Part shown: positions 1 to 57,660 of the stretch, one piece after another
Layout of the letters: each line of letters opens with the position of its first letter
Position numbering within the stretch: the stretch's first letter is position 1
Source: an uncultured delta proteobacterium
GTDB taxonomy: Bacteria; Desulfobacterota; Desulfobulbia; Desulfobulbales; Desulfocapsaceae
Length of the DNA stretch: 57,660 bases
Assembly: GCA_903875445.1 (NCBI GenBank)
Contig: CAIQWD010000079.1
Coordinates: 1-57,660, forward strand
Reading direction: 5' to 3'
Translations under genes and position numbers: made by a program
The notes under the pieces: generated by a model
Told to the model about the DNA's origin: nothing
What the model saw: the letters and a program-made list of their open reading frames with translations, nothing else
The model's database searches: none

Positions 1-351
1 GATGTCAGGAGATTGATTGCCCAAGCAGCATTGGAAAAAGATTTTCAATTGGTTTGCCCGCTTCCACGCAAATCGATAGCAAATACCTTCGCGGCCGCAA
101 TCATGAAGATCGCGGCATGAAACCTTTTCAGGAAACTTCAGGTATATAGTAGACACCTTCAATTTGGGTATTTGCAAGAAAACAGAACGTTCAATGTGGC
201 AATATTAACCGCACAACTTGAGTCGGAGTCACGGCAGAACATTTTCTCGGTGGAATCAGAAATCACTATCAGGGGTTCTTCCCTAACCGGCCATTAACCA
301 CGCTCCTTCGATACTCTAAGAGCTGATTATTTCCGATGGCCCAGATAGCAG
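1..351. other. Gene-free left edge
   Basis: No reading frame with a ribosome binding site or recognisable family was seen on either strand. The stretch lies downstream of the hybrid kinase gene, which is on the minus strand and ends at 352. No clear terminator hairpin with a T-run could be picked out by eye. It may hold the end of a gene that lies outside the window. Confidence 0.4.
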
Positions 352-3300
352 TTAATGTATTTTACCATCTTCAGTATTTAGTACTTTCCGAATCCTAACG
401 GCCAGCTCTTTGCGAGAAAAGGGTTTTTGGATGAAATGCGTTCCTTCAGCCAGCACGCCTTGGTTGGCAATTATATCAGAGGTGTAGCCAGACATGAACA
501 AGCATTTCATCCCTTTTTTGATGATCATAAGCCGTTCCGCCAAGTCCGGACCATTCATTTCAGGCATGATTACATCGGTCATGAGAAGGTGAATTTCAGC
601 GACGAATTCCCCAACCAGGCGAATGGCTTCGCTGGGGGTGTTTGCTGCAATAACCATGTAACCGAGATGCTGGAGTATCGTTGTGGTCATTTTCAGGATC
701 GTCGGTTCGTCCTCCACGACCAGAATTGTTTCATGGCCACCTTCAACAGGCGCTGCCGCACCTTCTTTGAACGCCGGCCCGGTTGTGCCCGCATACATAT
801 AGCGGGGCAGGTTGATCGTAAAAATCGTTCCTTGTCCCGGTTCACTGAAGACATCGACAAATCCGTTGTTCTGTTTAACCGCACCGTACACCGTCGACAA
901 ACCCAATCCAGTACCCTCGCCGACACCCTTGGTCGTAAAAAAAGGTTCAAAGATTTGGGATAGCGTTTCTCTGTCCATGCCACAACCGGTATCACTCATA
1001 GAAATCCGCACATATTCCCCGGAAAAACAGCCCGCATGAGTCGCGCAGAACTCTTCAGCAAAGGTACCATTGCTGGTCTCGACGATTATCTTGCCCACGC
1101 CTGTGATAGAATCCCGGGCATTGACACAGAGATTTGCCAGTATCTGGTCTAGCTGTGAAGGATCTACCTTAACCGGCCAGAGTCCGGCTCCGGGCATCCA
1201 TACGAGATCAATGTCCTCACCGATAAGTCGCCGCAACATCTTGAGCAACCCTTCAATGGTTTCATTCAGGTCGAGCACCTTGGGAACAACCGTCTGTTTG
1301 CGGGCAAAAGCCAGTAGTTGCCGGGTCAGATCGGCCGAACGGCTGGCCGCCTTACGAATTTCTTCCAGGTCGGCAAAGAGTGGCTGGGTTGGGTCTAGTT
1401 GATCCATAGCAATTTCGGCATGTCCGAGGATCACCCCGAGCATATTGTTAAAGTCATGTGCAACACCACCCGCCAGGCGGCCGACCGAGTCCATCTTTTG
1501 CGCCTGCTGGAGTTGCTGTTCGATCTTCCGGTGTTCGGTAATGTCCAGCGAAATGGAAAGGATGCGCTTCTGGTTCGAAATCGTGATACTTTCTCCCCAG
1601 TATTTGAAAAAAAGCTCTTTACCTGATTTTGTAGACATAACAAGATCTACGTCTTCAATTTTACCCTTCTTTTTGATTACTTCCAGCAACTGTTGTCGAT
1701 GGGATTCAGTGAGCAGGCCCAATTCTATAGAGGATTTTCCGATTACCTCCTCTCGGCTGAAGCCGAAGGTATCGATGAATCTTTGATTGATATCCAGGTA
1801 GGTACCATCCTCCAGGTTACTTATAGCGATTATGATTGGCGCGTTTTTGAAGGCAACGATGAATTTTTCATTACTCTCGCGCAGCAAATCATCAGCCTTT
1901 TTTCTTTCGGTAATGTCCAGAATGGAGGCGGTAGTTCCTTCATATTCTCCATTGAGGTTATAATGGCCTCTGACATAAATCAACGTGGGTATTGTTTTTC
2001 CTGTCTTCGAAACATAGTACTTTTCAAGGGAAAAATGATCGATATCATGTCTTATCAGCTTATTGACCATATCCATACTTTTGACGACATCATTAGGATG
2101 ACTGATATCTGAGAATGTCATTTTGCCTACAAGTTCTTCTCTTGAATATTCCAGCATCCTGCAGAAAGCGTCATTAGCATCGGTAAAAATGAAACTTTTG
2201 TCGGTAACCGTTACGCCAACAAGCGAATTGTCAAAGAGTGAATGGTAATGGGCTTCGCTCTGGCTAAGTGCCTCCGCCGACTTCTTACGCTCGGTAATAT
2301 CCTGAGCTATCCCTGCTGTTCCAATGATCACCCCCTGCTCATCATAAACTGGGGTTTTATATGTGAGATGCCATTTAATTCCATCTGGTGTGGAAATCGC
2401 TTCTTCCACTTGCTTTTTCTGTCCTGATGCACACACCTCACGGTCGTCAGCAATAAAACCTATGGCCATTTCTTTTGGAAACAAATCGAGATCAGTCTTA
2501 CCAATGCATTCTTCGACTGTATGACCACAGGCATTGGCGTACGGCTCATTTATCATATCAAGACGACTTTCCGTATCCTTAAGCCATGCCATCATTGGCA
2601 AATTGTCCAAAATCGCACGCTGACGTAACATTAGTCTCGTTCTGTCTGTTTCAACCTTTTTGCGATCGGTAATGTCCTCATACATGCCAAGGACTCCGAT
2701 AATTTTATTAGCCTCGTTACGGAGTGGAACTTTTGAGGTACGTAGCCATACCTGGTTCCCTCCCGGTGTGGTCTGCGGCTCGTCATAAGAAAGCTTTGGG
2801 ACTCCAGATTCAATAACGTGAAGGTCGTCGGTTTGATACAACTCCGCTTGTTCCTTCCATGCTAATTGATAATCATCTTTGCCAATCAGATCCTCTGCAC
2901 ATACAACCCCTGCATCCTTCGCAAAGGCATTATTGCAGCCCAAATAGCGCAATTGTTTATTCTTGAAAAAGATTCTCATGGGCGCTGTGTTTATTACAGT
3001 CTGGAGAAGCTTGTTCGAATTGTTAATGGTCGCCTCTGCCCGTTTACGTTCGGTGATGTCGTGGAATGACCACACACGGCCTACAATGGTATCTTCAATT
3101 CGTTGAGGTTGCGAATAACGCTCAAAAACGCGTCCATCCAGAAACTCGATCTGCTCAAAACTCGATTGCGCCGGTTGTTCGTACAACTTCCTGACATTTT
3201 CAATAAACTGATTAGGGTCAACAAGTTGTACCAAGATACAGTTTATTACTTTTTCATCATCGCGGCTGGAGAGAACCTCTTGCGGTATCCTCCACATCTC

Positions 3301-3975
3301 GACAAATTTCCGATTCCACCGTGTGATTTTTCCTTGTCTGTCGACAATGAGAATACCATCGGTAGTGGATTCCAGAGAGGCAGCTAGCAATGACAGAGAA
3401 CTTTGCAAAGCCGTCTCAGTCTGCTTGTGCTCTACAATCTCATGTGAAAGGTTTTCATTTGTCTGTAGCAGATTATTGTTTGCCTCGGAAAGCTGAATCG
3501 TGCGTTCTGCGACTAGCTTTTCCAGGAACTGATTCCGATCCACCAGTTCCTTCATCGGATAGATTTCACCCTCACGAACCAGGTGGTAGGGAATGGATAT
3601 ACTACTATGGGAGATTTTCCAAACTGAGGTTTCTTTGCGGAATATCAGAACCAGGCGGGCTGTCTCCCGTGACAATATGTGGTCCTTAATCGGCAGATGG
3701 ATGGTGAAGAATCCTGTTGTGACTGCAATCGTTTCAGACAATGACTGGATGGCCAGATCCTTCAGTTCGATGCGGAGTGGATCCTTGACTTGGGCGAAGT
3801 CTTGCCGGGTAATATCAACCCATTCTTCCCTGTTCTTGACCAGAAAATCCCCACCTCCGGTGAAGCCGGAAAAGTCATCGCTGAAATGCGAGGTGAGCCG
3901 ATCATCGCGGGATGAATACATCCTTAGGTAGTCATCGAACAGCTGCCGGATTACTTGATAGTCGTTTGCGTCCAT
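352..3975 (-). CDS. Hybrid sensor histidine kinase: SnoaL-like domain, five PAS domains, HisKA/HATPase and receiver
   Basis: A predicted cytoplasmic two-component hybrid kinase of 1,207 residues. Residues 1 to about 143 look like a SnoaL/NTF2-like ketosteroid-isomerase-type fold, followed by a coiled coil. Next come about five PAS/PAC repeats (roughly 200-815), each ending in the usual DITERK- or DITEHR-type linker. The H-box is GGVAHDFNN with the phospho-acceptor near His840. The ATPase domain has N and G boxes (NARDS, GTGLGLS). A C-terminal receiver spans about 1081-1200, with the acceptor Asp near 1134 in LLMTDVIMP and Lys in FIQKPF. No membrane segments or signal peptide are visible, so the ligand should be intracellular. 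No cognate output gene is adjacent. The SnoaL-like N-terminus is inferred from pattern only, and the sensed signal is unknown. Confidence 0.9.
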   Translation of the reverse strand: MDANDYQVIRQLFDDYLRMYSSRDDRLTSHFSDDFSGFTGGGDFLVKNREEWVDITRQDFAQVKDPLRIELKDLAIQSLSETIAVTTGFFTIHLPIKDHILSRETARLVLIFRKETSVWKISHSSISIPYHLVREGEIYPMKELVDRNQFLEKLVAERTIQLSEANNNLLQTNENLSHEIVEHKQTETALQSSLSLLAASLESTTDGILIVDRQGKITRWNRKFVEMWRIPQEVLSSRDDEKVINCILVQLVDPNQFIENVRKLYEQPAQSSFEQIEFLDGRVFERYSQPQRIEDTIVGRVWSFHDITERKRAEATINNSNKLLQTVINTAPMRIFFKNKQLRYLGCNNAFAKDAGVVCAEDLIGKDDYQLAWKEQAELYQTDDLHVIESGVPKLSYDEPQTTPGGNQVWLRTSKVPLRNEANKIIGVLGMYEDITDRKKVETDRTRLMLRQRAILDNLPMMAWLKDTESRLDMINEPYANACGHTVEECIGKTDLDLFPKEMAIGFIADDREVCASGQKKQVEEAISTPDGIKWHLTYKTPVYDEQGVIIGTAGIAQDITERKKSAEALSQSEAHYHSLFDNSLVGVTVTDKSFIFTDANDAFCRMLEYSREELVGKMTFSDISHPNDVVKSMDMVNKLIRHDIDHFSLEKYYVSKTGKTIPTLIYVRGHYNLNGEYEGTTASILDITERKKADDLLRESNEKFIVAFKNAPIIIAISNLEDGTYLDINQRFIDTFGFSREEVIGKSSIELGLLTESHRQQLLEVIKKKGKIEDVDLVMSTKSGKELFFKYWGESITISNQKRILSISLDITEHRKIEQQLQQAQKMDSVGRLAGGVAHDFNNMLGVILGHAEIAMDQLDPTQPLFADLEEIRKAASRSADLTRQLLAFARKQTVVPKVLDLNETIEGLLKMLRRLIGEDIDLVWMPGAGLWPVKVDPSQLDQILANLCVNARDSITGVGKIIVETSNGTFAEEFCATHAGCFSGEYVRISMSDTGCGMDRETLSQIFEPFFTTKGVGEGTGLGLSTVYGAVKQNNGFVDVFSEPGQGTIFTINLPRYMYAGTTGPAFKEGAAAPVEGGHETILVVEDEPTILKMTTTILQHLGYMVIAANTPSEAIRLVGEFVAEIHLLMTDVIMPEMNGPDLAERLMIIKKGMKCLFMSGYTSDIIANQGVLAEGTHFIQKPFSRKELAVRIRKVLNTEDGKIH

Positions 3976-5164
3976 TGGTCATTTTTCTCTGTAATACAAA
4001 GCAGGAGCGCAGTTAGCTAGCCTAACTAATTTGTTTTTTTATTTACCGATTAATACAAAGCGTACCGTACCATTAAATTTAAACCTTCCCCCTTCTGCCC
4101 ACTGTACCCCAACTCGAAGATGGTTTAAAGACTACCAACGGAGGTGGCTCTGTCCGTTTGAACAAGTATCTGAAGAAATTATGTAAAATTTCTTGAGCCA
4201 AGGAAAGATATTTCCAAAAGTTGTGGGTCTATATATCGGAGGTGTACGTAACAAATCCTGTTTTTTCTTTTTATGTTAAATTGTTACCTGATGTTATTTT
4301 TCTCTGTTTTTTTCTGATAAGTCAAGTTTTTTCCCAGAGGGAGCTCCGTCAAGGGCTGGCAATCCTAAGATCATGATAGGATGGTCAACATGACCTTATC
4401 CTGAGCCCGCGAAACCTGAATAGTAGAAACCTTAAGTTGTCGAAATTATATATATAAATATATCTTGGAAATGGCAATATTAGCCTTGGTCATTATCCGC
4501 GAGCTTTAACACTTAGGAAGATTTAACGGAGTCACTTCTGTATCATTTGTCAGACCTGACGATCATAATTCCCTGCGGTTTCATGATACATGAATTGCAT
4601 GAATGCCCTGATTCGGGCTGTCAATCGAATGTCCCGATGGGTTAATATCCATACATGATGATTACATTCCGGGGGTAATTCCCAAAATTGTTTCCCGGGA
4701 TCCGGCAGGCTCCGGCTCCGAGCGAAACAAAAGGAAAAGCAGGATCTGTCTTTCTGATTTTCTTTTTAATTTTAGAATTCTTCACTGAAAATCCTGAGCA
4801 CCATTTTGCATACCGTCCCAGTCAAAACTGTCTGTAAGCTGATATACCTTGTTAAAGACAACAACCTGATTAAATTGTGAAATCTTGACTTGTAATTCTT
4901 CCAAAGATTCGATAGCAGGAGGGCAAGTCCAGCTTTTCCCAAAATAGCCGCACATATTCTGTTCACAAAGTTTTTCACTTCAGGTCTGAACGGTACCTTG
5001 GAGTAAGAAATCGTTTGTGAATTGTGAAAAAGATCCCGAATAAAGTCGTTAAATCGCACTCGTTGAATATTCTCACTTCTCTAAGCAGTGGGCCAGTCTT
5101 AAGCCCACGTTCAACAAGTCAACCTCATTACCATTCAATATGCGCCATTCATGGCAAAAAACCA
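3976..5164. other. Long intergenic region, no supported gene
   Basis: About 1.2 kb lie between the kinase start and the end of the LysR gene. It is AT-rich in places, for example a TA-repeat stretch near 4448-4465. Several short inverted motifs occur near 4580-4640. A 95-codon minus-strand frame (4772-5059) has a GTG start, no convincing ribosome binding site and no family resemblance. The kinase promoter should be at the left end, just above 3975, but no clear -35/-10 pair was found. Confidence 0.5.
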
Positions 5165-6052
5165 TTACTTATCACTGTGCTTGAGATAAAAACTGATGAA
5201 TTTTTCAATAATTGGTTTTTGGTTCTCAGGGTGGCGCACCAAACTGATCGCAAAAGAGCAATCCTCATCAAGGATATCGACACAGGTAATATTTCCGGAA
5301 ATATTGGCTTCCTTTAAATGTTCCGGCAGTAACATAACGCCGCTATCCGGCTTGATGCTTAATGCGGCTTCTTCGATTGACCGTGTTTCCAGTTTTTTTC
5401 TTGGAGGGTGGAATCCGCGCCGGTGGCAGAGCTCACACCAGTCTTCAAACAGGGCATCTCCCCAAAATCCTACAAGGGAAATAAAATATTCATTCTGCAA
5501 ATCGGCAACTTGCACCCCGGTTCTTGTTGCCAGACGGTGATTCCGATTTACTAAGATAACTACCGACTCATTGAATACATCGTGAAAGATCAGGTCCTGG
5601 GAATTGAGAAAATTGACTCTAGGCAAAACAGCAACATCAACTTCCTTTGAAAATAAACCATTTATAATTGCATCGGGATATGCCGGCAAATAGTTTATTT
5701 TCACCCTGGGGTTAGCAGACTCAAATAACATTATGATATTGCTTAAATATTTCTTAACGCCATAATAGGGGACGCCAATGGTGATCTTTTCCATGCCCCC
5801 TTTTGAGACCGCTTCACAGAGAAAATCATAATCATCTATGATTTTTTGAATGCCTCCTAAAAAGTGTTTTCCCTCTTCAGTGAGTTTGACGACATGCGTA
5901 TCCCTTTCAAATAGTTTAATCCCGATTTCCTTCTCAAGTCCCGAAATATGGCGGCTTAATCCTGGCTGAGTCATATGCAGCTGGCTGGCGGCAATTGAAA
6001 AGTTCAGATGTCTTGATAGAGCAATAAACTCTCTGAAGTAACTCAGTTTCAT
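5165..6052 (-). CDS. LysR-family transcriptional regulator of the demethylation cluster
   Basis: A DNA-binding regulator of about 295 residues, the usual LTTR length. The N-terminal winged helix-turn-helix is clear (NFSIAASQLHMTQPGLSRHI), followed by the LTTR linker and a periplasmic-binding-protein-like effector domain. The ATG at 6052 is chosen over an upstream in-frame one because GGGGAGGAG sits directly before it and the HTH then starts at the normal distance. It is transcribed divergently from the methyltransferase gene at 6230, the classic arrangement for a LysR activator of the neighbouring operon. The shared 177-bp gap contains two inverted repeats that could be its binding sites. Its co-inducer is unknown; by context it would be the methylated substrate or its demethylated product. 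Confidence 0.9.
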   Translation of the reverse strand: MKLSYFREFIALSRHLNFSIAASQLHMTQPGLSRHISGLEKEIGIKLFERDTHVVKLTEEGKHFLGGIQKIIDDYDFLCEAVSKGGMEKITIGVPYYGVKKYLSNIIMLFESANPRVKINYLPAYPDAIINGLFSKEVDVAVLPRVNFLNSQDLIFHDVFNESVVILVNRNHRLATRTGVQVADLQNEYFISLVGFWGDALFEDWCELCHRRGFHPPRKKLETRSIEEAALSIKPDSGVMLLPEHLKEANISGNITCVDILDEDCSFAISLVRHPENQKPIIEKFISFYLKHSDK

Positions 6053-6127
6053 ATCTCCTCCCCCTCTATTACGTGGGCCAAAAGTCATACCACTTCCCAA
6101 AAAGGATGTATACACAGCAACTTCAAC

Positions 6128-6146
6128 TTATGCAATCGCTGCATAA
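6128..6146. promoter_or_regulatory. Inverted repeat, candidate LysR operator 1
   Basis: TTATGCA-ATCGC-TGCATAA is a perfect 7-bp inverted repeat with a 5-bp spacer and contains a T-N11-A-type core. It lies in the gap between the divergent lysR and methyltransferase genes, nearer lysR. LysR proteins usually bind such dyads near their own promoter, so autoregulation is the natural inference. Confidence 0.5.
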
Positions 6147-6172
6147 CCAATTTTTTTTTATCATTTCCATTA

Positions 6173-6194
6173 GTTTATACAACCATCTATAAAC
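6173..6194. promoter_or_regulatory. Inverted repeat, candidate LysR operator 2
   Basis: GTTTATA-N8-TATAAAC is a perfect 7-bp dyad. A further copy of the half-site TATAAAC lies at 6206-6212, 18 bp downstream in the same orientation. It sits just upstream of the methyltransferase gene, where an activation site or promoter element is expected. The sequence is AT-rich, so chance is a real alternative. Confidence 0.4.
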
Positions 6195-6229
6195 AATCAA
6201 ATTCATATAAACTATGGGAGGTACATTAC

Positions 6230-7033
6230 GTGATTATTATCGGTGAGAAAATAAATGGGGCAATCTCTTCTGTGGCCGAAGCGATTGTCCAAAAGGATGT
6301 CGATTTCATCAAAAATCTTGCAAAAACCCAGGTCGAGGCTGGTGCTGATTTCATTGATGTCTGTGCGTCAGCTGATGTGAAAATTGAACTGGAAACCATG
6401 AAATGGCTTATCGACCTTGTCCAGGAAGTCGTTGATACACCCATTGCTATCGACAGCCCTGATGCGAATGTATGTGCCAGGGCTGTGGCTTTCTGCAAAA
6501 AGCCAGGTTTGATCAACTCCGTTTCCATGGAAGGGAACAAGATTGAAGTGGTATTTCCTGTTATTGCTGGCACCAAATGGGAATGTGTTGCGCTACTTTG
6601 TGACGATACCGGTATCCCCAAGACCGGAAAGAAGCGTTTGGAAATATTTGACGCGTTTATGCATAAGGCCAAGGAATACGACATAGCCCCTTCCCGCCTT
6701 CATATAGATCCCTTGGTTGAGATGCTCTGCACTTCAGAAGACGGAATTAACACCATCCTGGAAGTAATCAGGGAAATAAAGAGGCAATACCCTGCCATTC
6801 ATGTCACTGGCGGTGCCAGCAATATCTCCTTCAATCTTCCTGCCAGAAAGTTTGTAAACCAGGCATTTCTTGTTCTGGCTATGGGCGCGGGGATGGACAG
6901 CGCCATTATCAATCCTTTGCATAACCATATGATGGGATTGATTTATGCCACAGAAGCACTGAAAGGCAATGATGAGTACTGCATGGAATATATTAACGGC
7001 TATAGGGAAGGGCTCTATGGCCCTGTCAAGTAG
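6230..7033 (+). CDS. Methyltetrahydrofolate:corrinoid methyltransferase-like protein (MT II, pterin-binding)
   Basis: A 267-residue pterin-binding TIM-barrel protein of the AcsE/MtvA/MetH-THF family. It should move the methyl group between the corrinoid protein and tetrahydrofolate in the cytoplasm, most likely from methyl-Co(III) to THF during substrate demethylation. The family signature is plain: EKINGA at the N-terminus, DFIDVCAS, AIDSPD, and GGASNISFNLPARK near the C-terminus. It starts at a GTG preceded by GGGAGG (6216-6221). The length equals the family norm. It is the first gene of the run with corrinoid protein and substrate methyltransferase, 46 bp before the corrinoid gene. The direction of transfer and exact substrate specificity are inferred from context. 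Confidence 0.9.
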   Translation: MIIIGEKINGAISSVAEAIVQKDVDFIKNLAKTQVEAGADFIDVCASADVKIELETMKWLIDLVQEVVDTPIAIDSPDANVCARAVAFCKKPGLINSVSMEGNKIEVVFPVIAGTKWECVALLCDDTGIPKTGKKRLEIFDAFMHKAKEYDIAPSRLHIDPLVEMLCTSEDGINTILEVIREIKRQYPAIHVTGGASNISFNLPARKFVNQAFLVLAMGAGMDSAIINPLHNHMMGLIYATEALKGNDEYCMEYINGYREGLYGPVK

Positions 7034-7079
7034 GCATGGATCAACTATTGTTTCACTTTATTAAAGGAGGATTCTTGAA

Positions 7080-7715
7080 ATGGCTAAAATTGATGAAGTT
7101 AGATCCAAGGTAGAAACAGGTAAAACAAAACTCGTTCCGGGGTTGGTTCAGGAAGCACTTGATGAGGGTAGCAAGCCTGCTGATATCCTTGGTGCCATGG
7201 TCGGTGCCATGAGTGTTGTCGGTGATAAATTCTCGTCCGGTGAAATTTTCGTTCCCGAGATGCTTATCGCCGCAAAGGCCATGGCCAAAGGTGTAGAAGT
7301 CCTTAAACCCTATTTATCCGGAGAAACATCGGTGTCCCTAGGAACTTGTGTTATTGGTACGGTTCATGGTGACCTCCATGATATCGGCAAAAATCTTGTT
7401 GCCATGATGATTGAGAGCGCCGGTTTTACAATGGTTGATCTTGGCGTCGACGTTCCTGCCGAAAAATTTATCCAGGCAATCAAGGAAAACGAAAATGTAA
7501 AACTCGTAGCATGTTCCGGTCTGCTCACCACCACCATGCCTGCCATGAAAGATACTGTTGAAAAACTCAAAGGCAGTGGACTTGCCGGATTCAAAGTGAT
7601 GGTCGGCGGAGCTCCTGTTACTCAGGCGTATGCGATTGAAATCGGGGCGGATGCCTATGCTCCGGATGCAGGAAGTGCAGCCGTCAGAGCCAAGGGACTC
7701 GTTGCAGCCGCCTAG
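7080..7715 (+). CDS. Methyltransferase corrinoid protein (cobalamin-binding)
   Basis: A 211-residue corrinoid protein of the MtaC/MtbC/MtvC type that shuttles the methyl group between the two methyltransferases. Residues 1-85 form the helical cap (B12-binding 2) domain. Residues about 88-211 are the Rossmann-like B12-binding domain with the GDLHDIGKN motif; His100 is the expected lower cobalt ligand (DxHxxG). The downstream S-x-L (SGLLTT) and GG (VMVGGAP) motifs are present. AAAGGAGG lies just upstream of the ATG. It is placed between methyltransferase II (6230) and the UroD-type methyltransferase (7750), as in known O-demethylase and methyltransferase operons. The cofactor will need reductive repair after oxidation to Co(II), which explains the reactivator genes downstream. 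Confidence 0.95.
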   Translation: MAKIDEVRSKVETGKTKLVPGLVQEALDEGSKPADILGAMVGAMSVVGDKFSSGEIFVPEMLIAAKAMAKGVEVLKPYLSGETSVSLGTCVIGTVHGDLHDIGKNLVAMMIESAGFTMVDLGVDVPAEKFIQAIKENENVKLVACSGLLTTTMPAMKDTVEKLKGSGLAGFKVMVGGAPVTQAYAIEIGADAYAPDAGSAAVRAKGLVAAA

Positions 7716-7749
7716 CCACATAACATCAACTTTATAGAGAGTTTCAACT

Positions 7750-8730
7750 ATGTTGACCGCAAAGCAGAACTTACTGGAGACAATCAGAGGTGGTAATCCT
7801 GATAGATTTGTAAACCAATACGAATTTCTGGAGCTTATTGTGTTTATGCCAGGATTTAAATATCCGCTGCAACCGGGCGTGACAGTCAAGGACGACTGGG
7901 GTATCACCTTTACCTTTCCGGAGGGACAGATCGGTGGTTTCCCTCTTCATGACGACGAGCACAAAGTGCTCAAGGATATTAGCCAGTGGGAAGACGTGGT
8001 CAAGCCTCCCGTTCTGGATACCTCGGACGAAGCATGGGCTCCGGCTATGGAGATAGCGAACAGCGTGAACCGTGATGATAAATTTGTGACAGCGTGTCAG
8101 ATGCCGGGCGTTTTTGAAATGACCCATCATATGATGGGAATGGAGGACGCTTTAATGGCACTCTATGAGGAGCCTGATTGTATGCACGGACTCATTGAAA
8201 GGGTGACGGATTTTGAGCTAAAAAGGGCTGCAATGATCGTTGACCGTATACAACCAAATGCCCTTTTCCACCATGATGATTGGGGTGGACAGATATCAAC
8301 ATTCATCTCTCCGAATATGTTCAAAGAATTCTTCCTGGCGTCCTATAAAAAAATTTACAAGTTCTGGAAAGACAATGGGGTCGAACTGATTATCCACCAT
8401 AGCGATTCCTATGCCGCTACTTTGGTTCCCTTTATGATTGAAATGGGAATTGATATATGGCAGGGCGCAATGACTACAAATAACATCCCAAGATTGATTG
8501 AAAAATATGGGTCTCAAATCAGCTTTATGGGAGGTATTGACAGCGGTGAAGTCGATTTTCCTAAGTGGACTCCGGAGATATGTGCTGAGCATGTTGAAAG
8601 AATCTGCAGAAGTTGCGGTAAGCATTACTTCATCCCCAACCTAACCCAGGGGCTAAACTTCAGTTCTTTTCCGGGAGTATATGAGGAAGTAAGTGTTCAA
8701 ATTGATAAAATGAGCAAAAAAATGTTCTGA
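7750..8730 (+). CDS. UroD-family substrate:corrinoid methyltransferase (MT I), probable O-demethylase component
   Basis: A 326-residue protein of the uroporphyrinogen decarboxylase/MtaA superfamily. In O-demethylase systems this family supplies the component that cleaves the substrate methyl ether and methylates the corrinoid. The MtaA-type zinc motif His-x-Cys is absent: the matching segment reads HHSDS (His216-His217-Ser-Asp219), although Cys286 and Cys289 follow. A Glu141-X14-Glu156 pair and the HHDDWGG motif at 174-180 are alternative metal ligands. Ether-cleaving enzymes of Acetobacterium were reported to bind zinc through Glu/Glu/His. Being third in the operon after the corrinoid protein supports the role. 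It could act on methoxylated aromatics, another methyl ether or a methylated sulfur or nitrogen compound; the sequence alone does not decide. Confidence 0.85.
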   Translation: MLTAKQNLLETIRGGNPDRFVNQYEFLELIVFMPGFKYPLQPGVTVKDDWGITFTFPEGQIGGFPLHDDEHKVLKDISQWEDVVKPPVLDTSDEAWAPAMEIANSVNRDDKFVTACQMPGVFEMTHHMMGMEDALMALYEEPDCMHGLIERVTDFELKRAAMIVDRIQPNALFHHDDWGGQISTFISPNMFKEFFLASYKKIYKFWKDNGVELIIHHSDSYAATLVPFMIEMGIDIWQGAMTTNNIPRLIEKYGSQISFMGGIDSGEVDFPKWTPEICAEHVERICRSCGKHYFIPNLTQGLNFSSFPGVYEEVSVQIDKMSKKMF

Positions 8731-8990
8731 CAAACTCTTCTGTTTGTTCTTGAATTCCAGGCTTACTTACCAGGTTTTCAACTAGGCGATCTAAGCCCAT
8801 GCCTATTTATGTGACTTAGTCGATACAGGAATGATGTGTTACTTAAAAAATCAACTGTATTGAGAGCTGCTCCCATGTATGAGAACAACCACCATGCAAT
8901 GCCAGCATTTATGGCAACAGGAAAACAATACGGAACCAATTCCTCCGTTTTGTTATGATTTGCAAAACCCCCCATTTTGGAGAGATAATA

Positions 8991-9896
8991 ATGAGATACT
9001 TCAATAAGGTAAATATTTTCGCTGTGGCTTTTTATGCATTTTTGTTCACCCCGGTAAGCTGTAACCTTGCTAATGCCTTCGGTCATTATGAGCCCGGGGC
9101 TCTCGGTTTGAACGCCGCCAGCCTCCCCCCCCCAGGTTTTCACTATACCATCTACAATATGTTTTACAATGCCAGCACATTGCATGACAATAACGGCAAT
9201 TTTGTCGATGCAGGGCTTGATCTAAATGTTTTTGCCAGTGCCCACCAGTTTACGTATATGACCAATCAAAAAATCCTCGGGGCGGATTTCGGTTTTGACA
9301 TGATCGTTCCTCTGGTCAACGTGGATATTAAAATGGCAGGTGTCAATGAGAGTACCACAGGCATAGGTGATCTCTATTTTGAACCATTTGTACTTGGTTG
9401 GCATACTCCGCGGTGGGATTTCGCATTTGCACTTGGCGTTTTTGCCCCGACAGCCGCGAGCGGCGAACCTTCTTCCATAGGTAAAGGATATTGGAGTTTC
9501 ATGGAAACTCTTGGTGCTACCTACTATTTCGATGAGTCAAGAACCTGGACGGTCTCTCTTTTGACGCGCTGGCTGCAGAATACCGAAAATCGGGATACCA
9601 ACGTAACTCCCGGCACCGAAGTCGTTGCCGAGTATGGCCTGGCCAAGGCCTTCCCCAGCGAAAACCATATCATAACTGCCGGAATAGCAGGGTATACCTA
9701 TGCTCAACTGACGGAAGATTCCGGCACTGGTGCCAGTGATAATAAATTTATCGGTAATAGTATAGGACCGGAAATCAGATACATGGCATTCAAACCGTTT
9801 CCATTTCAGGTTGCCCTTCGCTATCTCACCGAATATGGAGCAGAAAATACGACTGAAGGCACTACTGTTTGCCTACAGCTCATCGGTTCTTTCTAA
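8991..9896 (+). CDS. Outer-membrane transporter-like beta-barrel protein (phenol MetA-pathway family)
   Basis: A 301-residue secreted protein with a Sec signal peptide (residues 1 to about 29, cut after ANA). The ATG at 8991 is chosen because GGAGAG lies 6 bp before it and the signal peptide then begins normally. The body has alternating aromatic/hydrophobic strands, aromatic-rich segments such as YYFDES, and ends in Phe, as outer-membrane barrels do. It resembles the MetA-pathway phenol degradation transporter family, whose members sit beside aromatic catabolism genes. It lies in the same direction as the methyltransferase genes after a 260-bp gap. A role in passing the methylated (possibly aromatic) substrate across the outer membrane is inferred. 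Confidence 0.75.
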   Translation: MRYFNKVNIFAVAFYAFLFTPVSCNLANAFGHYEPGALGLNAASLPPPGFHYTIYNMFYNASTLHDNNGNFVDAGLDLNVFASAHQFTYMTNQKILGADFGFDMIVPLVNVDIKMAGVNESTTGIGDLYFEPFVLGWHTPRWDFAFALGVFAPTAASGEPSSIGKGYWSFMETLGATYYFDESRTWTVSLLTRWLQNTENRDTNVTPGTEVVAEYGLAKAFPSENHIITAGIAGYTYAQLTEDSGTGASDNKFIGNSIGPEIRYMAFKPFPFQVALRYLTEYGAENTTEGTTVCLQLIGSF

Positions 9897-10223
9897 CATG
9901 CAGGTTTTTTCTCGAGATTACAGAAGTGGTCTAGAAAAATTGAACATGCGGTTAAGTGTGAAATCTGCTACCAATAGTACCCAATTACCGTTCTAGACCT
10001 CATGCAAGATTAAACAGAAAAACACCTGATAAGGCCTATGTGAGGTAGGTTGAAAAAAGTGGATACCAAATATTTTAGGCAATCTCATTTTATAAATAAA
10101 TGGCAATGTTAAAAAGCATTATAGACAGCGGGTCTTGAGCTTCTTGAAAATCCTTACTATTGAGTTCCGCATATAACCAATAAAAGGATCAGATGATGAA
10201 AAAATCACGCCTTGCGCAAAATC

Positions 10224-10370
10224 TCACTCCATTACTTCTCTGATTTTTTTGCCGAGGTCGCCCATGGAAAACGGTTTCTGGATGAAGTGCACACCCTTAT
10301 CGAGTACCTCATGATGGGCGATGGCGTTGGCGGTATAACCGGACATAAACAGGCATCACTTGTGGTGAGG
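10224..10370 (-). pseudogene. Remnant of a response-regulator receiver domain
   Basis: Reading the minus strand gives about 43 codons ending in a TGA at 10224. They match the last third of a receiver domain: CLFMSGYT, then GVHFIQKPFS with the conserved Lys. By hand alignment 26 of 43 residues match the C-terminus of the hybrid kinase at 352. A TGA immediately precedes the CLF segment and nothing further upstream resembles a receiver, so this is a fragment, not a gene. It is the end of a lost kinase or regulator, left between the outer-membrane gene and the MetH-like gene. Confidence 0.75.
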
Positions 10371-10571
10371 GGGGGTGGATTCTGCATAACTCCGGGAGCC
10401 GTTGTTGATCAGGCCAATGCGGAGAATGTCAAGGCTTGCCTGGAGTGTGGACGTAACTTCTGTAAATATTAATCTTTTTAGTAAGCTTTGGGGGAAGATT
10501 GTTGCAGTCATTACAGGACCAAACTCTCTTCCCCCCTTTTCGCGGTCCAGCGCAAAGAGCAAATTTAAACG

Positions 10572-11288
10572 GTGAAAGTCAAAATGACTATCTTAGAAAA
10601 TATTCCAACACAAGTCGACTTTCAGCGATTACTGAATGCAATCGGCGGTGACAGGAAAATTCCCGGGATACGGGCTGAAGCGCAATGGGCCTGTGAAACA
10701 GTAGAGCAATTGGCGAAACCAAAGGCAATTGTTGGGATATTTCAAATTGACAGGATTGAAACAGATACGATTACAATAACTTCTGAAGATATTTCAGAAC
10801 CGGTAAAACTCGAGATTGGCAAGAGAGGTGTCTCCCTGCTTGAAGGTGCCAATTGTGTGCAAGTCAGTTTTGTTACTCTGGGCATGAAGATGCAGTCTCA
10901 GAATGATGACCTGCAAAAGCAGGATAAGATGTTGAAGCAATATCTACTCGATACGGCGTCAATTTTAGCCTTGTATCATGCAGGTCGAATAGTTGATCAG
11001 CATGCGGAGAAAATTGCTGCAGTAAAAAGCTGGGGAGTAAGTCGCCGGCTCAGCCCTGGAGACTTGCGCGCCTGGGCTCTCTGCGGACAATGTGTTTTAG
11101 GAAAACTTTTACCTGTTGAACAAATTGGTATAGAAATCAAAACCAGTGGATTGTTGTACCCTTTAAAAACTGCCAGCAGTTTGATTGGTATTGGCCCCGG
11201 CCTTACCTCCGACCGGGTTGGGACTATTTGTCAATGGTGCCGTAATCAGAAAACCTGCCCCATAACATTATCCAAACTTGATGGGTGA
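10572..11288 (+). CDS. MetH activation-domain-like protein (putative corrinoid reactivation)
   Basis: A 238-residue protein resembling the vitamin B12-dependent methionine synthase activation domain standing alone. Supporting segments are VSFVTLGMKM, the SRRLSPGD turn (family R-x-SPGY), the GIEIKTSGLLYPLKTAS segment (family L-x-SxxM-P-xKS) and IGIGPG. The tail adds a cysteine cluster, CQWC-x5-C. In MetH this domain binds AdoMet for reductive methylation of cob(II)alamin. Stand-alone versions occur beside corrinoid methyltransferases, and their exact job is not settled. The GTG at 10572 is given; an in-frame ATG at 10584 is equally possible, and neither has a strong ribosome binding site. It lies in the same direction as the cluster, before the MFS gene. 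Confidence 0.7.
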   Translation: MKVKMTILENIPTQVDFQRLLNAIGGDRKIPGIRAEAQWACETVEQLAKPKAIVGIFQIDRIETDTITITSEDISEPVKLEIGKRGVSLLEGANCVQVSFVTLGMKMQSQNDDLQKQDKMLKQYLLDTASILALYHAGRIVDQHAEKIAAVKSWGVSRRLSPGDLRAWALCGQCVLGKLLPVEQIGIEIKTSGLLYPLKTASSLIGIGPGLTSDRVGTICQWCRNQKTCPITLSKLDG

Positions 11289-11400
11289 GTGTTTTACCAT
11301 CCATTTTCTTTAGTCATTTCTCCGCTCACAATAACAAATACCGCAAAGGAAAATTAACAATTTGCTTTTGCTTCAAAGACCAAATACCAGTCACTAGGAG

Positions 11401-12624
11401 ATGGGCAGAAAAGTGAAAATTAGAGAATCACAAGTCAGCAAAACAGAATTTATTGGCCTGATGGCAGTATTCATGTCGCTGGTGGCATTAACAACAGATT
11501 CGGTGTTACCAGCATTAGCTCAAATCGGAGATAGTCTGGGGGTGCAAAACCCAAACAATAATCAAATGATTATTTCAATCTTTTTTTTAGGAATGGCAGT
11601 AGGAATGCTGTTTTATGGTCCCTTTTCTGACTCATTTGGCCGAAAAAACGCAATTTATCTTGGGATATCAATTTTCATCTTTGGCAATTTGATTTCATTA
11701 TTATCAACAAATCTCACCTCCATATTGGTTGGAAGAGCGTGTCAGGGGGGTGGATTAGCTTCTTGCAGGGTTGTTACTCTGGCCATGATTCGAGACACAC
11801 TGCAAGGGAGAGAAATGGGTAGAGTGATGTCGTTAATAATGGTTATCTTCATGATAGTACCTGCAATTGCCCCGTCTATAGGACAAACAGTTCTTTTTTT
11901 TGCACAATGGCGAGCTATCTTTGGAATTATTTTAATAGTTACAGTTGTCGCCACCTTATGGTTTTTATTTCGTCAGCCAGAGACCTTACCCAAGGAAAAA
12001 CGACTGGCATTTTCAGTTCCAACGATCCGTGCCGGATTTATTGAAACCATAAGAAACCCCATAACCCGTCTCTACACGCTTGCCTCGGGAGTTATCTTTG
12101 GGGCATTCATAGGCTATTTAAGCTGTGCTCAACAGATTTTACAAAACCAGTATAAGCTTGGTGATGCGTTCTCTCTTTATTTTGGAGGACTCTCGATTGC
12201 TATCGGATTCTCGTCTTTTGTGACTTCTAAACTTGTGATGAGATTTGGGATGGAAAAACTCAGCTTCTTTTCTTTGCTCCTTCTCTCAATATCCTCTTCT
12301 ATTTTTTATTTGTATGCACGAAGTAATTTTGGACAACCAGCTCTGTATCTTTTAATGGGATATCTCACAATCACATTTTTTAGTTACGGAGTACTTTTTA
12401 GCAGTTTTAATGCACTGGCGATTCAACCCTTGGGGCATATTGCCGGTATAGCAAATTCCGTTATCGCATCTGTGCAAACACTGTTGTCCGTAGCAGTAGG
12501 AGGACTGATTGGACAGTGTTATGATGGAACTGTCCTGCCTCTGGTACTAGGTTTTCTGCTTTGTGGTCTATCATCATTGTCAGTTGTGGTTTACATTCGA
12601 AAATTCAGCTCAGAAGCCAACTGA
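11401..12624 (+). CDS. MFS transporter, Bcr/CflA-like
   Basis: A 407-residue inner-membrane carrier with about 12 hydrophobic segments. The family loop motif GMLFYGPFSDSFGRK between TM2 and TM3 (around residue 78) matches the Bcr/CflA drug-resistance branch of the major facilitator superfamily. AGGAG directly abuts the ATG at 11401, which is too close for a normal ribosome binding site; a GTG at 11413 is in frame and may be the true start. It sits between the two putative corrinoid-reactivation genes. Its role is therefore probably import of the methylated substrate or export of the demethylated product, for example a phenol. The sequence does not fix substrate or direction. Confidence 0.85.
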   Translation: MGRKVKIRESQVSKTEFIGLMAVFMSLVALTTDSVLPALAQIGDSLGVQNPNNNQMIISIFFLGMAVGMLFYGPFSDSFGRKNAIYLGISIFIFGNLISLLSTNLTSILVGRACQGGGLASCRVVTLAMIRDTLQGREMGRVMSLIMVIFMIVPAIAPSIGQTVLFFAQWRAIFGIILIVTVVATLWFLFRQPETLPKEKRLAFSVPTIRAGFIETIRNPITRLYTLASGVIFGAFIGYLSCAQQILQNQYKLGDAFSLYFGGLSIAIGFSSFVTSKLVMRFGMEKLSFFSLLLLSISSSIFYLYARSNFGQPALYLLMGYLTITFFSYGVLFSSFNALAIQPLGHIAGIANSVIASVQTLLSVAVGGLIGQCYDGTVLPLVLGFLLCGLSSLSVVVYIRKFSSEAN

Positions 12625-12682
12625 AGCATTGGGTTGTACGAGCTGGTTTCTGTCCAGTAATGAGCGTATTTGGAGGAAAACA

Positions 12683-14296
12683 TTGGAAAAGCAGCTTGTA
12701 AATTCAAATCAATGTACGATTCAGTTACTTCCAATTAGCCGAGCCATCTCTGTGGAAAAAGGCGGCAACCTCCTCAACGCTCTTTATGAGCAGAATATTA
12801 TTCTGCGAACCGACTGTGGAGGCAGGGGTATCTGCGGAAAATGCCGGATATATATCGTAAACCAAGACGGGCAGCACGAAGAATGTAACTCCTGCACCGT
12901 AACTGTTGAAAAGGATATGACAGTTGAGATACCACTTGGATCAATGTTGTCTCCGGAGGTGATTGGCAAGGCCCCGGTCCAATTACCTGAACAATTTATT
13001 CGCATGATGCAGGAATGCAATCACTCTGCAGACTTTGGTCTCGCAGTTGACCTGGGTACAACTACCATTGCCATCTATCTGGTAAACACCAGTTCTGCCG
13101 AAATTTTGTCCTCCAGCTCCTTGAAAAATCCCCAGGCTTTATTCGGCGACGATGTAATGAGTCGAATATATAATGTTTCAGAAGACGAGGCCAATCTTCG
13201 TCATCTACAAACCTTGGCTGTCAAGACCATTGAGTTGGGAGCTATGGCCCTGCTTAAAGCCTGTCAGATACCCCATACGGGTCTGCGAAGTATGGTGGTT
13301 GTCGGTAACCCAACCATGATCCATCTGTTCCTGGGAGTAGATCCCCAACCTCTTGGCGTTACACCCTACCAACCCGTATTCACTCAATCCAGGGTTACTG
13401 CCAGCCAGCAGATCGGTTTTGAACAATTACAACTCAATATTTTCACCCTGCCTCAAATTTCTGGCTTCATTGGCGGAGACTTGCTTAGCGCCGCTCTGGC
13501 TGCAGATATTGAGCATGCCCCCCATGGTACATTGCTGATAGATATCGGAACCAACGGGGAACTGATTCTAAAAGCCGGATCAGGACTTTATGCAACATCA
13601 TGTGCAACCGGCCCAGCTTTTGAGGGTGCAACACTTTCTTGCGGTATGCAGGCAGTTTCTGGAGCAATTGATGATGTCATTATAGAAAACGCACTCTGTC
13701 CGCCCCGCTGTACTGTACTGTCACGAAACGGTTCCACCAATAAGCCCAAACCGTCTGGGATCTGTGGATCGGGTGTCGTCAGTTGCCTGGCAGAGATGGT
13801 GCGAACCGGAATTGTCGAATCAAGCGGCGCCTTCACCCAACAGAAAGGTATTACACATCTCTTAAAAGATAGGTCAAGAGGCCACCGCTTCCAGATCTTT
13901 AACAAGGAAGAATCCGATACCGGGCAGGAAATTTCACTCTGCCAAAAAGATATCCGCGCCATACAACTTGGCAAGGGAGCTCTTATAACCGGGATTGAAA
14001 TTCTGCTCCGCAGGGCTGGACTGGAGCAATTGGAAAGGATCATCCTGGCCGGAGCCTTCGGATCACATCTCAAACCCGAAGATTTGATGGCTATTGGTAT
14101 GATACCACAAATGGATCGAAGTAAAGTGACCGTAGCCGGCAATCTTGCCGGTGCCGGTGCGGTCATGGCACTCTGTGATGAAAACAGCCGTAGCAAGGCC
14201 GATGAACTTGCAAACTCTGTTGTCACCATAGATCTCGCCGGAGATCCGGAATTTCAACGTCATTTTATTAAACGACTTTCCTTTCCTCCCCCCTGA
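12683..14296 (+). CDS. RACE protein: ferredoxin-ASKHA ATPase reactivating the corrinoid protein
   Basis: A 537-residue reductive activator of corrinoid-dependent enzymes, of the type found in O-demethylase and acetyl-CoA pathway operons. It reduces inactive Co(II) to Co(I) using ATP. The N-terminal [2Fe-2S] domain has Cys45, Cys51, Cys54 and Cys68 or Cys71 (DCGGRGICGKC). After a linker, the ASKHA ATPase core (DUF4445 type) starts with VDLGTTTIA near residue 121, with later DIGTNGE and GICGSG motifs and GAFGSHL near the C-terminus. The TTG at 12683 is chosen because GGAGG lies 6 bp upstream. A longer frame from 12563 would overlap the MFS gene and add 40 residues foreign to the family. It is the last gene of the cluster. 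Confidence 0.9.
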   Translation: MEKQLVNSNQCTIQLLPISRAISVEKGGNLLNALYEQNIILRTDCGGRGICGKCRIYIVNQDGQHEECNSCTVTVEKDMTVEIPLGSMLSPEVIGKAPVQLPEQFIRMMQECNHSADFGLAVDLGTTTIAIYLVNTSSAEILSSSSLKNPQALFGDDVMSRIYNVSEDEANLRHLQTLAVKTIELGAMALLKACQIPHTGLRSMVVVGNPTMIHLFLGVDPQPLGVTPYQPVFTQSRVTASQQIGFEQLQLNIFTLPQISGFIGGDLLSAALAADIEHAPHGTLLIDIGTNGELILKAGSGLYATSCATGPAFEGATLSCGMQAVSGAIDDVIIENALCPPRCTVLSRNGSTNKPKPSGICGSGVVSCLAEMVRTGIVESSGAFTQQKGITHLLKDRSRGHRFQIFNKEESDTGQEISLCQKDIRAIQLGKGALITGIEILLRRAGLEQLERIILAGAFGSHLKPEDLMAIGMIPQMDRSKVTVAGNLAGAGAVMALCDENSRSKADELANSVVTIDLAGDPEFQRHFIKRLSFPPP

Positions 14297-14308
14297 TTGC
14301 TACTTTCT

Positions 14309-14611
14309 TTACTTATCAGCGGTTTCTTTTGCAGATACCTGCGCTTCTATCACCCTGGGAAAGTTATATTCTATCCAATCGGCCAATTGGGCAACATGTC
14401 CGGCAATCTCTTCACCCATCTCAGTCAGGCTGTATTCCACATGTGGCGGCACACATGGATAGGATTTTCTGAGCACAAAATCATCAAAGGCCAATGCCTG
14501 CAGGCTTTGCGCCAGCATCTTCTCACTGACTCCGCCCAATTTCCTGCGTAATTGGCTAAATCGCATAACCTTCTCGGCACGCAATGCCATGATGGAAGAC
14601 TTTCCCGGACA
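14309..14611 (-). pseudogene. N-terminally truncated HxlR-family regulator
   Basis: The frame encodes most of an HxlR winged-helix domain: RFSQLRRKLGGVSEKMLAQSL, then VPPHVEYSLTEMG. The usual start (CP, about 12 residues, then GGKW) is collapsed to CPGKSSIMALR right after a TAG stop at about 14612. The recognition helices are thus kept but the first helix is gone. The only ATG (14590) would give 93 residues against a usual 110-130. Probably a deletion remnant; it could in principle still be translated. It runs opposite to the RACE gene, 12 bp after it. Confidence 0.65.
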
Positions 14612-15151
14612 CTAAATGAGGAAACCTATGGATAGCCCATTCAAGCCACGGGACTACAACACCAACACTTAAAGCCCATTCCAGGTAATACTGTAGAGGA
14701 TAGCCGCTTTCTCTTTTTTGTTCTTTACACCAAAGAGAATATAATTCATTAATTTTCCTATTAAATTCAGTTGATTGAAGCACGCAATAAACAGCAACTT
14801 CTATATTCACTCCATCGACTTGTCTATATCCCTCTGCCGCAGAGAAATGGTTTTCAATTCGTTTTATTTCCTCTTCGAGAAATTCATAACCTAAACGAGA
14901 ATGTTGATTGAATTCTGAGATTCCGACCTCTTGATAACCGGAAGGGACACAAAGCGCTTGGATATAGTCGAGCTTTATGGGTCCTTGAGATAATCCGTTA
15001 TCCCTGATTGTGGAATATCTAAGCGGTCGATCTCTAAAGGCTGTGGCACCAACCCGATAAGGAGTTGAAGTGCGGAAAGAGCATCATACGTTTCATTTTC
15101 ACCCCAAAGTTCAATATGTTGCTCATAGCAATTGTATTCATTCTCCGACAT
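14556..15151 (-). pseudogene. Frameshifted hypothetical gene coupled to the integrase
   Basis: A 58-codon frame begins at ATG 15151 with GAGGA upstream and stops at 14975. The next frame continues with a protein-like sequence (TSTPYRVGATAFRDRPLRY, YEFLEEEIKRIEN, YYLEWALSVGV) to 14556. Adding one T to the TTT run near 15080 joins both into about 190 residues, so one base seems to have been lost, or misread in sequencing. The ATG lies one base after the integrase stop, suggesting translational coupling and membership of the integrated element. The last ~20 codons read through the HxlR remnant in another frame, so the 3' end was cut by the same rearrangement. The family was not recognised. Confidence 0.55.
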
Positions 15152-15152
15152 T

Positions 15153-16376
15153 TCATTGTTCCTCGCTTACTATTTCACCGCCCTGTTCCATTATCTGTAA
15201 TTGCCAGCCCCACCAGTCCATCAAAGCATGCCTCTGTTCCAAATATTCAGCACGGTTATAGGCGGCCTTAATCTTGTTCTTTTCTTCGTGAGCAAGAGCT
15301 TTCTCTATGACCTCGCCAGGCTGTCCGGATTTCTCATACGCTGCTGAAGAAAAGGAAGCTCGGAACCCATGAGGAGTGGCAATTCCTTTATACCCCATAT
15401 CGCGCAAGGCTTTTGACATGGCATTGTCCGACATAGGCTTGTTCCTATCTCTGACACTGGGGTAAACCAAACCGTCGACGCCAAAAAGAACCCCGGCCCT
15501 CTCTAATATTCCAACGGCCTGTTTTGAAAGTGGTACGATATGAGGACGTTTCATTTTCATCCTCTCTGCCGGTATATGCCACTCTCTTTCATCGAGATTA
15601 ATTTCCGACCACCTCGCCCCCCTCACCTCATTCGACCGACAGGCCGTATGCGCCGTAAATTGAAGGGCCAGTTTTGTTGTGAGATGTATCTTCTCGCTGG
15701 CGGCAATATCGCGAAGGAGACTACCAAGATCATCACCGAATACCGCAGGCATATGCTTCACCGGCTTTGATTTCAAAACGCCTTGCATGTCAGAGGCCGG
15801 ATTGTACATCGCCCGACCGGTTTGAATTGCATACCGGAAAACAGCAGTCATTCGTTGGAGGACCTTTCTGGCAATCTCCAAAGAACCCCTCTCCTCAATT
15901 CTTCTTAATATTTCTAAGACATCAGGAGGTGTTATTGTTTCAATGTTTCTCTTCCCGAGACCTTCAAACACATTGTTCTTCAGCGATCGCACCACCGAAT
16001 CTGCATGACTCTTGCTCCAGCCCCCCCGTTGTTGCATTATCCAGTCAAGGGCTATAAATTCAAACGTTTGTTCTCTCTCGTTCCGTAAGGTTTTTTCTCT
16101 GTTACTGTTTTCCTCCCGTTTTTTGCGTCTAACCTGAGAAGGATTTATTCCCTGCTTAACCAGAGCCTTGGCTTTTCTATGCGCATTTCGAGCTTCTTCA
16201 AGAGAGGTTTCAGGGTAGTGGCCGATTATAAACATATTTCCTTTGCCGCCAACCCTGAAGCGGTATAGCCAACGCTTAAGCCCTGAAGACGTAATTTCAA
16301 AATAAAGACCACCACCATCCACCAATCGACAGTTTTCTTTCGCCTGGCGCAGTTGCAAGACCGTAAGTTTAGGCAT
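15153..16376 (-). CDS. P4-type tyrosine integrase
   Basis: A site-specific recombinase of about 407 residues, the usual size for P4/SfX-like integrases. It has the N-terminal Arm-type DNA-binding domain (LTVLQLRQAKEN, GGLYFEI, GGKG), a SAM-like core-binding domain, and a C-terminal catalytic domain. That domain carries Arg in TACRSNEVRGARWSEI, the HGFRASFSS box, His in LAHEEKN and the Tyr in AAYNRAEYLEQR. The ATG at 16376 follows GGAG by 5 bp; a GTG at 16382 is an alternative. The gene lies about 200 bp 3' of tRNA-Leu(TAA) in the same direction, the normal arrangement for an island integrated at a tRNA 3' end. It marks the right boundary of the accessory region. Confidence 0.95.
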   Translation of the reverse strand: MPKLTVLQLRQAKENCRLVDGGGLYFEITSSGLKRWLYRFRVGGKGNMFIIGHYPETSLEEARNAHRKAKALVKQGINPSQVRRKKREENSNREKTLRNEREQTFEFIALDWIMQQRGGWSKSHADSVVRSLKNNVFEGLGKRNIETITPPDVLEILRRIEERGSLEIARKVLQRMTAVFRYAIQTGRAMYNPASDMQGVLKSKPVKHMPAVFGDDLGSLLRDIAASEKIHLTTKLALQFTAHTACRSNEVRGARWSEINLDEREWHIPAERMKMKRPHIVPLSKQAVGILERAGVLFGVDGLVYPSVRDRNKPMSDNAMSKALRDMGYKGIATPHGFRASFSSAAYEKSGQPGEVIEKALAHEEKNKIKAAYNRAEYLEQRHALMDWWGWQLQIMEQGGEIVSEEQ

Positions 16377-16420
16377 AATCACTCCAGAATGTGTGTATAA
16401 TTGCGACTCAGTTCGTTATA

Positions 16421-16437
16421 GCGTATTAAATATACGC
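16421..16437. repeat. Inverted repeat upstream of the integrase
   Basis: GCGTAT-TAAAT-ATACGC is a perfect 6-bp dyad. It is flanked by a second inverted pair, GTGTGTA (16391-16397) and TACACAC (16443-16449). It lies between the integrase start and the tRNA-Leu, where arm-type sites or an integrase promoter/operator would be expected. Function is inferred from position only. Confidence 0.35.
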
Positions 16438-16498
16438 ATTGGTACACACATCTGCAATGGATGTTAATGAACAAAAATGATCGAAAACGGAAGAAAAA

Positions 16499-16536
16499 GG
16501 AAAAAAAGAAGCCCATTATCAGGAAGATAATGGGCT
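16499..16536 (-). terminator. Rho-independent terminator after tRNA-Leu(TAA)
   Basis: On the minus strand an 11-bp perfect stem (AGCCCATTATC / GATAATGGGCT, 5-nt loop) is followed by TTCTTTTTTTCC. It stands 37 bp past the tRNA 3' end and should end its transcript before the integrase. Confidence 0.85.
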
Positions 16537-16572
16537 TTAATGGACTTAAAAGAAAGTCTCTGAACTATCAAT

Positions 16573-16660
16573 TGGTGCCTAGAGTCGGACTCGAACCGAC
16601 ACGCCCACAAGGAGCACGAGATTTTAAGTCTCGGGTGTCTACCTATTCCACCATCCAGGC
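16573..16660 (-). tRNA. tRNA-Leu (anticodon TAA)
   Basis: An 88-nt type II tRNA with the 3' CCA encoded. The acceptor stem is GCCTGGA/TCTAGGC (one G-U pair). The D-arm has GGTGGAATAGGTAGAC, the anticodon loop CTTAAAATC reads UUA, there is a long variable arm, and the T-loop is GGTTCGAGTCC. Its 3' end faces the P4-type integrase gene, so the gene very likely contains the attachment site. Confidence 0.97.
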
Positions 16661-16676
16661 TGTGCTAAGTTGGTTG

Positions 16677-16706
16677 CTTTTACCATACCACACTCGCCAT
16701 TGTCAA
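16677..16706 (-). promoter_or_regulatory. Promoter of tRNA-Leu(TAA)
   Basis: On the minus strand a perfect -35 TTGACA (16701-16706) is separated by 18 bp from a weaker -10, TAAAAG (16677-16682). The first base of the tRNA lies 17 bp further on. It is a sigma-70-type promoter by pattern. Confidence 0.6.
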
Positions 16707-16766
16707 TCCTCTTCAATTGCCATTTTGCCTTGAAAAATAAGGGAAGAAGGGAGTGGGCAACAGGGA

Positions 16767-17963
16767 TCAGAGCAGCATATCCGCCTGGCGGATTATGGCC
16801 AGCATGTCCCGCACCGCTTTGTCCATGCCGGTGAAGAGCGATCGAGCAATGATCGCATGGCCGATGGACAGTTCCTCAATTGTATCAAGGGCGGCTATGG
16901 GCGCGGTGTTTTGGTAGTTCAAACCATGTCCGGCGCAGACCCTAAGGCCCATCCGGTCGCCTTCTTCAGCCGCTGCCGCTAGGAGTTCAAACTCATGTTC
17001 GGCCATTGTTTCACTGGTGGCATCGCAATACCGGCCGGTATGCAGTTCGACAAAGGTCGCGCCGATCTCTCTAGCGACCGCCAATTGTTTCGGGTCGGGA
17101 TCAAGGAAGAGAGAGACGGGAATCGATGCCTTCGCCATTTTTTCTATAACCTTGGCTATTTTTTTGGTCTGCGAAAGGATGTCCAGCCCACCTTCCGTGG
17201 TCAGTTCTTCGCGTTTTTCCGGCACCAGAGTGATGAGATCGGGTTTGATCTCCAAGGCAATAGCGATAATCTCCTTGTTGGCTCCCATTTCCAGATTCAG
17301 TTTCGATTTAATCGTCTGGCGTAACAAAAACACATCGCGGTCCTGGATATGGCGGCGGTCCTCGCGCAGGTGGACGACGATTCCCGCCGCCCCGGCCAAC
17401 TCGCAGATTGCTGCGGCGGCGACTGGGTCGGGTTCGCTGATGCCTCGTGCCTGCCTGATGGTGGCAACATGATCGACGTTGATGGCGAGTCTGGTCATTG
17501 CGGTTCTCCTGTAATTGTTTATCTTCCTGAGCAGTTCCTGTTCCCTGGCCTGCATTTTTTCTTCTTCGCCTGACGAACGCTCATGATCAAAGCCCAGGAG
17601 GTGTAGCAGGCCGTGAACGAGCAGCCAGGTCATACGCTCGTGAAAGGACTGGCGGTAGAGAAGGGCTTCCCGCCTAGCGGTTTCAACCGAGATGATGACA
17701 TCGCCCAGTTCCTTTATCGGCAGGGAGGCAAGCGAGGCATCGGCCCCATCGGCAAAGGGGAAGGAGAGGACATTGGTGGGTTGGTTCTTATTGCGGTACT
17801 GGCTATTGATTTGCCGTATTTCCTCGTCGTCCACCAGGAGGATGCTGAGGCTGTGATCGCTCATTCCGCACTCTTTGAGGAGTCGGTCGGCAAGCTGTAT
17901 GAGCCTTCTCTCTTTGACCCTTTGCCCGGTGCGGTGGTAATGGCAGGTAAGTTTTGTCGGCAT
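16767..17963 (-). CDS. ybeY-pdxJ: Fused YbeY endoribonuclease - pyridoxine 5'-phosphate synthase PdxJ
   Basis: One uninterrupted 398-codon frame encodes two enzymes. Residues 1 to about 150 are YbeY, the metal-dependent endoribonuclease needed for 16S rRNA 3' maturation, with HGLLHLLGFDH (zinc ligands His117, His121, His127). Residues 156-398 are PdxJ, which makes pyridoxine 5'-phosphate from deoxyxylulose phosphate and 3-amino-2-oxopropyl phosphate: LAINVDHVATIRQARG at the start, VELHTGRY, and GHGLNYQN. No stop separates them, yet AGGAGA stands 6 bp before the Met156 ATG (17498), so PdxJ may also be made separately. The gene is downstream of phoH, the usual ybeY neighbour (10-bp gap). A real fusion protein, a lost stop codon and internal initiation are all possible. 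Confidence 0.88.
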   Translation of the reverse strand: MPTKLTCHYHRTGQRVKERRLIQLADRLLKECGMSDHSLSILLVDDEEIRQINSQYRNKNQPTNVLSFPFADGADASLASLPIKELGDVIISVETARREALLYRQSFHERMTWLLVHGLLHLLGFDHERSSGEEEKMQAREQELLRKINNYRRTAMTRLAINVDHVATIRQARGISEPDPVAAAAICELAGAAGIVVHLREDRRHIQDRDVFLLRQTIKSKLNLEMGANKEIIAIALEIKPDLITLVPEKREELTTEGGLDILSQTKKIAKVIEKMAKASIPVSLFLDPDPKQLAVAREIGATFVELHTGRYCDATSETMAEHEFELLAAAAEEGDRMGLRVCAGHGLNYQNTAPIAALDTIEELSIGHAIIARSLFTGMDKAVRDMLAIIRQADMLL

Positions 17964-17973
17964 GCGAAAACCT

Positions 17974-18930
17974 TTACTCTTTTTCGTAAGCGTTGATAAT
18001 CTGCTGCACTAAAGGGTGCCGGACGACGTCCTCCTTGGCAAAAGCGCAGAATTTGATGCCGTCGATGTTGCCGAGTATCTTTTTGGCCTGCAGCAAGCCG
18101 GATTGGTTTTTCATCGGCAGATCGACCTGGGTGCTGTCGCCGGTGATCACCGCCCGGGAATCGAAACCGATTCTGGTGAGAAACATTTTCATCTGTTCCC
18201 GGGTGGTGTTCTGGGCCTCGTCGAGGATGATAAAGGCATTGCTGAGGGTTCGTCCGCGCATGAAGGCGAGGGGGGCGATTTCGATAATCTCCTGCTCGAT
18301 CAGATCGTGGGCTTTTTCCGGGCCGAGCATATCGTTTAAGGCGTCATGCAAAGGACGAAGATAAGGGTTGACCTTTTGGGCCACATCGCCGGGCAGAAAA
18401 CCGAGTTTTTCGCCTGCTTCCACCGCCGGGCGGGTAAGGATAATGGATTTGACATGACCGGCGGTCAAGGCGGATACCGCCATGGCGACGGCAAGATAGG
18501 TTTTACCGGTTCCGGCCGGGCCTATGCCGAAAACTATATCATTGTCGCGGATGGCATCGATATAGATCTTTTGGTTCCTGGTTTTGGGTGAAATCACCCG
18601 ATGCTGTGTCGTCACATACACCTTGTCGAGAAAGATTTTGTCAAGCCGGGCTTTGGGGGTAGACTCGAGGATCTTCAAGCCGAAGGCAAAATCGGAACTG
18701 TAAACCGGATACCCCCGGCCTATTAGTTCATAAAGTTGAGTGAGAAGATTGGCAACCAGCTCCACCGCATGTGGCATGCCGACAATTCGCAGGTTCGTAC
18801 CCCTGACATGAATTGCCACCCCCGAACATTTTTCGACGGCCTGGAGGTTTTTGTTGAGTGCACCGTAGAGGGAGCAGGCCTTGGCGTTGTCGACGAAGGT
18901 AAGTTCCCGCTCGGTGAGATTGGCATCCAT
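17974..18930 (-). CDS. phoH: PhoH-family ATPase
   Basis: A cytoplasmic P-loop ATPase of about 318 residues, the PhoL/YbeZ branch that is usually encoded with YbeY and is thought to act in RNA metabolism. There is a KH-like N-terminal segment (AIHVRGTNLRIVG), then Walker A GPAGTGKT, the family block RPAVEAGEKLGFLPGD, and Walker B IILDEAQNTT. The ATG at 18930, 7 bp past the dsbA-like stop, is preferred over an upstream start at 18972 that would overlap that gene; no strong ribosome binding site is visible. It forms an operon with the dsbA-like gene upstream and ybeY-pdxJ downstream. Confidence 0.92.
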   Translation of the reverse strand: MDANLTERELTFVDNAKACSLYGALNKNLQAVEKCSGVAIHVRGTNLRIVGMPHAVELVANLLTQLYELIGRGYPVYSSDFAFGLKILESTPKARLDKIFLDKVYVTTQHRVISPKTRNQKIYIDAIRDNDIVFGIGPAGTGKTYLAVAMAVSALTAGHVKSIILTRPAVEAGEKLGFLPGDVAQKVNPYLRPLHDALNDMLGPEKAHDLIEQEIIEIAPLAFMRGRTLSNAFIILDEAQNTTREQMKMFLTRIGFDSRAVITGDSTQVDLPMKNQSGLLQAKKILGNIDGIKFCAFAKEDVVRHPLVQQIINAYEKE

Positions 18931-18937
18931 CGGGTTG

Positions 18938-19810
18938 TTATTTCTTGCCAAGTTTCTGCAGTTCGTCGTCAATTATCGCCTGAAATCCCTCAAGGCTGCG
19001 TTGCCGTGGTGTACGGCCGTTGATGAAAATCGTCGGCGTCCCGGTTACACCGGCAAGCTGGGCATCAAGGAGATCCTTCTGCAGCTTACTCTGGATCAAG
19101 GGTGACTCCATATCTTTTTCAAACCGGGGAATATCGAGTTTCAGGTCGACAGCGGTCTTTTTGATAGTCTCTTCGGTGAGTTTTGGTTCGGCAAAAAGTC
19201 GGTCATGAAACGGCCAAAATTTTCCCTGCTCTTGGGCGGCAAGAGCGGCTTTGGCACTGGGTTCGGCCAGCTTATGAAATTTCAGGGGCAGGTTTTTGAA
19301 GGAAAGTTTGACGTTTTTCGGGTTTTTTCCCATGACTTCATCAAGAAGCGGAATTATCTGGCGACAATACGGACACTCAAAGTCGGTGAACAGGGTGATG
19401 GTGACAGGTGCGTCGGCCGGTCCTTTAAACGGGGCACCGGTTATATCGACATCAACAATAAAGGAAAGTGCCACAGATGTAAAAGATTGGCTGGTGTTGT
19501 TTATCAGATAGAGCATTTCTCCCTGGGGTGAGATATCGATTGCCGAAACACCTTCTTCAACGGGAATACTGCCCTGGAGTTGTCCTTGGTTGTTGAAGAT
19601 TTGTACCTGCTGTTTGTCGTTCAGGAGGAAAACGAATTTCCCGTCAAGGGAGTTCACCATGGTCAGGGTTTTTCCCGCAGTAGGCCAAGTTTGCTGGATT
19701 TTCCATTCAACTCTCTTGTCCTGTCCGGCGTCCGGCATGGTGAGAGCATTGGCACCTGAGCCGATAAGAAGAGCCGCTAAGCAGCATGCGTACAATTTGG
19801 GAAATTTCAT
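18938..19810 (-). CDS. Secreted DsbA/DsbC-like thioredoxin-fold protein with extra N-terminal domain
   Basis: A 290-residue exported protein with a Sec signal peptide (residues 1 to about 22, GANA). Residues 30-115 form short repeated beta-strand units (SLDGKFVFLLND, SPQGEMLYLINN) like two blades of a propeller-type repeat. Residues about 125-290 are a DsbA-like thioredoxin fold. It has the redox motif C146-P-Y-C149 in FTDFECPYCR and the cis-Pro region GVTGTPTIFI. It probably makes or repairs disulfides of periplasmic proteins. The propeller-like part is not standard for DsbA and may bind a partner or substrate. It is first of the three-gene run with phoH and ybeY-pdxJ. No partner DsbB/DsbD gene lies nearby. 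Confidence 0.88.
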   Translation of the reverse strand: MKFPKLYACCLAALLIGSGANALTMPDAGQDKRVEWKIQQTWPTAGKTLTMVNSLDGKFVFLLNDKQQVQIFNNQGQLQGSIPVEEGVSAIDISPQGEMLYLINNTSQSFTSVALSFIVDVDITGAPFKGPADAPVTITLFTDFECPYCRQIIPLLDEVMGKNPKNVKLSFKNLPLKFHKLAEPSAKAALAAQEQGKFWPFHDRLFAEPKLTEETIKKTAVDLKLDIPRFEKDMESPLIQSKLQKDLLDAQLAGVTGTPTIFINGRTPRQRSLEGFQAIIDDELQKLGKK

Positions 19811-20034
19811 AAAGTCCTCGTAAAGTGTTAATTTTTATGAGTTAAGACACGACGGTGTATTTCTGACTGTTCACAATAGCCACTCTCCTCAGTTTTCGCA
19901 AGCCGCCTGCGTAAGACAAATGGATAGCTGTGGGGCACCTGGTGAAAAACATTGGGAAAGGAAAAATAAGTGGTAACCATACGCTCAAGATGGTATTTAT
20001 AGCAACTTTTTTTGTGAATATCGGGACGCAAGAC

Positions 20035-20123
<89 letters not shown>

Positions 20124-20378
20124 TGATTGGCTTTATTCGTTGAATGCATAGTCCCATTCTTGATATATCCCTGTGTTGCAAATTCGGATAACGATCGTCT
20201 TTTTTCCGCAGATCGAATAGTACGGAAAATCTTAATCTCTTCTCGATAAAGTACTACCGTATTTATACATGGCAGGTCCGCATTTCTCTTTCAATTCTTA
20301 AATTTTAAGTCGTATAATGAAGAAGGTTTAAAATTTACAAATGATTGGTTGTAAAGCACCTGGAAACCGGAGGCATAT

Positions 20379-20963
20379 ATGGAAGAAAGTTTACTTACCC
20401 ATGCTGGTTTTCTTCGAAAGGTATTCGACGCAATACCTGCCGTATTGGTTATTGTTGACAACGATGTCCGTATACTCCACGTCAACACCACTGCTTCGGC
20501 GACCCTAGGACTTGATATCAGTAAGGTTTATCACAAACGGGGTGGAGAGGTATTGAACTGCATCCATTCGACCGACGCTCCCGAGGGTTGCGGCAAAGCT
20601 CCATTCTGCACGGATTGCGTGATTAGGAATTCCGTCAGAGAGGCGATACAGGGTAATAAAGTCTACCGCAAGGCCGCTAGAATGGAGCTTCGTAGCGGAG
20701 ATATAAAAACCGAGCTGCACCTTTTAGTTTCTGCCGCGCCTTTTCTGCATGAGGAGAAGAACTATGTTCTACTGACTATCGAGAATATAAGTGAGTTGAT
20801 ACAACTAAAAGGCCTGCTGCCAATCTGCATGCATTGCCGGAAAATCAGAAATGACGAAGGATACTGGACAGACATCGCAAATTACTTCGCTACTCACTTG
20901 GATATCGATTTCTCGCACGGACTCTGTGATGATTGCTTGGAGAAGCACTATCCCAAAGAATAG
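20379..20963 (+). CDS. Small PAS protein with cysteine clusters
   Basis: A 194-residue soluble protein. Residues about 10-140 are a PAS domain (FDAIPAVLVIVDNDVRILHVN). It contains an embedded cysteine cluster, C-x9-C-x5-C-x2-C, in the CIHSTDAPEGCG region. The C-terminal ~50 residues carry a second conserved module seen at the end of many deltaproteobacterial PAS and receiver proteins: LPICMHCRKIRNDEGYW, later SHGLCDDCLEKHYP (two Cys-x2-Cys pairs). No kinase, cyclase or DNA-binding domain is present. The cysteines could bind zinc or an iron-sulfur cluster, or report redox state. AAACCGGAGG lies upstream of the ATG. It is a single-gene unit 190 bp before the XRE gene; its partner is not evident. 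Confidence 0.8.
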   Translation: MEESLLTHAGFLRKVFDAIPAVLVIVDNDVRILHVNTTASATLGLDISKVYHKRGGEVLNCIHSTDAPEGCGKAPFCTDCVIRNSVREAIQGNKVYRKAARMELRSGDIKTELHLLVSAAPFLHEEKNYVLLTIENISELIQLKGLLPICMHCRKIRNDEGYWTDIANYFATHLDIDFSHGLCDDCLEKHYPKE

Positions 20964-20998
20964 TCTTATTTTTGTCCCTAAATCTGTAGCTAATAAAC

Positions 20999-21036
20999 AA
21001 CCGGCACCTCCGGGGGTGGTTGGTTATATCTTTTTT
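20999..21036 (+). terminator. Probable terminator after the PAS protein gene
   Basis: An imperfect hairpin (AACCGGCACC / GGTGGTTGGTT with one bulge and G-U pairs) is followed by TATATCTTTTTT. It lies between the PAS gene and the XRE promoter. Confidence 0.5.
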
Positions 21037-21053
21037 CATATTCGAATTATCTG

Positions 21054-21082
21054 TTGACATTTATTAATATTCTGCATAAGTA
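21054..21082 (+). promoter_or_regulatory. Candidate promoter of the XRE-thiolase operon
   Basis: A perfect -35 TTGACA (21054-21059) is followed after 15-17 bp by a poor -10 region (GCATAAGTA). It lies just before the palindrome at 21092. A weak -10 with a flanking operator fits a regulated promoter. Confidence 0.45.
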
Positions 21083-21091
21083 AATATTAAC

Positions 21092-21114
21092 TAATATCAA
21101 ATATTGATATTAGG
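21092..21114. promoter_or_regulatory. 23-bp palindrome, candidate XRE operator
   Basis: CTAATATCAA-ATA-TTGATATTAG has perfect 10-bp arms and a 3-bp centre. It lies downstream of the -35 element and about 40 bp before the ATG of the XRE-cupin gene. Position and symmetry suit binding by the dimeric HTH protein encoded next, giving autoregulation of the operon. Confidence 0.65.
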
Positions 21115-21154
21115 AAGGATGGCCTCGCGTTTTCTCAACATCCCTTGAAACTGC

Positions 21155-21697
21155 ATGAATATTGGTACCCTTATCAGAAAATGCCGGAAGGAACGCAAGC
21201 TGACCTTGAAGGCCGTTGCCGAAAAGGCAGGCATTTCCGAAGGCTTTCTCAGTCAAGTTGAGAATGCGGTAAATTCCCCCTCTGTCGATACTCTCATCAG
21301 GATCTGTAATGCCGTCGGAGTAAATGCCGGCGACCTTATCTCCCAAGTCAGTCAACAGGAGAAGAGCATCCTTATCAAAAAATCGGAGTGGGACGACATC
21401 GATCTTTCCCATACCGGTTTTGTAACCCGCCGATTTTTCCCGCCGGAAAGCAGAAGCGTCATAGATTCGTCGATCCTGGTGATCGAACCGGGGAAATTCA
21501 TTCCGGTTCGGAAAAATATCAAGAACGGTCAGGAGGTTCTCTGTGTATTGAAAGGGACGGTGGAATTGAATCTCGGTGATGAGATACTGTCTCTTGCTGA
21601 GGGGGACTCCGTCCATTTCTGGTCAAATCCCGACAAGCAGAAGATCACCAACAATAGCTATACAACCAGCTTCGTCTTATGGGTAGGAACACTTTAG
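21155..21697 (+). CDS. XRE-family regulator with cupin domain
   Basis: A 180-residue regulator. Residues 1-60 are a lambda-Cro/XRE helix-turn-helix (TLKAVAEKAGISEGFLSQVEN). Residues about 105-178 are a small cupin beta-barrel (GQEVLCVLKGTVELNLGDE, LAEGDSVHFWSN) that would bind a small effector. This HTH-cupin design commonly controls nearby catabolic genes. It is 49 bp before the thiolase-like gene in the same direction, and it probably senses an acid or CoA-pathway intermediate of the operon it heads. The ATG at 21155 lacks a good ribosome binding site, but the HTH starts at the expected distance. A 23-bp palindrome upstream is its likely operator. Confidence 0.9.
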   Translation: MNIGTLIRKCRKERKLTLKAVAEKAGISEGFLSQVENAVNSPSVDTLIRICNAVGVNAGDLISQVSQQEKSILIKKSEWDDIDLSHTGFVTRRFFPPESRSVIDSSILVIEPGKFIPVRKNIKNGQEVLCVLKGTVELNLGDEILSLAEGDSVHFWSNPDKQKITNNSYTTSFVLWVGTL

Positions 21698-21746
21698 CAA
21701 GCACATAAAGAATCAGGATAACCATAACCAGCAAGGAGACCGAGGT

Positions 21747-23183
21747 ATGATCACATTCAGCAAACAACAGTTGAAAATACCCAGACTGCAAAGGCCGGTA
21801 TATTTGGTGACCGCCGGACAATCCAAGTTTGATCGGGCCTTCCCGGACAAGCGAACCGAAGAGTTATGCATAGACGCCTTCACCATGGCGGCAAAACTGC
21901 TCGACATCTCGCCGGCAGAATTGAAACGTTCTATACATACCTGTTATTACGGACATTTTGCCGACCATTTCGGTGATCAACTCCTCGGTGAATCGGTCAT
22001 CCATGACCGGCTTGGCCTCGATCCGCTCGGCAATGTCGGTGTCAAAACCGGCGGTGCGACCGGTGGCTCGACCATCTGGGAAGCGATGAAGGCGGTTGCC
22101 TCCGGCTACTCGGATTGCGTGCTGGCGATGGGTTGGGAGCGGATGGACGAGGTGCCAACCGATGAGGGGAACTTCCTTATATCCTGTGCCGCCGATAAAG
22201 ACTGGGAATCGCCTCTCGGCCATATCTATACCGGATATTACGCGGTCATGGCCCAGCGCTACTGGCAGATTTTCGGTAAATCGGAAGAATCCTTCAGGCG
22301 GACCCTCGCCGAGATTTCCGTAAAACATCATGGCTACGCCCGTTTTAACCCCTTCGCCCATGCCCCCATGAAAATTACCGTCGATGACGTATTGAAATCG
22401 CCGGTAATCGCCTATCCTCTTCGTGCCCTTGATTGTTGCCTGATGAGCGTCGGGGCGGCCTGCACCATTCTCTGCGATGAAGACACCGCTTTCAAATTGA
22501 CAAAAAACACTAAAAATAAACCGCTGCGCATCTGGGTGGCGGCAGGTTCGCATAGTCTCCGTCCCGCCGACAGGCAGCATATGGAAATCCCGCTGCTGCC
22601 CCATGAAACTGCCGATCAGTATAAAGATCTCGGGGAACGGTTTCCGGGTGGGGATCGCTACCCCGGCTTTACCGGCTTTCTCGCCGCCCGGATGGCTGCC
22701 TATTACGGCTACGGAATGACCGGAATTACCAATCCGCTCGAAGACCTCGATGTCGTTGAACTGCATGACGCCTTTACCATCAGCGATGTCCAAACCTATG
22801 AGGATGTCGGTCTTCGCCCCTATGGTTACGGCCGCGATTACGTCGAGTCCGGAGACTGTTACCACACCAATCCGCATACCGGCAAACCTGGGAAACTGCC
22901 GTCCAATCTGTCCGGCGGTCTGATCGGTTGCATGCACTCCGTTGGTGCTACCGGCATTATGCAGACCTTTGAAATCGCAACCCATATCTGGAACAGATGG
23001 GAAGAATTCCACGGCGACGAAAAGATCTGGAAAGATTTCAACCGGGAGAAACCCAGCGACTGGACCAACCTGCAGGTTGTAGGCGCCAAGAGAGGAATGG
23101 CAATAAGCCATGCCGGGGTAGGTTCGCATGTTACCTCGACCATCCTCATGGACCCCGATCATTTGATAAAGAAAGACGCCTAA
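21747..23183 (+). CDS. Thiolase-superfamily protein (SCP2/Ltp2-like) without the nucleophilic cysteine
   Basis: A 478-residue thiolase-fold protein. The C-terminal half keeps family motifs: ELHDAFTISD and GGLIGCMHSVGATG (the thiolase GH-x-GATG box). At the nucleophile position the usual C-A/S-S/T-G is replaced by TGGATGGS, putting Gly103 where the acylated Cys belongs, so ordinary Claisen thiolysis is doubtful. Ltp2-type relatives that lack this Cys act as retro-aldolases with a DUF35 partner, and the next gene (30 bp on) encodes such a Zn-ribbon/OB-fold protein. It could instead be a thiolase that uses another residue. AAGGAG precedes the ATG. It is in one operon with an acyl-CoA ligase, acetoacetyl-CoA synthetase and acyl-CoA dehydrogenase. 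Confidence 0.85.
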   Translation: MITFSKQQLKIPRLQRPVYLVTAGQSKFDRAFPDKRTEELCIDAFTMAAKLLDISPAELKRSIHTCYYGHFADHFGDQLLGESVIHDRLGLDPLGNVGVKTGGATGGSTIWEAMKAVASGYSDCVLAMGWERMDEVPTDEGNFLISCAADKDWESPLGHIYTGYYAVMAQRYWQIFGKSEESFRRTLAEISVKHHGYARFNPFAHAPMKITVDDVLKSPVIAYPLRALDCCLMSVGAACTILCDEDTAFKLTKNTKNKPLRIWVAAGSHSLRPADRQHMEIPLLPHETADQYKDLGERFPGGDRYPGFTGFLAARMAAYYGYGMTGITNPLEDLDVVELHDAFTISDVQTYEDVGLRPYGYGRDYVESGDCYHTNPHTGKPGKLPSNLSGGLIGCMHSVGATGIMQTFEIATHIWNRWEEFHGDEKIWKDFNREKPSDWTNLQVVGAKRGMAISHAGVGSHVTSTILMDPDHLIKKDA

Positions 23184-23213
23184 CCCGTCACCTGGGATAA
23201 AAGGAGAGATACT

Positions 23214-23804
23214 ATGAGCATGTTCGGACAGGTTTTTGTTAAAAATAATCAGTACAAACTGAAAGGTAACTTCCATCATCTGACCCCCAACACCCCGATT
23301 CGCAACGCCGACGACGGCTGGAAACTCCTTGGCGTAACCAATCCGCGAGACATGACCTACATGCATTCCTATGGAGGTGAGGCGATCTTTTTCGAATCGC
23401 TCAGCCAGGGAAAGCTGTTGGCGACCCGGTGCGACGGCCAAGGCTGTGATTCCCAAGGGATTATCTACCAACCGTTTCGAATCCATTGTCCGGATTGTCT
23501 TGGAAAGAACACGGTGATCGACATGACCGATAATGCCAAGAAAACCGCGAAGATCCACACCTTCATGGTTTGCGAGCGATCCGGGGCATTTAATCTTTTG
23601 AATAAGCCGATCAAATTCATCAACATCGAATTTGCCGGTGTGGCCACCATCTTGATGAGTTATTTGAGTATCGGCGAACCGTCTTTTGGGATGCGGGTGG
23701 TTCCTATTTTCAAGACCAGCGGGCCAACCTTTACAATTCTCGATCTCTCCTGGGTACCGGAAGGGACAAAAGTAGAGCAACTCCCGGAGGGTTTCAGTTT
23801 TTAG
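23214..23804 (+). CDS. Zn-ribbon/OB-fold (DUF35, ChsH2-like) partner of the thiolase-like protein
   Basis: A 196-residue protein with a rubredoxin-like zinc ribbon: CDGQGC near residue 72 and CPDC near residue 92. It is followed by an OB-fold of beta strands (KTAKIHTFMVCE, GVATILMSYLSIGE). Members of this family form stable complexes with thiolases or Ltp2-type aldolases and hold CoA substrates near the active site. AGGAG precedes the ATG, and the gene is 30 bp after its thiolase-like neighbour, so co-translation and complex formation are very likely. The N-terminal ~60 residues are longer than the minimal DUF35 domain. Confidence 0.85.
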   Translation: MSMFGQVFVKNNQYKLKGNFHHLTPNTPIRNADDGWKLLGVTNPRDMTYMHSYGGEAIFFESLSQGKLLATRCDGQGCDSQGIIYQPFRIHCPDCLGKNTVIDMTDNAKKTAKIHTFMVCERSGAFNLLNKPIKFINIEFAGVATILMSYLSIGEPSFGMRVVPIFKTSGPTFTILDLSWVPEGTKVEQLPEGFSF

Positions 23805-23851
23805 TAGACATCCGGTTCAATCGGGCAGTAAATGTTTCACTTTGGCATAAA

Positions 23852-23901
23852 CTGACGGGATTCTCGGCAGGGAAATTTTCCTTTTCCCGGGCTCCCGTCA
23901 G
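23852..23901. repeat. Nested inverted repeat between OB-fold and ligase genes
   Basis: CTGACGGGA (23852-23860) pairs with TCCCGTCAG (23893-23901). An inner GGGAAA/TTTTCCC pair adds to the stem. No T-run follows on either strand. It could be an mRNA processing or stability hairpin within the operon. Confidence 0.4.
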
Positions 23902-23960
23902 AGGTTGATACGTGAGAATCATCTCTGGTAATTACAATCACTTTTGTTAAGGGGGATCAG

Positions 23961-25616
23961 ATGCACAAGCCTGACATTGCAGTCGGCGCAACGACCATCG
24001 GTAATGTTGTCGATATTCTGGCAGAAAACTTCGGGAACAACATTGGACTGGAGTACCATTCTCTGGACATCCGGAAAAACTTCAGTCAGTTACGAGAAAA
24101 ATTCGACGAAGTCGCTAAAGGGCTGATGGCTCTTGGCATTGCCAAAGGCGAGAAGGTTGCCATCTGGGCAAACAATCTCCCCGAATGGGTGTATACCCAG
24201 TATGGCAGTGCCCGGATGGGTGCGGTTTTGGTGACGGTGAACACCAACTATCGCAGCAACGAACTGGAATATCTCCTGCAGCAATCCGATACGACGACCC
24301 TTATCCTGACCGGTGGCATTAGAGAAGCGGACGAGTACCTCAAGGTGCTGGCAAAAGTTTGTCCGACTATAAAAGACAGCCAACCGGGAAAACTGCAGTG
24401 CGACAAACTCCCTTTTTTAAAAAATATCATTTATCTCGGCAAGGAAAAGATCGCCGGAATGTACAACTGGGATGAGGTCCTGGCGATGGGGAAACAGGTG
24501 TCGGATGCCCAGCTGAAAACCCGTCTCGACTCCCTCGCTCCGGACGATGTCATCAATATGCAGTATACTTCCGGGACCACGGGCTTCCCCAAGGGCGTTA
24601 TGCTTTCGCATACCAACCTGATAGGCAATGCCCTCAGCATGGCCGAATGCATGAAACTCACGCCTGACGATGCCATGTGTATTCCCGTGCCGTTTTTCCA
24701 CTGCTTCGGCTGTGTTATCGGCACCCTGTGCTGCATGGTATCGGGAACCACCATGGCCCCGGTTGTCTCTTTCACGGCCGCTGGTGTCTTGAAAACCGTT
24801 GAGGCCTCAAAATGCAATGCCTTGCTGGGTGTACCGACCATGTTCATCGCCGAGTTTGAGGAGATGGATAAAAATCACTATGATACCTCAAGTCTGCGTA
24901 CCGGGGTCATGGCCGGATCAACCTGTCCGGTCGAGGTGATGAAACGGGTCATCAAGGACATGGGAGCAAACGAGATGACCATCGTCTATGGTCAGACCGA
25001 GGCATCGCCCGGCATCACCCAGACCCGCGATCTCGATTCCCTGGAACTGAAAACGACAACGGTAGGCAGGGCGCTGCCCAATGTCGAGGTGAAGATCGTC
25101 CACCCGGACACCAACCGGGAAATGCCCATAGGCGAACAGGGTGAACTCTGTACCCGGGGCTACCATGTCATGAAGGGTTACTACAAGCTGCCCGAGGCCA
25201 CGGCAAAAACCATCGATGCGGATGGTTGGTTGCACACCGGCGACCTGGCGATTATGGATGCCAAGGGATATTGCAAGATCACCGGCAGAATCAAAGACAT
25301 GATAATTCGCGGTGGAGAGAATATCTACCCTCGGGAGATAGAGGAGTTCCTCTACACCAACCCGAAGGTGAAAGATATTCAGGTTGTCGGCATAACAAGT
25401 GAAAAATACGGGGAAGAGGTGGCCGCTTTTATCCAACTGAAACCGGCGCAACAGGCAACCGAAGAGGAGATAATCTCCTTTTGCAAGGATCAGATCTCTT
25501 ATTACAAGATCCCCAAATATGTCTTTTTCGTCGACCAATATCCATCAACCGCCAGCGGCAAGATCCAGAAATACAAGCTGAGGGAAATGGCCCAAAGCCA
25601 ACTGCAGAAACGGTAG
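23961..25616 (+). CDS. Acyl-CoA ligase (AMP-binding, fatty acid type)
   Basis: A 551-residue adenylate-forming enzyme that activates a carboxylic acid with ATP and CoA in the cytoplasm. Core motifs are all present: the P-loop YTSGTTGFPKGVMLSH near residue 205, VYGQTEASPG, the GWLHTGDLA hinge region, KDMIIRGGENIYP, and the catalytic Lys in TASGKIQKYKLRE. The overall pattern resembles medium/long-chain FadD-like or benzoate-independent fatty-acyl ligases; chain length cannot be read from sequence. GGGGG lies shortly before the ATG. It is third of the XRE-controlled run and would supply acyl-CoA to the downstream dehydrogenase. Confidence 0.92.
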   Translation: MHKPDIAVGATTIGNVVDILAENFGNNIGLEYHSLDIRKNFSQLREKFDEVAKGLMALGIAKGEKVAIWANNLPEWVYTQYGSARMGAVLVTVNTNYRSNELEYLLQQSDTTTLILTGGIREADEYLKVLAKVCPTIKDSQPGKLQCDKLPFLKNIIYLGKEKIAGMYNWDEVLAMGKQVSDAQLKTRLDSLAPDDVINMQYTSGTTGFPKGVMLSHTNLIGNALSMAECMKLTPDDAMCIPVPFFHCFGCVIGTLCCMVSGTTMAPVVSFTAAGVLKTVEASKCNALLGVPTMFIAEFEEMDKNHYDTSSLRTGVMAGSTCPVEVMKRVIKDMGANEMTIVYGQTEASPGITQTRDLDSLELKTTTVGRALPNVEVKIVHPDTNREMPIGEQGELCTRGYHVMKGYYKLPEATAKTIDADGWLHTGDLAIMDAKGYCKITGRIKDMIIRGGENIYPREIEEFLYTNPKVKDIQVVGITSEKYGEEVAAFIQLKPAQQATEEEIISFCKDQISYYKIPKYVFFVDQYPSTASGKIQKYKLREMAQSQLQKR

Positions 25617-25665
25617 TAAGCCGTTAAGCAAAAATAACTCGAACCATCTCACTAAAAGCGGCATA

Positions 25666-25717
25666 AGGAGCCGTAACGAAATGGAGTAAATCTTCAAGTT
25701 ATTTCGTAACGGCTCCT
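25666..25717. repeat. Perfect 17-bp inverted repeat
   Basis: AGGAGCCGTAACGAAAT (25666-25682) and its exact reverse complement (25701-25717) flank an 18-nt loop. It fills the 124-bp gap between the acyl-CoA ligase and acetoacetyl-CoA synthetase genes. No T-run follows. It may be a dispersed palindromic element, an operator or an RNA processing hairpin. No second copy was noticed in the window. Confidence 0.8.
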
Positions 25718-25740
25718 AAATTCTTTGGAAGAGGAAGGCC

Positions 25741-27690
25741 ATGGCACAACCATTATGGGAACCGTCGGAGCAACGAATTAAAGAGTCCAATATGTACCGG
25801 TTCATGCAGGGTGTGAACCGTACCTACGGAACGCAGTTCACCGATTATGATGCGTTGTACCAATGGTCTGTGACAAACATTGCCGCGTTTTGGGCGGAAA
25901 TGTGGGCTTTTGCCGGGATCAAGGCGACCATAGGCTACGATCAGGTGATCGATGATCCAATGAAAATGCCCGGCGCAAAGTGGTTTTCCGGCACCCGCCT
26001 GAATTTTGCCGAAAATCTGCTGCGTTACCGAGATGATCGGATGGCACTGGTCTTTAGGGGGGAAGACGTTGTTCGCAGGACGCTGACCTACCGCCAGCTT
26101 TTTGCAGCAACTGCCAAACTTGGAGCTTCACTCCGCAGATTGGGAGTCGTCGCCGGCGACCGGGTTGTCGGCTTTATGCCGAACATGCCGGAATCGATCA
26201 TCGCCATGCTTGCGGCCACCAGCATCGGGGCGACATGGTCTTCCTGTTCTCCGGACTTTGGTATAAAAGGTGTTCTCGACAGATTCGGCCAGACCAGGCC
26301 GAAGGTCCTCTTTACCGCCGACGGCTATTTTTTCAAGGGCAAACCCCTTGACTGCCTGGCAAAGGTCGCCGGCATTGCCAAAGAAATTCAATCTCTTGAA
26401 AAGATTATTGTCGTCCCATATACCCTGGAAAAACCCGATCTGGCCGGTCTGCCGAAAGCCGTTCTTTATGTCGATTTCATAAAAAATGATGCCGAAGAAA
26501 TCGAGTTCGCCCAGCTGCCGTTCGAGCACCCCCTCTATATCATGTATTCCTCAGGCACGACAGGCCTGCCGAAATGCATGGTGCAGAGCGCCGGCGGGGT
26601 TCTCCTGCATCAGCTGAAGGAACTCCTGCTCCACACCGACCTGAAGCGTCAGGACACCATTTTCTATTTCACCACCTGCGGTTGGATGATGTGGAACTGG
26701 CTGGTCACCTCGCTTGCCGTCGGTGCGACCCTGGTATTGTATGACGGCAATCCTTTCCATCCTGGCCCGGATGCCCTCTGGCGAATGGCCGAAGAGGAAA
26801 AAATCAGCGTGTTCGGCACCAGCGCCGGATATATCGCGGCCCTGAAAAACGCCGGGGTGAAACCGGCAAAACAGTTTAATCTGCAGGCCTTAAAGTCGCT
26901 GCTCTCAACCGGCTCTCCTCTGTCAAAAGAAGACTTTCGCTTCATCTACAAAGAGGTAAAGACCGATTTGCAGTTGGCCTCGATTTCCGGCGGATCAGAC
27001 CTCAATGGCTGCTTTGCCCTGGGTAATCCCATGGGGCCGGTGTACGAAGGAGAGCTGCAGTGTCGCGGCCTTGGCATGAAGGTTTTCGCCTATGACGAGA
27101 ACGGGTTGCCGGTGGTGGGTCGGCAGGGCGAACTGGTCTGCACTGCCGCCTTTCCCTCCATGCCCATTTCTTTTTGGGACGATAAGGATGGCAAAAAATA
27201 TCATTCGGCCTATTTCGACAGGTTCCCTGAGATATGGACGCATGGCGACTTTATCGAAGTCACCGAACGTGGTGGCTTGATCATGTACGGCAGGTCCGAT
27301 GCCACCCTCAATCCCGGCGGGGTGAGGATCGGTACGGCGGAAATCTACAGGGTCATTGAACAGATCGAGGAAGTGGCCGACAGCGTTGTGGTCAGCCAGG
27401 AATGGCAGAACGATATCAGAATTATCCTCTTTGTGAAGATGAAAGAAGGCCTTGAGCTTACTGATACTCTCCGGGACAAGATCAAAAAAGACATCAGAGA
27501 CAATGCCTCGCCGCGCCATGTACCGGCAAAGATTCTTTGGGCGCCGGATATTCCCTACACGCTCAATATGAAAAAGGTTGAACTGGCCGTGCAAAAAATG
27601 ATTCACGGTCGAGAGGTCAAAAACAAAGACGCCCTGAAAAACCCAGAGGTTCTGGATTATTTCTCCGGCATCGCTGAGCTGCAGCGGTGA
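25741..27690 (+). CDS. Acetoacetyl-CoA synthetase
   Basis: A 649-residue ligase that makes acetoacetyl-CoA from acetoacetate, ATP and CoA. Its length and sequence match the acetoacetate-CoA ligase family, not acetyl-CoA synthetase: the N-terminal ACS-type cap ([16 protein letters not shown]), [15 protein letters not shown] near residue 264, [19 protein letters not shown], and [21 protein letters not shown]. The terminal Lys region ([12 protein letters not shown]) is present. GAAGAGGAAGG precedes the ATG. With the ligase, dehydrogenase and thiolase-like genes it implies use of ketone bodies or branched-chain/leucine-type acids whose breakdown yields acetoacetate. Confidence 0.92.
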
Positions 27691-27730
27691 GTACCATCTT
27701 TGTACCATATCCTCAAAACAGGGAGAAACC

Positions 27731-28900
27731 ATGAAGATATTCCCTCTTTTAAATTTTGGCCTGGGTGAAACTGCTAATCTGTTGCGTGATTCGGTACGCG
27801 ACTTCGTCAACAAGGAAATCGCTCCACTGGCGGCGGACATTGACCGCAACGACCATTTTCCGCCGGAATTGTGGCGCAAAATGGGTGAAATGGGGCTCCT
27901 GGGGATCACCGTTGCCGAACAATATGGTGGCGCGGAAATGGGCTACTTGGAGCATGTCATCGCCATGGAGGAGATCAGCCGCGGCTCGGCCTCCGTCGGT
28001 CTTGCCTATGGTGCGCACTCCAATCTCTGCGTCAATCAACTGAAACTGAACGGCACGGAGGCACAAAAACAACGCTACCTGCCGAAGCTTATCTCCGGCG
28101 AATATATCGGCGCCCTAGCCATGAGCGAGGCGGGTGCCGGCTCGGATGTCGTCAGCATGCGTCTCGCCGCCGTCAAAAAAGGCGAAAGTTACATTCTCAA
28201 CGGCACCAAGATGTGGATCACTAACGGCCCTAATGCCAATGTCCTGATCGTCTATGCCAAGACATCTCCTGAAAAATTGCATCAAGGAATAACCGCCTTT
28301 CTTGTCGAAAAAACCATGCCCGGCTTCTCAACCAGCCCGAAACTAGACAAACTCGGCATGCGCGGTTCGCCCACCTGTGAGCTGGTTTTTACTGATTGTG
28401 TGGTCCCGGAGGAACATATTCTCGGTAAATTGGACAGGGGTGTCGAGGTGCTGATGAGCGGTCTGAACTACGAACGCCTGGTGCTTACAGGTGGCCCTTT
28501 AGGCATCATGAGCGCCTGTATGGATGTGGTCCTGCCGTATATCCATGAACGTCGTCAATTCGGTCGGTCGATTGGTGAATTCGAACTGATGCAGGGGAAA
28601 ATTGCCGACATGTACGCTACCTGGAATGCTTGCAAATCCTATACCTATACGGTTGCCAAGGCTGCCGACGGCGGCGGCAACATCCGCAAGGATGCGGCGG
28701 CAGTTATCCTCTACGCCGCTGAACGGGCAACCTGGATGGCACTTGAAGCAATACAGTGTCTCGGTGGCAATGGCTATATTAATGATTTTCCCACCGGTCG
28801 ACTCCTGCGCGATGCGAAACTCTATGAAATCGGTGCCGGAACCAGTGAAATCCGCCGTATGCTGATCGGCCGGGAACTCTTTAGAGACACTGAGGATTAA
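27731..28900 (+). CDS. Acyl-CoA dehydrogenase, isovaleryl-CoA dehydrogenase type
   Basis: A 389-residue FAD flavoenzyme that oxidises acyl-CoA at the alpha-beta bond and passes electrons to ETF. Acyl-CoA dehydrogenase signatures are [25 protein letters not shown], and [13 protein letters not shown]. The [16 protein letters not shown] segment carries a Glu where isovaleryl-CoA dehydrogenase places its catalytic base, with similar flanking sequence; most other family members have theirs near the C-terminus. Leucine or isovalerate catabolism is therefore the best guess. Biotin carboxylase and HMG-CoA lyase genes needed to finish that pathway are not in the window. AGGGAGAAACC precedes the ATG, 40 bp after acetoacetyl-CoA synthetase; last gene of the run. 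Confidence 0.9.
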
Positions 28901-28915
28901 TCGTTTTTTATGATG

Positions 28916-29185
28916 CTATTTTCTGGGTCTTTCAAAACAGACCGCTCCGACGGTCCCGAACCTGTTCCCGGTGGTATACTCGGAAAGATATACCATCCGC
29001 CAACCATCATACTGTGTAAAAGCGCGCTCCATGTCAGCTTTGTCTCGCATATCAACGGCCACGCAACGTGTTTCCATATAGGGATTATCTCTGTCTGAGC
29101 CCCGCATTACCGCTGAGATATTTGCCGGGGCACATCCGGACAACATAGCTGTACTCATCAATATGAGAGCAAAGATACATTTCAT
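28916..29185 (-). CDS. Small lipoprotein of unknown function
   Basis: An 89-residue protein with a short hydrophobic signal and lipobox (MLSGC, Cys18), so it should be lipidated and held in the inner or outer membrane. The mature part of about 70 residues has no recognised family; it includes a GWRMVYLSEYTTG segment and one further Cys pair (Cys41, Cys83) that could form a disulfide. AGGAGGGAAA stands upstream of the ATG, supporting expression. It is convergent with the acyl-CoA dehydrogenase gene (15-bp gap). Confidence 0.75.
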   Translation of the reverse strand: MKCIFALILMSTAMLSGCAPANISAVMRGSDRDNPYMETRCVAVDMRDKADMERAFTQYDGWRMVYLSEYTTGNRFGTVGAVCFERPRK

Positions 29186-29285
29186 GAAATTTCCCTCCTG
29201 TTGAGTGTACTCATTCTAACTTCGGATCTTACATAAAAAATGAGAATCATAGAAGGACACTACTCCAATCCATCGAAAAAAGGCA

Positions 29286-29326
29286 ATAAAAAAGGGCTTT
29301 AAGAGGCTGATATCTCTTAAAACCCT
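29286..29326 (-). terminator. Rho-independent terminator after tRNA-Pro
   Basis: On the minus strand a 13-bp stem (AGGGTTTTAAGAG / CTCTTAAAGCCCT, one G-U pair) is followed by TTTTTTATT. It stands 13 bp past the tRNA 3' end. Confidence 0.85.
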
Positions 29327-29338
29327 GTGTTTTCAATA

Positions 29339-29416
29339 TGGTCGGGATGAGAGGATTTGAACCTCCGGCCCCTAGTCCCCCAGACTAGTGCGCTAACCAG
29401 ACTGCGCTACATCCCG
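29339..29416 (-). tRNA. tRNA-Pro (anticodon GGG)
   Basis: A 78-nt tRNA with encoded CCA. The acceptor is CGGGATG/CATCCCG, the anticodon stem-loop CTAGT-CTGGGGG-ACTAG reads GGG, and the T-loop is GGAGGTTCAAATCCT. It lies downstream of merR on the same strand and could be read from the same transcript. Confidence 0.97.
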
Positions 29417-29478
29417 ATATGTGCTGCACTTTCTACCATGTGTTCTATTGGCTGTCAACAGTATCAACCGAGGAACAA

Positions 29479-29853
29479 TTATTCTTTTGTTTTAGTCAGC
29501 AGGCTTTGCAATTTTTGCAGTTCTTCTTTAATGATCTGCAGTTTTTGCGCCTGGTTGTCGGTGCTTGGTTCATCTATGGCTTGGGGTTTTGCTTCACCAC
29601 CGGTTTCCAGAAGTTTCCTCGCCCCGGCGATGGTGTATCCTTCTCCGTGCAGGAGAGCCTTAATGTGGAGAATGAGTTCCACATCCTGATAGCGATACAG
29701 CCGTTGCTGGGAATTGGCCCTTTTGGGACGAATTCCGGGAAACTCTGATTCCCAGTAACGCAGAACATGGGCCGGTACCTCGGCCAATTTTGCCACTTCA
29801 CCGATCTTAAAATAGAGCTTATCCGGTATCTGGGGTTTCATACCACCAACCAT
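29479..29853 (-). CDS. MerR-family transcriptional regulator
   Basis: A 124-residue regulator with an N-terminal MerR winged HTH (KIGEVAKLAEVPAHVLRYWESEF, residues 15-37), the second wing and a C-terminal coiled coil (AQKLQIIKEELQKLQSLL) for dimerisation. No metal- or drug-binding domain is present. This short MerR type is regularly encoded right after ihfA at the end of the pheST operon in deltaproteobacteria and other groups; its targets are not known to me. The ATG may be 29853 or 29841; neither has a well-spaced ribosome binding site. Confidence 0.88.
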   Translation of the reverse strand: MVGGMKPQIPDKLYFKIGEVAKLAEVPAHVLRYWESEFPGIRPKRANSQQRLYRYQDVELILHIKALLHGEGYTIAGARKLLETGGEAKPQAIDEPSTDNQAQKLQIIKEELQKLQSLLTKTKE

Positions 29854-29880
29854 CCCTCTATAAAAGATGCCAGGGAATTA

Positions 29881-30168
29881 CTAACTATTGACCTGCTCCC
29901 TGAGTTTTTTGCTGGGGCGAAAACTTATCGCCTGACGCTTTTTAATGGTAATTGTATCTCCGGTTCGAGGATTGCGACCTCTGCGGGGAGATTTGTTGCG
30001 CACGGTAAAGGTGCCAAAATGCACAAGTTTGATCGACTGTCCCTCGACCATGGTCTGTTTCATGCTATCGAGAAAACTGTCGACGATGAGGGAACAGTTG
30101 CTTTGGGAAAAGCCGAGTTTACCCGCCAGGGTCTCGGTCAGTTCCTTCCTGGTTAAATTGTTATTCAT
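29881..30168 (-). CDS. ihfA: Integration host factor alpha subunit (HU/IHF family)
   Basis: A 95-residue DNA-bending protein. The HU/IHF fold is plain: LTRKELTETLAGKLGFS at the N-terminus and the arm with GRNPRTGDTITIKKRQAISFRPSKKLRE. The Pro that intercalates into DNA lies in RNPRTG. The pheT-ihfA order matches that of enterobacteria, so IhfA is preferred over HU. The ATG at 30168 lies one base past the pheT stop, so translational coupling is likely; upstream ATGs inside pheT are less convincing. Confidence 0.92.
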   Translation of the reverse strand: MNNNLTRKELTETLAGKLGFSQSNCSLIVDSFLDSMKQTMVEGQSIKLVHFGTFTVRNKSPRRGRNPRTGDTITIKKRQAISFRPSKKLREQVNS

Positions 30169-30169
30169 G

Positions 30170-32614
30170 TCATGCATCACGAAATGTACCCCCAAATTGC
30201 TCTGTCAGTAAACGTAATATTTTTTCGTGGGATTTCTCCACGTTCTTTTCTGTAAGTGTTTTAGACTGTGATCTGTAGGTAATGCTCAGTGCCACGCTTT
30301 TATGACCCGACTGGATTTTTTCACCTTGGAAGACATCGAAAAGTTCACAGCTCTCAACCAGCTTGTCCGGGTGTTTGCGTACTGCAGCTATGAGTTCGCC
30401 GGCAGAAACGCCGTCCGGAACAACAATAGCGATATCTCTTTTTACCGAAGGATATACCGGCAGGCCGACAAACTTTTTAGCGATGGTCTCCGGCAGACAG
30501 ATGCCCTGAAAATCAAGGTCGAAGAAATAGACATCATGTTTAATGGAAAATCGCCTGAGTACCTCGGCCTTGATTTTACCGAGGGTGCCGAGCTTTTCAG
30601 TAGCGTGGTAAACATCGAGGCAATAGCCATTTTCCGCATACGATTCACCGCTTCCTTCCTGGGGAACGGCGAAGTGGATGCCCTCGGGATTGTCCAGGCA
30701 ACCAAGACCCATTTCCTTGAGAACAAATTCGACACAGCCTTTGGTGTCAAAGATGTCGACTGCTTCCTGTTTGAAATAAAGCGGTGAGCTTTCGCCATAG
30801 CGATTACCGGAGAGCACTCCGGCAAGTCGCATTGTTTCTACGGGTTGGATATTTTCCCCGGCGGGACTGAATACTTTACCGATCTCAAAGAGTTTGATAT
30901 CGGTCTTTTGAAAATTAATGTTTCGCCTGACATTTTCAAGTAATCCGGGTAAGAGCATGGTTCGCAGCACCCCTTGCTCCTCGCTGATCGGATTGAGCAG
31001 GCGGACAGCCTGACAACGCCGGTCATCACTTGTAAGACCTACCATCTCTGCATGTTTTTCCGAGACGAAACTGTAGTTTATCGCCTCGCTGAAGCCAGTG
31101 GAGGTAAGCCGATCGGCGATCTTGAGGCGTCGCCGGCGGTGGTTATCCTGTTCCGGGTAGCTCAGCTCGACTTTAGGCAGGGTGGTGGGGATTTTGTTGT
31201 AGCCGTAAAGGCGGGCGACCTCCTCTATCAGGTCGGCTTCCCGTTCGATATCCAGCCGAAATGACGGTGCATCGACAAGGACCACCTGATCGTCTTGCGG
31301 GCGGCAGGGCAGGCCGATTGAGCCCAGAAGACCGACGATTTCACCGGCGGTAAGGGAAATGCCCAAGAGCGACATGGTTCTGGCAACGCTCAGCTTCAGG
31401 GTTTTCGATTCTTTGCGTCCGCCGTAGTAATCAACGCCATCTTCCGGAGCCTCTCCCTCGGCCAGCTCGCAGATGAGCTGCACGGCACGATTAAGGGCAT
31501 TGATCGTGCCCTCGGGATCGACACCCCGTTCAAAGCGGTAGGATGCCTCCGATGCCAGATTGAGTTTCCTGGCAGTGCGCCTAACGGAAACCGGATTGAA
31601 GCAGGCGCTTTCCAGCAGGATAGTGGTGGTTACGTCGCTCACCTCGGAATTCTCACCGCCCATGATCCCGGCCACCGCCACCGGTTTTTCTCCGTCACAG
31701 ATCATCATCATCTCGGCATCGAGTTGGCGAATGCTGCCGTCCAGGGTGGTAAAGGTCATCTCGCTTTCCCGCGGCGCGCGAACGACGATTTTCTTTCCGG
31801 CCAAGGTGTCAAAATCGAAGGCGTGCAAAGGTTGGCCGTATTCCATCATGACAAAATTGGTGATATCGACGATGTTGTTGATCGGCCGCTGACCGATGCT
31901 AAGCAGACGCTTTCGCAGCCACCAGGGAGAGGGGCCGATTTTGACATTTTTAATCAGTCGCCCGGCATAGCGCGGGCACAGGTCGCTCGATTCAACTTCA
32001 ACGGCAAACTCAGTGCTGGTACCTTTAATCTTTGCATCACTTACCGGCAGCACCAGGGGTTTACCTAGAATTCCGGCAACTTCTCTGGCAATACCGATGA
32101 CCGAGGCACAGTCGGGACGGTTGGGTGTAAGATCAACCTCGACAAAGGTATCTTTTAAGCCAAGTGCCTCAATAAAGGCTTGGCCGTGTTCGGTGTTTGC
32201 AGGGAGTTCCATGATCCCGTCATGGGCGGTACCGAGACCAAGCTCTCTTTCCGAACAGATCATGCCGCCTGACTGAACACCACGGATCTTTGATTTGCCG
32301 ATTTTCACATCGCCGGGAAGAAGGGTGCCGGGAAGGGCAACAACCACCGCCAGGTCTTTCCGGACATTCGGGGCACCGCAGACAATCTGGTGGGTTTCTT
32401 CGCCTATTTTAACCTGGCATACAGTCAACTTATCGGCGTCGGGGTGTTTTTCGGCGGCAACTACAAGACCGGTTCGCAATGGGGCAAGTTCGTCATAGAG
32501 AGGGGTTACGGCATCCACCTCCAGGCCCAGCATGGTCAGGTGATCGGCGAGTTTCTCCGGGGCCAGGCCGCCGAGATCCACATAGTTTTGCAACCAGTCA
32601 AGGGTAAGCTTCAT
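30170..32614 (-). CDS. pheT: Phenylalanine-tRNA ligase beta subunit
   Basis: An 814-residue subunit, normal length. The N-terminal tRNA-binding/EMAP-like domain (residues 40-150, HPDADKLTVCQVKIGEE) is followed by the B3/B4 editing region (RPDCASVIGIAREVAGILG), B5 and the catalytic-like core (RREADLIEEVARLYGYN-type segment). The C-terminal ferredoxin-fold anticodon domain ends in SVALSITYRSQSKTLTEKN. It forms an alpha2-beta2 enzyme with PheS, encoded 29 bp upstream. Confidence 0.97.
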   Translation of the reverse strand: MKLTLDWLQNYVDLGGLAPEKLADHLTMLGLEVDAVTPLYDELAPLRTGLVVAAEKHPDADKLTVCQVKIGEETHQIVCGAPNVRKDLAVVVALPGTLLPGDVKIGKSKIRGVQSGGMICSERELGLGTAHDGIMELPANTEHGQAFIEALGLKDTFVEVDLTPNRPDCASVIGIAREVAGILGKPLVLPVSDAKIKGTSTEFAVEVESSDLCPRYAGRLIKNVKIGPSPWWLRKRLLSIGQRPINNIVDITNFVMMEYGQPLHAFDFDTLAGKKIVVRAPRESEMTFTTLDGSIRQLDAEMMMICDGEKPVAVAGIMGGENSEVSDVTTTILLESACFNPVSVRRTARKLNLASEASYRFERGVDPEGTINALNRAVQLICELAEGEAPEDGVDYYGGRKESKTLKLSVARTMSLLGISLTAGEIVGLLGSIGLPCRPQDDQVVLVDAPSFRLDIEREADLIEEVARLYGYNKIPTTLPKVELSYPEQDNHRRRRLKIADRLTSTGFSEAINYSFVSEKHAEMVGLTSDDRRCQAVRLLNPISEEQGVLRTMLLPGLLENVRRNINFQKTDIKLFEIGKVFSPAGENIQPVETMRLAGVLSGNRYGESSPLYFKQEAVDIFDTKGCVEFVLKEMGLGCLDNPEGIHFAVPQEGSGESYAENGYCLDVYHATEKLGTLGKIKAEVLRRFSIKHDVYFFDLDFQGICLPETIAKKFVGLPVYPSVKRDIAIVVPDGVSAGELIAAVRKHPDKLVESCELFDVFQGEKIQSGHKSVALSITYRSQSKTLTEKNVEKSHEKILRLLTEQFGGTFRDA

Positions 32615-32643
32615 AGCAGTCTTCTGATGTGTAGTGAAACAGA

Positions 32644-33657
32644 CTAGAACTGTGAGAGAAAACGCTGATCGTTTTCATAAAACAGCCGAATGTCGTCAAT
32701 CCCGTATTTGAGCATGGCGATACGCTCGATACCCAGGCCAAAGGCAAAGCCGCTATAGACCTCGGGATCGTAACCGACCATTTTAAAGACCTCTGGATCA
32801 ATCATGCCGGAGCCGAGAATCTCCAGCCAGCCGGTTTTCTTGCAGACCCGGCAGCCTTCGCCGCCGCAGATGACGCAGGCGATATCTACCTCGGCGCTCG
32901 GTTCGGTAAAGGGAAAAAACGATGGCCGGAAGCGAAGGGGCAGCTCTTTTTCAAACATTTTTCTGGTGAAGACGGTCAGTACACCTTTCAGATCGGCAAA
33001 GGAGATGTTCTTGTCGACCAGGAAGCCTTCCACCTGATGAAACATCGGGGTGTGGGTGATATCCGAGTCACAGCGATAAACCTTGCCGGGGGCAATGACC
33101 CTAAGTGGTGGCTGCTGGGCCTCCATGATCCGCGCCTGCATAGGCGAAGTATGGGTACGCAGCAGGACCGAGTCGCTGATATAAAAGGTGTCGTGCATAT
33201 CCCGAGCCGGGTGGTGGGCGGGAATGTTCAGCGCCTCAAAATTGTAATAATCCAGCTCGACATCCGGTCCTTCGGCAACAGAGAAACCGAGATTCTCAAA
33301 AATAGCACAGGTTTCTCGCATGACTAGGGTAATCGGATGCAGTTTGCCACCGGCGGGGCAGCGCCCTGGCAGGCTCAGATCGGGAGTTGCCTTGCCGGCA
33401 CTTCCTGAAGCCGTAGCCGCCAGCGCCGCTTTTTTCCCTTCGAACAGCCTTTCGATCTCGGCTTTTATGCTGTTTGCCAATTGTCCGACTCGGGGCCGTT
33501 CCTCGGCGGGCACAGTACCAAGCTGGCGCATAATGGTACTGAAATCGCCTTTGCGGCCGAGAAAACGGACGCGGAATTCCTCAAGTTGGCCACTGTCGGA
33601 AAGCTGTTCCAGACTTTTCCTGGCTTCGGTTTCTAAGCTTTGTAACTGGTGTTCCAT
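32644..33657 (-). CDS. pheS: Phenylalanine-tRNA ligase alpha subunit
   Basis: A 337-residue class II synthetase subunit that binds Phe and ATP. An N-terminal coiled coil (residues 1-90) binds tRNA. Class II motif 2 region [26 protein letters not shown] and motif 3 [14 protein letters not shown] are present. A four-Cys segment ([12 protein letters not shown]) is an added zinc-binding-like loop seen in many bacterial PheS proteins. An inverted repeat in the 98-bp gap after rplT could control it. Confidence 0.97.
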
Positions 33658-33692
33658 ATTCGCTGCGAAAGGTATTGGCAGAAAGAAACAGC

Positions 33693-33728
33693 ATGCCGGT
33701 TGTTGGTTACTGGAACCAAAACCGGCAT
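33693..33728 (-). promoter_or_regulatory. Attenuator-like hairpin between rplT and pheS
   Basis: ATGCCGGTT and AACCGGCAT form a perfect 9-bp outer stem, extended inside by GGTT/AACC. On the minus strand it is followed by GCTGTTTCTTTCT, a poor T-run. It lies in the rplT-pheS gap, where enteric bacteria place pheST attenuation. No Phe-rich leader peptide was found. Confidence 0.5.
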
Positions 33729-33755
33729 ACAGAAAAAACAGAGAGGTGTGACCTG

Positions 33756-34112
33756 TTATGCGTTGGCTTCTTTAGCGATCTGCACCACTTTAGAAAAAGC
33801 GCCGGCATCAAGTATTGCCAAGTTGGCGAGTACTTTACGGTCAAGGTGTACATTGGCTTTTTTCAGACCACCCATAAATTTGCTGTAGCTCATGTCGTTC
33901 ATGTGCGTTCCGGCATTGATCCTGGCGATCCATAACTGGCGAAAATCTCTCTTTTTGGTTCGCCGGTCACGGTAGGCATAAACCAAGGCACGATCAACCG
34001 CTTCGGTGGCTGTTTTATAGAGGCGCGATTTGCCTCCCCGGTATCCTTTGGCAAGCTTCAGTACCCTGTTTCTTCTTCGGCGGGCCTTAAAACCTCGTGT
34101 TACGCGTGGCAT
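33756..34112 (-). CDS. rplT: 50S ribosomal protein L20
   Basis: A 118-residue basic ribosomal protein required early in 50S assembly. It begins [18 protein letters not shown] and contains [18 protein letters not shown] and [14 protein letters not shown], all family hallmarks. The ATG at 34112 follows AAGGAGTTTACAG; a longer in-frame start at 34205 lacks support. Confidence 0.98.
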
Positions 34113-34221
34113 CTGTAAACTCCTTTTTATCCTGCCCGCCGGAGAAACCGACAGGCTCACTAGGCCTTCATTGTTTGAATTGCCCTCGATGTGCAACTCA
34201 GTCAAGAACAGCCCGCAACAT

Positions 34222-34419
34222 TTACATATAAGGTAAAATCTTACGAATTCCCTTGAGATTGGCAGAATCTACGAGGTCGGACCTACGCAGACCGCGTTTT
34301 CTTTTGGTTGATTTTTTGGTCAGGATGTGGCTGGTAAACGCCTTAGAGCGTTTGATCTTGCCCGATCCGGTAATTTTGAAGCGTTTGGCGGCGCCTCTGT
34401 TGGTTTTCATTTTTGGCAT
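34222..34419 (-). CDS. rpmI: 50S ribosomal protein L35
   Basis: A 65-residue very basic ribosomal protein with the family opening [14 protein letters not shown] and [15 protein letters not shown]. It lies between infC and rplT, the universal order. AGGAG precedes the ATG. Confidence 0.98.
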
Positions 34420-34507
34420 GATAAAACTCCTTTCACCTCAATATCACAATCACCAGCGATTGTTTTTTGTATTAAAAACGAGCTTAACGGGGCTCAAACA
34501 ATAAAAC

Positions 34508-35053
34508 TTATCCCTTCGGTCCGACAAACATCACCAGTTGACGGCCTTCCATCTTTGGTTCCTGGAGAATGATCGCATCACCTGTCAATGCCTCGGCAAT
34601 CTTTTTCATTGAATCTAAGCCGATGGTCTCACAGTACACAATTTCCCTGCCGCGAAAACGCATGGTGAGTTTCACCTTGTTCTTATCGGCAAGAAATTTC
34701 TTAATATTTTTTATCTTAAAATTGAGGTCATGTTCATCGGTTTTCGGTCGGAACTTGATCTCTTTGGTTTCTATAACCGTTTGCTTCTTTTTTGCTTCCT
34801 GCGTCTTCTTTTTCTGCTCGTAGCGGAATTTATCGTAATTCATCACCCGGCAAACAGGTGGATCGGCATTCTCCGAAACAACAACCAGGTCGAGACCTGC
34901 ATCAAATGCTATTCTTTTTGCTTCTTCGGTTGAAACAATCCCCAATTGGGCGCCTTCCGCGTCGATCAATCGAACGTTGGGAAAACGAATCGCTTCATTG
35001 GTTAATGATTGTGCCTCACGCTGTACCGGTGCAGTCCTGCCTTTTCTGTTAAT
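34508..35053 (-). CDS. infC: Translation initiation factor IF-3 with an ATT start codon
   Basis: Protein of about 181 residues that binds the 30S subunit and checks the start codon. With the TTG at 34969 it would lack the conserved N-terminal segment. Reading on upstream in frame restores it: NRKGRTAPVQREAQ, then TNEAIRFPNVRLID. This ends at ATT (35053) with GAGGAGGT placed 7 bp before it. An AUU start is the known device by which IF-3 represses its own synthesis in enteric bacteria. The linker is Lys-rich (YEQKKKTQEAKKKQ) and the C-terminal domain ends in EGRQLVMFVGPKG. It is 45 bp after thrS. Confidence 0.93.
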   Translation of the reverse strand: MNRKGRTAPVQREAQSLTNEAIRFPNVRLIDAEGAQLGIVSTEEAKRIAFDAGLDLVVVSENADPPVCRVMNYDKFRYEQKKKTQEAKKKQTVIETKEIKFRPKTDEHDLNFKIKNIKKFLADKNKVKLTMRFRGREIVYCETIGLDSMKKIAEALTGDAIILQEPKMEGRQLVMFVGPKG

Positions 35054-35098
35054 AACTTTACCTCCTCGATTCTACGAGCTTAATTAATCTGTAAGGTA

Positions 35099-37027
35099 CT
35101 AATAGCCGCGACCTGCCCTGACTTCCACGGCAACCTTCTCGGCAAATTCGGCAATGGTCATTGGTGGCAGATTGGCTCCGTCACGCTGACGAACGGTGAC
35201 AGTACCATCAGCCTTTTCTTTGTCGCCGACTATAAGCATATACGGTATTTTAGCAACTTGCGCTTCCCTGATTTTATAATTGAGTTTTTCGTTGCGCAAA
35301 TCCTTTTCAATTCGCACCCCGGCCTTGCGAAGCTGCGCATATACCTCTTCACAATACTCCGCCTGTTCGTCGGTGATGTTGAGAATCCGCGCCTGGACAG
35401 GCGAAAACCACAGGGGGAAGGCCCCGGCATAGTGTTCAATGAGCACCCCGATAAAACGTTCCAGAGAGCCCATGAGGGCTCGGTGGATCATTATCGGTTG
35501 GTGATCGGTATTGTCGGCACCGGTGTAATGCATTTGGAACCGTTCCGGCAGGTTGAAGTCGACCTGAATGGTGGAACACTGCCAGGATCTGCCCAACTGG
35601 TCCTTGATCTTGATATCGATCTTCGGTCCGTAGAAAACGCCTTCACCCGGATCGATCTTATACTCAAGTCCTCTATTTTCCAGGGCGAGTTTCAGAGCCT
35701 CGGTTGCCTTCTCCCAGTTCTCGTCACTGCCGACATATTTGGCCGGGCGAGTGGAGAGATAGATGTCGTATTCACTGAAGCCGAAGGACCGGAGAATATG
35801 GAGATTGAGATCGAGAATATTGAGAATCTCATCTTCAAGTTGATCAGGACGGCAGAAAATGTGGGCATCGTCCTGGGTAAAACCGCGTACCCTGAGAAGA
35901 CCGTGCAGGGCTCCGGCTCGTTCGTAGCGATACACCGTACCTAGCTCACACCAGCGGATGGGCAACTCCCGGTAGCTTCGTTTGTCGTTGTTGAATACTC
36001 CGATGTGAAAGGGGCAGTTCATCGGTTTCAGCTGGTACTTCACCTCGTCGATATCCATCGAGGAGTACATGTTCTCGCTGTAAAAATCGAGGTGCCCCGA
36101 AGTCTTCCAAAGATCCTGGCGGGCAATGTGCGGGGTGTAGAGCAGTTGATAATCGTGCCGATAATGTTCGTCTTTCCAAAAATCTTCAATAAGGCGCCGA
36201 AGTTGCGCGCCTTTGGGTTGCCAGAGAATAAGCCCCGGTCCGATTTCATCCCTGATGGTGAACAGTTCAAGCTCTTTGCCCAGCTTACGATGGTCGCGTT
36301 TTTTCGCTTCTTCCAGGTCGCTGAGATATTTTTTTAAATCCTTCTTGTCGAAAAAAGCGGTTCCGTAAATGCGCTGCAGGACATCGCGGGTCTCATCGCC
36401 GCGCCAATAGGCTCCGGCCACGCGCAGCAACTTGAAAGCCTTGATGAACGAGGTGTTGGGCAGATGCGGACCGCGACAAAGATCGGTAAATTCACCCACA
36501 TGATAGAGAGAGACGCTGTCGGTATGCAGATCTTCAATGAGTTCGACCTTGAATTTTTCCTGGTCGGCGGCAAATTTCTTAATAGCGTCGCTGCTCGCCA
36601 TTTCGGTTCGCTGAAAGGGCAGGGCGCGGCGCACCAGCTCTTCCATCTTGGCTTCGATAGCCTCGAAATCTTCCGGACTGAACGGCTCGTTGCGGTGGAA
36701 ATCGTAATAAAAACCGTTGTCAATCGAAGGGCCTATGGCAATTTTCACGTCTTCGCCGAAAATCTCGCGCACCGCAAGGGCCATTATATGGGCGGTGCTG
36801 TGACGGAGGATATCAAGGGCCACAGCGTCATTGAGTTGAATCGGGGCAAGGACGGTATCCGTATGGAGAGGGGTGGTAAAATCGACAACAGCATCACCAA
36901 TCCTGGCGGCAACTGTCTGCTTACGTTGCTTATTGGAGAGGAGAGAGGCCAAGACCTCGTGCACGGTGGTCCCTGCGGCCACAGTGATGGATTCTCCTTC
37001 AGGTAGGGTGACGATTATATCAATCAT
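35099..37027 (-). CDS. thrS: Threonine-tRNA ligase
   Basis: A 642-residue class II synthetase. It has the N-terminal TGS domain (1-60), the editing domain with HSTAHIMALAVREIFG, and the catalytic core. Zinc ligands lie in MNCPFHI and HR-type segments, motif 2 near YRYERAGALHGLLRVRGFTQDDAH, and motif 3 in IHRALMGSLERFIG; an anticodon-binding domain ends the protein. It heads the thrS-infC-rpmI-rplT-pheS-pheT-ihfA-merR run. The ATG at 37027 has no clear ribosome binding site, and the short gap to tRNA-Val leaves no room for a T-box leader. Confidence 0.97.
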   Translation of the reverse strand: MIDIIVTLPEGESITVAAGTTVHEVLASLLSNKQRKQTVAARIGDAVVDFTTPLHTDTVLAPIQLNDAVALDILRHSTAHIMALAVREIFGEDVKIAIGPSIDNGFYYDFHRNEPFSPEDFEAIEAKMEELVRRALPFQRTEMASSDAIKKFAADQEKFKVELIEDLHTDSVSLYHVGEFTDLCRGPHLPNTSFIKAFKLLRVAGAYWRGDETRDVLQRIYGTAFFDKKDLKKYLSDLEEAKKRDHRKLGKELELFTIRDEIGPGLILWQPKGAQLRRLIEDFWKDEHYRHDYQLLYTPHIARQDLWKTSGHLDFYSENMYSSMDIDEVKYQLKPMNCPFHIGVFNNDKRSYRELPIRWCELGTVYRYERAGALHGLLRVRGFTQDDAHIFCRPDQLEDEILNILDLNLHILRSFGFSEYDIYLSTRPAKYVGSDENWEKATEALKLALENRGLEYKIDPGEGVFYGPKIDIKIKDQLGRSWQCSTIQVDFNLPERFQMHYTGADNTDHQPIMIHRALMGSLERFIGVLIEHYAGAFPLWFSPVQARILNITDEQAEYCEEVYAQLRKAGVRIEKDLRNEKLNYKIREAQVAKIPYMLIVGDKEKADGTVTVRQRDGANLPPMTIAEFAEKVAVEVRAGRGY

Positions 37028-37040
37028 GAGGTATTTGCAT

Positions 37041-37098
37041 ATAAAAATAAAGGCTAAAGAATTAACGCCTTGGAAAAGGAGTTTTTGCTTTAGCCTTT
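37041..37098 (-). terminator. Terminator-like hairpin between tRNA-Val and thrS
   Basis: AAAGGCTAAAG (37049-37059) and CTTTAGCCTTT (37088-37098) form a perfect 11-bp stem with a 28-nt loop. It is followed on the minus strand by ATTTTTAT. It stands 5 bp past the tRNA-Val 3' end and 20 bp before thrS, so it may end the tRNA transcript or attenuate thrS. Confidence 0.65.
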
Positions 37099-37103
37099 TA
37101 TCT

Positions 37104-37178
37104 TGGTAGGCGCGGAGGGGATTGAACCCACGACATCCACCACGTCAAGGTGGCGCTCTCCCACTGAGCTACACGCCT
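37104..37178 (-). tRNA. tRNA-Val (anticodon GAC)
   Basis: A 75-nt tRNA with encoded CCA. The acceptor is AGGCGTG/CGCGCCT, and the anticodon stem-loop CCACC-TTGACGT-GGTGG reads GAC. The T-stem has one U-U mismatch (GTGGG/CCCTC), which is unusual but tolerable. It lies immediately upstream of the thrS operon on the same strand. Confidence 0.92.
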
Positions 37179-37386
37179 AGGAGACTCTATTCGCCTCGAA
37201 ACCGTTAAATCCGCTTCAGCGGTTTTCCCGGGCTTGGCAAGAGCCATTTATTAACATGATTAAATGGCCGGTGCAACATTTTTTTACCCGGGATTATGGA
37301 AAAAAGGTAACAAACCAACCTGCTTTCTTAGTTTTTTTCGGTGCAGACTTGTCTCGCGGACGTCTATTTTGTTTGAGCGGTTGCCG

Positions 37387-37989
37387 TCATTTTGCAAGAG
37401 AACGGGCTTCGATCGCTTTTGCCAGGGTGTACTTGTCGGCATATTTAATATCCATACCCATGGGAATGCCGCAGGCGAGGCGAGTCAAGCGGACCGGGGC
37501 ATGCTGCAGGATGTCGATCAGGTAGGAGGCGGTTGCTTCACCCGGGACGGTTGAGCTGGTGGCTATGATTACTTCTTTAATCGTGCCGTTTTCGATGCGG
37601 GCCTGCAGTTCTCTGATTTTGATTTCCTCAGGTCCTATACCGTCCATCGGCGAAATGACCCCGTGGAGAATGTGATAATGTCCTCGGTAGGAATCGGTCT
37701 TTTCAATAGCCAGGAGGTCGCCGGACTGCTCGACCACGCAGAGAGTGTCGGCCTGGCGACGCGGGTCGGCGCAGATGGCGCACGGGTCTTTGTCGGAAAA
37801 AGAAAAGCAGCAGGAACAGAGCTGGATGGAATCGTGCAGGGTGCTAAGGGCATCGGCAAGATCCTTGGCCAGGGTTTGCGGCTTGCGGAGGATATTGAGA
37901 GCAAGCCGGGTTGCGGTTTTTTTTCCGATACCGGGAAGGCGGGCCAGATTATCGATGAGTCTTTCAAGAGCCGGAGGAATGACCTGCAT
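37387..37989 (-). CDS. recR: Recombination mediator RecR
   Basis: A 200-residue protein that works with RecF/RecO to load RecA on gapped DNA. It has an HhH motif (LARLPGIGKKTATRLAL, residues 12-28) and a four-Cys zinc finger (CSCCFSFSDKDPCAIC). Its Toprim domain includes VVEQSGDLLAIE and the conserved GIPMG near the end. It is 6 bp after ybaB and in the usual dnaX-ybaB-recR order. Confidence 0.97.
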   Translation of the reverse strand: MQVIPPALERLIDNLARLPGIGKKTATRLALNILRKPQTLAKDLADALSTLHDSIQLCSCCFSFSDKDPCAICADPRRQADTLCVVEQSGDLLAIEKTDSYRGHYHILHGVISPMDGIGPEEIKIRELQARIENGTIKEVIIATSSTVPGEATASYLIDILQHAPVRLTRLACGIPMGMDIKYADKYTLAKAIEARSLAK

Positions 37990-37995
37990 GACGCC

Positions 37996-38319
37996 TTAGG
38001 ACTGCATGAAATTGGAGAGACCGGGCAGGTTGAGACCACCGGTCAGTTGGGACAGTTCTTGTTTGCTCAGTTCTTTGGCCTTGCGTAAAGCGTCATTGGT
38101 CGCCGCGACTACCAGATCCTGAAGCATCTCCACCTCGTTTACATCGATCACCGCTTTTTCGATCGACGCTGAGAGAACCTCACCCTGACCATTGACGGTT
38201 ATCTGAACCATGCCGCCTCCGGCGCTGCCGCTAATGGTCTTTTTCGCGAGATCCTGTTGGATTTTGGCCATTTTCTCTTGCATGACCTTTGCCTGTTGCA
38301 TGATACTGTTTAAATCCAT
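37996..38319 (-). CDS. YbaB/EbfC nucleoid-associated protein
   Basis: A 107-residue dimeric DNA-binding protein: Met/Gln-rich N-terminal helix (MQQAKVMQEKMAKIQQDL), central sheet with VQITVNGQGEVLSASI, and the family LQDLVVAATNDALRKAKEL segment. It is encoded between dnaX and recR as in most bacteria. AGGACGAAGAT precedes the ATG. Confidence 0.95.
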   Translation of the reverse strand: MDLNSIMQQAKVMQEKMAKIQQDLAKKTISGSAGGGMVQITVNGQGEVLSASIEKAVIDVNEVEMLQDLVVAATNDALRKAKELSKQELSQLTGGLNLPGLSNFMQS

Positions 38320-38392
38320 GATCTTCGTCCTAATTGAGTCTCTTGGAAAGAAAGGTTTGTTAAGGGAATGAACCCTTGTAGAAGGGCTTCCG

Positions 38393-40201
38393 TTATCTGC
38401 TATGCGGGCCGATGCGAATGTCGCCGACCTCGCCGTTGAAAATTTCTGCTGCCATGACTACTAGAGGGTCGCTTGCCAGCTGGGCTCTTTTTCGGTTCGG
38501 CGATTCATTGCCGTTTGTTTCCGCCGGATCCTCGGCGGCTGGGATAATGAATCGCACCTTTAACGGTTTTTGAAAAAAATCGACAACAAATTCGTTGAGG
38601 ATCTGCCGATTTTCTTTTTGCCGCAGCAGCGAACAATTGGCGGCATCGGTGTAGCTCAACTGCAGCTGTCCTTCGGCATCCTGCCTGACACTGTCTGCCC
38701 GTTGCAAATCCTGAGCCATCCAGACGTTACGCTCTTTGACGTAGTTGATGAATAGAAGCCAGTCCTTCCGAACATCCTTTTCATGGGGATGGAGTTTGAC
38801 CGGCTTCATCTCTTGGTCCACTTTTTCGTATGCGGCAGAGTCGGGTGCAATAAGTTCCTCGGCGATTGGTTCTTCTTGTTCTGCCGCTGCATCGATGGCA
38901 TTTTCCTCTTGTTCCTCGGAGGCAGGGGGGATGGGAGGTATTGGCGGTGGAGCTTGTTGTATTTCCGGACTTGGTACGGCGGTCGTCGGCTCATCCTCTT
39001 TTACCTGCACTCTTGTCGCCGGGCCCGGTAAGACCAGGGATGTCGGGGGATAAGTCGGCAGGGAGGTTAGTATTTGGTTCAGGTGTCCGAGTAGGGTCGA
39101 GACCGGGACGACATTATCCGCTTCGATGATCTTCACAAAAGAGGTCTCAAGGGTGAGTCGCGGCTGGCCGGCAAACCGCAGCTCTTCGGCCATGGCCATA
39201 AGGAGAGCCAGCTTCAGGTGCAGGGTCTCTCTGGTGTAGGCCGCGGCCAGGGTCTGCAACTCCGTCAGTTCTTCGGCCGGAAGATCGATAAGGCCGGCAC
39301 AGCCATCGATTTTACACAGGAGGAGAGTACGGAAGTTGCCCATCAGATCTTCGGTAAAGCGCTTGATATCAAGACCAAAATTAAATATCTCGGCAAGCGA
39401 AGTAAGTACCACGGACAGGGAACCTTCGAGCAGTCCCTTGGTCAGTTGCAGCAGCACCTCGCGACTCACCAGGCCGAGCACCTCGACGACATCCTGACTG
39501 CTAATCCTCATTTCGCCAAAGGAAAACATCTGGTCGAGCAGGCTGAGGCCGTCCCGTACCGAGCCGCCGGCCTCGCGGACGATAAGGGAAAGGGCGGCCG
39601 GTTCGATCTCAAAACCCTCCATGGCGGCAAGTTTTTGAAAATGGTCATACAGTTCGCCGGCGCTGATCCGTTTCAACTCGTATTGTTGACATCTGGAGAG
39701 GATGGTGACGGGAATCTTGTGGATTTCCGTGGTGGCAAACATGAAATAGACGTGAGCGGGCGGCTCCTCCAGAGTCTTCAACAGGGCGTTGAAGGCCTCA
39801 GTAGTGAGCATGTGCACCTCGTCGATGATGATGATGCGATACTTTGCCGAGGTGGGGAGAAATTTGATTTTTTCTTTTAACTCACGGATCTCCTGGATGC
39901 CGCGGTTCGAGGCACCGTCGATCTCGGTGAGATCAAACGATGTTCCTGCGGCAATTTCACGGCAGGTTGGGCACTGGTCGCAGGGGCGAGCCGCCGGTTC
40001 CTCCGCCTGGCAGTTGATGGCCTTGGCCATGATGCGGGCGATGGTGGTCTTGCCGACGCCGCGGACCCCGGAGAAAAGAATGGCGTGGGCCACCCGGTTG
40101 CGGATGATGCTGTTTTGCAGGGTTCGCACCACCGGACGTTGCCCGACCACCTGACTGAAGGTCTGGGGACGGGACTTTCTGGCAAGAACGAGATAAGACA
40201 T
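38393..40201 (-). CDS. dnaX: DNA polymerase III gamma/tau subunit
   Basis: A 602-residue clamp-loader ATPase. It has Walker A GVRGVGKTTIAR near residue 45, a four-Cys zinc site (CQAEEPAARPCDQCPTC), Walker B IIIDEVHML, and sensor 1 FMFATTEIHKIP with SRCQ. Residues about 370-450 are a Pro/Glu-rich linker, and a tau-like C-terminal domain follows that would contact the polymerase. No slippery sequence for gamma production was looked for successfully. It is first of the dnaX-ybaB-recR run; the SRP RNA gene lies about 50 bp upstream. Confidence 0.95.
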   Translation of the reverse strand: MSYLVLARKSRPQTFSQVVGQRPVVRTLQNSIIRNRVAHAILFSGVRGVGKTTIARIMAKAINCQAEEPAARPCDQCPTCREIAAGTSFDLTEIDGASNRGIQEIRELKEKIKFLPTSAKYRIIIIDEVHMLTTEAFNALLKTLEEPPAHVYFMFATTEIHKIPVTILSRCQQYELKRISAGELYDHFQKLAAMEGFEIEPAALSLIVREAGGSVRDGLSLLDQMFSFGEMRISSQDVVEVLGLVSREVLLQLTKGLLEGSLSVVLTSLAEIFNFGLDIKRFTEDLMGNFRTLLLCKIDGCAGLIDLPAEELTELQTLAAAYTRETLHLKLALLMAMAEELRFAGQPRLTLETSFVKIIEADNVVPVSTLLGHLNQILTSLPTYPPTSLVLPGPATRVQVKEDEPTTAVPSPEIQQAPPPIPPIPPASEEQEENAIDAAAEQEEPIAEELIAPDSAAYEKVDQEMKPVKLHPHEKDVRKDWLLFINYVKERNVWMAQDLQRADSVRQDAEGQLQLSYTDAANCSLLRQKENRQILNEFVVDFFQKPLKVRFIIPAAEDPAETNGNESPNRKRAQLASDPLVVMAAEIFNGEVGDIRIGPHSR

Positions 40202-40252
40202 ACAACACCGCGAATGGTTAGAAAAAACTGCTATGCGGACCGGTGAAAAAAT

Positions 40253-40353
40253 GATAGCCGGGTTACCTGCGGCACACGAAGAGGGTCGCTACCGTTGCTT
40301 CCTTCCGGACCTGGCGGGGTTCGCGATTCTTTGTTGCGCAGGGCCCGGCTATC
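40253..40353 (-). ncRNA. ffs: Signal recognition particle RNA, small bacterial type
   Basis: On the minus strand a ~101-nt hairpin RNA: GATAGCCGGG at the 5' end pairs with CCCGGCTATC at the 3' end. The universal SRP54-binding core has the internal-loop sequences CAGGTCCGGAAGGAAGCA (GGAA tetraloop) and AGCGACC. It is 19 bp after tRNA-Ser on the same strand and probably co-transcribed. Confidence 0.95.
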
Positions 40354-40372
40354 AAAGTCGAACTCATATTGT

Positions 40373-40458
40373 TGGCGGAGAGGGTGAGATTCGAACTCAC
40401 GGTACTTGCGTACACACGCGTTCCAGGCGTGCACCTTAAGCCACTCGGTCACCTCTCC
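40373..40458 (-). tRNA. tRNA-Ser (anticodon GGA)
   Basis: An 86-nt type II tRNA with encoded CCA and discriminator G. The acceptor is GGAGAGG/CCTCTCC, the anticodon stem-loop CACGC-CTGGAAC-GCGTG reads GGA, and there is a long variable arm. It stands directly upstream of the SRP RNA gene. Confidence 0.97.
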
Positions 40459-40488
40459 TTTTCGAATGCTCAAAAATGTGTGGTACTA

Positions 40489-40515
40489 TGTATACCGTCA
40501 TCGTCCTTTTGGCAA
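40489..40515 (-). promoter_or_regulatory. Candidate promoter for tRNA-Ser and SRP RNA
   Basis: On the minus strand TTGCCA (40510-40515) and TATACA (40489-40494) are 15 bp apart, slightly short of the optimum. The tRNA starts about 30 bp further. A sigma-70-like promoter by pattern only. Confidence 0.45.
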
Positions 40516-40535
40516 TCAAAAAAGTCACGGCGATT

Positions 40536-41117
40536 TTAAAAAGGGGGATTTATGCCGAGACCCTGGCTTCGTTTCTCCTTGAAAAATTTCTTCAATAGCT
40601 CTCCACATTGGTCGGCCAGGATTCCGCCGCTTACGGCGATCTTATGGTTTTGACGCCAGTCGCTGCCGATGGCATATAGGGAAATCGCCGCCCCGGTTTT
40701 CGGGTCGGCGGCACCGTAGACCAGGCGACTTATCCGAGCCTGGATGAGCGCTCCCATACACATAATACACGGTTCGAGGGTGACATAGAGGGCGGTCTCC
40801 GGTAAACGGTAGTTGTGCAGAAGCCGGGCTGCGGCCCGGATGGCAAGAATTTCCGCATGGGCCGATGGGTCGGCAAGGTGGATCGGGCTATTGCCGGCAG
40901 CCGCAAGTAAGCCGTCTTTTCCTACCAGCACTGCACCCACCGGCACTTCGCCGTGGTCGGCAGCCTCTTTTGCCTGTTGCAGGGCGAGACCCATCCAGTA
41001 TTCGTCGGTCGCTAGTTTTTGCAGAAATTCCCCATCAGTCTGCTGTAATTTATCCGGTGAATCAATGATTTTCAGGTCATCACTAACTTTTTTTTGCATT
41101 TTCCTTGCATTGCCCAT
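40536..41117 (-). CDS. tadA: tRNA(adenine34) deaminase TadA
   Basis: A zinc deaminase making inosine at tRNA-Arg(ACG) position 34. Catalytic motifs are AHAEILAI (His ligand and proton-shuttling Glu) and PCIMCMGAL (PC-x2-C zinc ligands). The protein is 193 residues as given. The family core starts near residue 38 (DEYWMGLALQQA), so the first ~37 residues are an extension or the true start is internal. The C-terminus FFKEKRSQ is typical. It is divergent from the sigma-54 activator gene. Confidence 0.93.
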   Translation of the reverse strand: MGNARKMQKKVSDDLKIIDSPDKLQQTDGEFLQKLATDEYWMGLALQQAKEAADHGEVPVGAVLVGKDGLLAAAGNSPIHLADPSAHAEILAIRAAARLLHNYRLPETALYVTLEPCIMCMGALIQARISRLVYGAADPKTGAAISLYAIGSDWRQNHKIAVSGGILADQCGELLKKFFKEKRSQGLGINPPF

Positions 41118-41176
41118 ATAAGTAAGTAATGGAGTTACGTTTTTGAAACATCATTTACTGTCTTGTAATCAATCGC

Positions 41177-42586
41177 ATGTATAAGATTCTCATCTACGAC
41201 TGCCTCAAGCTGACCGGTGCCAGTATGATCTCTGCTCTGCAGGACAGGTGTGAGTTGACTTGTATAACTAACGAGAATGAATTTCAAGCTGAGATTAAGA
41301 CGCGACAGTTCGATTTGATCTTCCTTGATATCGATTCCCTGGAAGGTTCTCCCATGGAGCTGCTGGCACAGATTCATAACAAGGATCCTTTCCTGCCGAT
41401 TATTATGGTCAGCAAGGCGGAAAAAGCGGAGATCATAGTGCAGGCAATGAACGACGGGGCCAGCGATTTCCTCATCCACCCGATTTCTCCAACCCGGATC
41501 AACATTGCCGTCGACAAGGCTATCCAGATTCGCGATCAGCGTTTCGAGATCGCCTATCACCGTCGCAAGCAGGACGTGGTCTATGATTTTAAAGACGTAG
41601 TCGCTTACAGCCGCGGGATGCAGCAGATTCTCAAGAGTCTCGAACGGTTTGCCAGGACCGACTCGACCATTCTCATTACCGGCGACACGGGTACCGGTAA
41701 ATCCTTTCTCTCCGGGACGGTGCATTTCAATTCCCCGCGCCGCAAGAAACCTTTCGTCAAGATCAACTGCGCCAATATCCCCGAGGATCTTCTCGAATCC
41801 GAGCTGTTCGGCCATGAAAAAGGGGCCTTTACCGGCGCCGATAAACAGCGGATCGGCAGGTTCGAGCAGGCCAGCGGCGGCACGATCTTCCTCGACGAGA
41901 TCGGGGAAATGAACATGCGCCTGCAAACCAAGCTGCTGCGGGTGCTCGAAGAGAAATCCTTCGAACGGGTGGGCGGTAATAAGACTATTTTCAGCGATGT
42001 GCGGATCATTGCCGCCACCAATAAGGATCTGGTCGGGCAGGTGGAAAGGGGCCTGTTTCGCGAGGATCTCTATTATCGCATCAACGTCCTGCCGGTCAGT
42101 CTGCCGTCTCTACGCGACCGCCGGGCCTGCATCCTGCCGCTGGCCGAGTTGCTTCTAAAAAAATGCTGCACCTCCATGCACCGCGACATCCTCGGTTTCA
42201 CCGACAAGGCAAGAGAGCTGATCCAGGACTACCATTGGCCCGGCAATATCCGGCAGTTGGCCAATACCATCGAACGGGCGGTTATTCTCGAAGATGATCG
42301 CTTGGTACACTCATATAATCTGGCTCTGCCGGAGAAAGTTGTCCGTCAGCCACAGGCAATCTTCCCACCCCACGAGGTTCAGGAGAACGCCGCAAGGTCA
42401 ACAGAAATGAATGAATCCCTTGCCGAACAGGAGAAGGATCTCATCTTCCGAGCCCTTGAGGAGTGCTTATGGGTGCAGAAGAATGCGGCGACAAAACTCG
42501 GCATCAGCCCCAGGGCTTTAAATTATAAAATCAACAAGCTGCAAATCACCCATCCGCATTGGCGGCGCAATAGGGTTACCGGCTGA
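41177..42586 (+). CDS. Sigma-54-dependent response regulator (NtrC-type) with atypical receiver
   Basis: A 469-residue activator that remodels sigma-54 RNA polymerase. Residues 1-115 form a receiver-like domain with the likely acceptor Asp51 (IFLDIDSLEG). The usual second acidic residue near the N-terminus is Cys9, and the conserved Lys is replaced (LIHPISP instead of KP), so phosphorylation may be altered or lost. The AAA+ core (about 140-375) has GDTGTGKS, the sigma-54-contacting GAFTGA (216-221), and FREDLYYRINV. A Fis-type HTH ends the protein (NAATKLGISPRALNYKI). No sensor kinase is adjacent; targets unknown. Its stop abuts that of the convergent peptidase gene. Confidence 0.92.
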   Translation: MYKILIYDCLKLTGASMISALQDRCELTCITNENEFQAEIKTRQFDLIFLDIDSLEGSPMELLAQIHNKDPFLPIIMVSKAEKAEIIVQAMNDGASDFLIHPISPTRINIAVDKAIQIRDQRFEIAYHRRKQDVVYDFKDVVAYSRGMQQILKSLERFARTDSTILITGDTGTGKSFLSGTVHFNSPRRKKPFVKINCANIPEDLLESELFGHEKGAFTGADKQRIGRFEQASGGTIFLDEIGEMNMRLQTKLLRVLEEKSFERVGGNKTIFSDVRIIAATNKDLVGQVERGLFREDLYYRINVLPVSLPSLRDRRACILPLAELLLKKCCTSMHRDILGFTDKARELIQDYHWPGNIRQLANTIERAVILEDDRLVHSYNLALPEKVVRQPQAIFPPHEVQENAARSTEMNESLAEQEKDLIFRALEECLWVQKNAATKLGISPRALNYKINKLQITHPHWRRNRVTG

Positions 42587-44365
42587 TTATTCGATCTTGG
42601 TGACCATCTCCTCAATGACATTCAGGCCGGTATGCCAGAATTCCGGGCTGTCCAGGTCAATGCCGAAAGGTTGCAGCATTTCATACGGCGAGCGTGAGCC
42701 GCCGGCGGAGAGAAGATCAAGATACTTGTCGATAAAGGGCGCCCCTTCCCGGCGATATATGCCGTACAGGGCGAGAACCAGCAATTCCCCGAAGGCGTAG
42801 GAATAGACATAGCCGGGAGTCGAGAGGAAGTGGGGGATATAGGACCACCAGATGCCGTAGTCGGCGCTCAAATGGACCGTATCGCCAAACATCGCTTTTT
42901 GGGTGCTAAGCCAATATTCACTCAACTGCTCGCTGCTCAATTCCCCGTGCTTCCGCCTCCCCTCGTGCATCAGCTGTTCGAAGCGGTTCATGGCTGTCTG
43001 TCGGAAGACGGTTGCGAAAATCGACTCCAGTTTCTGACAGATAAAGGCGCGTCGCTCCTCATCGCCTGCCAGCATTGCCAGCTGACTGTTGAAGATCAGC
43101 AGTTCGGCGAAGACCGAGGCGGTTTCCGCTAGAGGCAGCGGCGTATCGCTGTTGAAATGACCTTGACTGGCGGCAAGTACCTGGTGGATGCCGTGGCCGA
43201 GTTCGTGCGCTACCGTTGAGACATCCCGCAGATTGCCGGTGTAGTTGACCAGCACATAGGGATGCACGTCCGGAACACAGGGATGGGCGAAGGCGCCGCC
43301 GCGTTTGCCCTCGCCAAGCGGGGCATGGATCCAGTTGCGGGTAAAGAACATCTCGCCTATCTCCGCCATCCGCGGCGAAAAATCGGCAAAGGCGGTAAGG
43401 ACGGTTTGCCGGCATGTCTGCCAGTCGATTCTCTTTTCCGGCAGGGAGGGCAGGGGGGCATAGCGGTCGTAATGTTCGAGTTTTTTGAGATGCAGCAGAT
43501 CGCGTTTTACCCCGTAATAGCGATGTACAAGATCATACCGGGAAATCACCGCCTCTATCAAGGTGTCGACGGTAGGGTTCTGCAGCTCATTGTGCAGGTT
43601 CATGGAATCAATCCAGCCGGGATGTTTGCGCAGCCGGTCGGTGATCATCTTGTCCGCCGCTAGGGTGTTGAAGATGTGGGTGAGGATATGATTCTTGTCG
43701 GTAAGCCCGGCGGTCATCTCGCCCGCGGCACGTCTTCGTACCTTCCGGTCGGCGGCATAGAGGTCGGAGAGAACCTCTTCCTCCGTTCGCTTTTTTGCCC
43801 CGAACTTCTGCTGGCTGAGAACCTTGTCGAAGAGGGTCGTCCAGGAATTCCGCCCCACCGCCTCTTTTTCGAGGAGGAGTTTTTCTTCGATCTCGGAAAG
43901 TTGATGTGGACGGTATCTTCTCAAACAGAAAAGATAATGGCGATACGGCGCCAGGACCGGGTCGTCTAGCAAAACCTCGGCCTGCACGTCTGCCACTTGG
44001 TTCCATTCCAGTTGAAAGAACACCGTTTCCGTACCGCAGCGACTGACCAGTTCATGGATCTTTTGGTCGAGCGCCCCGGCGGCGGCATTGCCCATCCGGG
44101 TGGTGAAGTTGAGAAAAGAGAAGGTGGCGAGCTTGTTCAGCGCACAGTCGAGGGTCTCAAGCCTCCTCACCAGGAGCAGCAGCTGCGGTGCATCGAGTTC
44201 CGCCACCTTGGCATAATAGAGGGTCTTGATGGCGGTCGCCTCGGTTTCGCACCAGAGGGTATCGGAGTCGATGTACTGATCGTCGGTGCCGCTGTAGAGA
44301 TCGGTGAGATTCCAAAGGACGTCGGCGGTACCGAGACTTTTGTTGGTTTCTGTCGTATCGGCCAT
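42587..44365 (-). CDS. M3-family oligoendopeptidase (PepF-like)
   Basis: A zinc metallopeptidase of about 592 residues that degrades short peptides in the cytoplasm. The HExxH zinc motif is in VAHELGHGIH, with the third ligand Glu in the following PLAETASVFAE segment. The ATG at 44365 (MADTTETNK) is chosen because GAGGATACC precedes it and the longer frame would overlap trpA. It lies 13 bp after trpA and is probably co-transcribed with trpBA, without an obvious functional link. Confidence 0.92.
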   Translation of the reverse strand: MADTTETNKSLGTADVLWNLTDLYSGTDDQYIDSDTLWCETEATAIKTLYYAKVAELDAPQLLLLVRRLETLDCALNKLATFSFLNFTTRMGNAAAGALDQKIHELVSRCGTETVFFQLEWNQVADVQAEVLLDDPVLAPYRHYLFCLRRYRPHQLSEIEEKLLLEKEAVGRNSWTTLFDKVLSQQKFGAKKRTEEEVLSDLYAADRKVRRRAAGEMTAGLTDKNHILTHIFNTLAADKMITDRLRKHPGWIDSMNLHNELQNPTVDTLIEAVISRYDLVHRYYGVKRDLLHLKKLEHYDRYAPLPSLPEKRIDWQTCRQTVLTAFADFSPRMAEIGEMFFTRNWIHAPLGEGKRGGAFAHPCVPDVHPYVLVNYTGNLRDVSTVAHELGHGIHQVLAASQGHFNSDTPLPLAETASVFAELLIFNSQLAMLAGDEERRAFICQKLESIFATVFRQTAMNRFEQLMHEGRRKHGELSSEQLSEYWLSTQKAMFGDTVHLSADYGIWWSYIPHFLSTPGYVYSYAFGELLVLALYGIYRREGAPFIDKYLDLLSAGGSRSPYEMLQPFGIDLDSPEFWHTGLNVIEEMVTKIE

Positions 44366-44378
44366 GGTATCCTCTTGG

Positions 44379-45143
44379 TTAACGAAGTCCGGCGATAAAC
44401 GGACCCACCGCCTCCGGGCCATGTGCATCGACCAAGCGGATGGTTTCCGAGCCGATGACCGCCATCTCCGCCTTGCCGGTAATGGCGGCAACATCCTCGC
44501 GGTTTCGAATGCCGAAACCCACCGCCAGGGGCAGCGTGGTCGCGGCTCGACACCGAGTCAGATAGGCATTGAAGTCTTCACCGAATTCCGATTGCTTACC
44601 GGTTACCCCACGCCGGGCGACGCAGTAGATAAATCCGGCGGCCGATTTGTTCAGTTCGACCATCCGCGCATCTGTTGAGGTCGGAGCGAAGATAAGCACC
44701 GGGGCTACCTGGTACTCGGTCGCCAGCTTAAAGAAATTGCCGCCCATCTCCGGCGGCAGGTCGGGGATGATCAGGCCGTCGATGCCTGCGCTCCGGCAAT
44801 CCTTGAAAAATTTCTCCTCACCGTATTTAAAGACGATGTTGTAGTAGGTCATAAAGAGAAAGGGAATGTCGTAGTGGGCGGTCATCTCGGCGCCGAAGGC
44901 CAGGCAGTCGGCGATCTTGGTGCCGGCGGCCAGGCTGTCCTGGTTGGCTTTGAGGATGACCGGTCCATCGGCCATCGGTTCGGAGAAGGGGATCTGCATC
45001 TCGATGCAGTCGACGCCGCCGGCCACCATCTGTTCGATGACCTGGCGGTTGGTGGCCATGGAAGGGTAGCCGAGAACGATATGGGTCATCAGCAGAATTT
45101 TCTTATTTTCCAGCCGGCTGCGGAGTTTTTTTTCAAGTTGCAT
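44379..45143 (-). CDS. trpA: Tryptophan synthase alpha subunit
   Basis: A 254-residue TIM-barrel enzyme that splits indole-3-glycerol phosphate and passes indole to TrpB. Catalytic Glu lies in CIEMQIPFSEPMADGP, with the Asp of GIDGLIIPDLPPE; the phosphate-binding AVGFGIRNREDV is present. It is 38 bp after trpB. The other trp genes are not in the window. Confidence 0.96.
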   Translation of the reverse strand: MQLEKKLRSRLENKKILLMTHIVLGYPSMATNRQVIEQMVAGGVDCIEMQIPFSEPMADGPVILKANQDSLAAGTKIADCLAFGAEMTAHYDIPFLFMTYYNIVFKYGEEKFFKDCRSAGIDGLIIPDLPPEMGGNFFKLATEYQVAPVLIFAPTSTDARMVELNKSAAGFIYCVARRGVTGKQSEFGEDFNAYLTRCRAATTLPLAVGFGIRNREDVAAITGKAEMAVIGSETIRLVDAHGPEAVGPFIAGLR

Positions 45144-45181
45144 GTGTTCTCACCGTTCTTTTATTCTCAAAAGGAGGGGTT

Positions 45182-46411
45182 TTATTTAGCATATTCCTTG
45201 GCGCGGGCGATGATAAACGCCTTCCACGAAGGGTCATCAAAGGCGTGGGCGATGGTAAAGATATCCTTGTCGCCCCGGCCGGACTGGTTGATGATAATGG
45301 CATCGTCCGGGCTGAGACCCGGCGCTTCCTTGAAGGCCTGAACAAAGCCGTGGGTCGATTCGAGGGCGGGGATGATGCCTTCCATGCGCATGGTCAGGTC
45401 GAGGGCGGTCATGACCTCGGCATCGGTGGCCGATTCGAAGCGCACCCGCCCCTTCTCGGCAAGATCGGAGAGAATCGGGCTGACCCCGACGTAATCAAGG
45501 CCTGCGGCCACCGAATGGGTTTCGCGCATCTGGCCGTCGCTATTCTGGAGAAACATGGTCTTATACCCCTGGGCGATGCCGGGGCTGGCATCCTTGCCGC
45601 AAAGCCGTGAGGCGTGCATGCCGCTGTCGAGACCCTTGCCGCCGGCCTCGACCCCAACCAGCTGCACCTCGGGGTTGTCGAGAAAGCCCTGGAAAATACC
45701 CATGGCGTTCGAGCCGCCGCCGACGCAGGCGTAGACCCGGGCCGGCAATTTGCCGTGGCGGGCAAGGATCTGCTTTCTTGCCTCGGTGCCGATGATCGAC
45801 TGGAACCAGGAGACCATCTCGGGGAAGGGGGCGGGGCCGCAGGCCGTGCCAAGGACATAGTGGGTGGAGTCGACGTTGGTTACCCAGTCTCTAAAGGCCT
45901 CGTTGATAGCGTCTTTCAGGGTTTTCGAACCGTCTTGTACCGGAACCACGGTGGCGCCCATCTTTTCCATCCAGAAGACATTGGGACGTTGCCTGAGGAC
46001 ATCGACCTCGCCCATATAAATGGTGCATTCCAGGCCGAATTTGGCGGCCATGGTGGCGGTGGCCATCCCGTGTTGACCGGCGCCGGTCTCGGCGATCACC
46101 CGTTTTTTCCCCATCCTCTTCACCAAGAGGCCCTGGCCCATGACATTATTGGCCTTATGGGCTCCGGTGTGGTTGAGATCTTCGCGCTTGATGTAGATCT
46201 TCGCCCCGCCGAAATGCCTGGTGAGATTTTCGGCAAAGGTCAGCGGCGTCGGTCGACAGGAGTAGGTGGACATGAGTTCCAGATACTCCTGCCAGAACTT
46301 CGGGTCGTCCTGGGCACGGCGCAGAGCAAGGGTTAGCTCGGCGAAGGTTTGATGAAGGATTTCCGGGATATATGCACCACCCCACTGACCAAAAAAACCG
46401 TTTTGTTCCAT
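45182..46411 (-). CDS. trpB: Tryptophan synthase beta subunit
   Basis: A 409-residue PLP enzyme (TrpB1 type) that condenses indole and serine. The PLP lysine is in LNHTGAHKANN and the phosphate-binding loop in CVGGGSNAMG; the C-terminus has the SGRGDKD segment. Length and motifs match the complex-forming TrpB, not the stand-alone TrpB2. It heads trpB-trpA-pepF. No leader peptide or T-box was seen in the 217-bp upstream gap shared with fliW. Confidence 0.97.
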   Translation of the reverse strand: MEQNGFFGQWGGAYIPEILHQTFAELTLALRRAQDDPKFWQEYLELMSTYSCRPTPLTFAENLTRHFGGAKIYIKREDLNHTGAHKANNVMGQGLLVKRMGKKRVIAETGAGQHGMATATMAAKFGLECTIYMGEVDVLRQRPNVFWMEKMGATVVPVQDGSKTLKDAINEAFRDWVTNVDSTHYVLGTACGPAPFPEMVSWFQSIIGTEARKQILARHGKLPARVYACVGGGSNAMGIFQGFLDNPEVQLVGVEAGGKGLDSGMHASRLCGKDASPGIAQGYKTMFLQNSDGQMRETHSVAAGLDYVGVSPILSDLAEKGRVRFESATDAEVMTALDLTMRMEGIIPALESTHGFVQAFKEAPGLSPDDAIIINQSGRGDKDIFTIAHAFDDPSWKAFIIARAKEYAK

Positions 46412-46628
46412 TGCGTTCTCCGTGCTGTGTCACCTGCGGACACTAGAAATGCGTTCTGATATTTGAGAGCCAATCGCCTCTGCCGGAAAGTGATTTTGGC
46501 AATTCGGCTCAATCTCCATCATTATTTGATTATGTACTTGAATGTTTGAAGGAAATTTTGCTAAGCTGAAAAATAGTTAAGAAATCGCTTTTACCTGTCA
46601 TCCACCCTTTAAGGTCAAGGAGAACCGT

Positions 46629-47066
46629 ATGGCCAGAGATGGAGTTGTTGCGAGCAGCCCGAAAATCGATTCAGAAAAAGTGTTGACCTTTCCCCGCGGC
46701 ATACCAGGGTTTGAAAAATACACTACTTACCTCGTATATCACAAGGAAGAAAATGACCTGAGCGCCTACTGGCTGGAATCGACCGAACAGCCGGATGTCA
46801 CCTTTACCATTGTCGATCCCGGGCAATACGGGCTCAGTTATGACCTGGAATTGACCGACGAGGAACGGGATCTCCTGCAGGCAAAAGGCGCGGAAGAGAT
46901 CGGCGTTTTCATGATGCTCAGTAAAAAAGAAGGTGACGGAGCTCCTTCTCCGGCCCTGAATGCCAATATCTCCGGGCCGGTGATCATCAATCCGCGGACG
47001 CGGCTCGGCCTGCAGAAGGTCATCCACCGGGCTCGGGTGAGTGCCACGATCATTCAGAACGATTAG
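46629..47066 (+). CDS. fliW: Flagellar assembly factor FliW
   Basis: A 145-residue protein of the FliW family, which binds flagellin and antagonises CsrA. Supporting segments are LTFPRGIPGFEKYTTY and the C-terminal ISGPVIINPRTRLGLQKV. AAGGAG lies 6 bp before the ATG. No csrA, flagellin or other flagellar gene is nearby, so it is an orphan here; the organism is inferred to be motile or to use FliW-CsrA control. Confidence 0.93.
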   Translation: MARDGVVASSPKIDSEKVLTFPRGIPGFEKYTTYLVYHKEENDLSAYWLESTEQPDVTFTIVDPGQYGLSYDLELTDEERDLLQAKGAEEIGVFMMLSKKEGDGAPSPALNANISGPVIINPRTRLGLQKVIHRARVSATIIQND

Positions 47067-47089
47067 AAAGCCTTACGAAAGAGTTGGGG

Positions 47090-48721
47090 TTAAGCACCGG
47101 CCTCTTCCAGCTGTTTGCGGCAGGCAGTGGCGAAATCCTCAGGATAATGGCCGTTGATAAAGCGCAGCTGGGCCTCGCTGAAGGCTCCCGGGGCCTCGGG
47201 CAGACGGGGGAGAAAGGCATAGACGAGCGGCTGTTGCCGGTTGCTCGACGCGCCGAACCGTTTTGCATATTCAATGGAGGTCACCATTTTTGCCCCGAGA
47301 CCGGCCAAGGCTTTCTGCGCCAGCAAAATGCCGGTATCGAGGGAGCGACGGGCCTCATGATCGCACTCGACGATATTGCCGGCAAGACTGCCGTCTGCTA
47401 CCGGCAGGGTCATGAGTTGGAGTTCCCATTGCGAGGTCTGGGCCTTGGGGACGAAGAGCATGCTCCTGCCGTCGCTCCAGACCACCAGGCCGGCAGGCAA
47501 GTCGGTACGACCGTCCAGGCGCCGGTTGCCGGCGATAGCCGTACGGTAATCGGCAAAGAAATCGCTGCCATGCAGCTGGTGGTAATCGTCGATACAGTCG
47601 GCTATCAGATCGCCGCAACAATAGCTTTGCCGGTGCCCGACCGGATGTTCGCAACCTTCGTTGTAGATCACCACCCTCTCCGGGACCATGGCATATTGCT
47701 GGTGTACCTGCTGATGCGAGGCATGCAGCCGATAGAGCGACGGCGCAAAATCAAAGCCGAAATTCCAGCCCCAGAGGGTGACGGAGCCACCGCCATCCTT
47801 TTTCATTTTGCCGACAAGAGCCAAGCGCAGTGTCTCAAGCTCTTCCGGCAAAAGCATTCTTTGCATTGCCGGCAGGGGGATCGCCAGTTCTTCGGCAAGG
47901 CGCACAAAGGTGCGCTGGTAGTAAAGATGGCGCAGGCCGCGGATATCACCCAGGCCAAGGGCCGCTATCGAATAGCGGATGGCATCATCGGCCATGTTGG
48001 CGGCGTAATGGCCGCCGGGGATATAGGAGTTTCGCCGCAGATATTCAAAGACATGGGTGTGGCCGTCTTCCGGCCATTCGCCGACTATCTCGCTTGCGCC
48101 CTGGGCGCCGGGGCGGATGACCATGAGGATCTTGTAGCTGTCCGGCAGGTGCGGATTGTTGGCTACCGCCTCGTAGAGAGCGTGGTTATGGATAATCGGG
48201 CGTAATCTGCCGGCGGCATCCTTCAAAAAACGCAGGCCGGTAGGCTGCTCCCGGTCCCTGACAATTTCGCAGGACAGTTCGGCGAGAGCCGCCAGATCCT
48301 CTGCGTCGGTCGAACAGGTGGCTAGAGCGAGGAGAATCGGTTCCGGCAGGTGGCCCCATAAGTCATTACCAATTCCGACGATTTTCAGGCTTGCAGTTAA
48401 AGATACCTCGGCAGGCTGCCCTAGGCGAATCCTCTCCGGATATTTCGCACTGGCATCGGCCCATTCCTTGTCGAGATAGGTGCAACCCTTAAAGGGAAAC
48501 GGGTTGGGAATCTCAAAGATCCAATCGGCATCGGCAACGGCGACGTTTTCCCGCGGATAGTTCCGGGCATTGTCAACCGCTTCGTCGTCGGCGGTACGCC
48601 CAAGGGTTGCGAGCCGGGTATCTTGACGAAGATTGGCAACGGCGTAGGCCGGTTTATGGATGCCATACTCAAATTTACCGGCAGGAGTGATGCATGTTCG
48701 CAGTTGTTTCACAGGGGGCAT
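47090..48721 (-). CDS. Conserved-looking protein of unknown function, 543 residues
   Basis: A long, single-frame protein with coding character but no family I can name. There is no signal peptide or membrane segment. It is rich in His and Trp: HTHVFEYLRRNSYIPGGHYAAN, then GWNFGFDF, and a His-rich string LHASHQQVHQQY near residue 340, followed by CEHPVGHRQSYCCGD. The H-x3-H-Q-x2-H-Q-Q pattern faintly recalls the HIT/GalT nucleotidyltransferase motif, but order and spacing do not fit well. GGGAG lies just before the ATG, so the GTG three codons on (48712) may be the better start. It is convergent with fliW and downstream of the RAYT gene. Confidence 0.7.
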   Translation of the reverse strand: MPPVKQLRTCITPAGKFEYGIHKPAYAVANLRQDTRLATLGRTADDEAVDNARNYPRENVAVADADWIFEIPNPFPFKGCTYLDKEWADASAKYPERIRLGQPAEVSLTASLKIVGIGNDLWGHLPEPILLALATCSTDAEDLAALAELSCEIVRDREQPTGLRFLKDAAGRLRPIIHNHALYEAVANNPHLPDSYKILMVIRPGAQGASEIVGEWPEDGHTHVFEYLRRNSYIPGGHYAANMADDAIRYSIAALGLGDIRGLRHLYYQRTFVRLAEELAIPLPAMQRMLLPEELETLRLALVGKMKKDGGGSVTLWGWNFGFDFAPSLYRLHASHQQVHQQYAMVPERVVIYNEGCEHPVGHRQSYCCGDLIADCIDDYHQLHGSDFFADYRTAIAGNRRLDGRTDLPAGLVVWSDGRSMLFVPKAQTSQWELQLMTLPVADGSLAGNIVECDHEARRSLDTGILLAQKALAGLGAKMVTSIEYAKRFGASSNRQQPLVYAFLPRLPEAPGAFSEAQLRFINGHYPEDFATACRKQLEEAGA

Positions 48722-48752
48722 CTCCCGTTATTGATTGTGGTGCTTTATGATG

Positions 48753-49418
48753 CTAGGATTTGCGGGGACGCCCAGGCCTTCTCGCTCGTAATGGCTGATC
48801 CAATTTCAGTTCGAGCATATCGATAAATTGTTCGGAGCCGAATGGCCGGCCGATTCTAGTTATTCGGCGAATAGCCTCGTCGGTGTCTTCATCTTCAAGA
48901 TGGAGAAATTCACTATAGGCACTTCGTTTGTCCGGAGAGAGCCACGAGGGTTCGTAGAGCAGCGGGTCGGTTGTTTCGGCAAGATGGGATCTGGCACTCG
49001 ACCAGCGATATGCTTCGGCGCTCGTCACCACTCCGGTTCTCAAGGGATTGCGTTCGATATAGCGGGCCACATCCCAGAGATGTTGATCGTTTTCAACGAT
49101 ACAAGAGAAGAAACGATTTTGCCAGATTCGGCCGGAATGATCCAGTTTGCGGTTGAGATACTGGGTATACATCATATTGGTGAGCCCGATTCCCCGCGAC
49201 AAAGCACCTTCCGTCTCCGGTACGACCAAGAGATGGATGTGGTTATCCATCAGGCAATAGGCTAAGACCTGCAACTGCTGTTTGCGGGCATTAACTCGCA
49301 GCAAGCGCAAGAAGGTCACCCGGTCCACATCATCGAAGAAAACCGTGGCCCGATTGTTGCCGCGCTGGGTGATATGGTGGGGATATCCGGCGGCTATGAT
49401 ACGTGCGATTCTTGGCAT
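48753..49418 (-). CDS. REP-associated tyrosine transposase (RAYT, Y1 family)
   Basis: A 221-residue single-strand DNA transposase of the IS200/IS605-like Y1 fold. The HUH motif is MDNHIHLLV (residues 58-66) and the catalytic Tyr lies in NMMYTQYLNRK; the start PRIARIIAAGYPHHITQRGNN is typical of the RAYT clade. These are domesticated or REP-mobilising enzymes rather than free insertion sequences. The basic tail (RARRPGRPRKS) is also usual. Short palindromic motifs lie just upstream at 49428-49482. Confidence 0.93.
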   Translation of the reverse strand: MPRIARIIAAGYPHHITQRGNNRATVFFDDVDRVTFLRLLRVNARKQQLQVLAYCLMDNHIHLLVVPETEGALSRGIGLTNMMYTQYLNRKLDHSGRIWQNRFFSCIVENDQHLWDVARYIERNPLRTGVVTSAEAYRWSSARSHLAETTDPLLYEPSWLSPDKRSAYSEFLHLEDEDTDEAIRRITRIGRPFGSEQFIDMLELKLDQPLRARRPGRPRKS

Positions 49419-49427
49419 GGCGGCATA

Positions 49428-49482
49428 ATACCTCTTGGAAAGCGGGTTTGCAAGAGGTTATGTGGGGGTGTCCCCAGGGTAA
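49428..49482. repeat. Short palindromes next to the RAYT gene
   Basis: ACCTCTTG (49430-49437) pairs with CAAGAGGT (49451-49458), followed at once by the GGGG-TGT-CCCC mini-hairpin. RAYT enzymes act on such small hairpins, so this may be a REP/BIME-like end. Only this copy was noticed. Confidence 0.4.
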
Positions 49483-49507
49483 ATAGAGTTGCATCTATTC
49501 CGCAAGT

Positions 49508-50356
49508 TCACCGGTTCCAGAGCGCCAGCGCCTGTTGATAAATCTGCGAACGGGATACTCCGAGGTCGGAGGCCAGCTGTCGGCTGACGTCTTTTAAAGA
49601 GAGTTCGGAGTTGTCGCGGTACCAAAGGATGAGTTCTTCCAGGGTCTGCCCCTTGGCCTCTTCCCGGGTGCCGGGACAGACAACCACGACGAATTCGCCG
49701 CGGTTCCTGCCTTCCCGGCTTTTTGCCAGGAGGGCGCCGAGCGTGCCGGACTGCAGATCCTCAAAGCTCTTGGTCAACTCCCTGGCCCAGAAGGCCTGCC
49801 TTTCGCCAAGAATTTCCAGGGCATCGGCCAGGAAATCATCGATGCGGTGCGGCGATTCGTAGAACACCACCGGGTATTCGCAGGCGGCGATGGCGGCAAG
49901 CGCTTTGCGCCGTTGTCCCGATTTGGCCGGGAGAAAACCGAGAAAGAGAAAACCGGCGGAGGTGATTCCCGAAGCGGAAAGAGCGGTGGTAAGCGCCGAG
50001 GCCCCAGGCAGCGGCACAACGGTCAAGCCGCGGTCGTGGGCCTGGCGGACGACGACGGCGCCCGGATCGGAAATGGCCGGTGTTCCGGCATCGCTGACCA
50101 GGGCGACATTTTTACCCTCCTGCAGACGAAGAAGTATTTCCTCACTGCGCTCAGCCTCTTTCTCCCGATAGTAGCTAATCAAAGGTGTCGCGATCCCGAA
50201 GTGGTTAAGGAGATTGCGGGTGTGGCGGGTGTCTTCGGCGGCGATAAGGTCGACCTCCTTGAGGATACGCAAGGCCCGCAGGGTGATGTCTTCGAGATTG
50301 CCGATGGGAGTGGGGACAATATACAGGGTCCCGTGGACGGTCCGGTGTTCGGTCAT
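49508..50356 (-). CDS. rsmI: 16S rRNA (cytidine1402-2'-O)-methyltransferase
   Basis: A methyltransferase of about 282 residues of the tetrapyrrole-methylase fold. Motifs are LYIVPTPIGNLEDITLRAL, AEDTRHTRNLL, VSDAGTPAISDPG and PGASALTTALSASG. It uses AdoMet to methylate C1402 in the decoding centre. The ATG at 50356 is preferred over 50392, since the family start (TLYIVPTPIGN) then follows within 11 residues. The C-terminus carries an HTH-like segment (LKDVSRQLASDLGVSRSQIYQ), common in the family. Confidence 0.95.
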   Translation of the reverse strand: MTEHRTVHGTLYIVPTPIGNLEDITLRALRILKEVDLIAAEDTRHTRNLLNHFGIATPLISYYREKEAERSEEILLRLQEGKNVALVSDAGTPAISDPGAVVVRQAHDRGLTVVPLPGASALTTALSASGITSAGFLFLGFLPAKSGQRRKALAAIAACEYPVVFYESPHRIDDFLADALEILGERQAFWARELTKSFEDLQSGTLGALLAKSREGRNRGEFVVVVCPGTREEAKGQTLEELILWYRDNSELSLKDVSRQLASDLGVSRSQIYQQALALWNR

Positions 50357-50599
50357 GCGCAGCTCAAGGATAGGGGAAGTGGTCGATAGCAAGGACCTGA
50401 TTTTTTATACACTATGCTCAACTCTTGCGGAAATTGCATCTGCTTTCTTTTTCTACGGCGTATCGTTGTATCAATCTTTCAGGGGATGGGAGAGGTACAA
50501 AAAATTGCAAAAACAAGCAGGAAAAGGTAGCCTGAAGGTGCCCCGTTATCGGCGACAAAGATTGAGACAGAAGAAACAATTTCCTTCACTTGAGAACAG

Positions 50600-51529
50600 A
50601 TGGTGTCTTCGCGAACAACAATATCCTGCCTTTGCATGATTCTTGCGGTCTTCTTTCTCTCCTCCTGCCGGGAAAACGAGGAGACGGTCAAAGTATCCCT
50701 TGAGAAGCGCGAGGATATCGCCTTTAAGCAGCAACTCCCTGCCATTACCTACGCCTACCTGCCACAATACGCGCATACGGAATCCTTTCAGCGTCACCAC
50801 CTGCTGGTGGAATACCTGGCCGAAGAGACCGGACTTGCCATCCGCCAGGTGTTTCCGGAAACCTTTGACGATCACGTAAAAATGTTCAGCCAGGGAAAGA
50901 TCGATATCTCGTTTTCCAATCCGTTCATTTATGTGCAATTGGCCAATCGCTTTGGCGCCAAGGCCATGGCCAGAATTATCGAAGAGGATGGGCGCGCCGA
51001 GTTTCGCGGCCAAATCATTGCCCGGAGGGATAACCAGGGGATCAAATCGATCAAAGATTGCCGGGGAAAATCATGGGTGGCGGTTGATCCGTCCTCAGCC
51101 GGGGGCTATCTGTTTGCTCTCGGACATTTTGTCGATCACGGGTTAAAACTGGATGACTTTAAGGAGGTGGTCTTTGTCGGTGGCAGGCAGGAGAATGTCA
51201 TTCTCGGGGTTTACGCCGGGCTGTATGACATTGGTTCAATACGGGAAGGTTCTCTCAATGTAGTAAAGGACAAAATCGATATCAGCCAGATCAAGGTAAT
51301 AAATAACACTAGGTGGTATCCGGGGTGGGTATATGCCTATAGCCCAAGGCTTCCCCAGGATGTGGCGGACAAGATCAGTGTGGCTCTCTTGCGTCTTGAT
51401 TATAAAAACAATCCCCGGCACCGGGCTATTCTTGATGCGGCAAAGTGCATCGGCCTAGTTCCTTCCAATGACCGGGACTTTGATCCCGTCCGGGATCTGA
51501 GCAAAAAGGTGGGGCTTGATCTTGAGTGA
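50600..51529 (+). CDS. PhnD-like periplasmic binding lipoprotein
   Basis: A 309-residue exported solute-binding protein. Its signal peptide ends in the lipobox FLSSC (Cys23), so it should be anchored to a membrane. The mature part matches phosphate/phosphonate-type binding proteins: ITYAYLPQYAHTESFQRHHLLVEYL and FSQGKIDISFSNPFIYVQLA, with DPSSAGGYLFALGH. No permease or ATPase gene accompanies it. Its stop codon overlaps the start of the sensor kinase gene by 14 bp, so it is more likely the kinase's periplasmic ligand-sensing partner than a transport component. The ligand is unknown. Confidence 0.87.
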   Translation: MVSSRTTISCLCMILAVFFLSSCRENEETVKVSLEKREDIAFKQQLPAITYAYLPQYAHTESFQRHHLLVEYLAEETGLAIRQVFPETFDDHVKMFSQGKIDISFSNPFIYVQLANRFGAKAMARIIEEDGRAEFRGQIIARRDNQGIKSIKDCRGKSWVAVDPSSAGGYLFALGHFVDHGLKLDDFKEVVFVGGRQENVILGVYAGLYDIGSIREGSLNVVKDKIDISQIKVINNTRWYPGWVYAYSPRLPQDVADKISVALLRLDYKNNPRHRAILDAAKCIGLVPSNDRDFDPVRDLSKKVGLDLE

Positions 51530-53570
51530 TTATCTGCCGAAATTTCTGTATCGTCTGCGGTTCAGGACCAAGATCACTCTGGGCGTAGCTATTATGTTGA
51601 TCTTCTGCGGTCTGGGTATCGGTCTTATTCTGTCAGGCATGTCATCTAATGCTCTTCTTTTGGAGGGGAAAAAACGAGGCATGGCCCTGACCTCGGGCCT
51701 GGCCTTTCATCTGGCTGAACCTCTTCTCTCAATGGATCTTTTACAGATGAAAAACTCCATTGACAATATCCGCAAGCAGTATGACGACGTTATCTATATT
51801 TTTCTGACCGATGCCAGCGACAACGTTCTCACCCATACCTTTACCGGAGGTTTTCCCACCGATCTTCTCCGGGTCAATCTGGACAGCCGAAGAAAGCAAC
51901 CCTTGCTTTTAACCACCGAGCGCGGGCCGATTTATGACTTCAATGCCCGGATTGTTCTCGGCGAGAGCAATCTGGGCACTGTTAGGTTGGGATTGTCAAG
52001 GAGTGACATGGATGCCCAGATCTATCGCCAACGACTGACCAGCCTCTTCAGCACCTTGGGAGTGGTAGGTTTGGGAATTGTTCTGGCTCTCTGGTTTTCG
52101 CGAACCGTGACTTCCCGTCTCAACCGGCTGAGGAAGTCGGTGGAAGAAATTGTCAGGGGCAATCTTGATGTTCAGGTCGGGTTTTCTCCGGAAAAATACT
52201 GTTGGGAACTCATCGACTGCAACCGCAGGCAGTGCCCGGCCTACGGTGATGTACGGCGGCGCTGCTGGTATCTAGCGGGCAGCCTTTGCCCGAATTGTCT
52301 GGATCGGGAGTATCCCGGCAAGATGGAGAGCTGTCGGCATTGCTCGGTTTACAAACACAATTTCGGCGATGAACTCCAGGATCTGGCAGAGGCCTTCGAC
52401 GCCATGGCCATGACGGTTAAAAAGCATATCGATGAACTTACCGAGAGGGAAAAAACCATAGCCAGGCAACAAGGACTGCTGAAGACCATTATGAATGTCA
52501 CGCCGGATTTCATAACCTTGCAGGACCGAGAGTTGACGTACACCTTTGCCGGTAAGGCCTTCTGCGATTATTTCAATCTGCAAGAAGAGCAGGTAGTGGG
52601 CAAGACCGATTGTGACATTTTTCCGAGTGAACAGGCTGAACTCAATCTTCGGGAAGGCAAGGAGGTGCTCCTCACGGGTCATCCTCTGGCCAAAGAAATG
52701 TGTCTCAAAAGGCTGGAGGAGCAGAGATGGTTTCATGTGGTCAAGGTCCCGGTTTATGATGAGAATAATAGTATCATGGGGGTTCTTTTGACCGCCAGGG
52801 ATATCTCCATGCTGAAGAAATTCCAGGCGCAGCTTATCCAGTCGCAAAAGATGGAGGATCTTGGGCGGTTGGCCGGGGGAGTGGCCCACGAGATCAATAC
52901 GCCATTGGGCATTATTCTCGGTTACAGTCAGCTTCTGATGGACGATATCAAAGATGCAGAAGTCTTGGAAGGCATGAAAATCATAGAAAAACAGACCAAG
53001 GTCTGTCGCAAGATCGTCGCTGACCTGCTGGGCTTTGCCAGAAATTCCCAGTCGGTCAGCGAGACGGTTGACGTCAATGACTCAATCCGCAATATCACCA
53101 ATCTGGTTGAACATTCGTTTTTTCTGAACGGCATAAAAGTTTTGGTTGCTTTGGATGTAAATATCCCGCCCTTGACCGGTGACGAGGCGAAGCTTAAACA
53201 GGTTTGGCTGAATCTGCTCAATAACGCCGCCGATGCCATTGGTAAAGACGGAATGGTCTCGGTTCAGACGAAGCTCGACCCCCAAGGAGAAAGGATAGAG
53301 ATAAGCATCGCCGACACTGGAAAAGGGATTACCAAGGCCAATTTATCCAAAATATTTGACCCATTCTTCACTACCAAGGAGGTGGGTAAGGGGACAGGCT
53401 TGGGGCTCTCGGTATCGTTTGGGATCATCAAGGAGCATGGGGGGAAAATCTCCGTGCTGAGTCCTCCTCCGGCGGAATATCTGCCGGAGGATTTCGCACA
53501 GTCCAAGCATATGGGGCCGGGGACGGTATTTATTGTCGAGTTGCCCCTTGGTTCGGCACCCATAAAATAA
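51516..53570 (+). CDS. Membrane sensor histidine kinase with HAMP, eight-cysteine insert and PAS
   Basis: A 684-residue kinase. TM1 is about 17-41, followed by a periplasmic sensor of about 135 residues; TM2 is about 178-195, then HAMP to about 222. Next comes an unusual cysteine-rich insert (229-279) with Cys229, 235, 240, 250, 258, 261, 273 and 276 (KYCWELIDC start). A PAS domain (about 320-435) leads to HisKA with His458 in GGVAHEINTP, and the ATPase has NLLNNAADAI, DTGKGI and GTGLGLS. The start is a TTG at 51516 (or 51522) inside the end of the PhnD-like gene, preceded by AAAGGTGGGG. No response regulator follows; the next gene is convergent. The Cys insert may bind metal or an Fe-S cluster. 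Confidence 0.92.
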   Translation: MILSDYLPKFLYRLRFRTKITLGVAIMLIFCGLGIGLILSGMSSNALLLEGKKRGMALTSGLAFHLAEPLLSMDLLQMKNSIDNIRKQYDDVIYIFLTDASDNVLTHTFTGGFPTDLLRVNLDSRRKQPLLLTTERGPIYDFNARIVLGESNLGTVRLGLSRSDMDAQIYRQRLTSLFSTLGVVGLGIVLALWFSRTVTSRLNRLRKSVEEIVRGNLDVQVGFSPEKYCWELIDCNRRQCPAYGDVRRRCWYLAGSLCPNCLDREYPGKMESCRHCSVYKHNFGDELQDLAEAFDAMAMTVKKHIDELTEREKTIARQQGLLKTIMNVTPDFITLQDRELTYTFAGKAFCDYFNLQEEQVVGKTDCDIFPSEQAELNLREGKEVLLTGHPLAKEMCLKRLEEQRWFHVVKVPVYDENNSIMGVLLTARDISMLKKFQAQLIQSQKMEDLGRLAGGVAHEINTPLGIILGYSQLLMDDIKDAEVLEGMKIIEKQTKVCRKIVADLLGFARNSQSVSETVDVNDSIRNITNLVEHSFFLNGIKVLVALDVNIPPLTGDEAKLKQVWLNLLNNAADAIGKDGMVSVQTKLDPQGERIEISIADTGKGITKANLSKIFDPFFTTKEVGKGTGLGLSVSFGIIKEHGGKISVLSPPPAEYLPEDFAQSKHMGPGTVFIVELPLGSAPIK

Positions 53571-53608
53571 CCAAGAATCACCCTCGTGCCCGTTGTTTTT
53601 TGTGGACT

Positions 53609-54520
53609 TCATCCACCAACTGCTGGGATAGAAACCAGGCTTCTTGACAATCGCCTCATTGCATCCATAAAGGCCTCTACTGCCGGGGAACGCCATTTAT
53701 CCTTGTAATGGATCATCAGGACTCCGGTTTCCAGATCATCCGCCCAGCACACTCTGGCCATTTCCCCTTTTTCCACATCGACCCGTATGGCAATCTCCGG
53801 GATGATGGTTACCCCGATGCCGGCTTTTATCGTCTGCTTTATTGCCTCAATGCTGTTCATTTCAATTACGGTGGCCGGGGTCACTCGCTCAGTTACTAAT
53901 GCCTGTTCGAAGACCATTCGATAGCCGCAATCACTTTTCGGAAGAAGCAGGACCTGTCCTTCGAGGTCCTGAAAATCAGCCGATTTTCGCGCGGCCAAGG
54001 GATGACTTGGGTGCGTGACAATGGCGAGGGGCTCAATGCGTAACAGCTCGGATTGAAGATTTTTCGCACCGATGCTATCGGCAAACAAAAACGCCAGATC
54101 GACCGTGCCGATTCGCAGTTCTTTCTCTAGAGAATGCATGGCGCAACTGGTGATATCGAGGCGCATCCCCGGAAAGCGCGGTTGATACTCGCAGAGGACA
54201 GGCGGCAGATAGTGCGTAGCCACGGTCTGAGGCATGCGGATTGTCAATAGACCGGAGGCCATATTTCTGCCGGTGACTTCGGCCACGGCCTCCTCCTTGA
54301 TGGCGAGGAGCTTATCGGCGTAGACGAGCATCTTCGACCCTGCCTCGGTTAAACTGATCGATTTGCCTATCCTTTTGAACAGCAGGATGCCGATTTCATT
54401 TTCCAGGGTTTTTATCTGGGCGGAAACGGTGGATTGCGAGTAGTGCAGAACTTCGGCGGCCTGGTTGAAGTTCATCAGGGTAGCCACCGTCCGAAAGGTC
54501 TGCAGGCGTTGCAGGTCCAT
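53609..54520 (-). CDS. LysR-family transcriptional regulator, divergent from osmC
   Basis: A 303-residue LTTR with a clear N-terminal HTH (NFNQAAEVLHYSQSTVSAQI) and an effector domain. Cys119 and Cys202 are the only well-placed cysteines in the effector part, and no OxyR-type pair motif was recognised. AAAAGGAGC precedes the ATG. It is transcribed away from the OsmC-type gene, which it probably controls, with an inverted repeat (54552-54575) in the shared gap. It is convergent with the kinase gene at 53570. Confidence 0.92.
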   Translation of the reverse strand: MDLQRLQTFRTVATLMNFNQAAEVLHYSQSTVSAQIKTLENEIGILLFKRIGKSISLTEAGSKMLVYADKLLAIKEEAVAEVTGRNMASGLLTIRMPQTVATHYLPPVLCEYQPRFPGMRLDITSCAMHSLEKELRIGTVDLAFLFADSIGAKNLQSELLRIEPLAIVTHPSHPLAARKSADFQDLEGQVLLLPKSDCGYRMVFEQALVTERVTPATVIEMNSIEAIKQTIKAGIGVTIIPEIAIRVDVEKGEMARVCWADDLETGVLMIHYKDKWRSPAVEAFMDAMRRLSRSLVSIPAVGG

Positions 54521-54551
54521 GGTGTTTGCTCCTTTTTTTAATCGAATATTC

Positions 54552-54575
54552 CGATAAAGATATGAAAAATTATCG
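54552..54575. promoter_or_regulatory. Inverted repeat, candidate LysR operator
   Basis: CGATAA-N12-TTATCG is a perfect 6-bp dyad 32 bp upstream of lysR and about 110 bp before osmC. Position and symmetry fit a LysR binding site shared by the divergent genes. Confidence 0.45.
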
Positions 54576-54686
54576 TTGGACAGAGCCGAGAATTGTTTTG
54601 TATATCCTTATCTACAGGAATTATTTCGGCAACAAATTTAATCTAAATAAATGATTAATCACAAACAACAGTCCAAGGAGACAACC

Positions 54687-55154
54687 ATGAAGGCAGATGA
54701 AAATGGCTCACCGGAGAAAATGGAACTCATCCAAATTTCGACAACACTGGTTGCTGGGGCCAATCGACGCATAATTGCCACGACCCGCGGCCATGAAATC
54801 CTTATGGATATTCCCAAAGAACGGGGAGGTGACGATGCCGGCCCGACCCCGCCGGAATGCCTAGCCATAGCTCTCGGGGGATGCATCTTAAATATCTGCC
54901 GTTTTCTGGCAATGGAGAAGCAGATTGAATTGAAAGATCTCCGTGTATCAATTGCCGGGGATGCCGACCCTTCCCGTGCCTTTGGCCTGGTTACGGATAC
55001 CAGGGCCGGTTTTTCACACCTGTCGGTGCAGGTTGAGTTTTCCTCGGAACTTTCAGAAAGTGAAAAGGAGGAATTTCGTCAGGAACTCCTTGCCAGGTGC
55101 CCGCTTTGCGATACCATCGGCAATCCGACACCGCTGCAGATCAGGTTCGCGTAA
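54687..55154 (+). CDS. OsmC-family protein
   Basis: A protein of about 155 residues of the OsmC/Ohr/YhfA superfamily. Two conserved cysteines are visible: one in the ALGGCILNICR helix and one in the C-terminal CPLCDTIGN segment, consistent with thiol-based peroxide or other thiol chemistry. The ATG at 54687 follows AAGGAG; an upstream in-frame start at 54651 is unsupported. It is divergent from a LysR gene, an arrangement common for stress-induced osmC/ohr genes. The exact substrate is uncertain. Confidence 0.88.
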   Translation: MKADENGSPEKMELIQISTTLVAGANRRIIATTRGHEILMDIPKERGGDDAGPTPPECLAIALGGCILNICRFLAMEKQIELKDLRVSIAGDADPSRAFGLVTDTRAGFSHLSVQVEFSSELSESEKEEFRQELLARCPLCDTIGNPTPLQIRFA

Positions 55155-55284
55155 ATGGAGGTTGGAGTAATCCGGCACAACCTTCCTTAATAACACGGAA
55201 GGGGTACTACTTTCCCCTGCTTTTTCGAATTTGTATACGGTGATATTTGGCTAGTGCCCCCATTTTTCTTTATTGAAAACAGCC

Positions 55285-57252
55285 TCACGGTTTATTGGTC
55301 AAAATGAGAACCTCAGAAGGACTAAGGTTTCGTACCTCCAGAAAGGCGCAACCGTCGAACTTTACCGAGACAGTTTCGCCGAGCGCATGGGCGCCGTTGT
55401 ATGAGGCACCCTGCGCAATTTGGGCGCTGTTGGCAATGACGGTAAAGCTGGAGGCCGGCGCGGAATTGAGCGCCGTGTCGACAAGGACATCAGCGCCGCG
55501 AAGTTCGGTGCCGTTACTGTTGACCACACAGAGAATCTCTTCTTCGTCGAGAATGCGCGACCAAGCAATAAGTTCGCCATTGACGGAGGGAACGAACGGA
55601 GCGCCGAAGTTCCGAAGAGGGCGCAGGTACTGTCTGCCGTAGCGCAGAGCAGGGTAGCTCTGGCGAGCCGCGATGAGGTGCCGGATCCGCTTGAAAGCAG
55701 GATGGCTTTCATTGAAGAAGTGACAGGCTGCGGTACCGAACGCACCGAAACCAGGCAGACTCATGTCCAACCCGCCGTTGCCCGATGCCAGACCATCGGC
55801 TCCATTCTTGCGGGGGTGGGGAGCACCGAACATCGTCTCGCGCAGGTACTTATCGGGACCCTTACCATAGTCGGGGAGATACTTGTCGCGCTCGCCCTTC
55901 TCGGGACCGGCAAAAGACTGCTCAGTCCCATAATAGATGCACGGGATCCCGAGAGTAAGAAGCTGGATGGCAGCCGCCGCACAGACTTGGTGATCGCTTG
56001 ATGCATCGGAGGAGAAGCGAACCTTCGTCCCCGATACATGGTCGTGGTCATCGATGATTTTTACATGACGCTGAGCAGAATTGCGGTGTGAACCGAGTTT
56101 GGAGTCCCAGGGCTGCATAATCTCGAAATAGTCGGTCGCGGCCTCAAGACCCTTGGAGACATTGGTCAGGACAATGCGCGAATTGCCAATATCGAGAGTG
56201 GCATTGAGGTTGAGTTCCAGAGCATCGAGGTACTTGCCGGCATTGTCGTCTCCTCCTGCGACCTCTCCAACAAGGAAGAAATCGGCCTTGCCGAGGTTCG
56301 CTGCAAATTCCTTGATGCCGCCGCAAAAGTTACGCGCGGCTTCCTGTGGAACATGCTTGAGGGTATCGAGGCGCATGCCGTCAACGTCGGTTAGGGCAAT
56401 CCAGTACTTGAAACAGCGCGTCAAGTCATTCAGTGTGGCGGAGTCGTCGAAGTTGAAGTCACGGAACGAACCGTCGAAGTCGGTGCGTTTCATTTCACAA
56501 TGGTCGTCGATTATATCACCTTTGTCGAGACTCCCTTTCCCCGCGCGGGTGTAACACTCATCGCGTTGAAACTCTTCGGGCCAGACGCCAGACTCCGGGT
56601 CCGCGGCGATGGCGGGGGCGTGGTTTCCTGCGCCGTCGAGCCAGGGTCCGCGTGCATAATAGTCTGGCCACGGGCGATAGGGAGGGTTGGCCACGCCACC
56701 GTCGTAGTCCCAGTTATGACCGGAGTGGTTGAAAATCACGTCGAGGATGACGCGGATACCCCGCTGGTGCGCAGCGATGACGAGATTGACCAAGTCCTCG
56801 CGAGTACCGAAATGTGGATCCACTTCCAGGAAGTTCTGGATAGCATAGCCATGATATTCGTTGCTGTGCTTTCGTTGTTTGAAAATGGGGCCGATCCAGA
56901 GTGCAGTGATGCCGAGGTGCTCAAGATAATCAAGCCGAGAGGCGATGCCGTTGAGAGTGCCGCCCTGCCAACGCCCACCGCCGGACTCGGCCCACTTGTC
57001 CCATAGAAAGCCGACTGGCCGTGCTGAGTTGGGTGGTTTGGTGTAGTCGAAAGGGGGTCTCCCAATATCGAGACCGTCGCTAAAACGGTCGGGCAGAAGA
57101 AAGTACAGGACTTCGCTTGCCCAGTCGACAGGAGATGGATAGTACGGGATGTCTTTTCCTGCTCCATCGACGCGAAAAATTGCGCGACGTGGAAGGGGCA
57201 TGGATCGGATGGCCTTCGGGGTGGCTTTCAGCCCTTGGTGCATGAATGTCAT
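55285..57252 (-). CDS. GH13 alpha-amylase-family glycosidase
   Basis: A 655-residue GH13 enzyme. The (beta/alpha)8 barrel carries the family regions: region I DVIFNHSGHN, region II DGMRLDTLKHV with the nucleophile Asp, region III FFLVGEVAGG with the acid/base Glu, and region IV IDDHDHVSG with the transition-state Asp. A C-terminal beta domain follows. No signal peptide is visible, so intracellular glycogen- or maltodextrin-type glucans, trehalose or similar are likely substrates; specificity is not readable. AAGGAGG precedes the ATG. It stands alone, with no glycogen operon beside it. Confidence 0.92.
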   Translation of the reverse strand: MTFMHQGLKATPKAIRSMPLPRRAIFRVDGAGKDIPYYPSPVDWASEVLYFLLPDRFSDGLDIGRPPFDYTKPPNSARPVGFLWDKWAESGGGRWQGGTLNGIASRLDYLEHLGITALWIGPIFKQRKHSNEYHGYAIQNFLEVDPHFGTREDLVNLVIAAHQRGIRVILDVIFNHSGHNWDYDGGVANPPYRPWPDYYARGPWLDGAGNHAPAIAADPESGVWPEEFQRDECYTRAGKGSLDKGDIIDDHCEMKRTDFDGSFRDFNFDDSATLNDLTRCFKYWIALTDVDGMRLDTLKHVPQEAARNFCGGIKEFAANLGKADFFLVGEVAGGDDNAGKYLDALELNLNATLDIGNSRIVLTNVSKGLEAATDYFEIMQPWDSKLGSHRNSAQRHVKIIDDHDHVSGTKVRFSSDASSDHQVCAAAAIQLLTLGIPCIYYGTEQSFAGPEKGERDKYLPDYGKGPDKYLRETMFGAPHPRKNGADGLASGNGGLDMSLPGFGAFGTAACHFFNESHPAFKRIRHLIAARQSYPALRYGRQYLRPLRNFGAPFVPSVNGELIAWSRILDEEEILCVVNSNGTELRGADVLVDTALNSAPASSFTVIANSAQIAQGASYNGAHALGETVSVKFDGCAFLEVRNLSPSEVLILTNKP

Positions 57253-57521
57253 AACTATCCTCCTTCTTTAAATATTAAGGTGATTGGCAACTCTCCCAAG
57301 ATGTTGATTTTTAGTGATTATTTAAATGAGCCTCTGGTCGTTTCTTAAAATCGATGAAATCGACCGACTGCTTGACGAAAAAAGTTGCACATCGCGTGCG
57401 GTGTATTGTGTAAGTCCTTTGCATATGATCGCGGCAAGCGGCGGTCAACGGTGAAATAACCGGCTGGCCGAGAGTTTGCAGCTTTAAGAACGCGGCTATT
57501 TCCAGTCCGGTTTATTGACTT
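57253..57521. other. Gap between GH13 gene and group II intron
   Basis: About 270 bp with no supported gene. It should contain the GH13 promoter near 57,280-57,330 and the 5' exon of the intron near 57,500-57,521. No RNA gene or repeat was recognised, so the intron target was not identified. Confidence 0.4.
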
Positions 57522-57660
57522 GTGTACGCCCGGCATGGGCGTGATCTTATGGGGTGCAAGTCCCCTGTATGTAAACCCTGTTACTGTCGTGATGACAGGA
57601 ACATAAATACTAGCCGAAAGCAAGGGCGGTTTCGTGAGGAACCGTCCGGAGGAAGCTGGA
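57522..57660 (+). mobile_element. Group II intron, 5' end (partial)
   Basis: The sequence begins GTGTACGCCCGGCATGGGCGTG and continues with GGGGTGCAAGTCCCC, ACTAGCCGAAAGCAAGGG and CCGTCCGGAGGAAGCTGGA. These are the conserved 5' boundary (GUGYG-like) and domain I stems of bacterial group II introns that encode a reverse transcriptase/maturase. It runs off the right edge, so the maturase gene is presumably just outside. Orientation is plus. Confidence 0.88.

Follow-up and report, generated by a model that had tools for sequence, protein, structure and literature searches.

A probable corrinoid-dependent O-demethylase-type gene cassette in a Gram-negative sulfate reducer

Gene sets for corrinoid (vitamin B12)-dependent O-demethylation are known mainly from acetogens. 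In anoxic settings, lignin-derived aromatics hold a large pool of carbon in their methyl groups, the use of which is as a rule ascribed to acetogens and to certain methanogens. In the accessible parts of the published accounts, the Odm and Vdm systems of Acetobacterium dehalogenans and the O-demethylase of Desulfitobacterium hafniense combine a UroD-type first methyltransferase (MT I), a corrinoid protein, a MeTr-type second methyltransferase (MT II) and an activating enzyme (PMC13222342, PMC12915777), as does the locus described here. By description, the MtvABC vanillate O-demethylase of Moorella thermoacetica follows the same three-component logic (PMC8630106, PMC13222342) in a Gram-positive-type host. 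The Cdm chloromethane system of A. dehalogenans is also described as having a UroD MT I, a corrinoid protein and an MT II, but its substrates are haloalkanes (PMC13222342), unlike those we propose. The archaeal mto operon bundles the core and an activase (MtoA, B, C, D) with MfsT/EffT carriers and a regulator, so that carriers and a regulator beside such a core are already known; as far as the available sections describe it, it differs from our locus in its archaeal host, in tetrahydromethanopterin as the proposed acceptor, in a larger MtoB (47-48 kDa) and in having no outer-membrane channel (PMC8630106). Finally, the syringate operon of Pseudomonas sp. NGC7 (channel PSN_2688, VanK-like PSN_2690) has a Phenol_MetA_deg channel with a part in growth on a methoxylated aromatic, and the available text reports that a mutant in this channel was late in growth on syringate, although NGC7 relies on aerobic VanAB-type demethylation and other enzymes (PMC12314914).

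The window, by which we mean the whole stretch of 57,660 nucleotides analyzed from an uncultured delta proteobacterium, carries between positions 5165 and 14296 a divergent LysR regulator, MT II, corrinoid protein, MT I, an outer-membrane barrel, a MetH-activation-like protein, an MFS carrier and RACE (Table 1). All eight genes had been named in an earlier note, and all are open and lie where that note placed them. From these families the locus appears to belong to the known kind of the Odm, Vdm, Mtv and Mto O-demethylases. We consider it likely that it is a corrinoid-dependent O-demethylase-type methyl-transfer cassette of an acetyl-CoA-pathway sulfate reducer, most likely for methoxylated aromatics. 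Compared with Odm/Vdm and the D. hafniense system, it has a Gram-negative host, a LysR box and a barrel 3’ of MT I, and lacks a zinc pattern discussed below. The proposal that the host is a sulfate reducer agrees with its genome, which encodes dsrA (577.2 bits, cut-off 392.85) and an acetyl-CoA synthase domain (CdhC/ACS). A 16S search of this genome gave no match, and we therefore place the host no more closely than as a relative of sulfate reducers bearing dsrA and ACS. Among the titles and abstract openings that we searched, a set that leaves most subscription papers out of reach, none described a gene cluster for O-demethylation in a Gram-negative sulfate reducer.

Table 1. Features of the locus and its surroundings, with positions counted from the first letter of the window.
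Feature	Position	Strand	Evidence and remarks
LysR-type regulator, 296 aa	5165..6052	-	LysR HTH and substrate domains; divergent from core
Predicted LysR operator, TTAT-N11-ATAA	6128..6146	+	Perfect palindrome TTATGCA-N5-TGCATAA in window
MT II, putative methylcorrinoid:tetrahydrofolate methyltransferase, 267 aa	6230..7033	+	Pterin_bind; NF005719
Corrinoid protein, 211 aa	7080..7715	+	B12-binding and B12-binding_2; DxHxxG...SxL...GG motif
MT I, UroD-superfamily substrate:corrinoid methyltransferase (predicted), 326 aa	7750..8730	+	URO-D 54.8 bits, cut-off 23.9
Outer-membrane beta-barrel, Phenol_MetA_deg	8991..9896	+	Pfam 155.7 bits, cut-off 22
Hybrid histidine-kinase receiver-domain remnant	10230..10355	-	60% over 42 aa to kinase at 352-3975
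MetH-activation-domain-like protein of 238 aa, putative helper in corrinoid re-activation	10572..11288	+	
MFS carrier, Bcr/CflA efflux type, 407 aa	11401..12624	+	TIGR00710 223.1 bits, cut-off 200.9
RACE, 537 aa	12683..14296	+	Ferredoxin-like N-terminus, RACo middle and C-terminal domains; TTG start
Tyrosine integrase	15153..16382	-	Arm-DNA-bind_3, Phage_int_M, Phage_integrase; adjoins tRNA-Leu
tRNA-Leu(taa), possible integration target	16573..16660	-	

Family matches support the suggestion that a three-component core is accompanied by RACE. MT II scores 361.9 bits against the methyl-THF:corrinoid methyltransferase model NF005719 (cut-off 259), and its best PDB relative is chain 4o0q (307 bits over the whole length), which, from the accessible part of PMC13222342, we infer to be the D. 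hafniense MT II. It is thus of MeTr type at the family level, and folate is its putative acceptor. The corrinoid protein has the two domains and the B12 motif expected of such proteins. Of the 33 loci with an MT I of at least 44% identity, 27 also hold a corrinoid-protein homologue (the six others are L023, L024, L026, L029, L030 and L031). RACE provides an activating enzyme within the cluster itself (RACo_C_ter 254.4 bits, Raco_middle 150.4 bits), and the cysteines of a ferredoxin-like domain are present at its N-terminus; we moved its start to the TTG at 12683, behind a GGAGGA box, from the GTG at 12563 inside the MFS gene. The designation of the 238-residue protein as a MetH-like activator held up at the level of its family: searched alone it has no Pfam match, but a profile built from it and ten homologues finds chain 1j6r, a methionine synthase, at E 1.1e-10, and PF02965 is found at E 1 or better in four of the 11 family members (best 9.6e-08). 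Homologues of this protein adjoin RACE in 6 of 12 other loci.

MT I belongs to the UroD superfamily, as do the MT Is of O-demethylase systems, and is 76% identical to a protein of Desulfosarcina cetonica and 60-70% identical to proteins of Desulfosporosinus and Acetobacterium, including those of three unassigned loci in the A. dehalogenans genome (L005, L006 and L010; 64-67%), all of them included in the MT I tree. Of 37 MT I sequences, 17 have at the corresponding alignment position the pattern E-x14-E-x20-H, which we take to be the zinc motif of VdmB; it is absent from the MT I of the window, where E132, G147 and Q168 occur. H217-x-D219 is invariant in all 37, while HxC stands in the place of HxD in an MtaA-like protein that this genome also encodes (a weak alignment, E 0.02). 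According to the available part of PMC10418091, UroD O-methyltransferases carry carboxylates or non-ligands in place of one or both Cys ligands, and S-methyltransferases retain His-Cys-Cys; by that rule, and subject to the weakness of the comparison with the HxC enzyme, the metal site of MT I is not of the His-Cys-Cys type. No hemE model is among the NCBIfam matches of MT I at E 0.001, and another gene of the genome (G000:C27; 430.4 bits to URO-D) looks, from its score, like the HemE of this organism.

These features also bear on a rival reading, in which the core would take its methyl groups from non-aromatic compounds, be they aliphatic methyl ethers, quaternary amines or methylated sulfur compounds. 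The best score of the corrinoid protein is to the MtgC (glycine betaine) model, at 185 bits, and it is also matched by corrinoid models for dimethylamine and methanol, yet all of these fall below cut-off (370 for MtgC). On the MT I side, URO-D is the only Pfam match, no methylamine- or betaine-type NCBIfam model is matched, the MtaA/CmuA model TIGR01463 gives 32.3 bits against a cut-off of 235.4, and HxD stands in place of the HxC of S-methyltransferases. The MtaB family PF12176 has no match in the genome. We regard a non-aromatic donor as unlikely.

The trees place the MT I of the window with that of D. cetonica, against the species relationship, whereas the corrinoid protein does not group with its D. 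cetonica counterpart, and the history of the cassette therefore looks mosaic. Counts and trees were made without loci L034-L038 (27-32% identity) and L018, the last of these left out of the MT I tree and the model alignment; the MT II (22 rows) and corrinoid-protein (29 rows) trees are chosen subsets free of partial or distant copies. Residues 26-75 of MT I are 82% identical to D. cetonica, but identity to the other ten MT Is examined is only 42-58%; MT I may therefore act on a different substrate from these ten. It could be, for example, that MT I is a CdmB-like methyltransferase for haloalkanes of the chloromethane type or for another small hydrophobic donor, with the barrel and the MFS carrier handling hydrophobic compounds. 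CdmB, in the accessible text, is a zinc-free UroD-superfamily relative of the O-demethylases that is nevertheless inactive on methoxylated aromatics, but its closest characterized relative is MtoB, at 31% (PMC13222342), and the 60-76% homologues of our MT I form another tight group, in a tree without CdmB. The fold matches listed for the modeled MT I do not include CdmB, and no PDB match bears that name; OdmB, VdmB, MtvB and CdmB were all set beside MT I by description rather than by sequence. Since the sister clade also adjoins aromatic-acid-symporter-like genes and a Phenol_MetA_deg channel serves the syringate operon (available text of PMC12314914), we find the haloalkane reading decidedly improbable.

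The order in D. cetonica is the same as in the window, with MT II, corrinoid protein, MT I and barrel in succession and LysR divergent. The sister MT I clade, from five other genomes of the phylum, has a different bundle of GPH, aromatic-acid-symporter-like and sigma-54-type regulator genes. GPH and symporter-like genes precede the core in all five; three of the symporter-like genes were scored against TIGR00895 and reach 320-353 bits, short of the cut-off of 418.55. RACE lies on the same compared stretch as the core in three of the five, and scans of four gaps before the GPH gene found no sigma-54 promoter. The symporter-like genes before the sister-clade cores, together with the delayed growth of the NGC7 channel mutant on syringate, support methoxylated aromatics as the best-supported substrate class. 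The role in methoxylated-aromatic metabolism that was originally proposed is to that extent partly supported.

The proposal that the core is bundled with an outer-membrane barrel is confirmed by a Phenol_MetA_deg member 3’ of MT I in both members of the clade. We corrected the start of the window's barrel to the ATG at 8991 (first in-frame start 8955); by eye, its N-terminus resembles a signal peptide and its last residue is Phe. The family has only two matches in the genome of the window and 11 matched stretches in D. cetonica. BLASTP gives no alignment between the two barrels (E 0.48), and therefore the family alone is common to them. In none of the five sister-clade genomes does a barrel match share a contig with the core, which means that such cassettes do not generally include the barrel. 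The earlier description of the cluster as complete with its own transport is doubtful: the MFS carrier is of an efflux type and so more likely serves export than import, and the cluster yielded no symporter for uptake.

LysR and the barrel are found at the corresponding position in a single further Gram-negative sulfate reducer, D. cetonica. The window's LysR (start corrected to a probable ATG at 6052) is 49% identical to the D. cetonica LysR at that place, and the gaps between LysR and MT II in both have the box TTAT-N11-ATAA in common. A scan of 14.5 kb from D. cetonica gave a single box, situated in this gap, against an expectation of 0.05, and a match arose in 10 of 200 shuffles; the pattern is found at three further places in the window. 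Promoter and terminator scans gave no more than shuffles did. Between the barrel and the MetH-activation-like gene lie 675 bases holding the broken receiver-domain remnant, and because of this gap the MetH-activation-like gene, MFS and RACE may form a separate transcription unit. A broken second MT I suspected near 10360-10470 was rejected, as the peptide had no match in the MT I loci compared at that stage.

The stretch around the cassette has signs of mobility. GC content is 0.446 to the left of tRNA-Leu and 0.525 to the right, and the tyrosine integrase is a possible vehicle, outside the pathway. The GC-poor stretch is likely an island, though without defined bounds: the contig begins where the window does, and no second attachment site was found. 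The 25 bases at the 3’ end of tRNA-Leu have a single occurrence in the genome when up to 3 mismatches are allowed, and no repeat of this end was found within the window. PADLOC had no match for the three proteins searched. We consider it very unlikely that this is a partly decaying acquisition in which the core, the barrel and the MetH-activation-like-MFS-RACE group are chance neighbors on a possibly mobile stretch and serve no single pathway. The GC shift, the integrase at the tRNA, the receiver remnant, a second broken remnant near 14310-14590 and the separate histories of corrinoid protein and MT I would fit such a view; opposed to it are eight open genes, a LysR-core-barrel order that recurs in a distant genome, and the recurrent company of RACE with sister-clade cores and of the MetH-activation-like gene with RACE.

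For an O-demethylase-type cassette, the following pathway can be envisaged, in which every activity, the substrate, the direction of transport and the regulation are inferred. The Phenol_MetA_deg barrel would let the methylated substrate, which is most likely to be a methoxylated aromatic, pass the outer membrane. Inside the cell, in the cytoplasm, MT I would transfer the methyl group of this compound to the Co(I) form of the corrinoid protein, from which MT II would hand it to tetrahydrofolate, and methyl-THF would then feed the Wood-Ljungdahl pathway. RACE, probably with the help of the MetH-activation-like protein, would return Co(II) to Co(I). Export of the demethylated phenol or another toxic product would probably fall to the Bcr/CflA carrier, and the divergent LysR protein would probably control the operon through the TTAT-N11-ATAA box.

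It is tempting to speculate, as a tentative and rather doubtful extension, that the window and D. cetonica represent a distinct Gram-negative O-demethylase cassette, in which an MT I with its own N-terminal segment, LysR, operator and channel travel jointly between distantly related sulfate reducers, are re-paired with a resident-type corrinoid protein, and may serve a methyl ether unused by the symporter-bundled sister form. Two architectures can be told apart, one with LysR and a barrel and the other with symporters and a sigma-54-type regulator. Their MT Is differ most in the N-terminal segment, where substrate choice may lie, and specificity is therefore open to direct comparison of the two. 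Gram-negative sulfate reducers would thereby have a testable genetic route to the methoxyaromatic methyl pool, one that includes candidates for a channel in the outer membrane, an operator and a regulator.

Eight open genes occupy 5165-14296: a divergent LysR regulator, then MT II (methylcorrinoid:tetrahydrofolate methyltransferase), a corrinoid protein, MT I (UroD-type substrate:corrinoid methyltransferase), an outer-membrane barrel, an activator-like protein, an MFS carrier and the corrinoid reactivator RACE. The eight-gene cluster described in the earlier note is thus borne out, and Pfam and NCBIfam back family membership for seven of the eight. Its interpretation as a demethylation system stands in part; the substrate and the activity are still predictions from sequence.

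Features of the cluster and its predicted operator
Feature	Position	Remark
LysR regulator	start corrected to 6052	divergent
Outer-membrane barrel	start corrected to 8991	
RACE	start corrected to 12683	
Activator-like protein	10572-11288	family profile with 10 homologues
TTAT-N11-ATAA, window	6128-6146	LysR/MT II gap
TTAT-N11-ATAA, D. cetonica locus (L001)	8369-8387	corresponding LysR/MT II gap

The label "MetH-like activator" is upheld by the family rather than by the single protein, which has no Pfam match when searched alone. A profile of this protein and 10 homologues matched the methionine synthase chains 1j6r (E 1.1e-10) and 8g3h (E 1.3e-4) in PDB, and PF02965, the MetH activation domain, was matched by four of the 11 family members, the window's protein not among them. 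A search of 257 genomes of the class found activator homologues at 13 places in 12 genomes, the window's own among them, with RACE inside the 1.5 kb flanks at six of the 12 other places (L118, L119, L121, L122, L123, L124); in the window the MFS gene separates the two. We suggest that MetH-activation-like proteins are a general helper of corrinoid re-activation.

Matches to the window's MT I at E 1e-10 or better occur in nine of 93 genomes of the window's family, four (own included) at 61% identity or more and five at 25-28%; at E 1e-60 or better they occur in 4 of 257 genomes of the class and in 6 of 395 evenly drawn from the phylum. Among the 38 loci recovered from named genomes the closest is that of Desulfosarcina cetonica (76%), followed by Desulfosporosinus (67-70%) and Acetobacterium (60-67%). 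The D. cetonica genes run in the same order as in the window, with LysR (49%), MT II (82%), corrinoid protein (78%) and MT I (76%) followed by a Phenol_MetA_deg barrel; on that 14.5 kb locus nothing homologous to the RACE, activator or MFS of the window was found.

In the window's genome the barrel family has two matches, and in D. cetonica 11 matched stretches; with so few, its position directly after MT I in both genomes is unlikely to be coincidental (roughly one in a million, if random among several thousand genes each). The two barrels give no BLASTP alignment with each other, and therefore have either diverged fast or been recruited from different members of the family. The D. cetonica LysR/MT II gap holds the only TTAT-N11-ATAA match in 14.5 kb (0.05 expected; 10 of 200 shuffled sequences contained a match). 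By itself the pattern lacks specificity, because three of the window's four matches (0.86 expected) lie outside the window's own LysR/MT II gap. Beside the cassette, 352-3975 encodes a hybrid histidine kinase of 1207 aa in which an N-terminal SnoaL_3 domain accompanies several PAS domains and a receiver domain.

Five other genomes (G061, G062, G011, G404 and G377) have a different arrangement: GPH and aromatic-acid-symporter-like genes precede MT II, corrinoid protein and MT I, and a GAF and sigma-54-activator protein is encoded convergently. Of the symporters, three were scored against TIGR00895 and reached 320-353 bits, short of the 418.55 cut-off. The operator pattern was not found in the five loci scanned, and the genomes have zero to two Phenol_MetA_deg matches each, none on the core's contig. 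An MFS carrier at 28-29% identity adjoins the cluster in G404 and G377, and dsrA is present in all three genomes searched (G061, G062, G011). Three further genomes (G290, G459, G501) contribute ten more MT I loci, between two and four per genome; six of them have 50-55% identity and the remaining four 36-37%. The six closer loci were fetched (L105 to L110); one has distant MT II (43%) and corrinoid (37%) homologues, and the other five stretches have no core homologue beside MT I, which may point to MT I genes standing alone.

In the MT I tree (50 rows) the window pairs with D. cetonica (support 100/99), the five genomes form their sister (99/97), and these seven are one clade (98/91) amid Bacillota sequences. 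The window's MT I is therefore nearer to a distant genus than to its own, and in these sequences MT I kinship is the reverse of DsrA kinship: DsrA identity is 94% to G062 and 93% to G061, both of the same genus, 80% to G011 and 64% to D. cetonica. The MT II tree agrees weakly with MT I (87/84). In the corrinoid tree, whose very long outgroup leaves the root unsure, a 95/86 branch splits the window, G011, G062, G061 and the outgroup from D. cetonica and 23 others, with G404 and G377 placed elsewhere again; identities of the window's corrinoid protein are close (G011 80%, G062 79%, D. cetonica 78%). Because the corrinoid protein groups otherwise than MT I, the cassette looks like a mosaic, not transferred as a single block.

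The cluster likely sits in a genomic island. GC of bases 1-16500 is 0.446, against 0.525 right of tRNA-Leu(taa) and 0.493 to 0.56 in six other stretches of the genome, and an integrase gene lies between cluster and tRNA. The tRNA was found in five of six fetched same-genus stretches, with no core homologues in the roughly 1 to 9 kb available beyond it, and a search for a duplicate of the tRNA end found none. The activator-MFS-RACE block is flanked by broken remnants, one of a receiver domain (10230-10355) and one of an HxlR-like regulator (about 14310-14590). Farther along, an ORF at 48753-49418 (-) is, from its sequence, presumably a REP-associated transposase.

H217-x-D219 of MT I is invariant in all 37 aligned sequences. 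E-x14-E-x20-H, a zinc motif of VdmB, occupies the corresponding position in 17 of these 37 and is absent from the window's MT I. Identity in segment 26-75 reaches 82% with D. cetonica but stays at 42-58% with ten other sequences, compared with 59-73% over residues 76-326. The N-terminus reportedly controls the substrate spectrum of such enzymes (Kreher 2010), which makes a distinct substrate for the window's MT I plausible. A weak profile alignment (E 0.02) pairs the HxD with the HxC of an MtaA-like protein encoded in the same genome. According to PMC10418091, UroD S-methyltransferases have His-Cys-Cys and O-methyltransferases have carboxylates or non-ligands in place of one or both Cys; by that rule the HxD favours an oxygen-linked methyl donor.

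The host genome (4.89 Mb, 117 contigs, the window starting at base 1 of contig C79) contains dsrA (577.2 bits) and the acetyl-CoA synthase domain CdhC; 16S gave no match in it. It also carries a second corrinoid methyltransferase cluster (L064 10622-16055 and 17579-18241, contig C113), reminiscent of type 1 mlp clusters as described in PMC10418091. It has two UroD proteins, one of which exceeds the NF004889 cut-off of 244 with 278.7 bits; its corrinoid protein shares 49% identity with that of the window, and it also includes a MetE-like protein and, judged by eye, an apparent ABC transporter.

The MFS carrier passes the Bcr/CflA efflux cut-off, which suggests export. For the barrel family, PMC12314914 gives delayed growth on syringate for a Pseudomonas NGC7 mutant of the Phenol_MetA_deg channel PSN_2688. 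Bundling of carriers and regulator with the core is not new in itself, since the archaeal mto operon (PMC8630106) likewise has a regulator alongside MFS and efflux genes. The new elements are the Gram-negative bundle and the predicted operator common to the window and D. cetonica, the two architectures, and the conflict between the history of MT I and that of the corrinoid protein.
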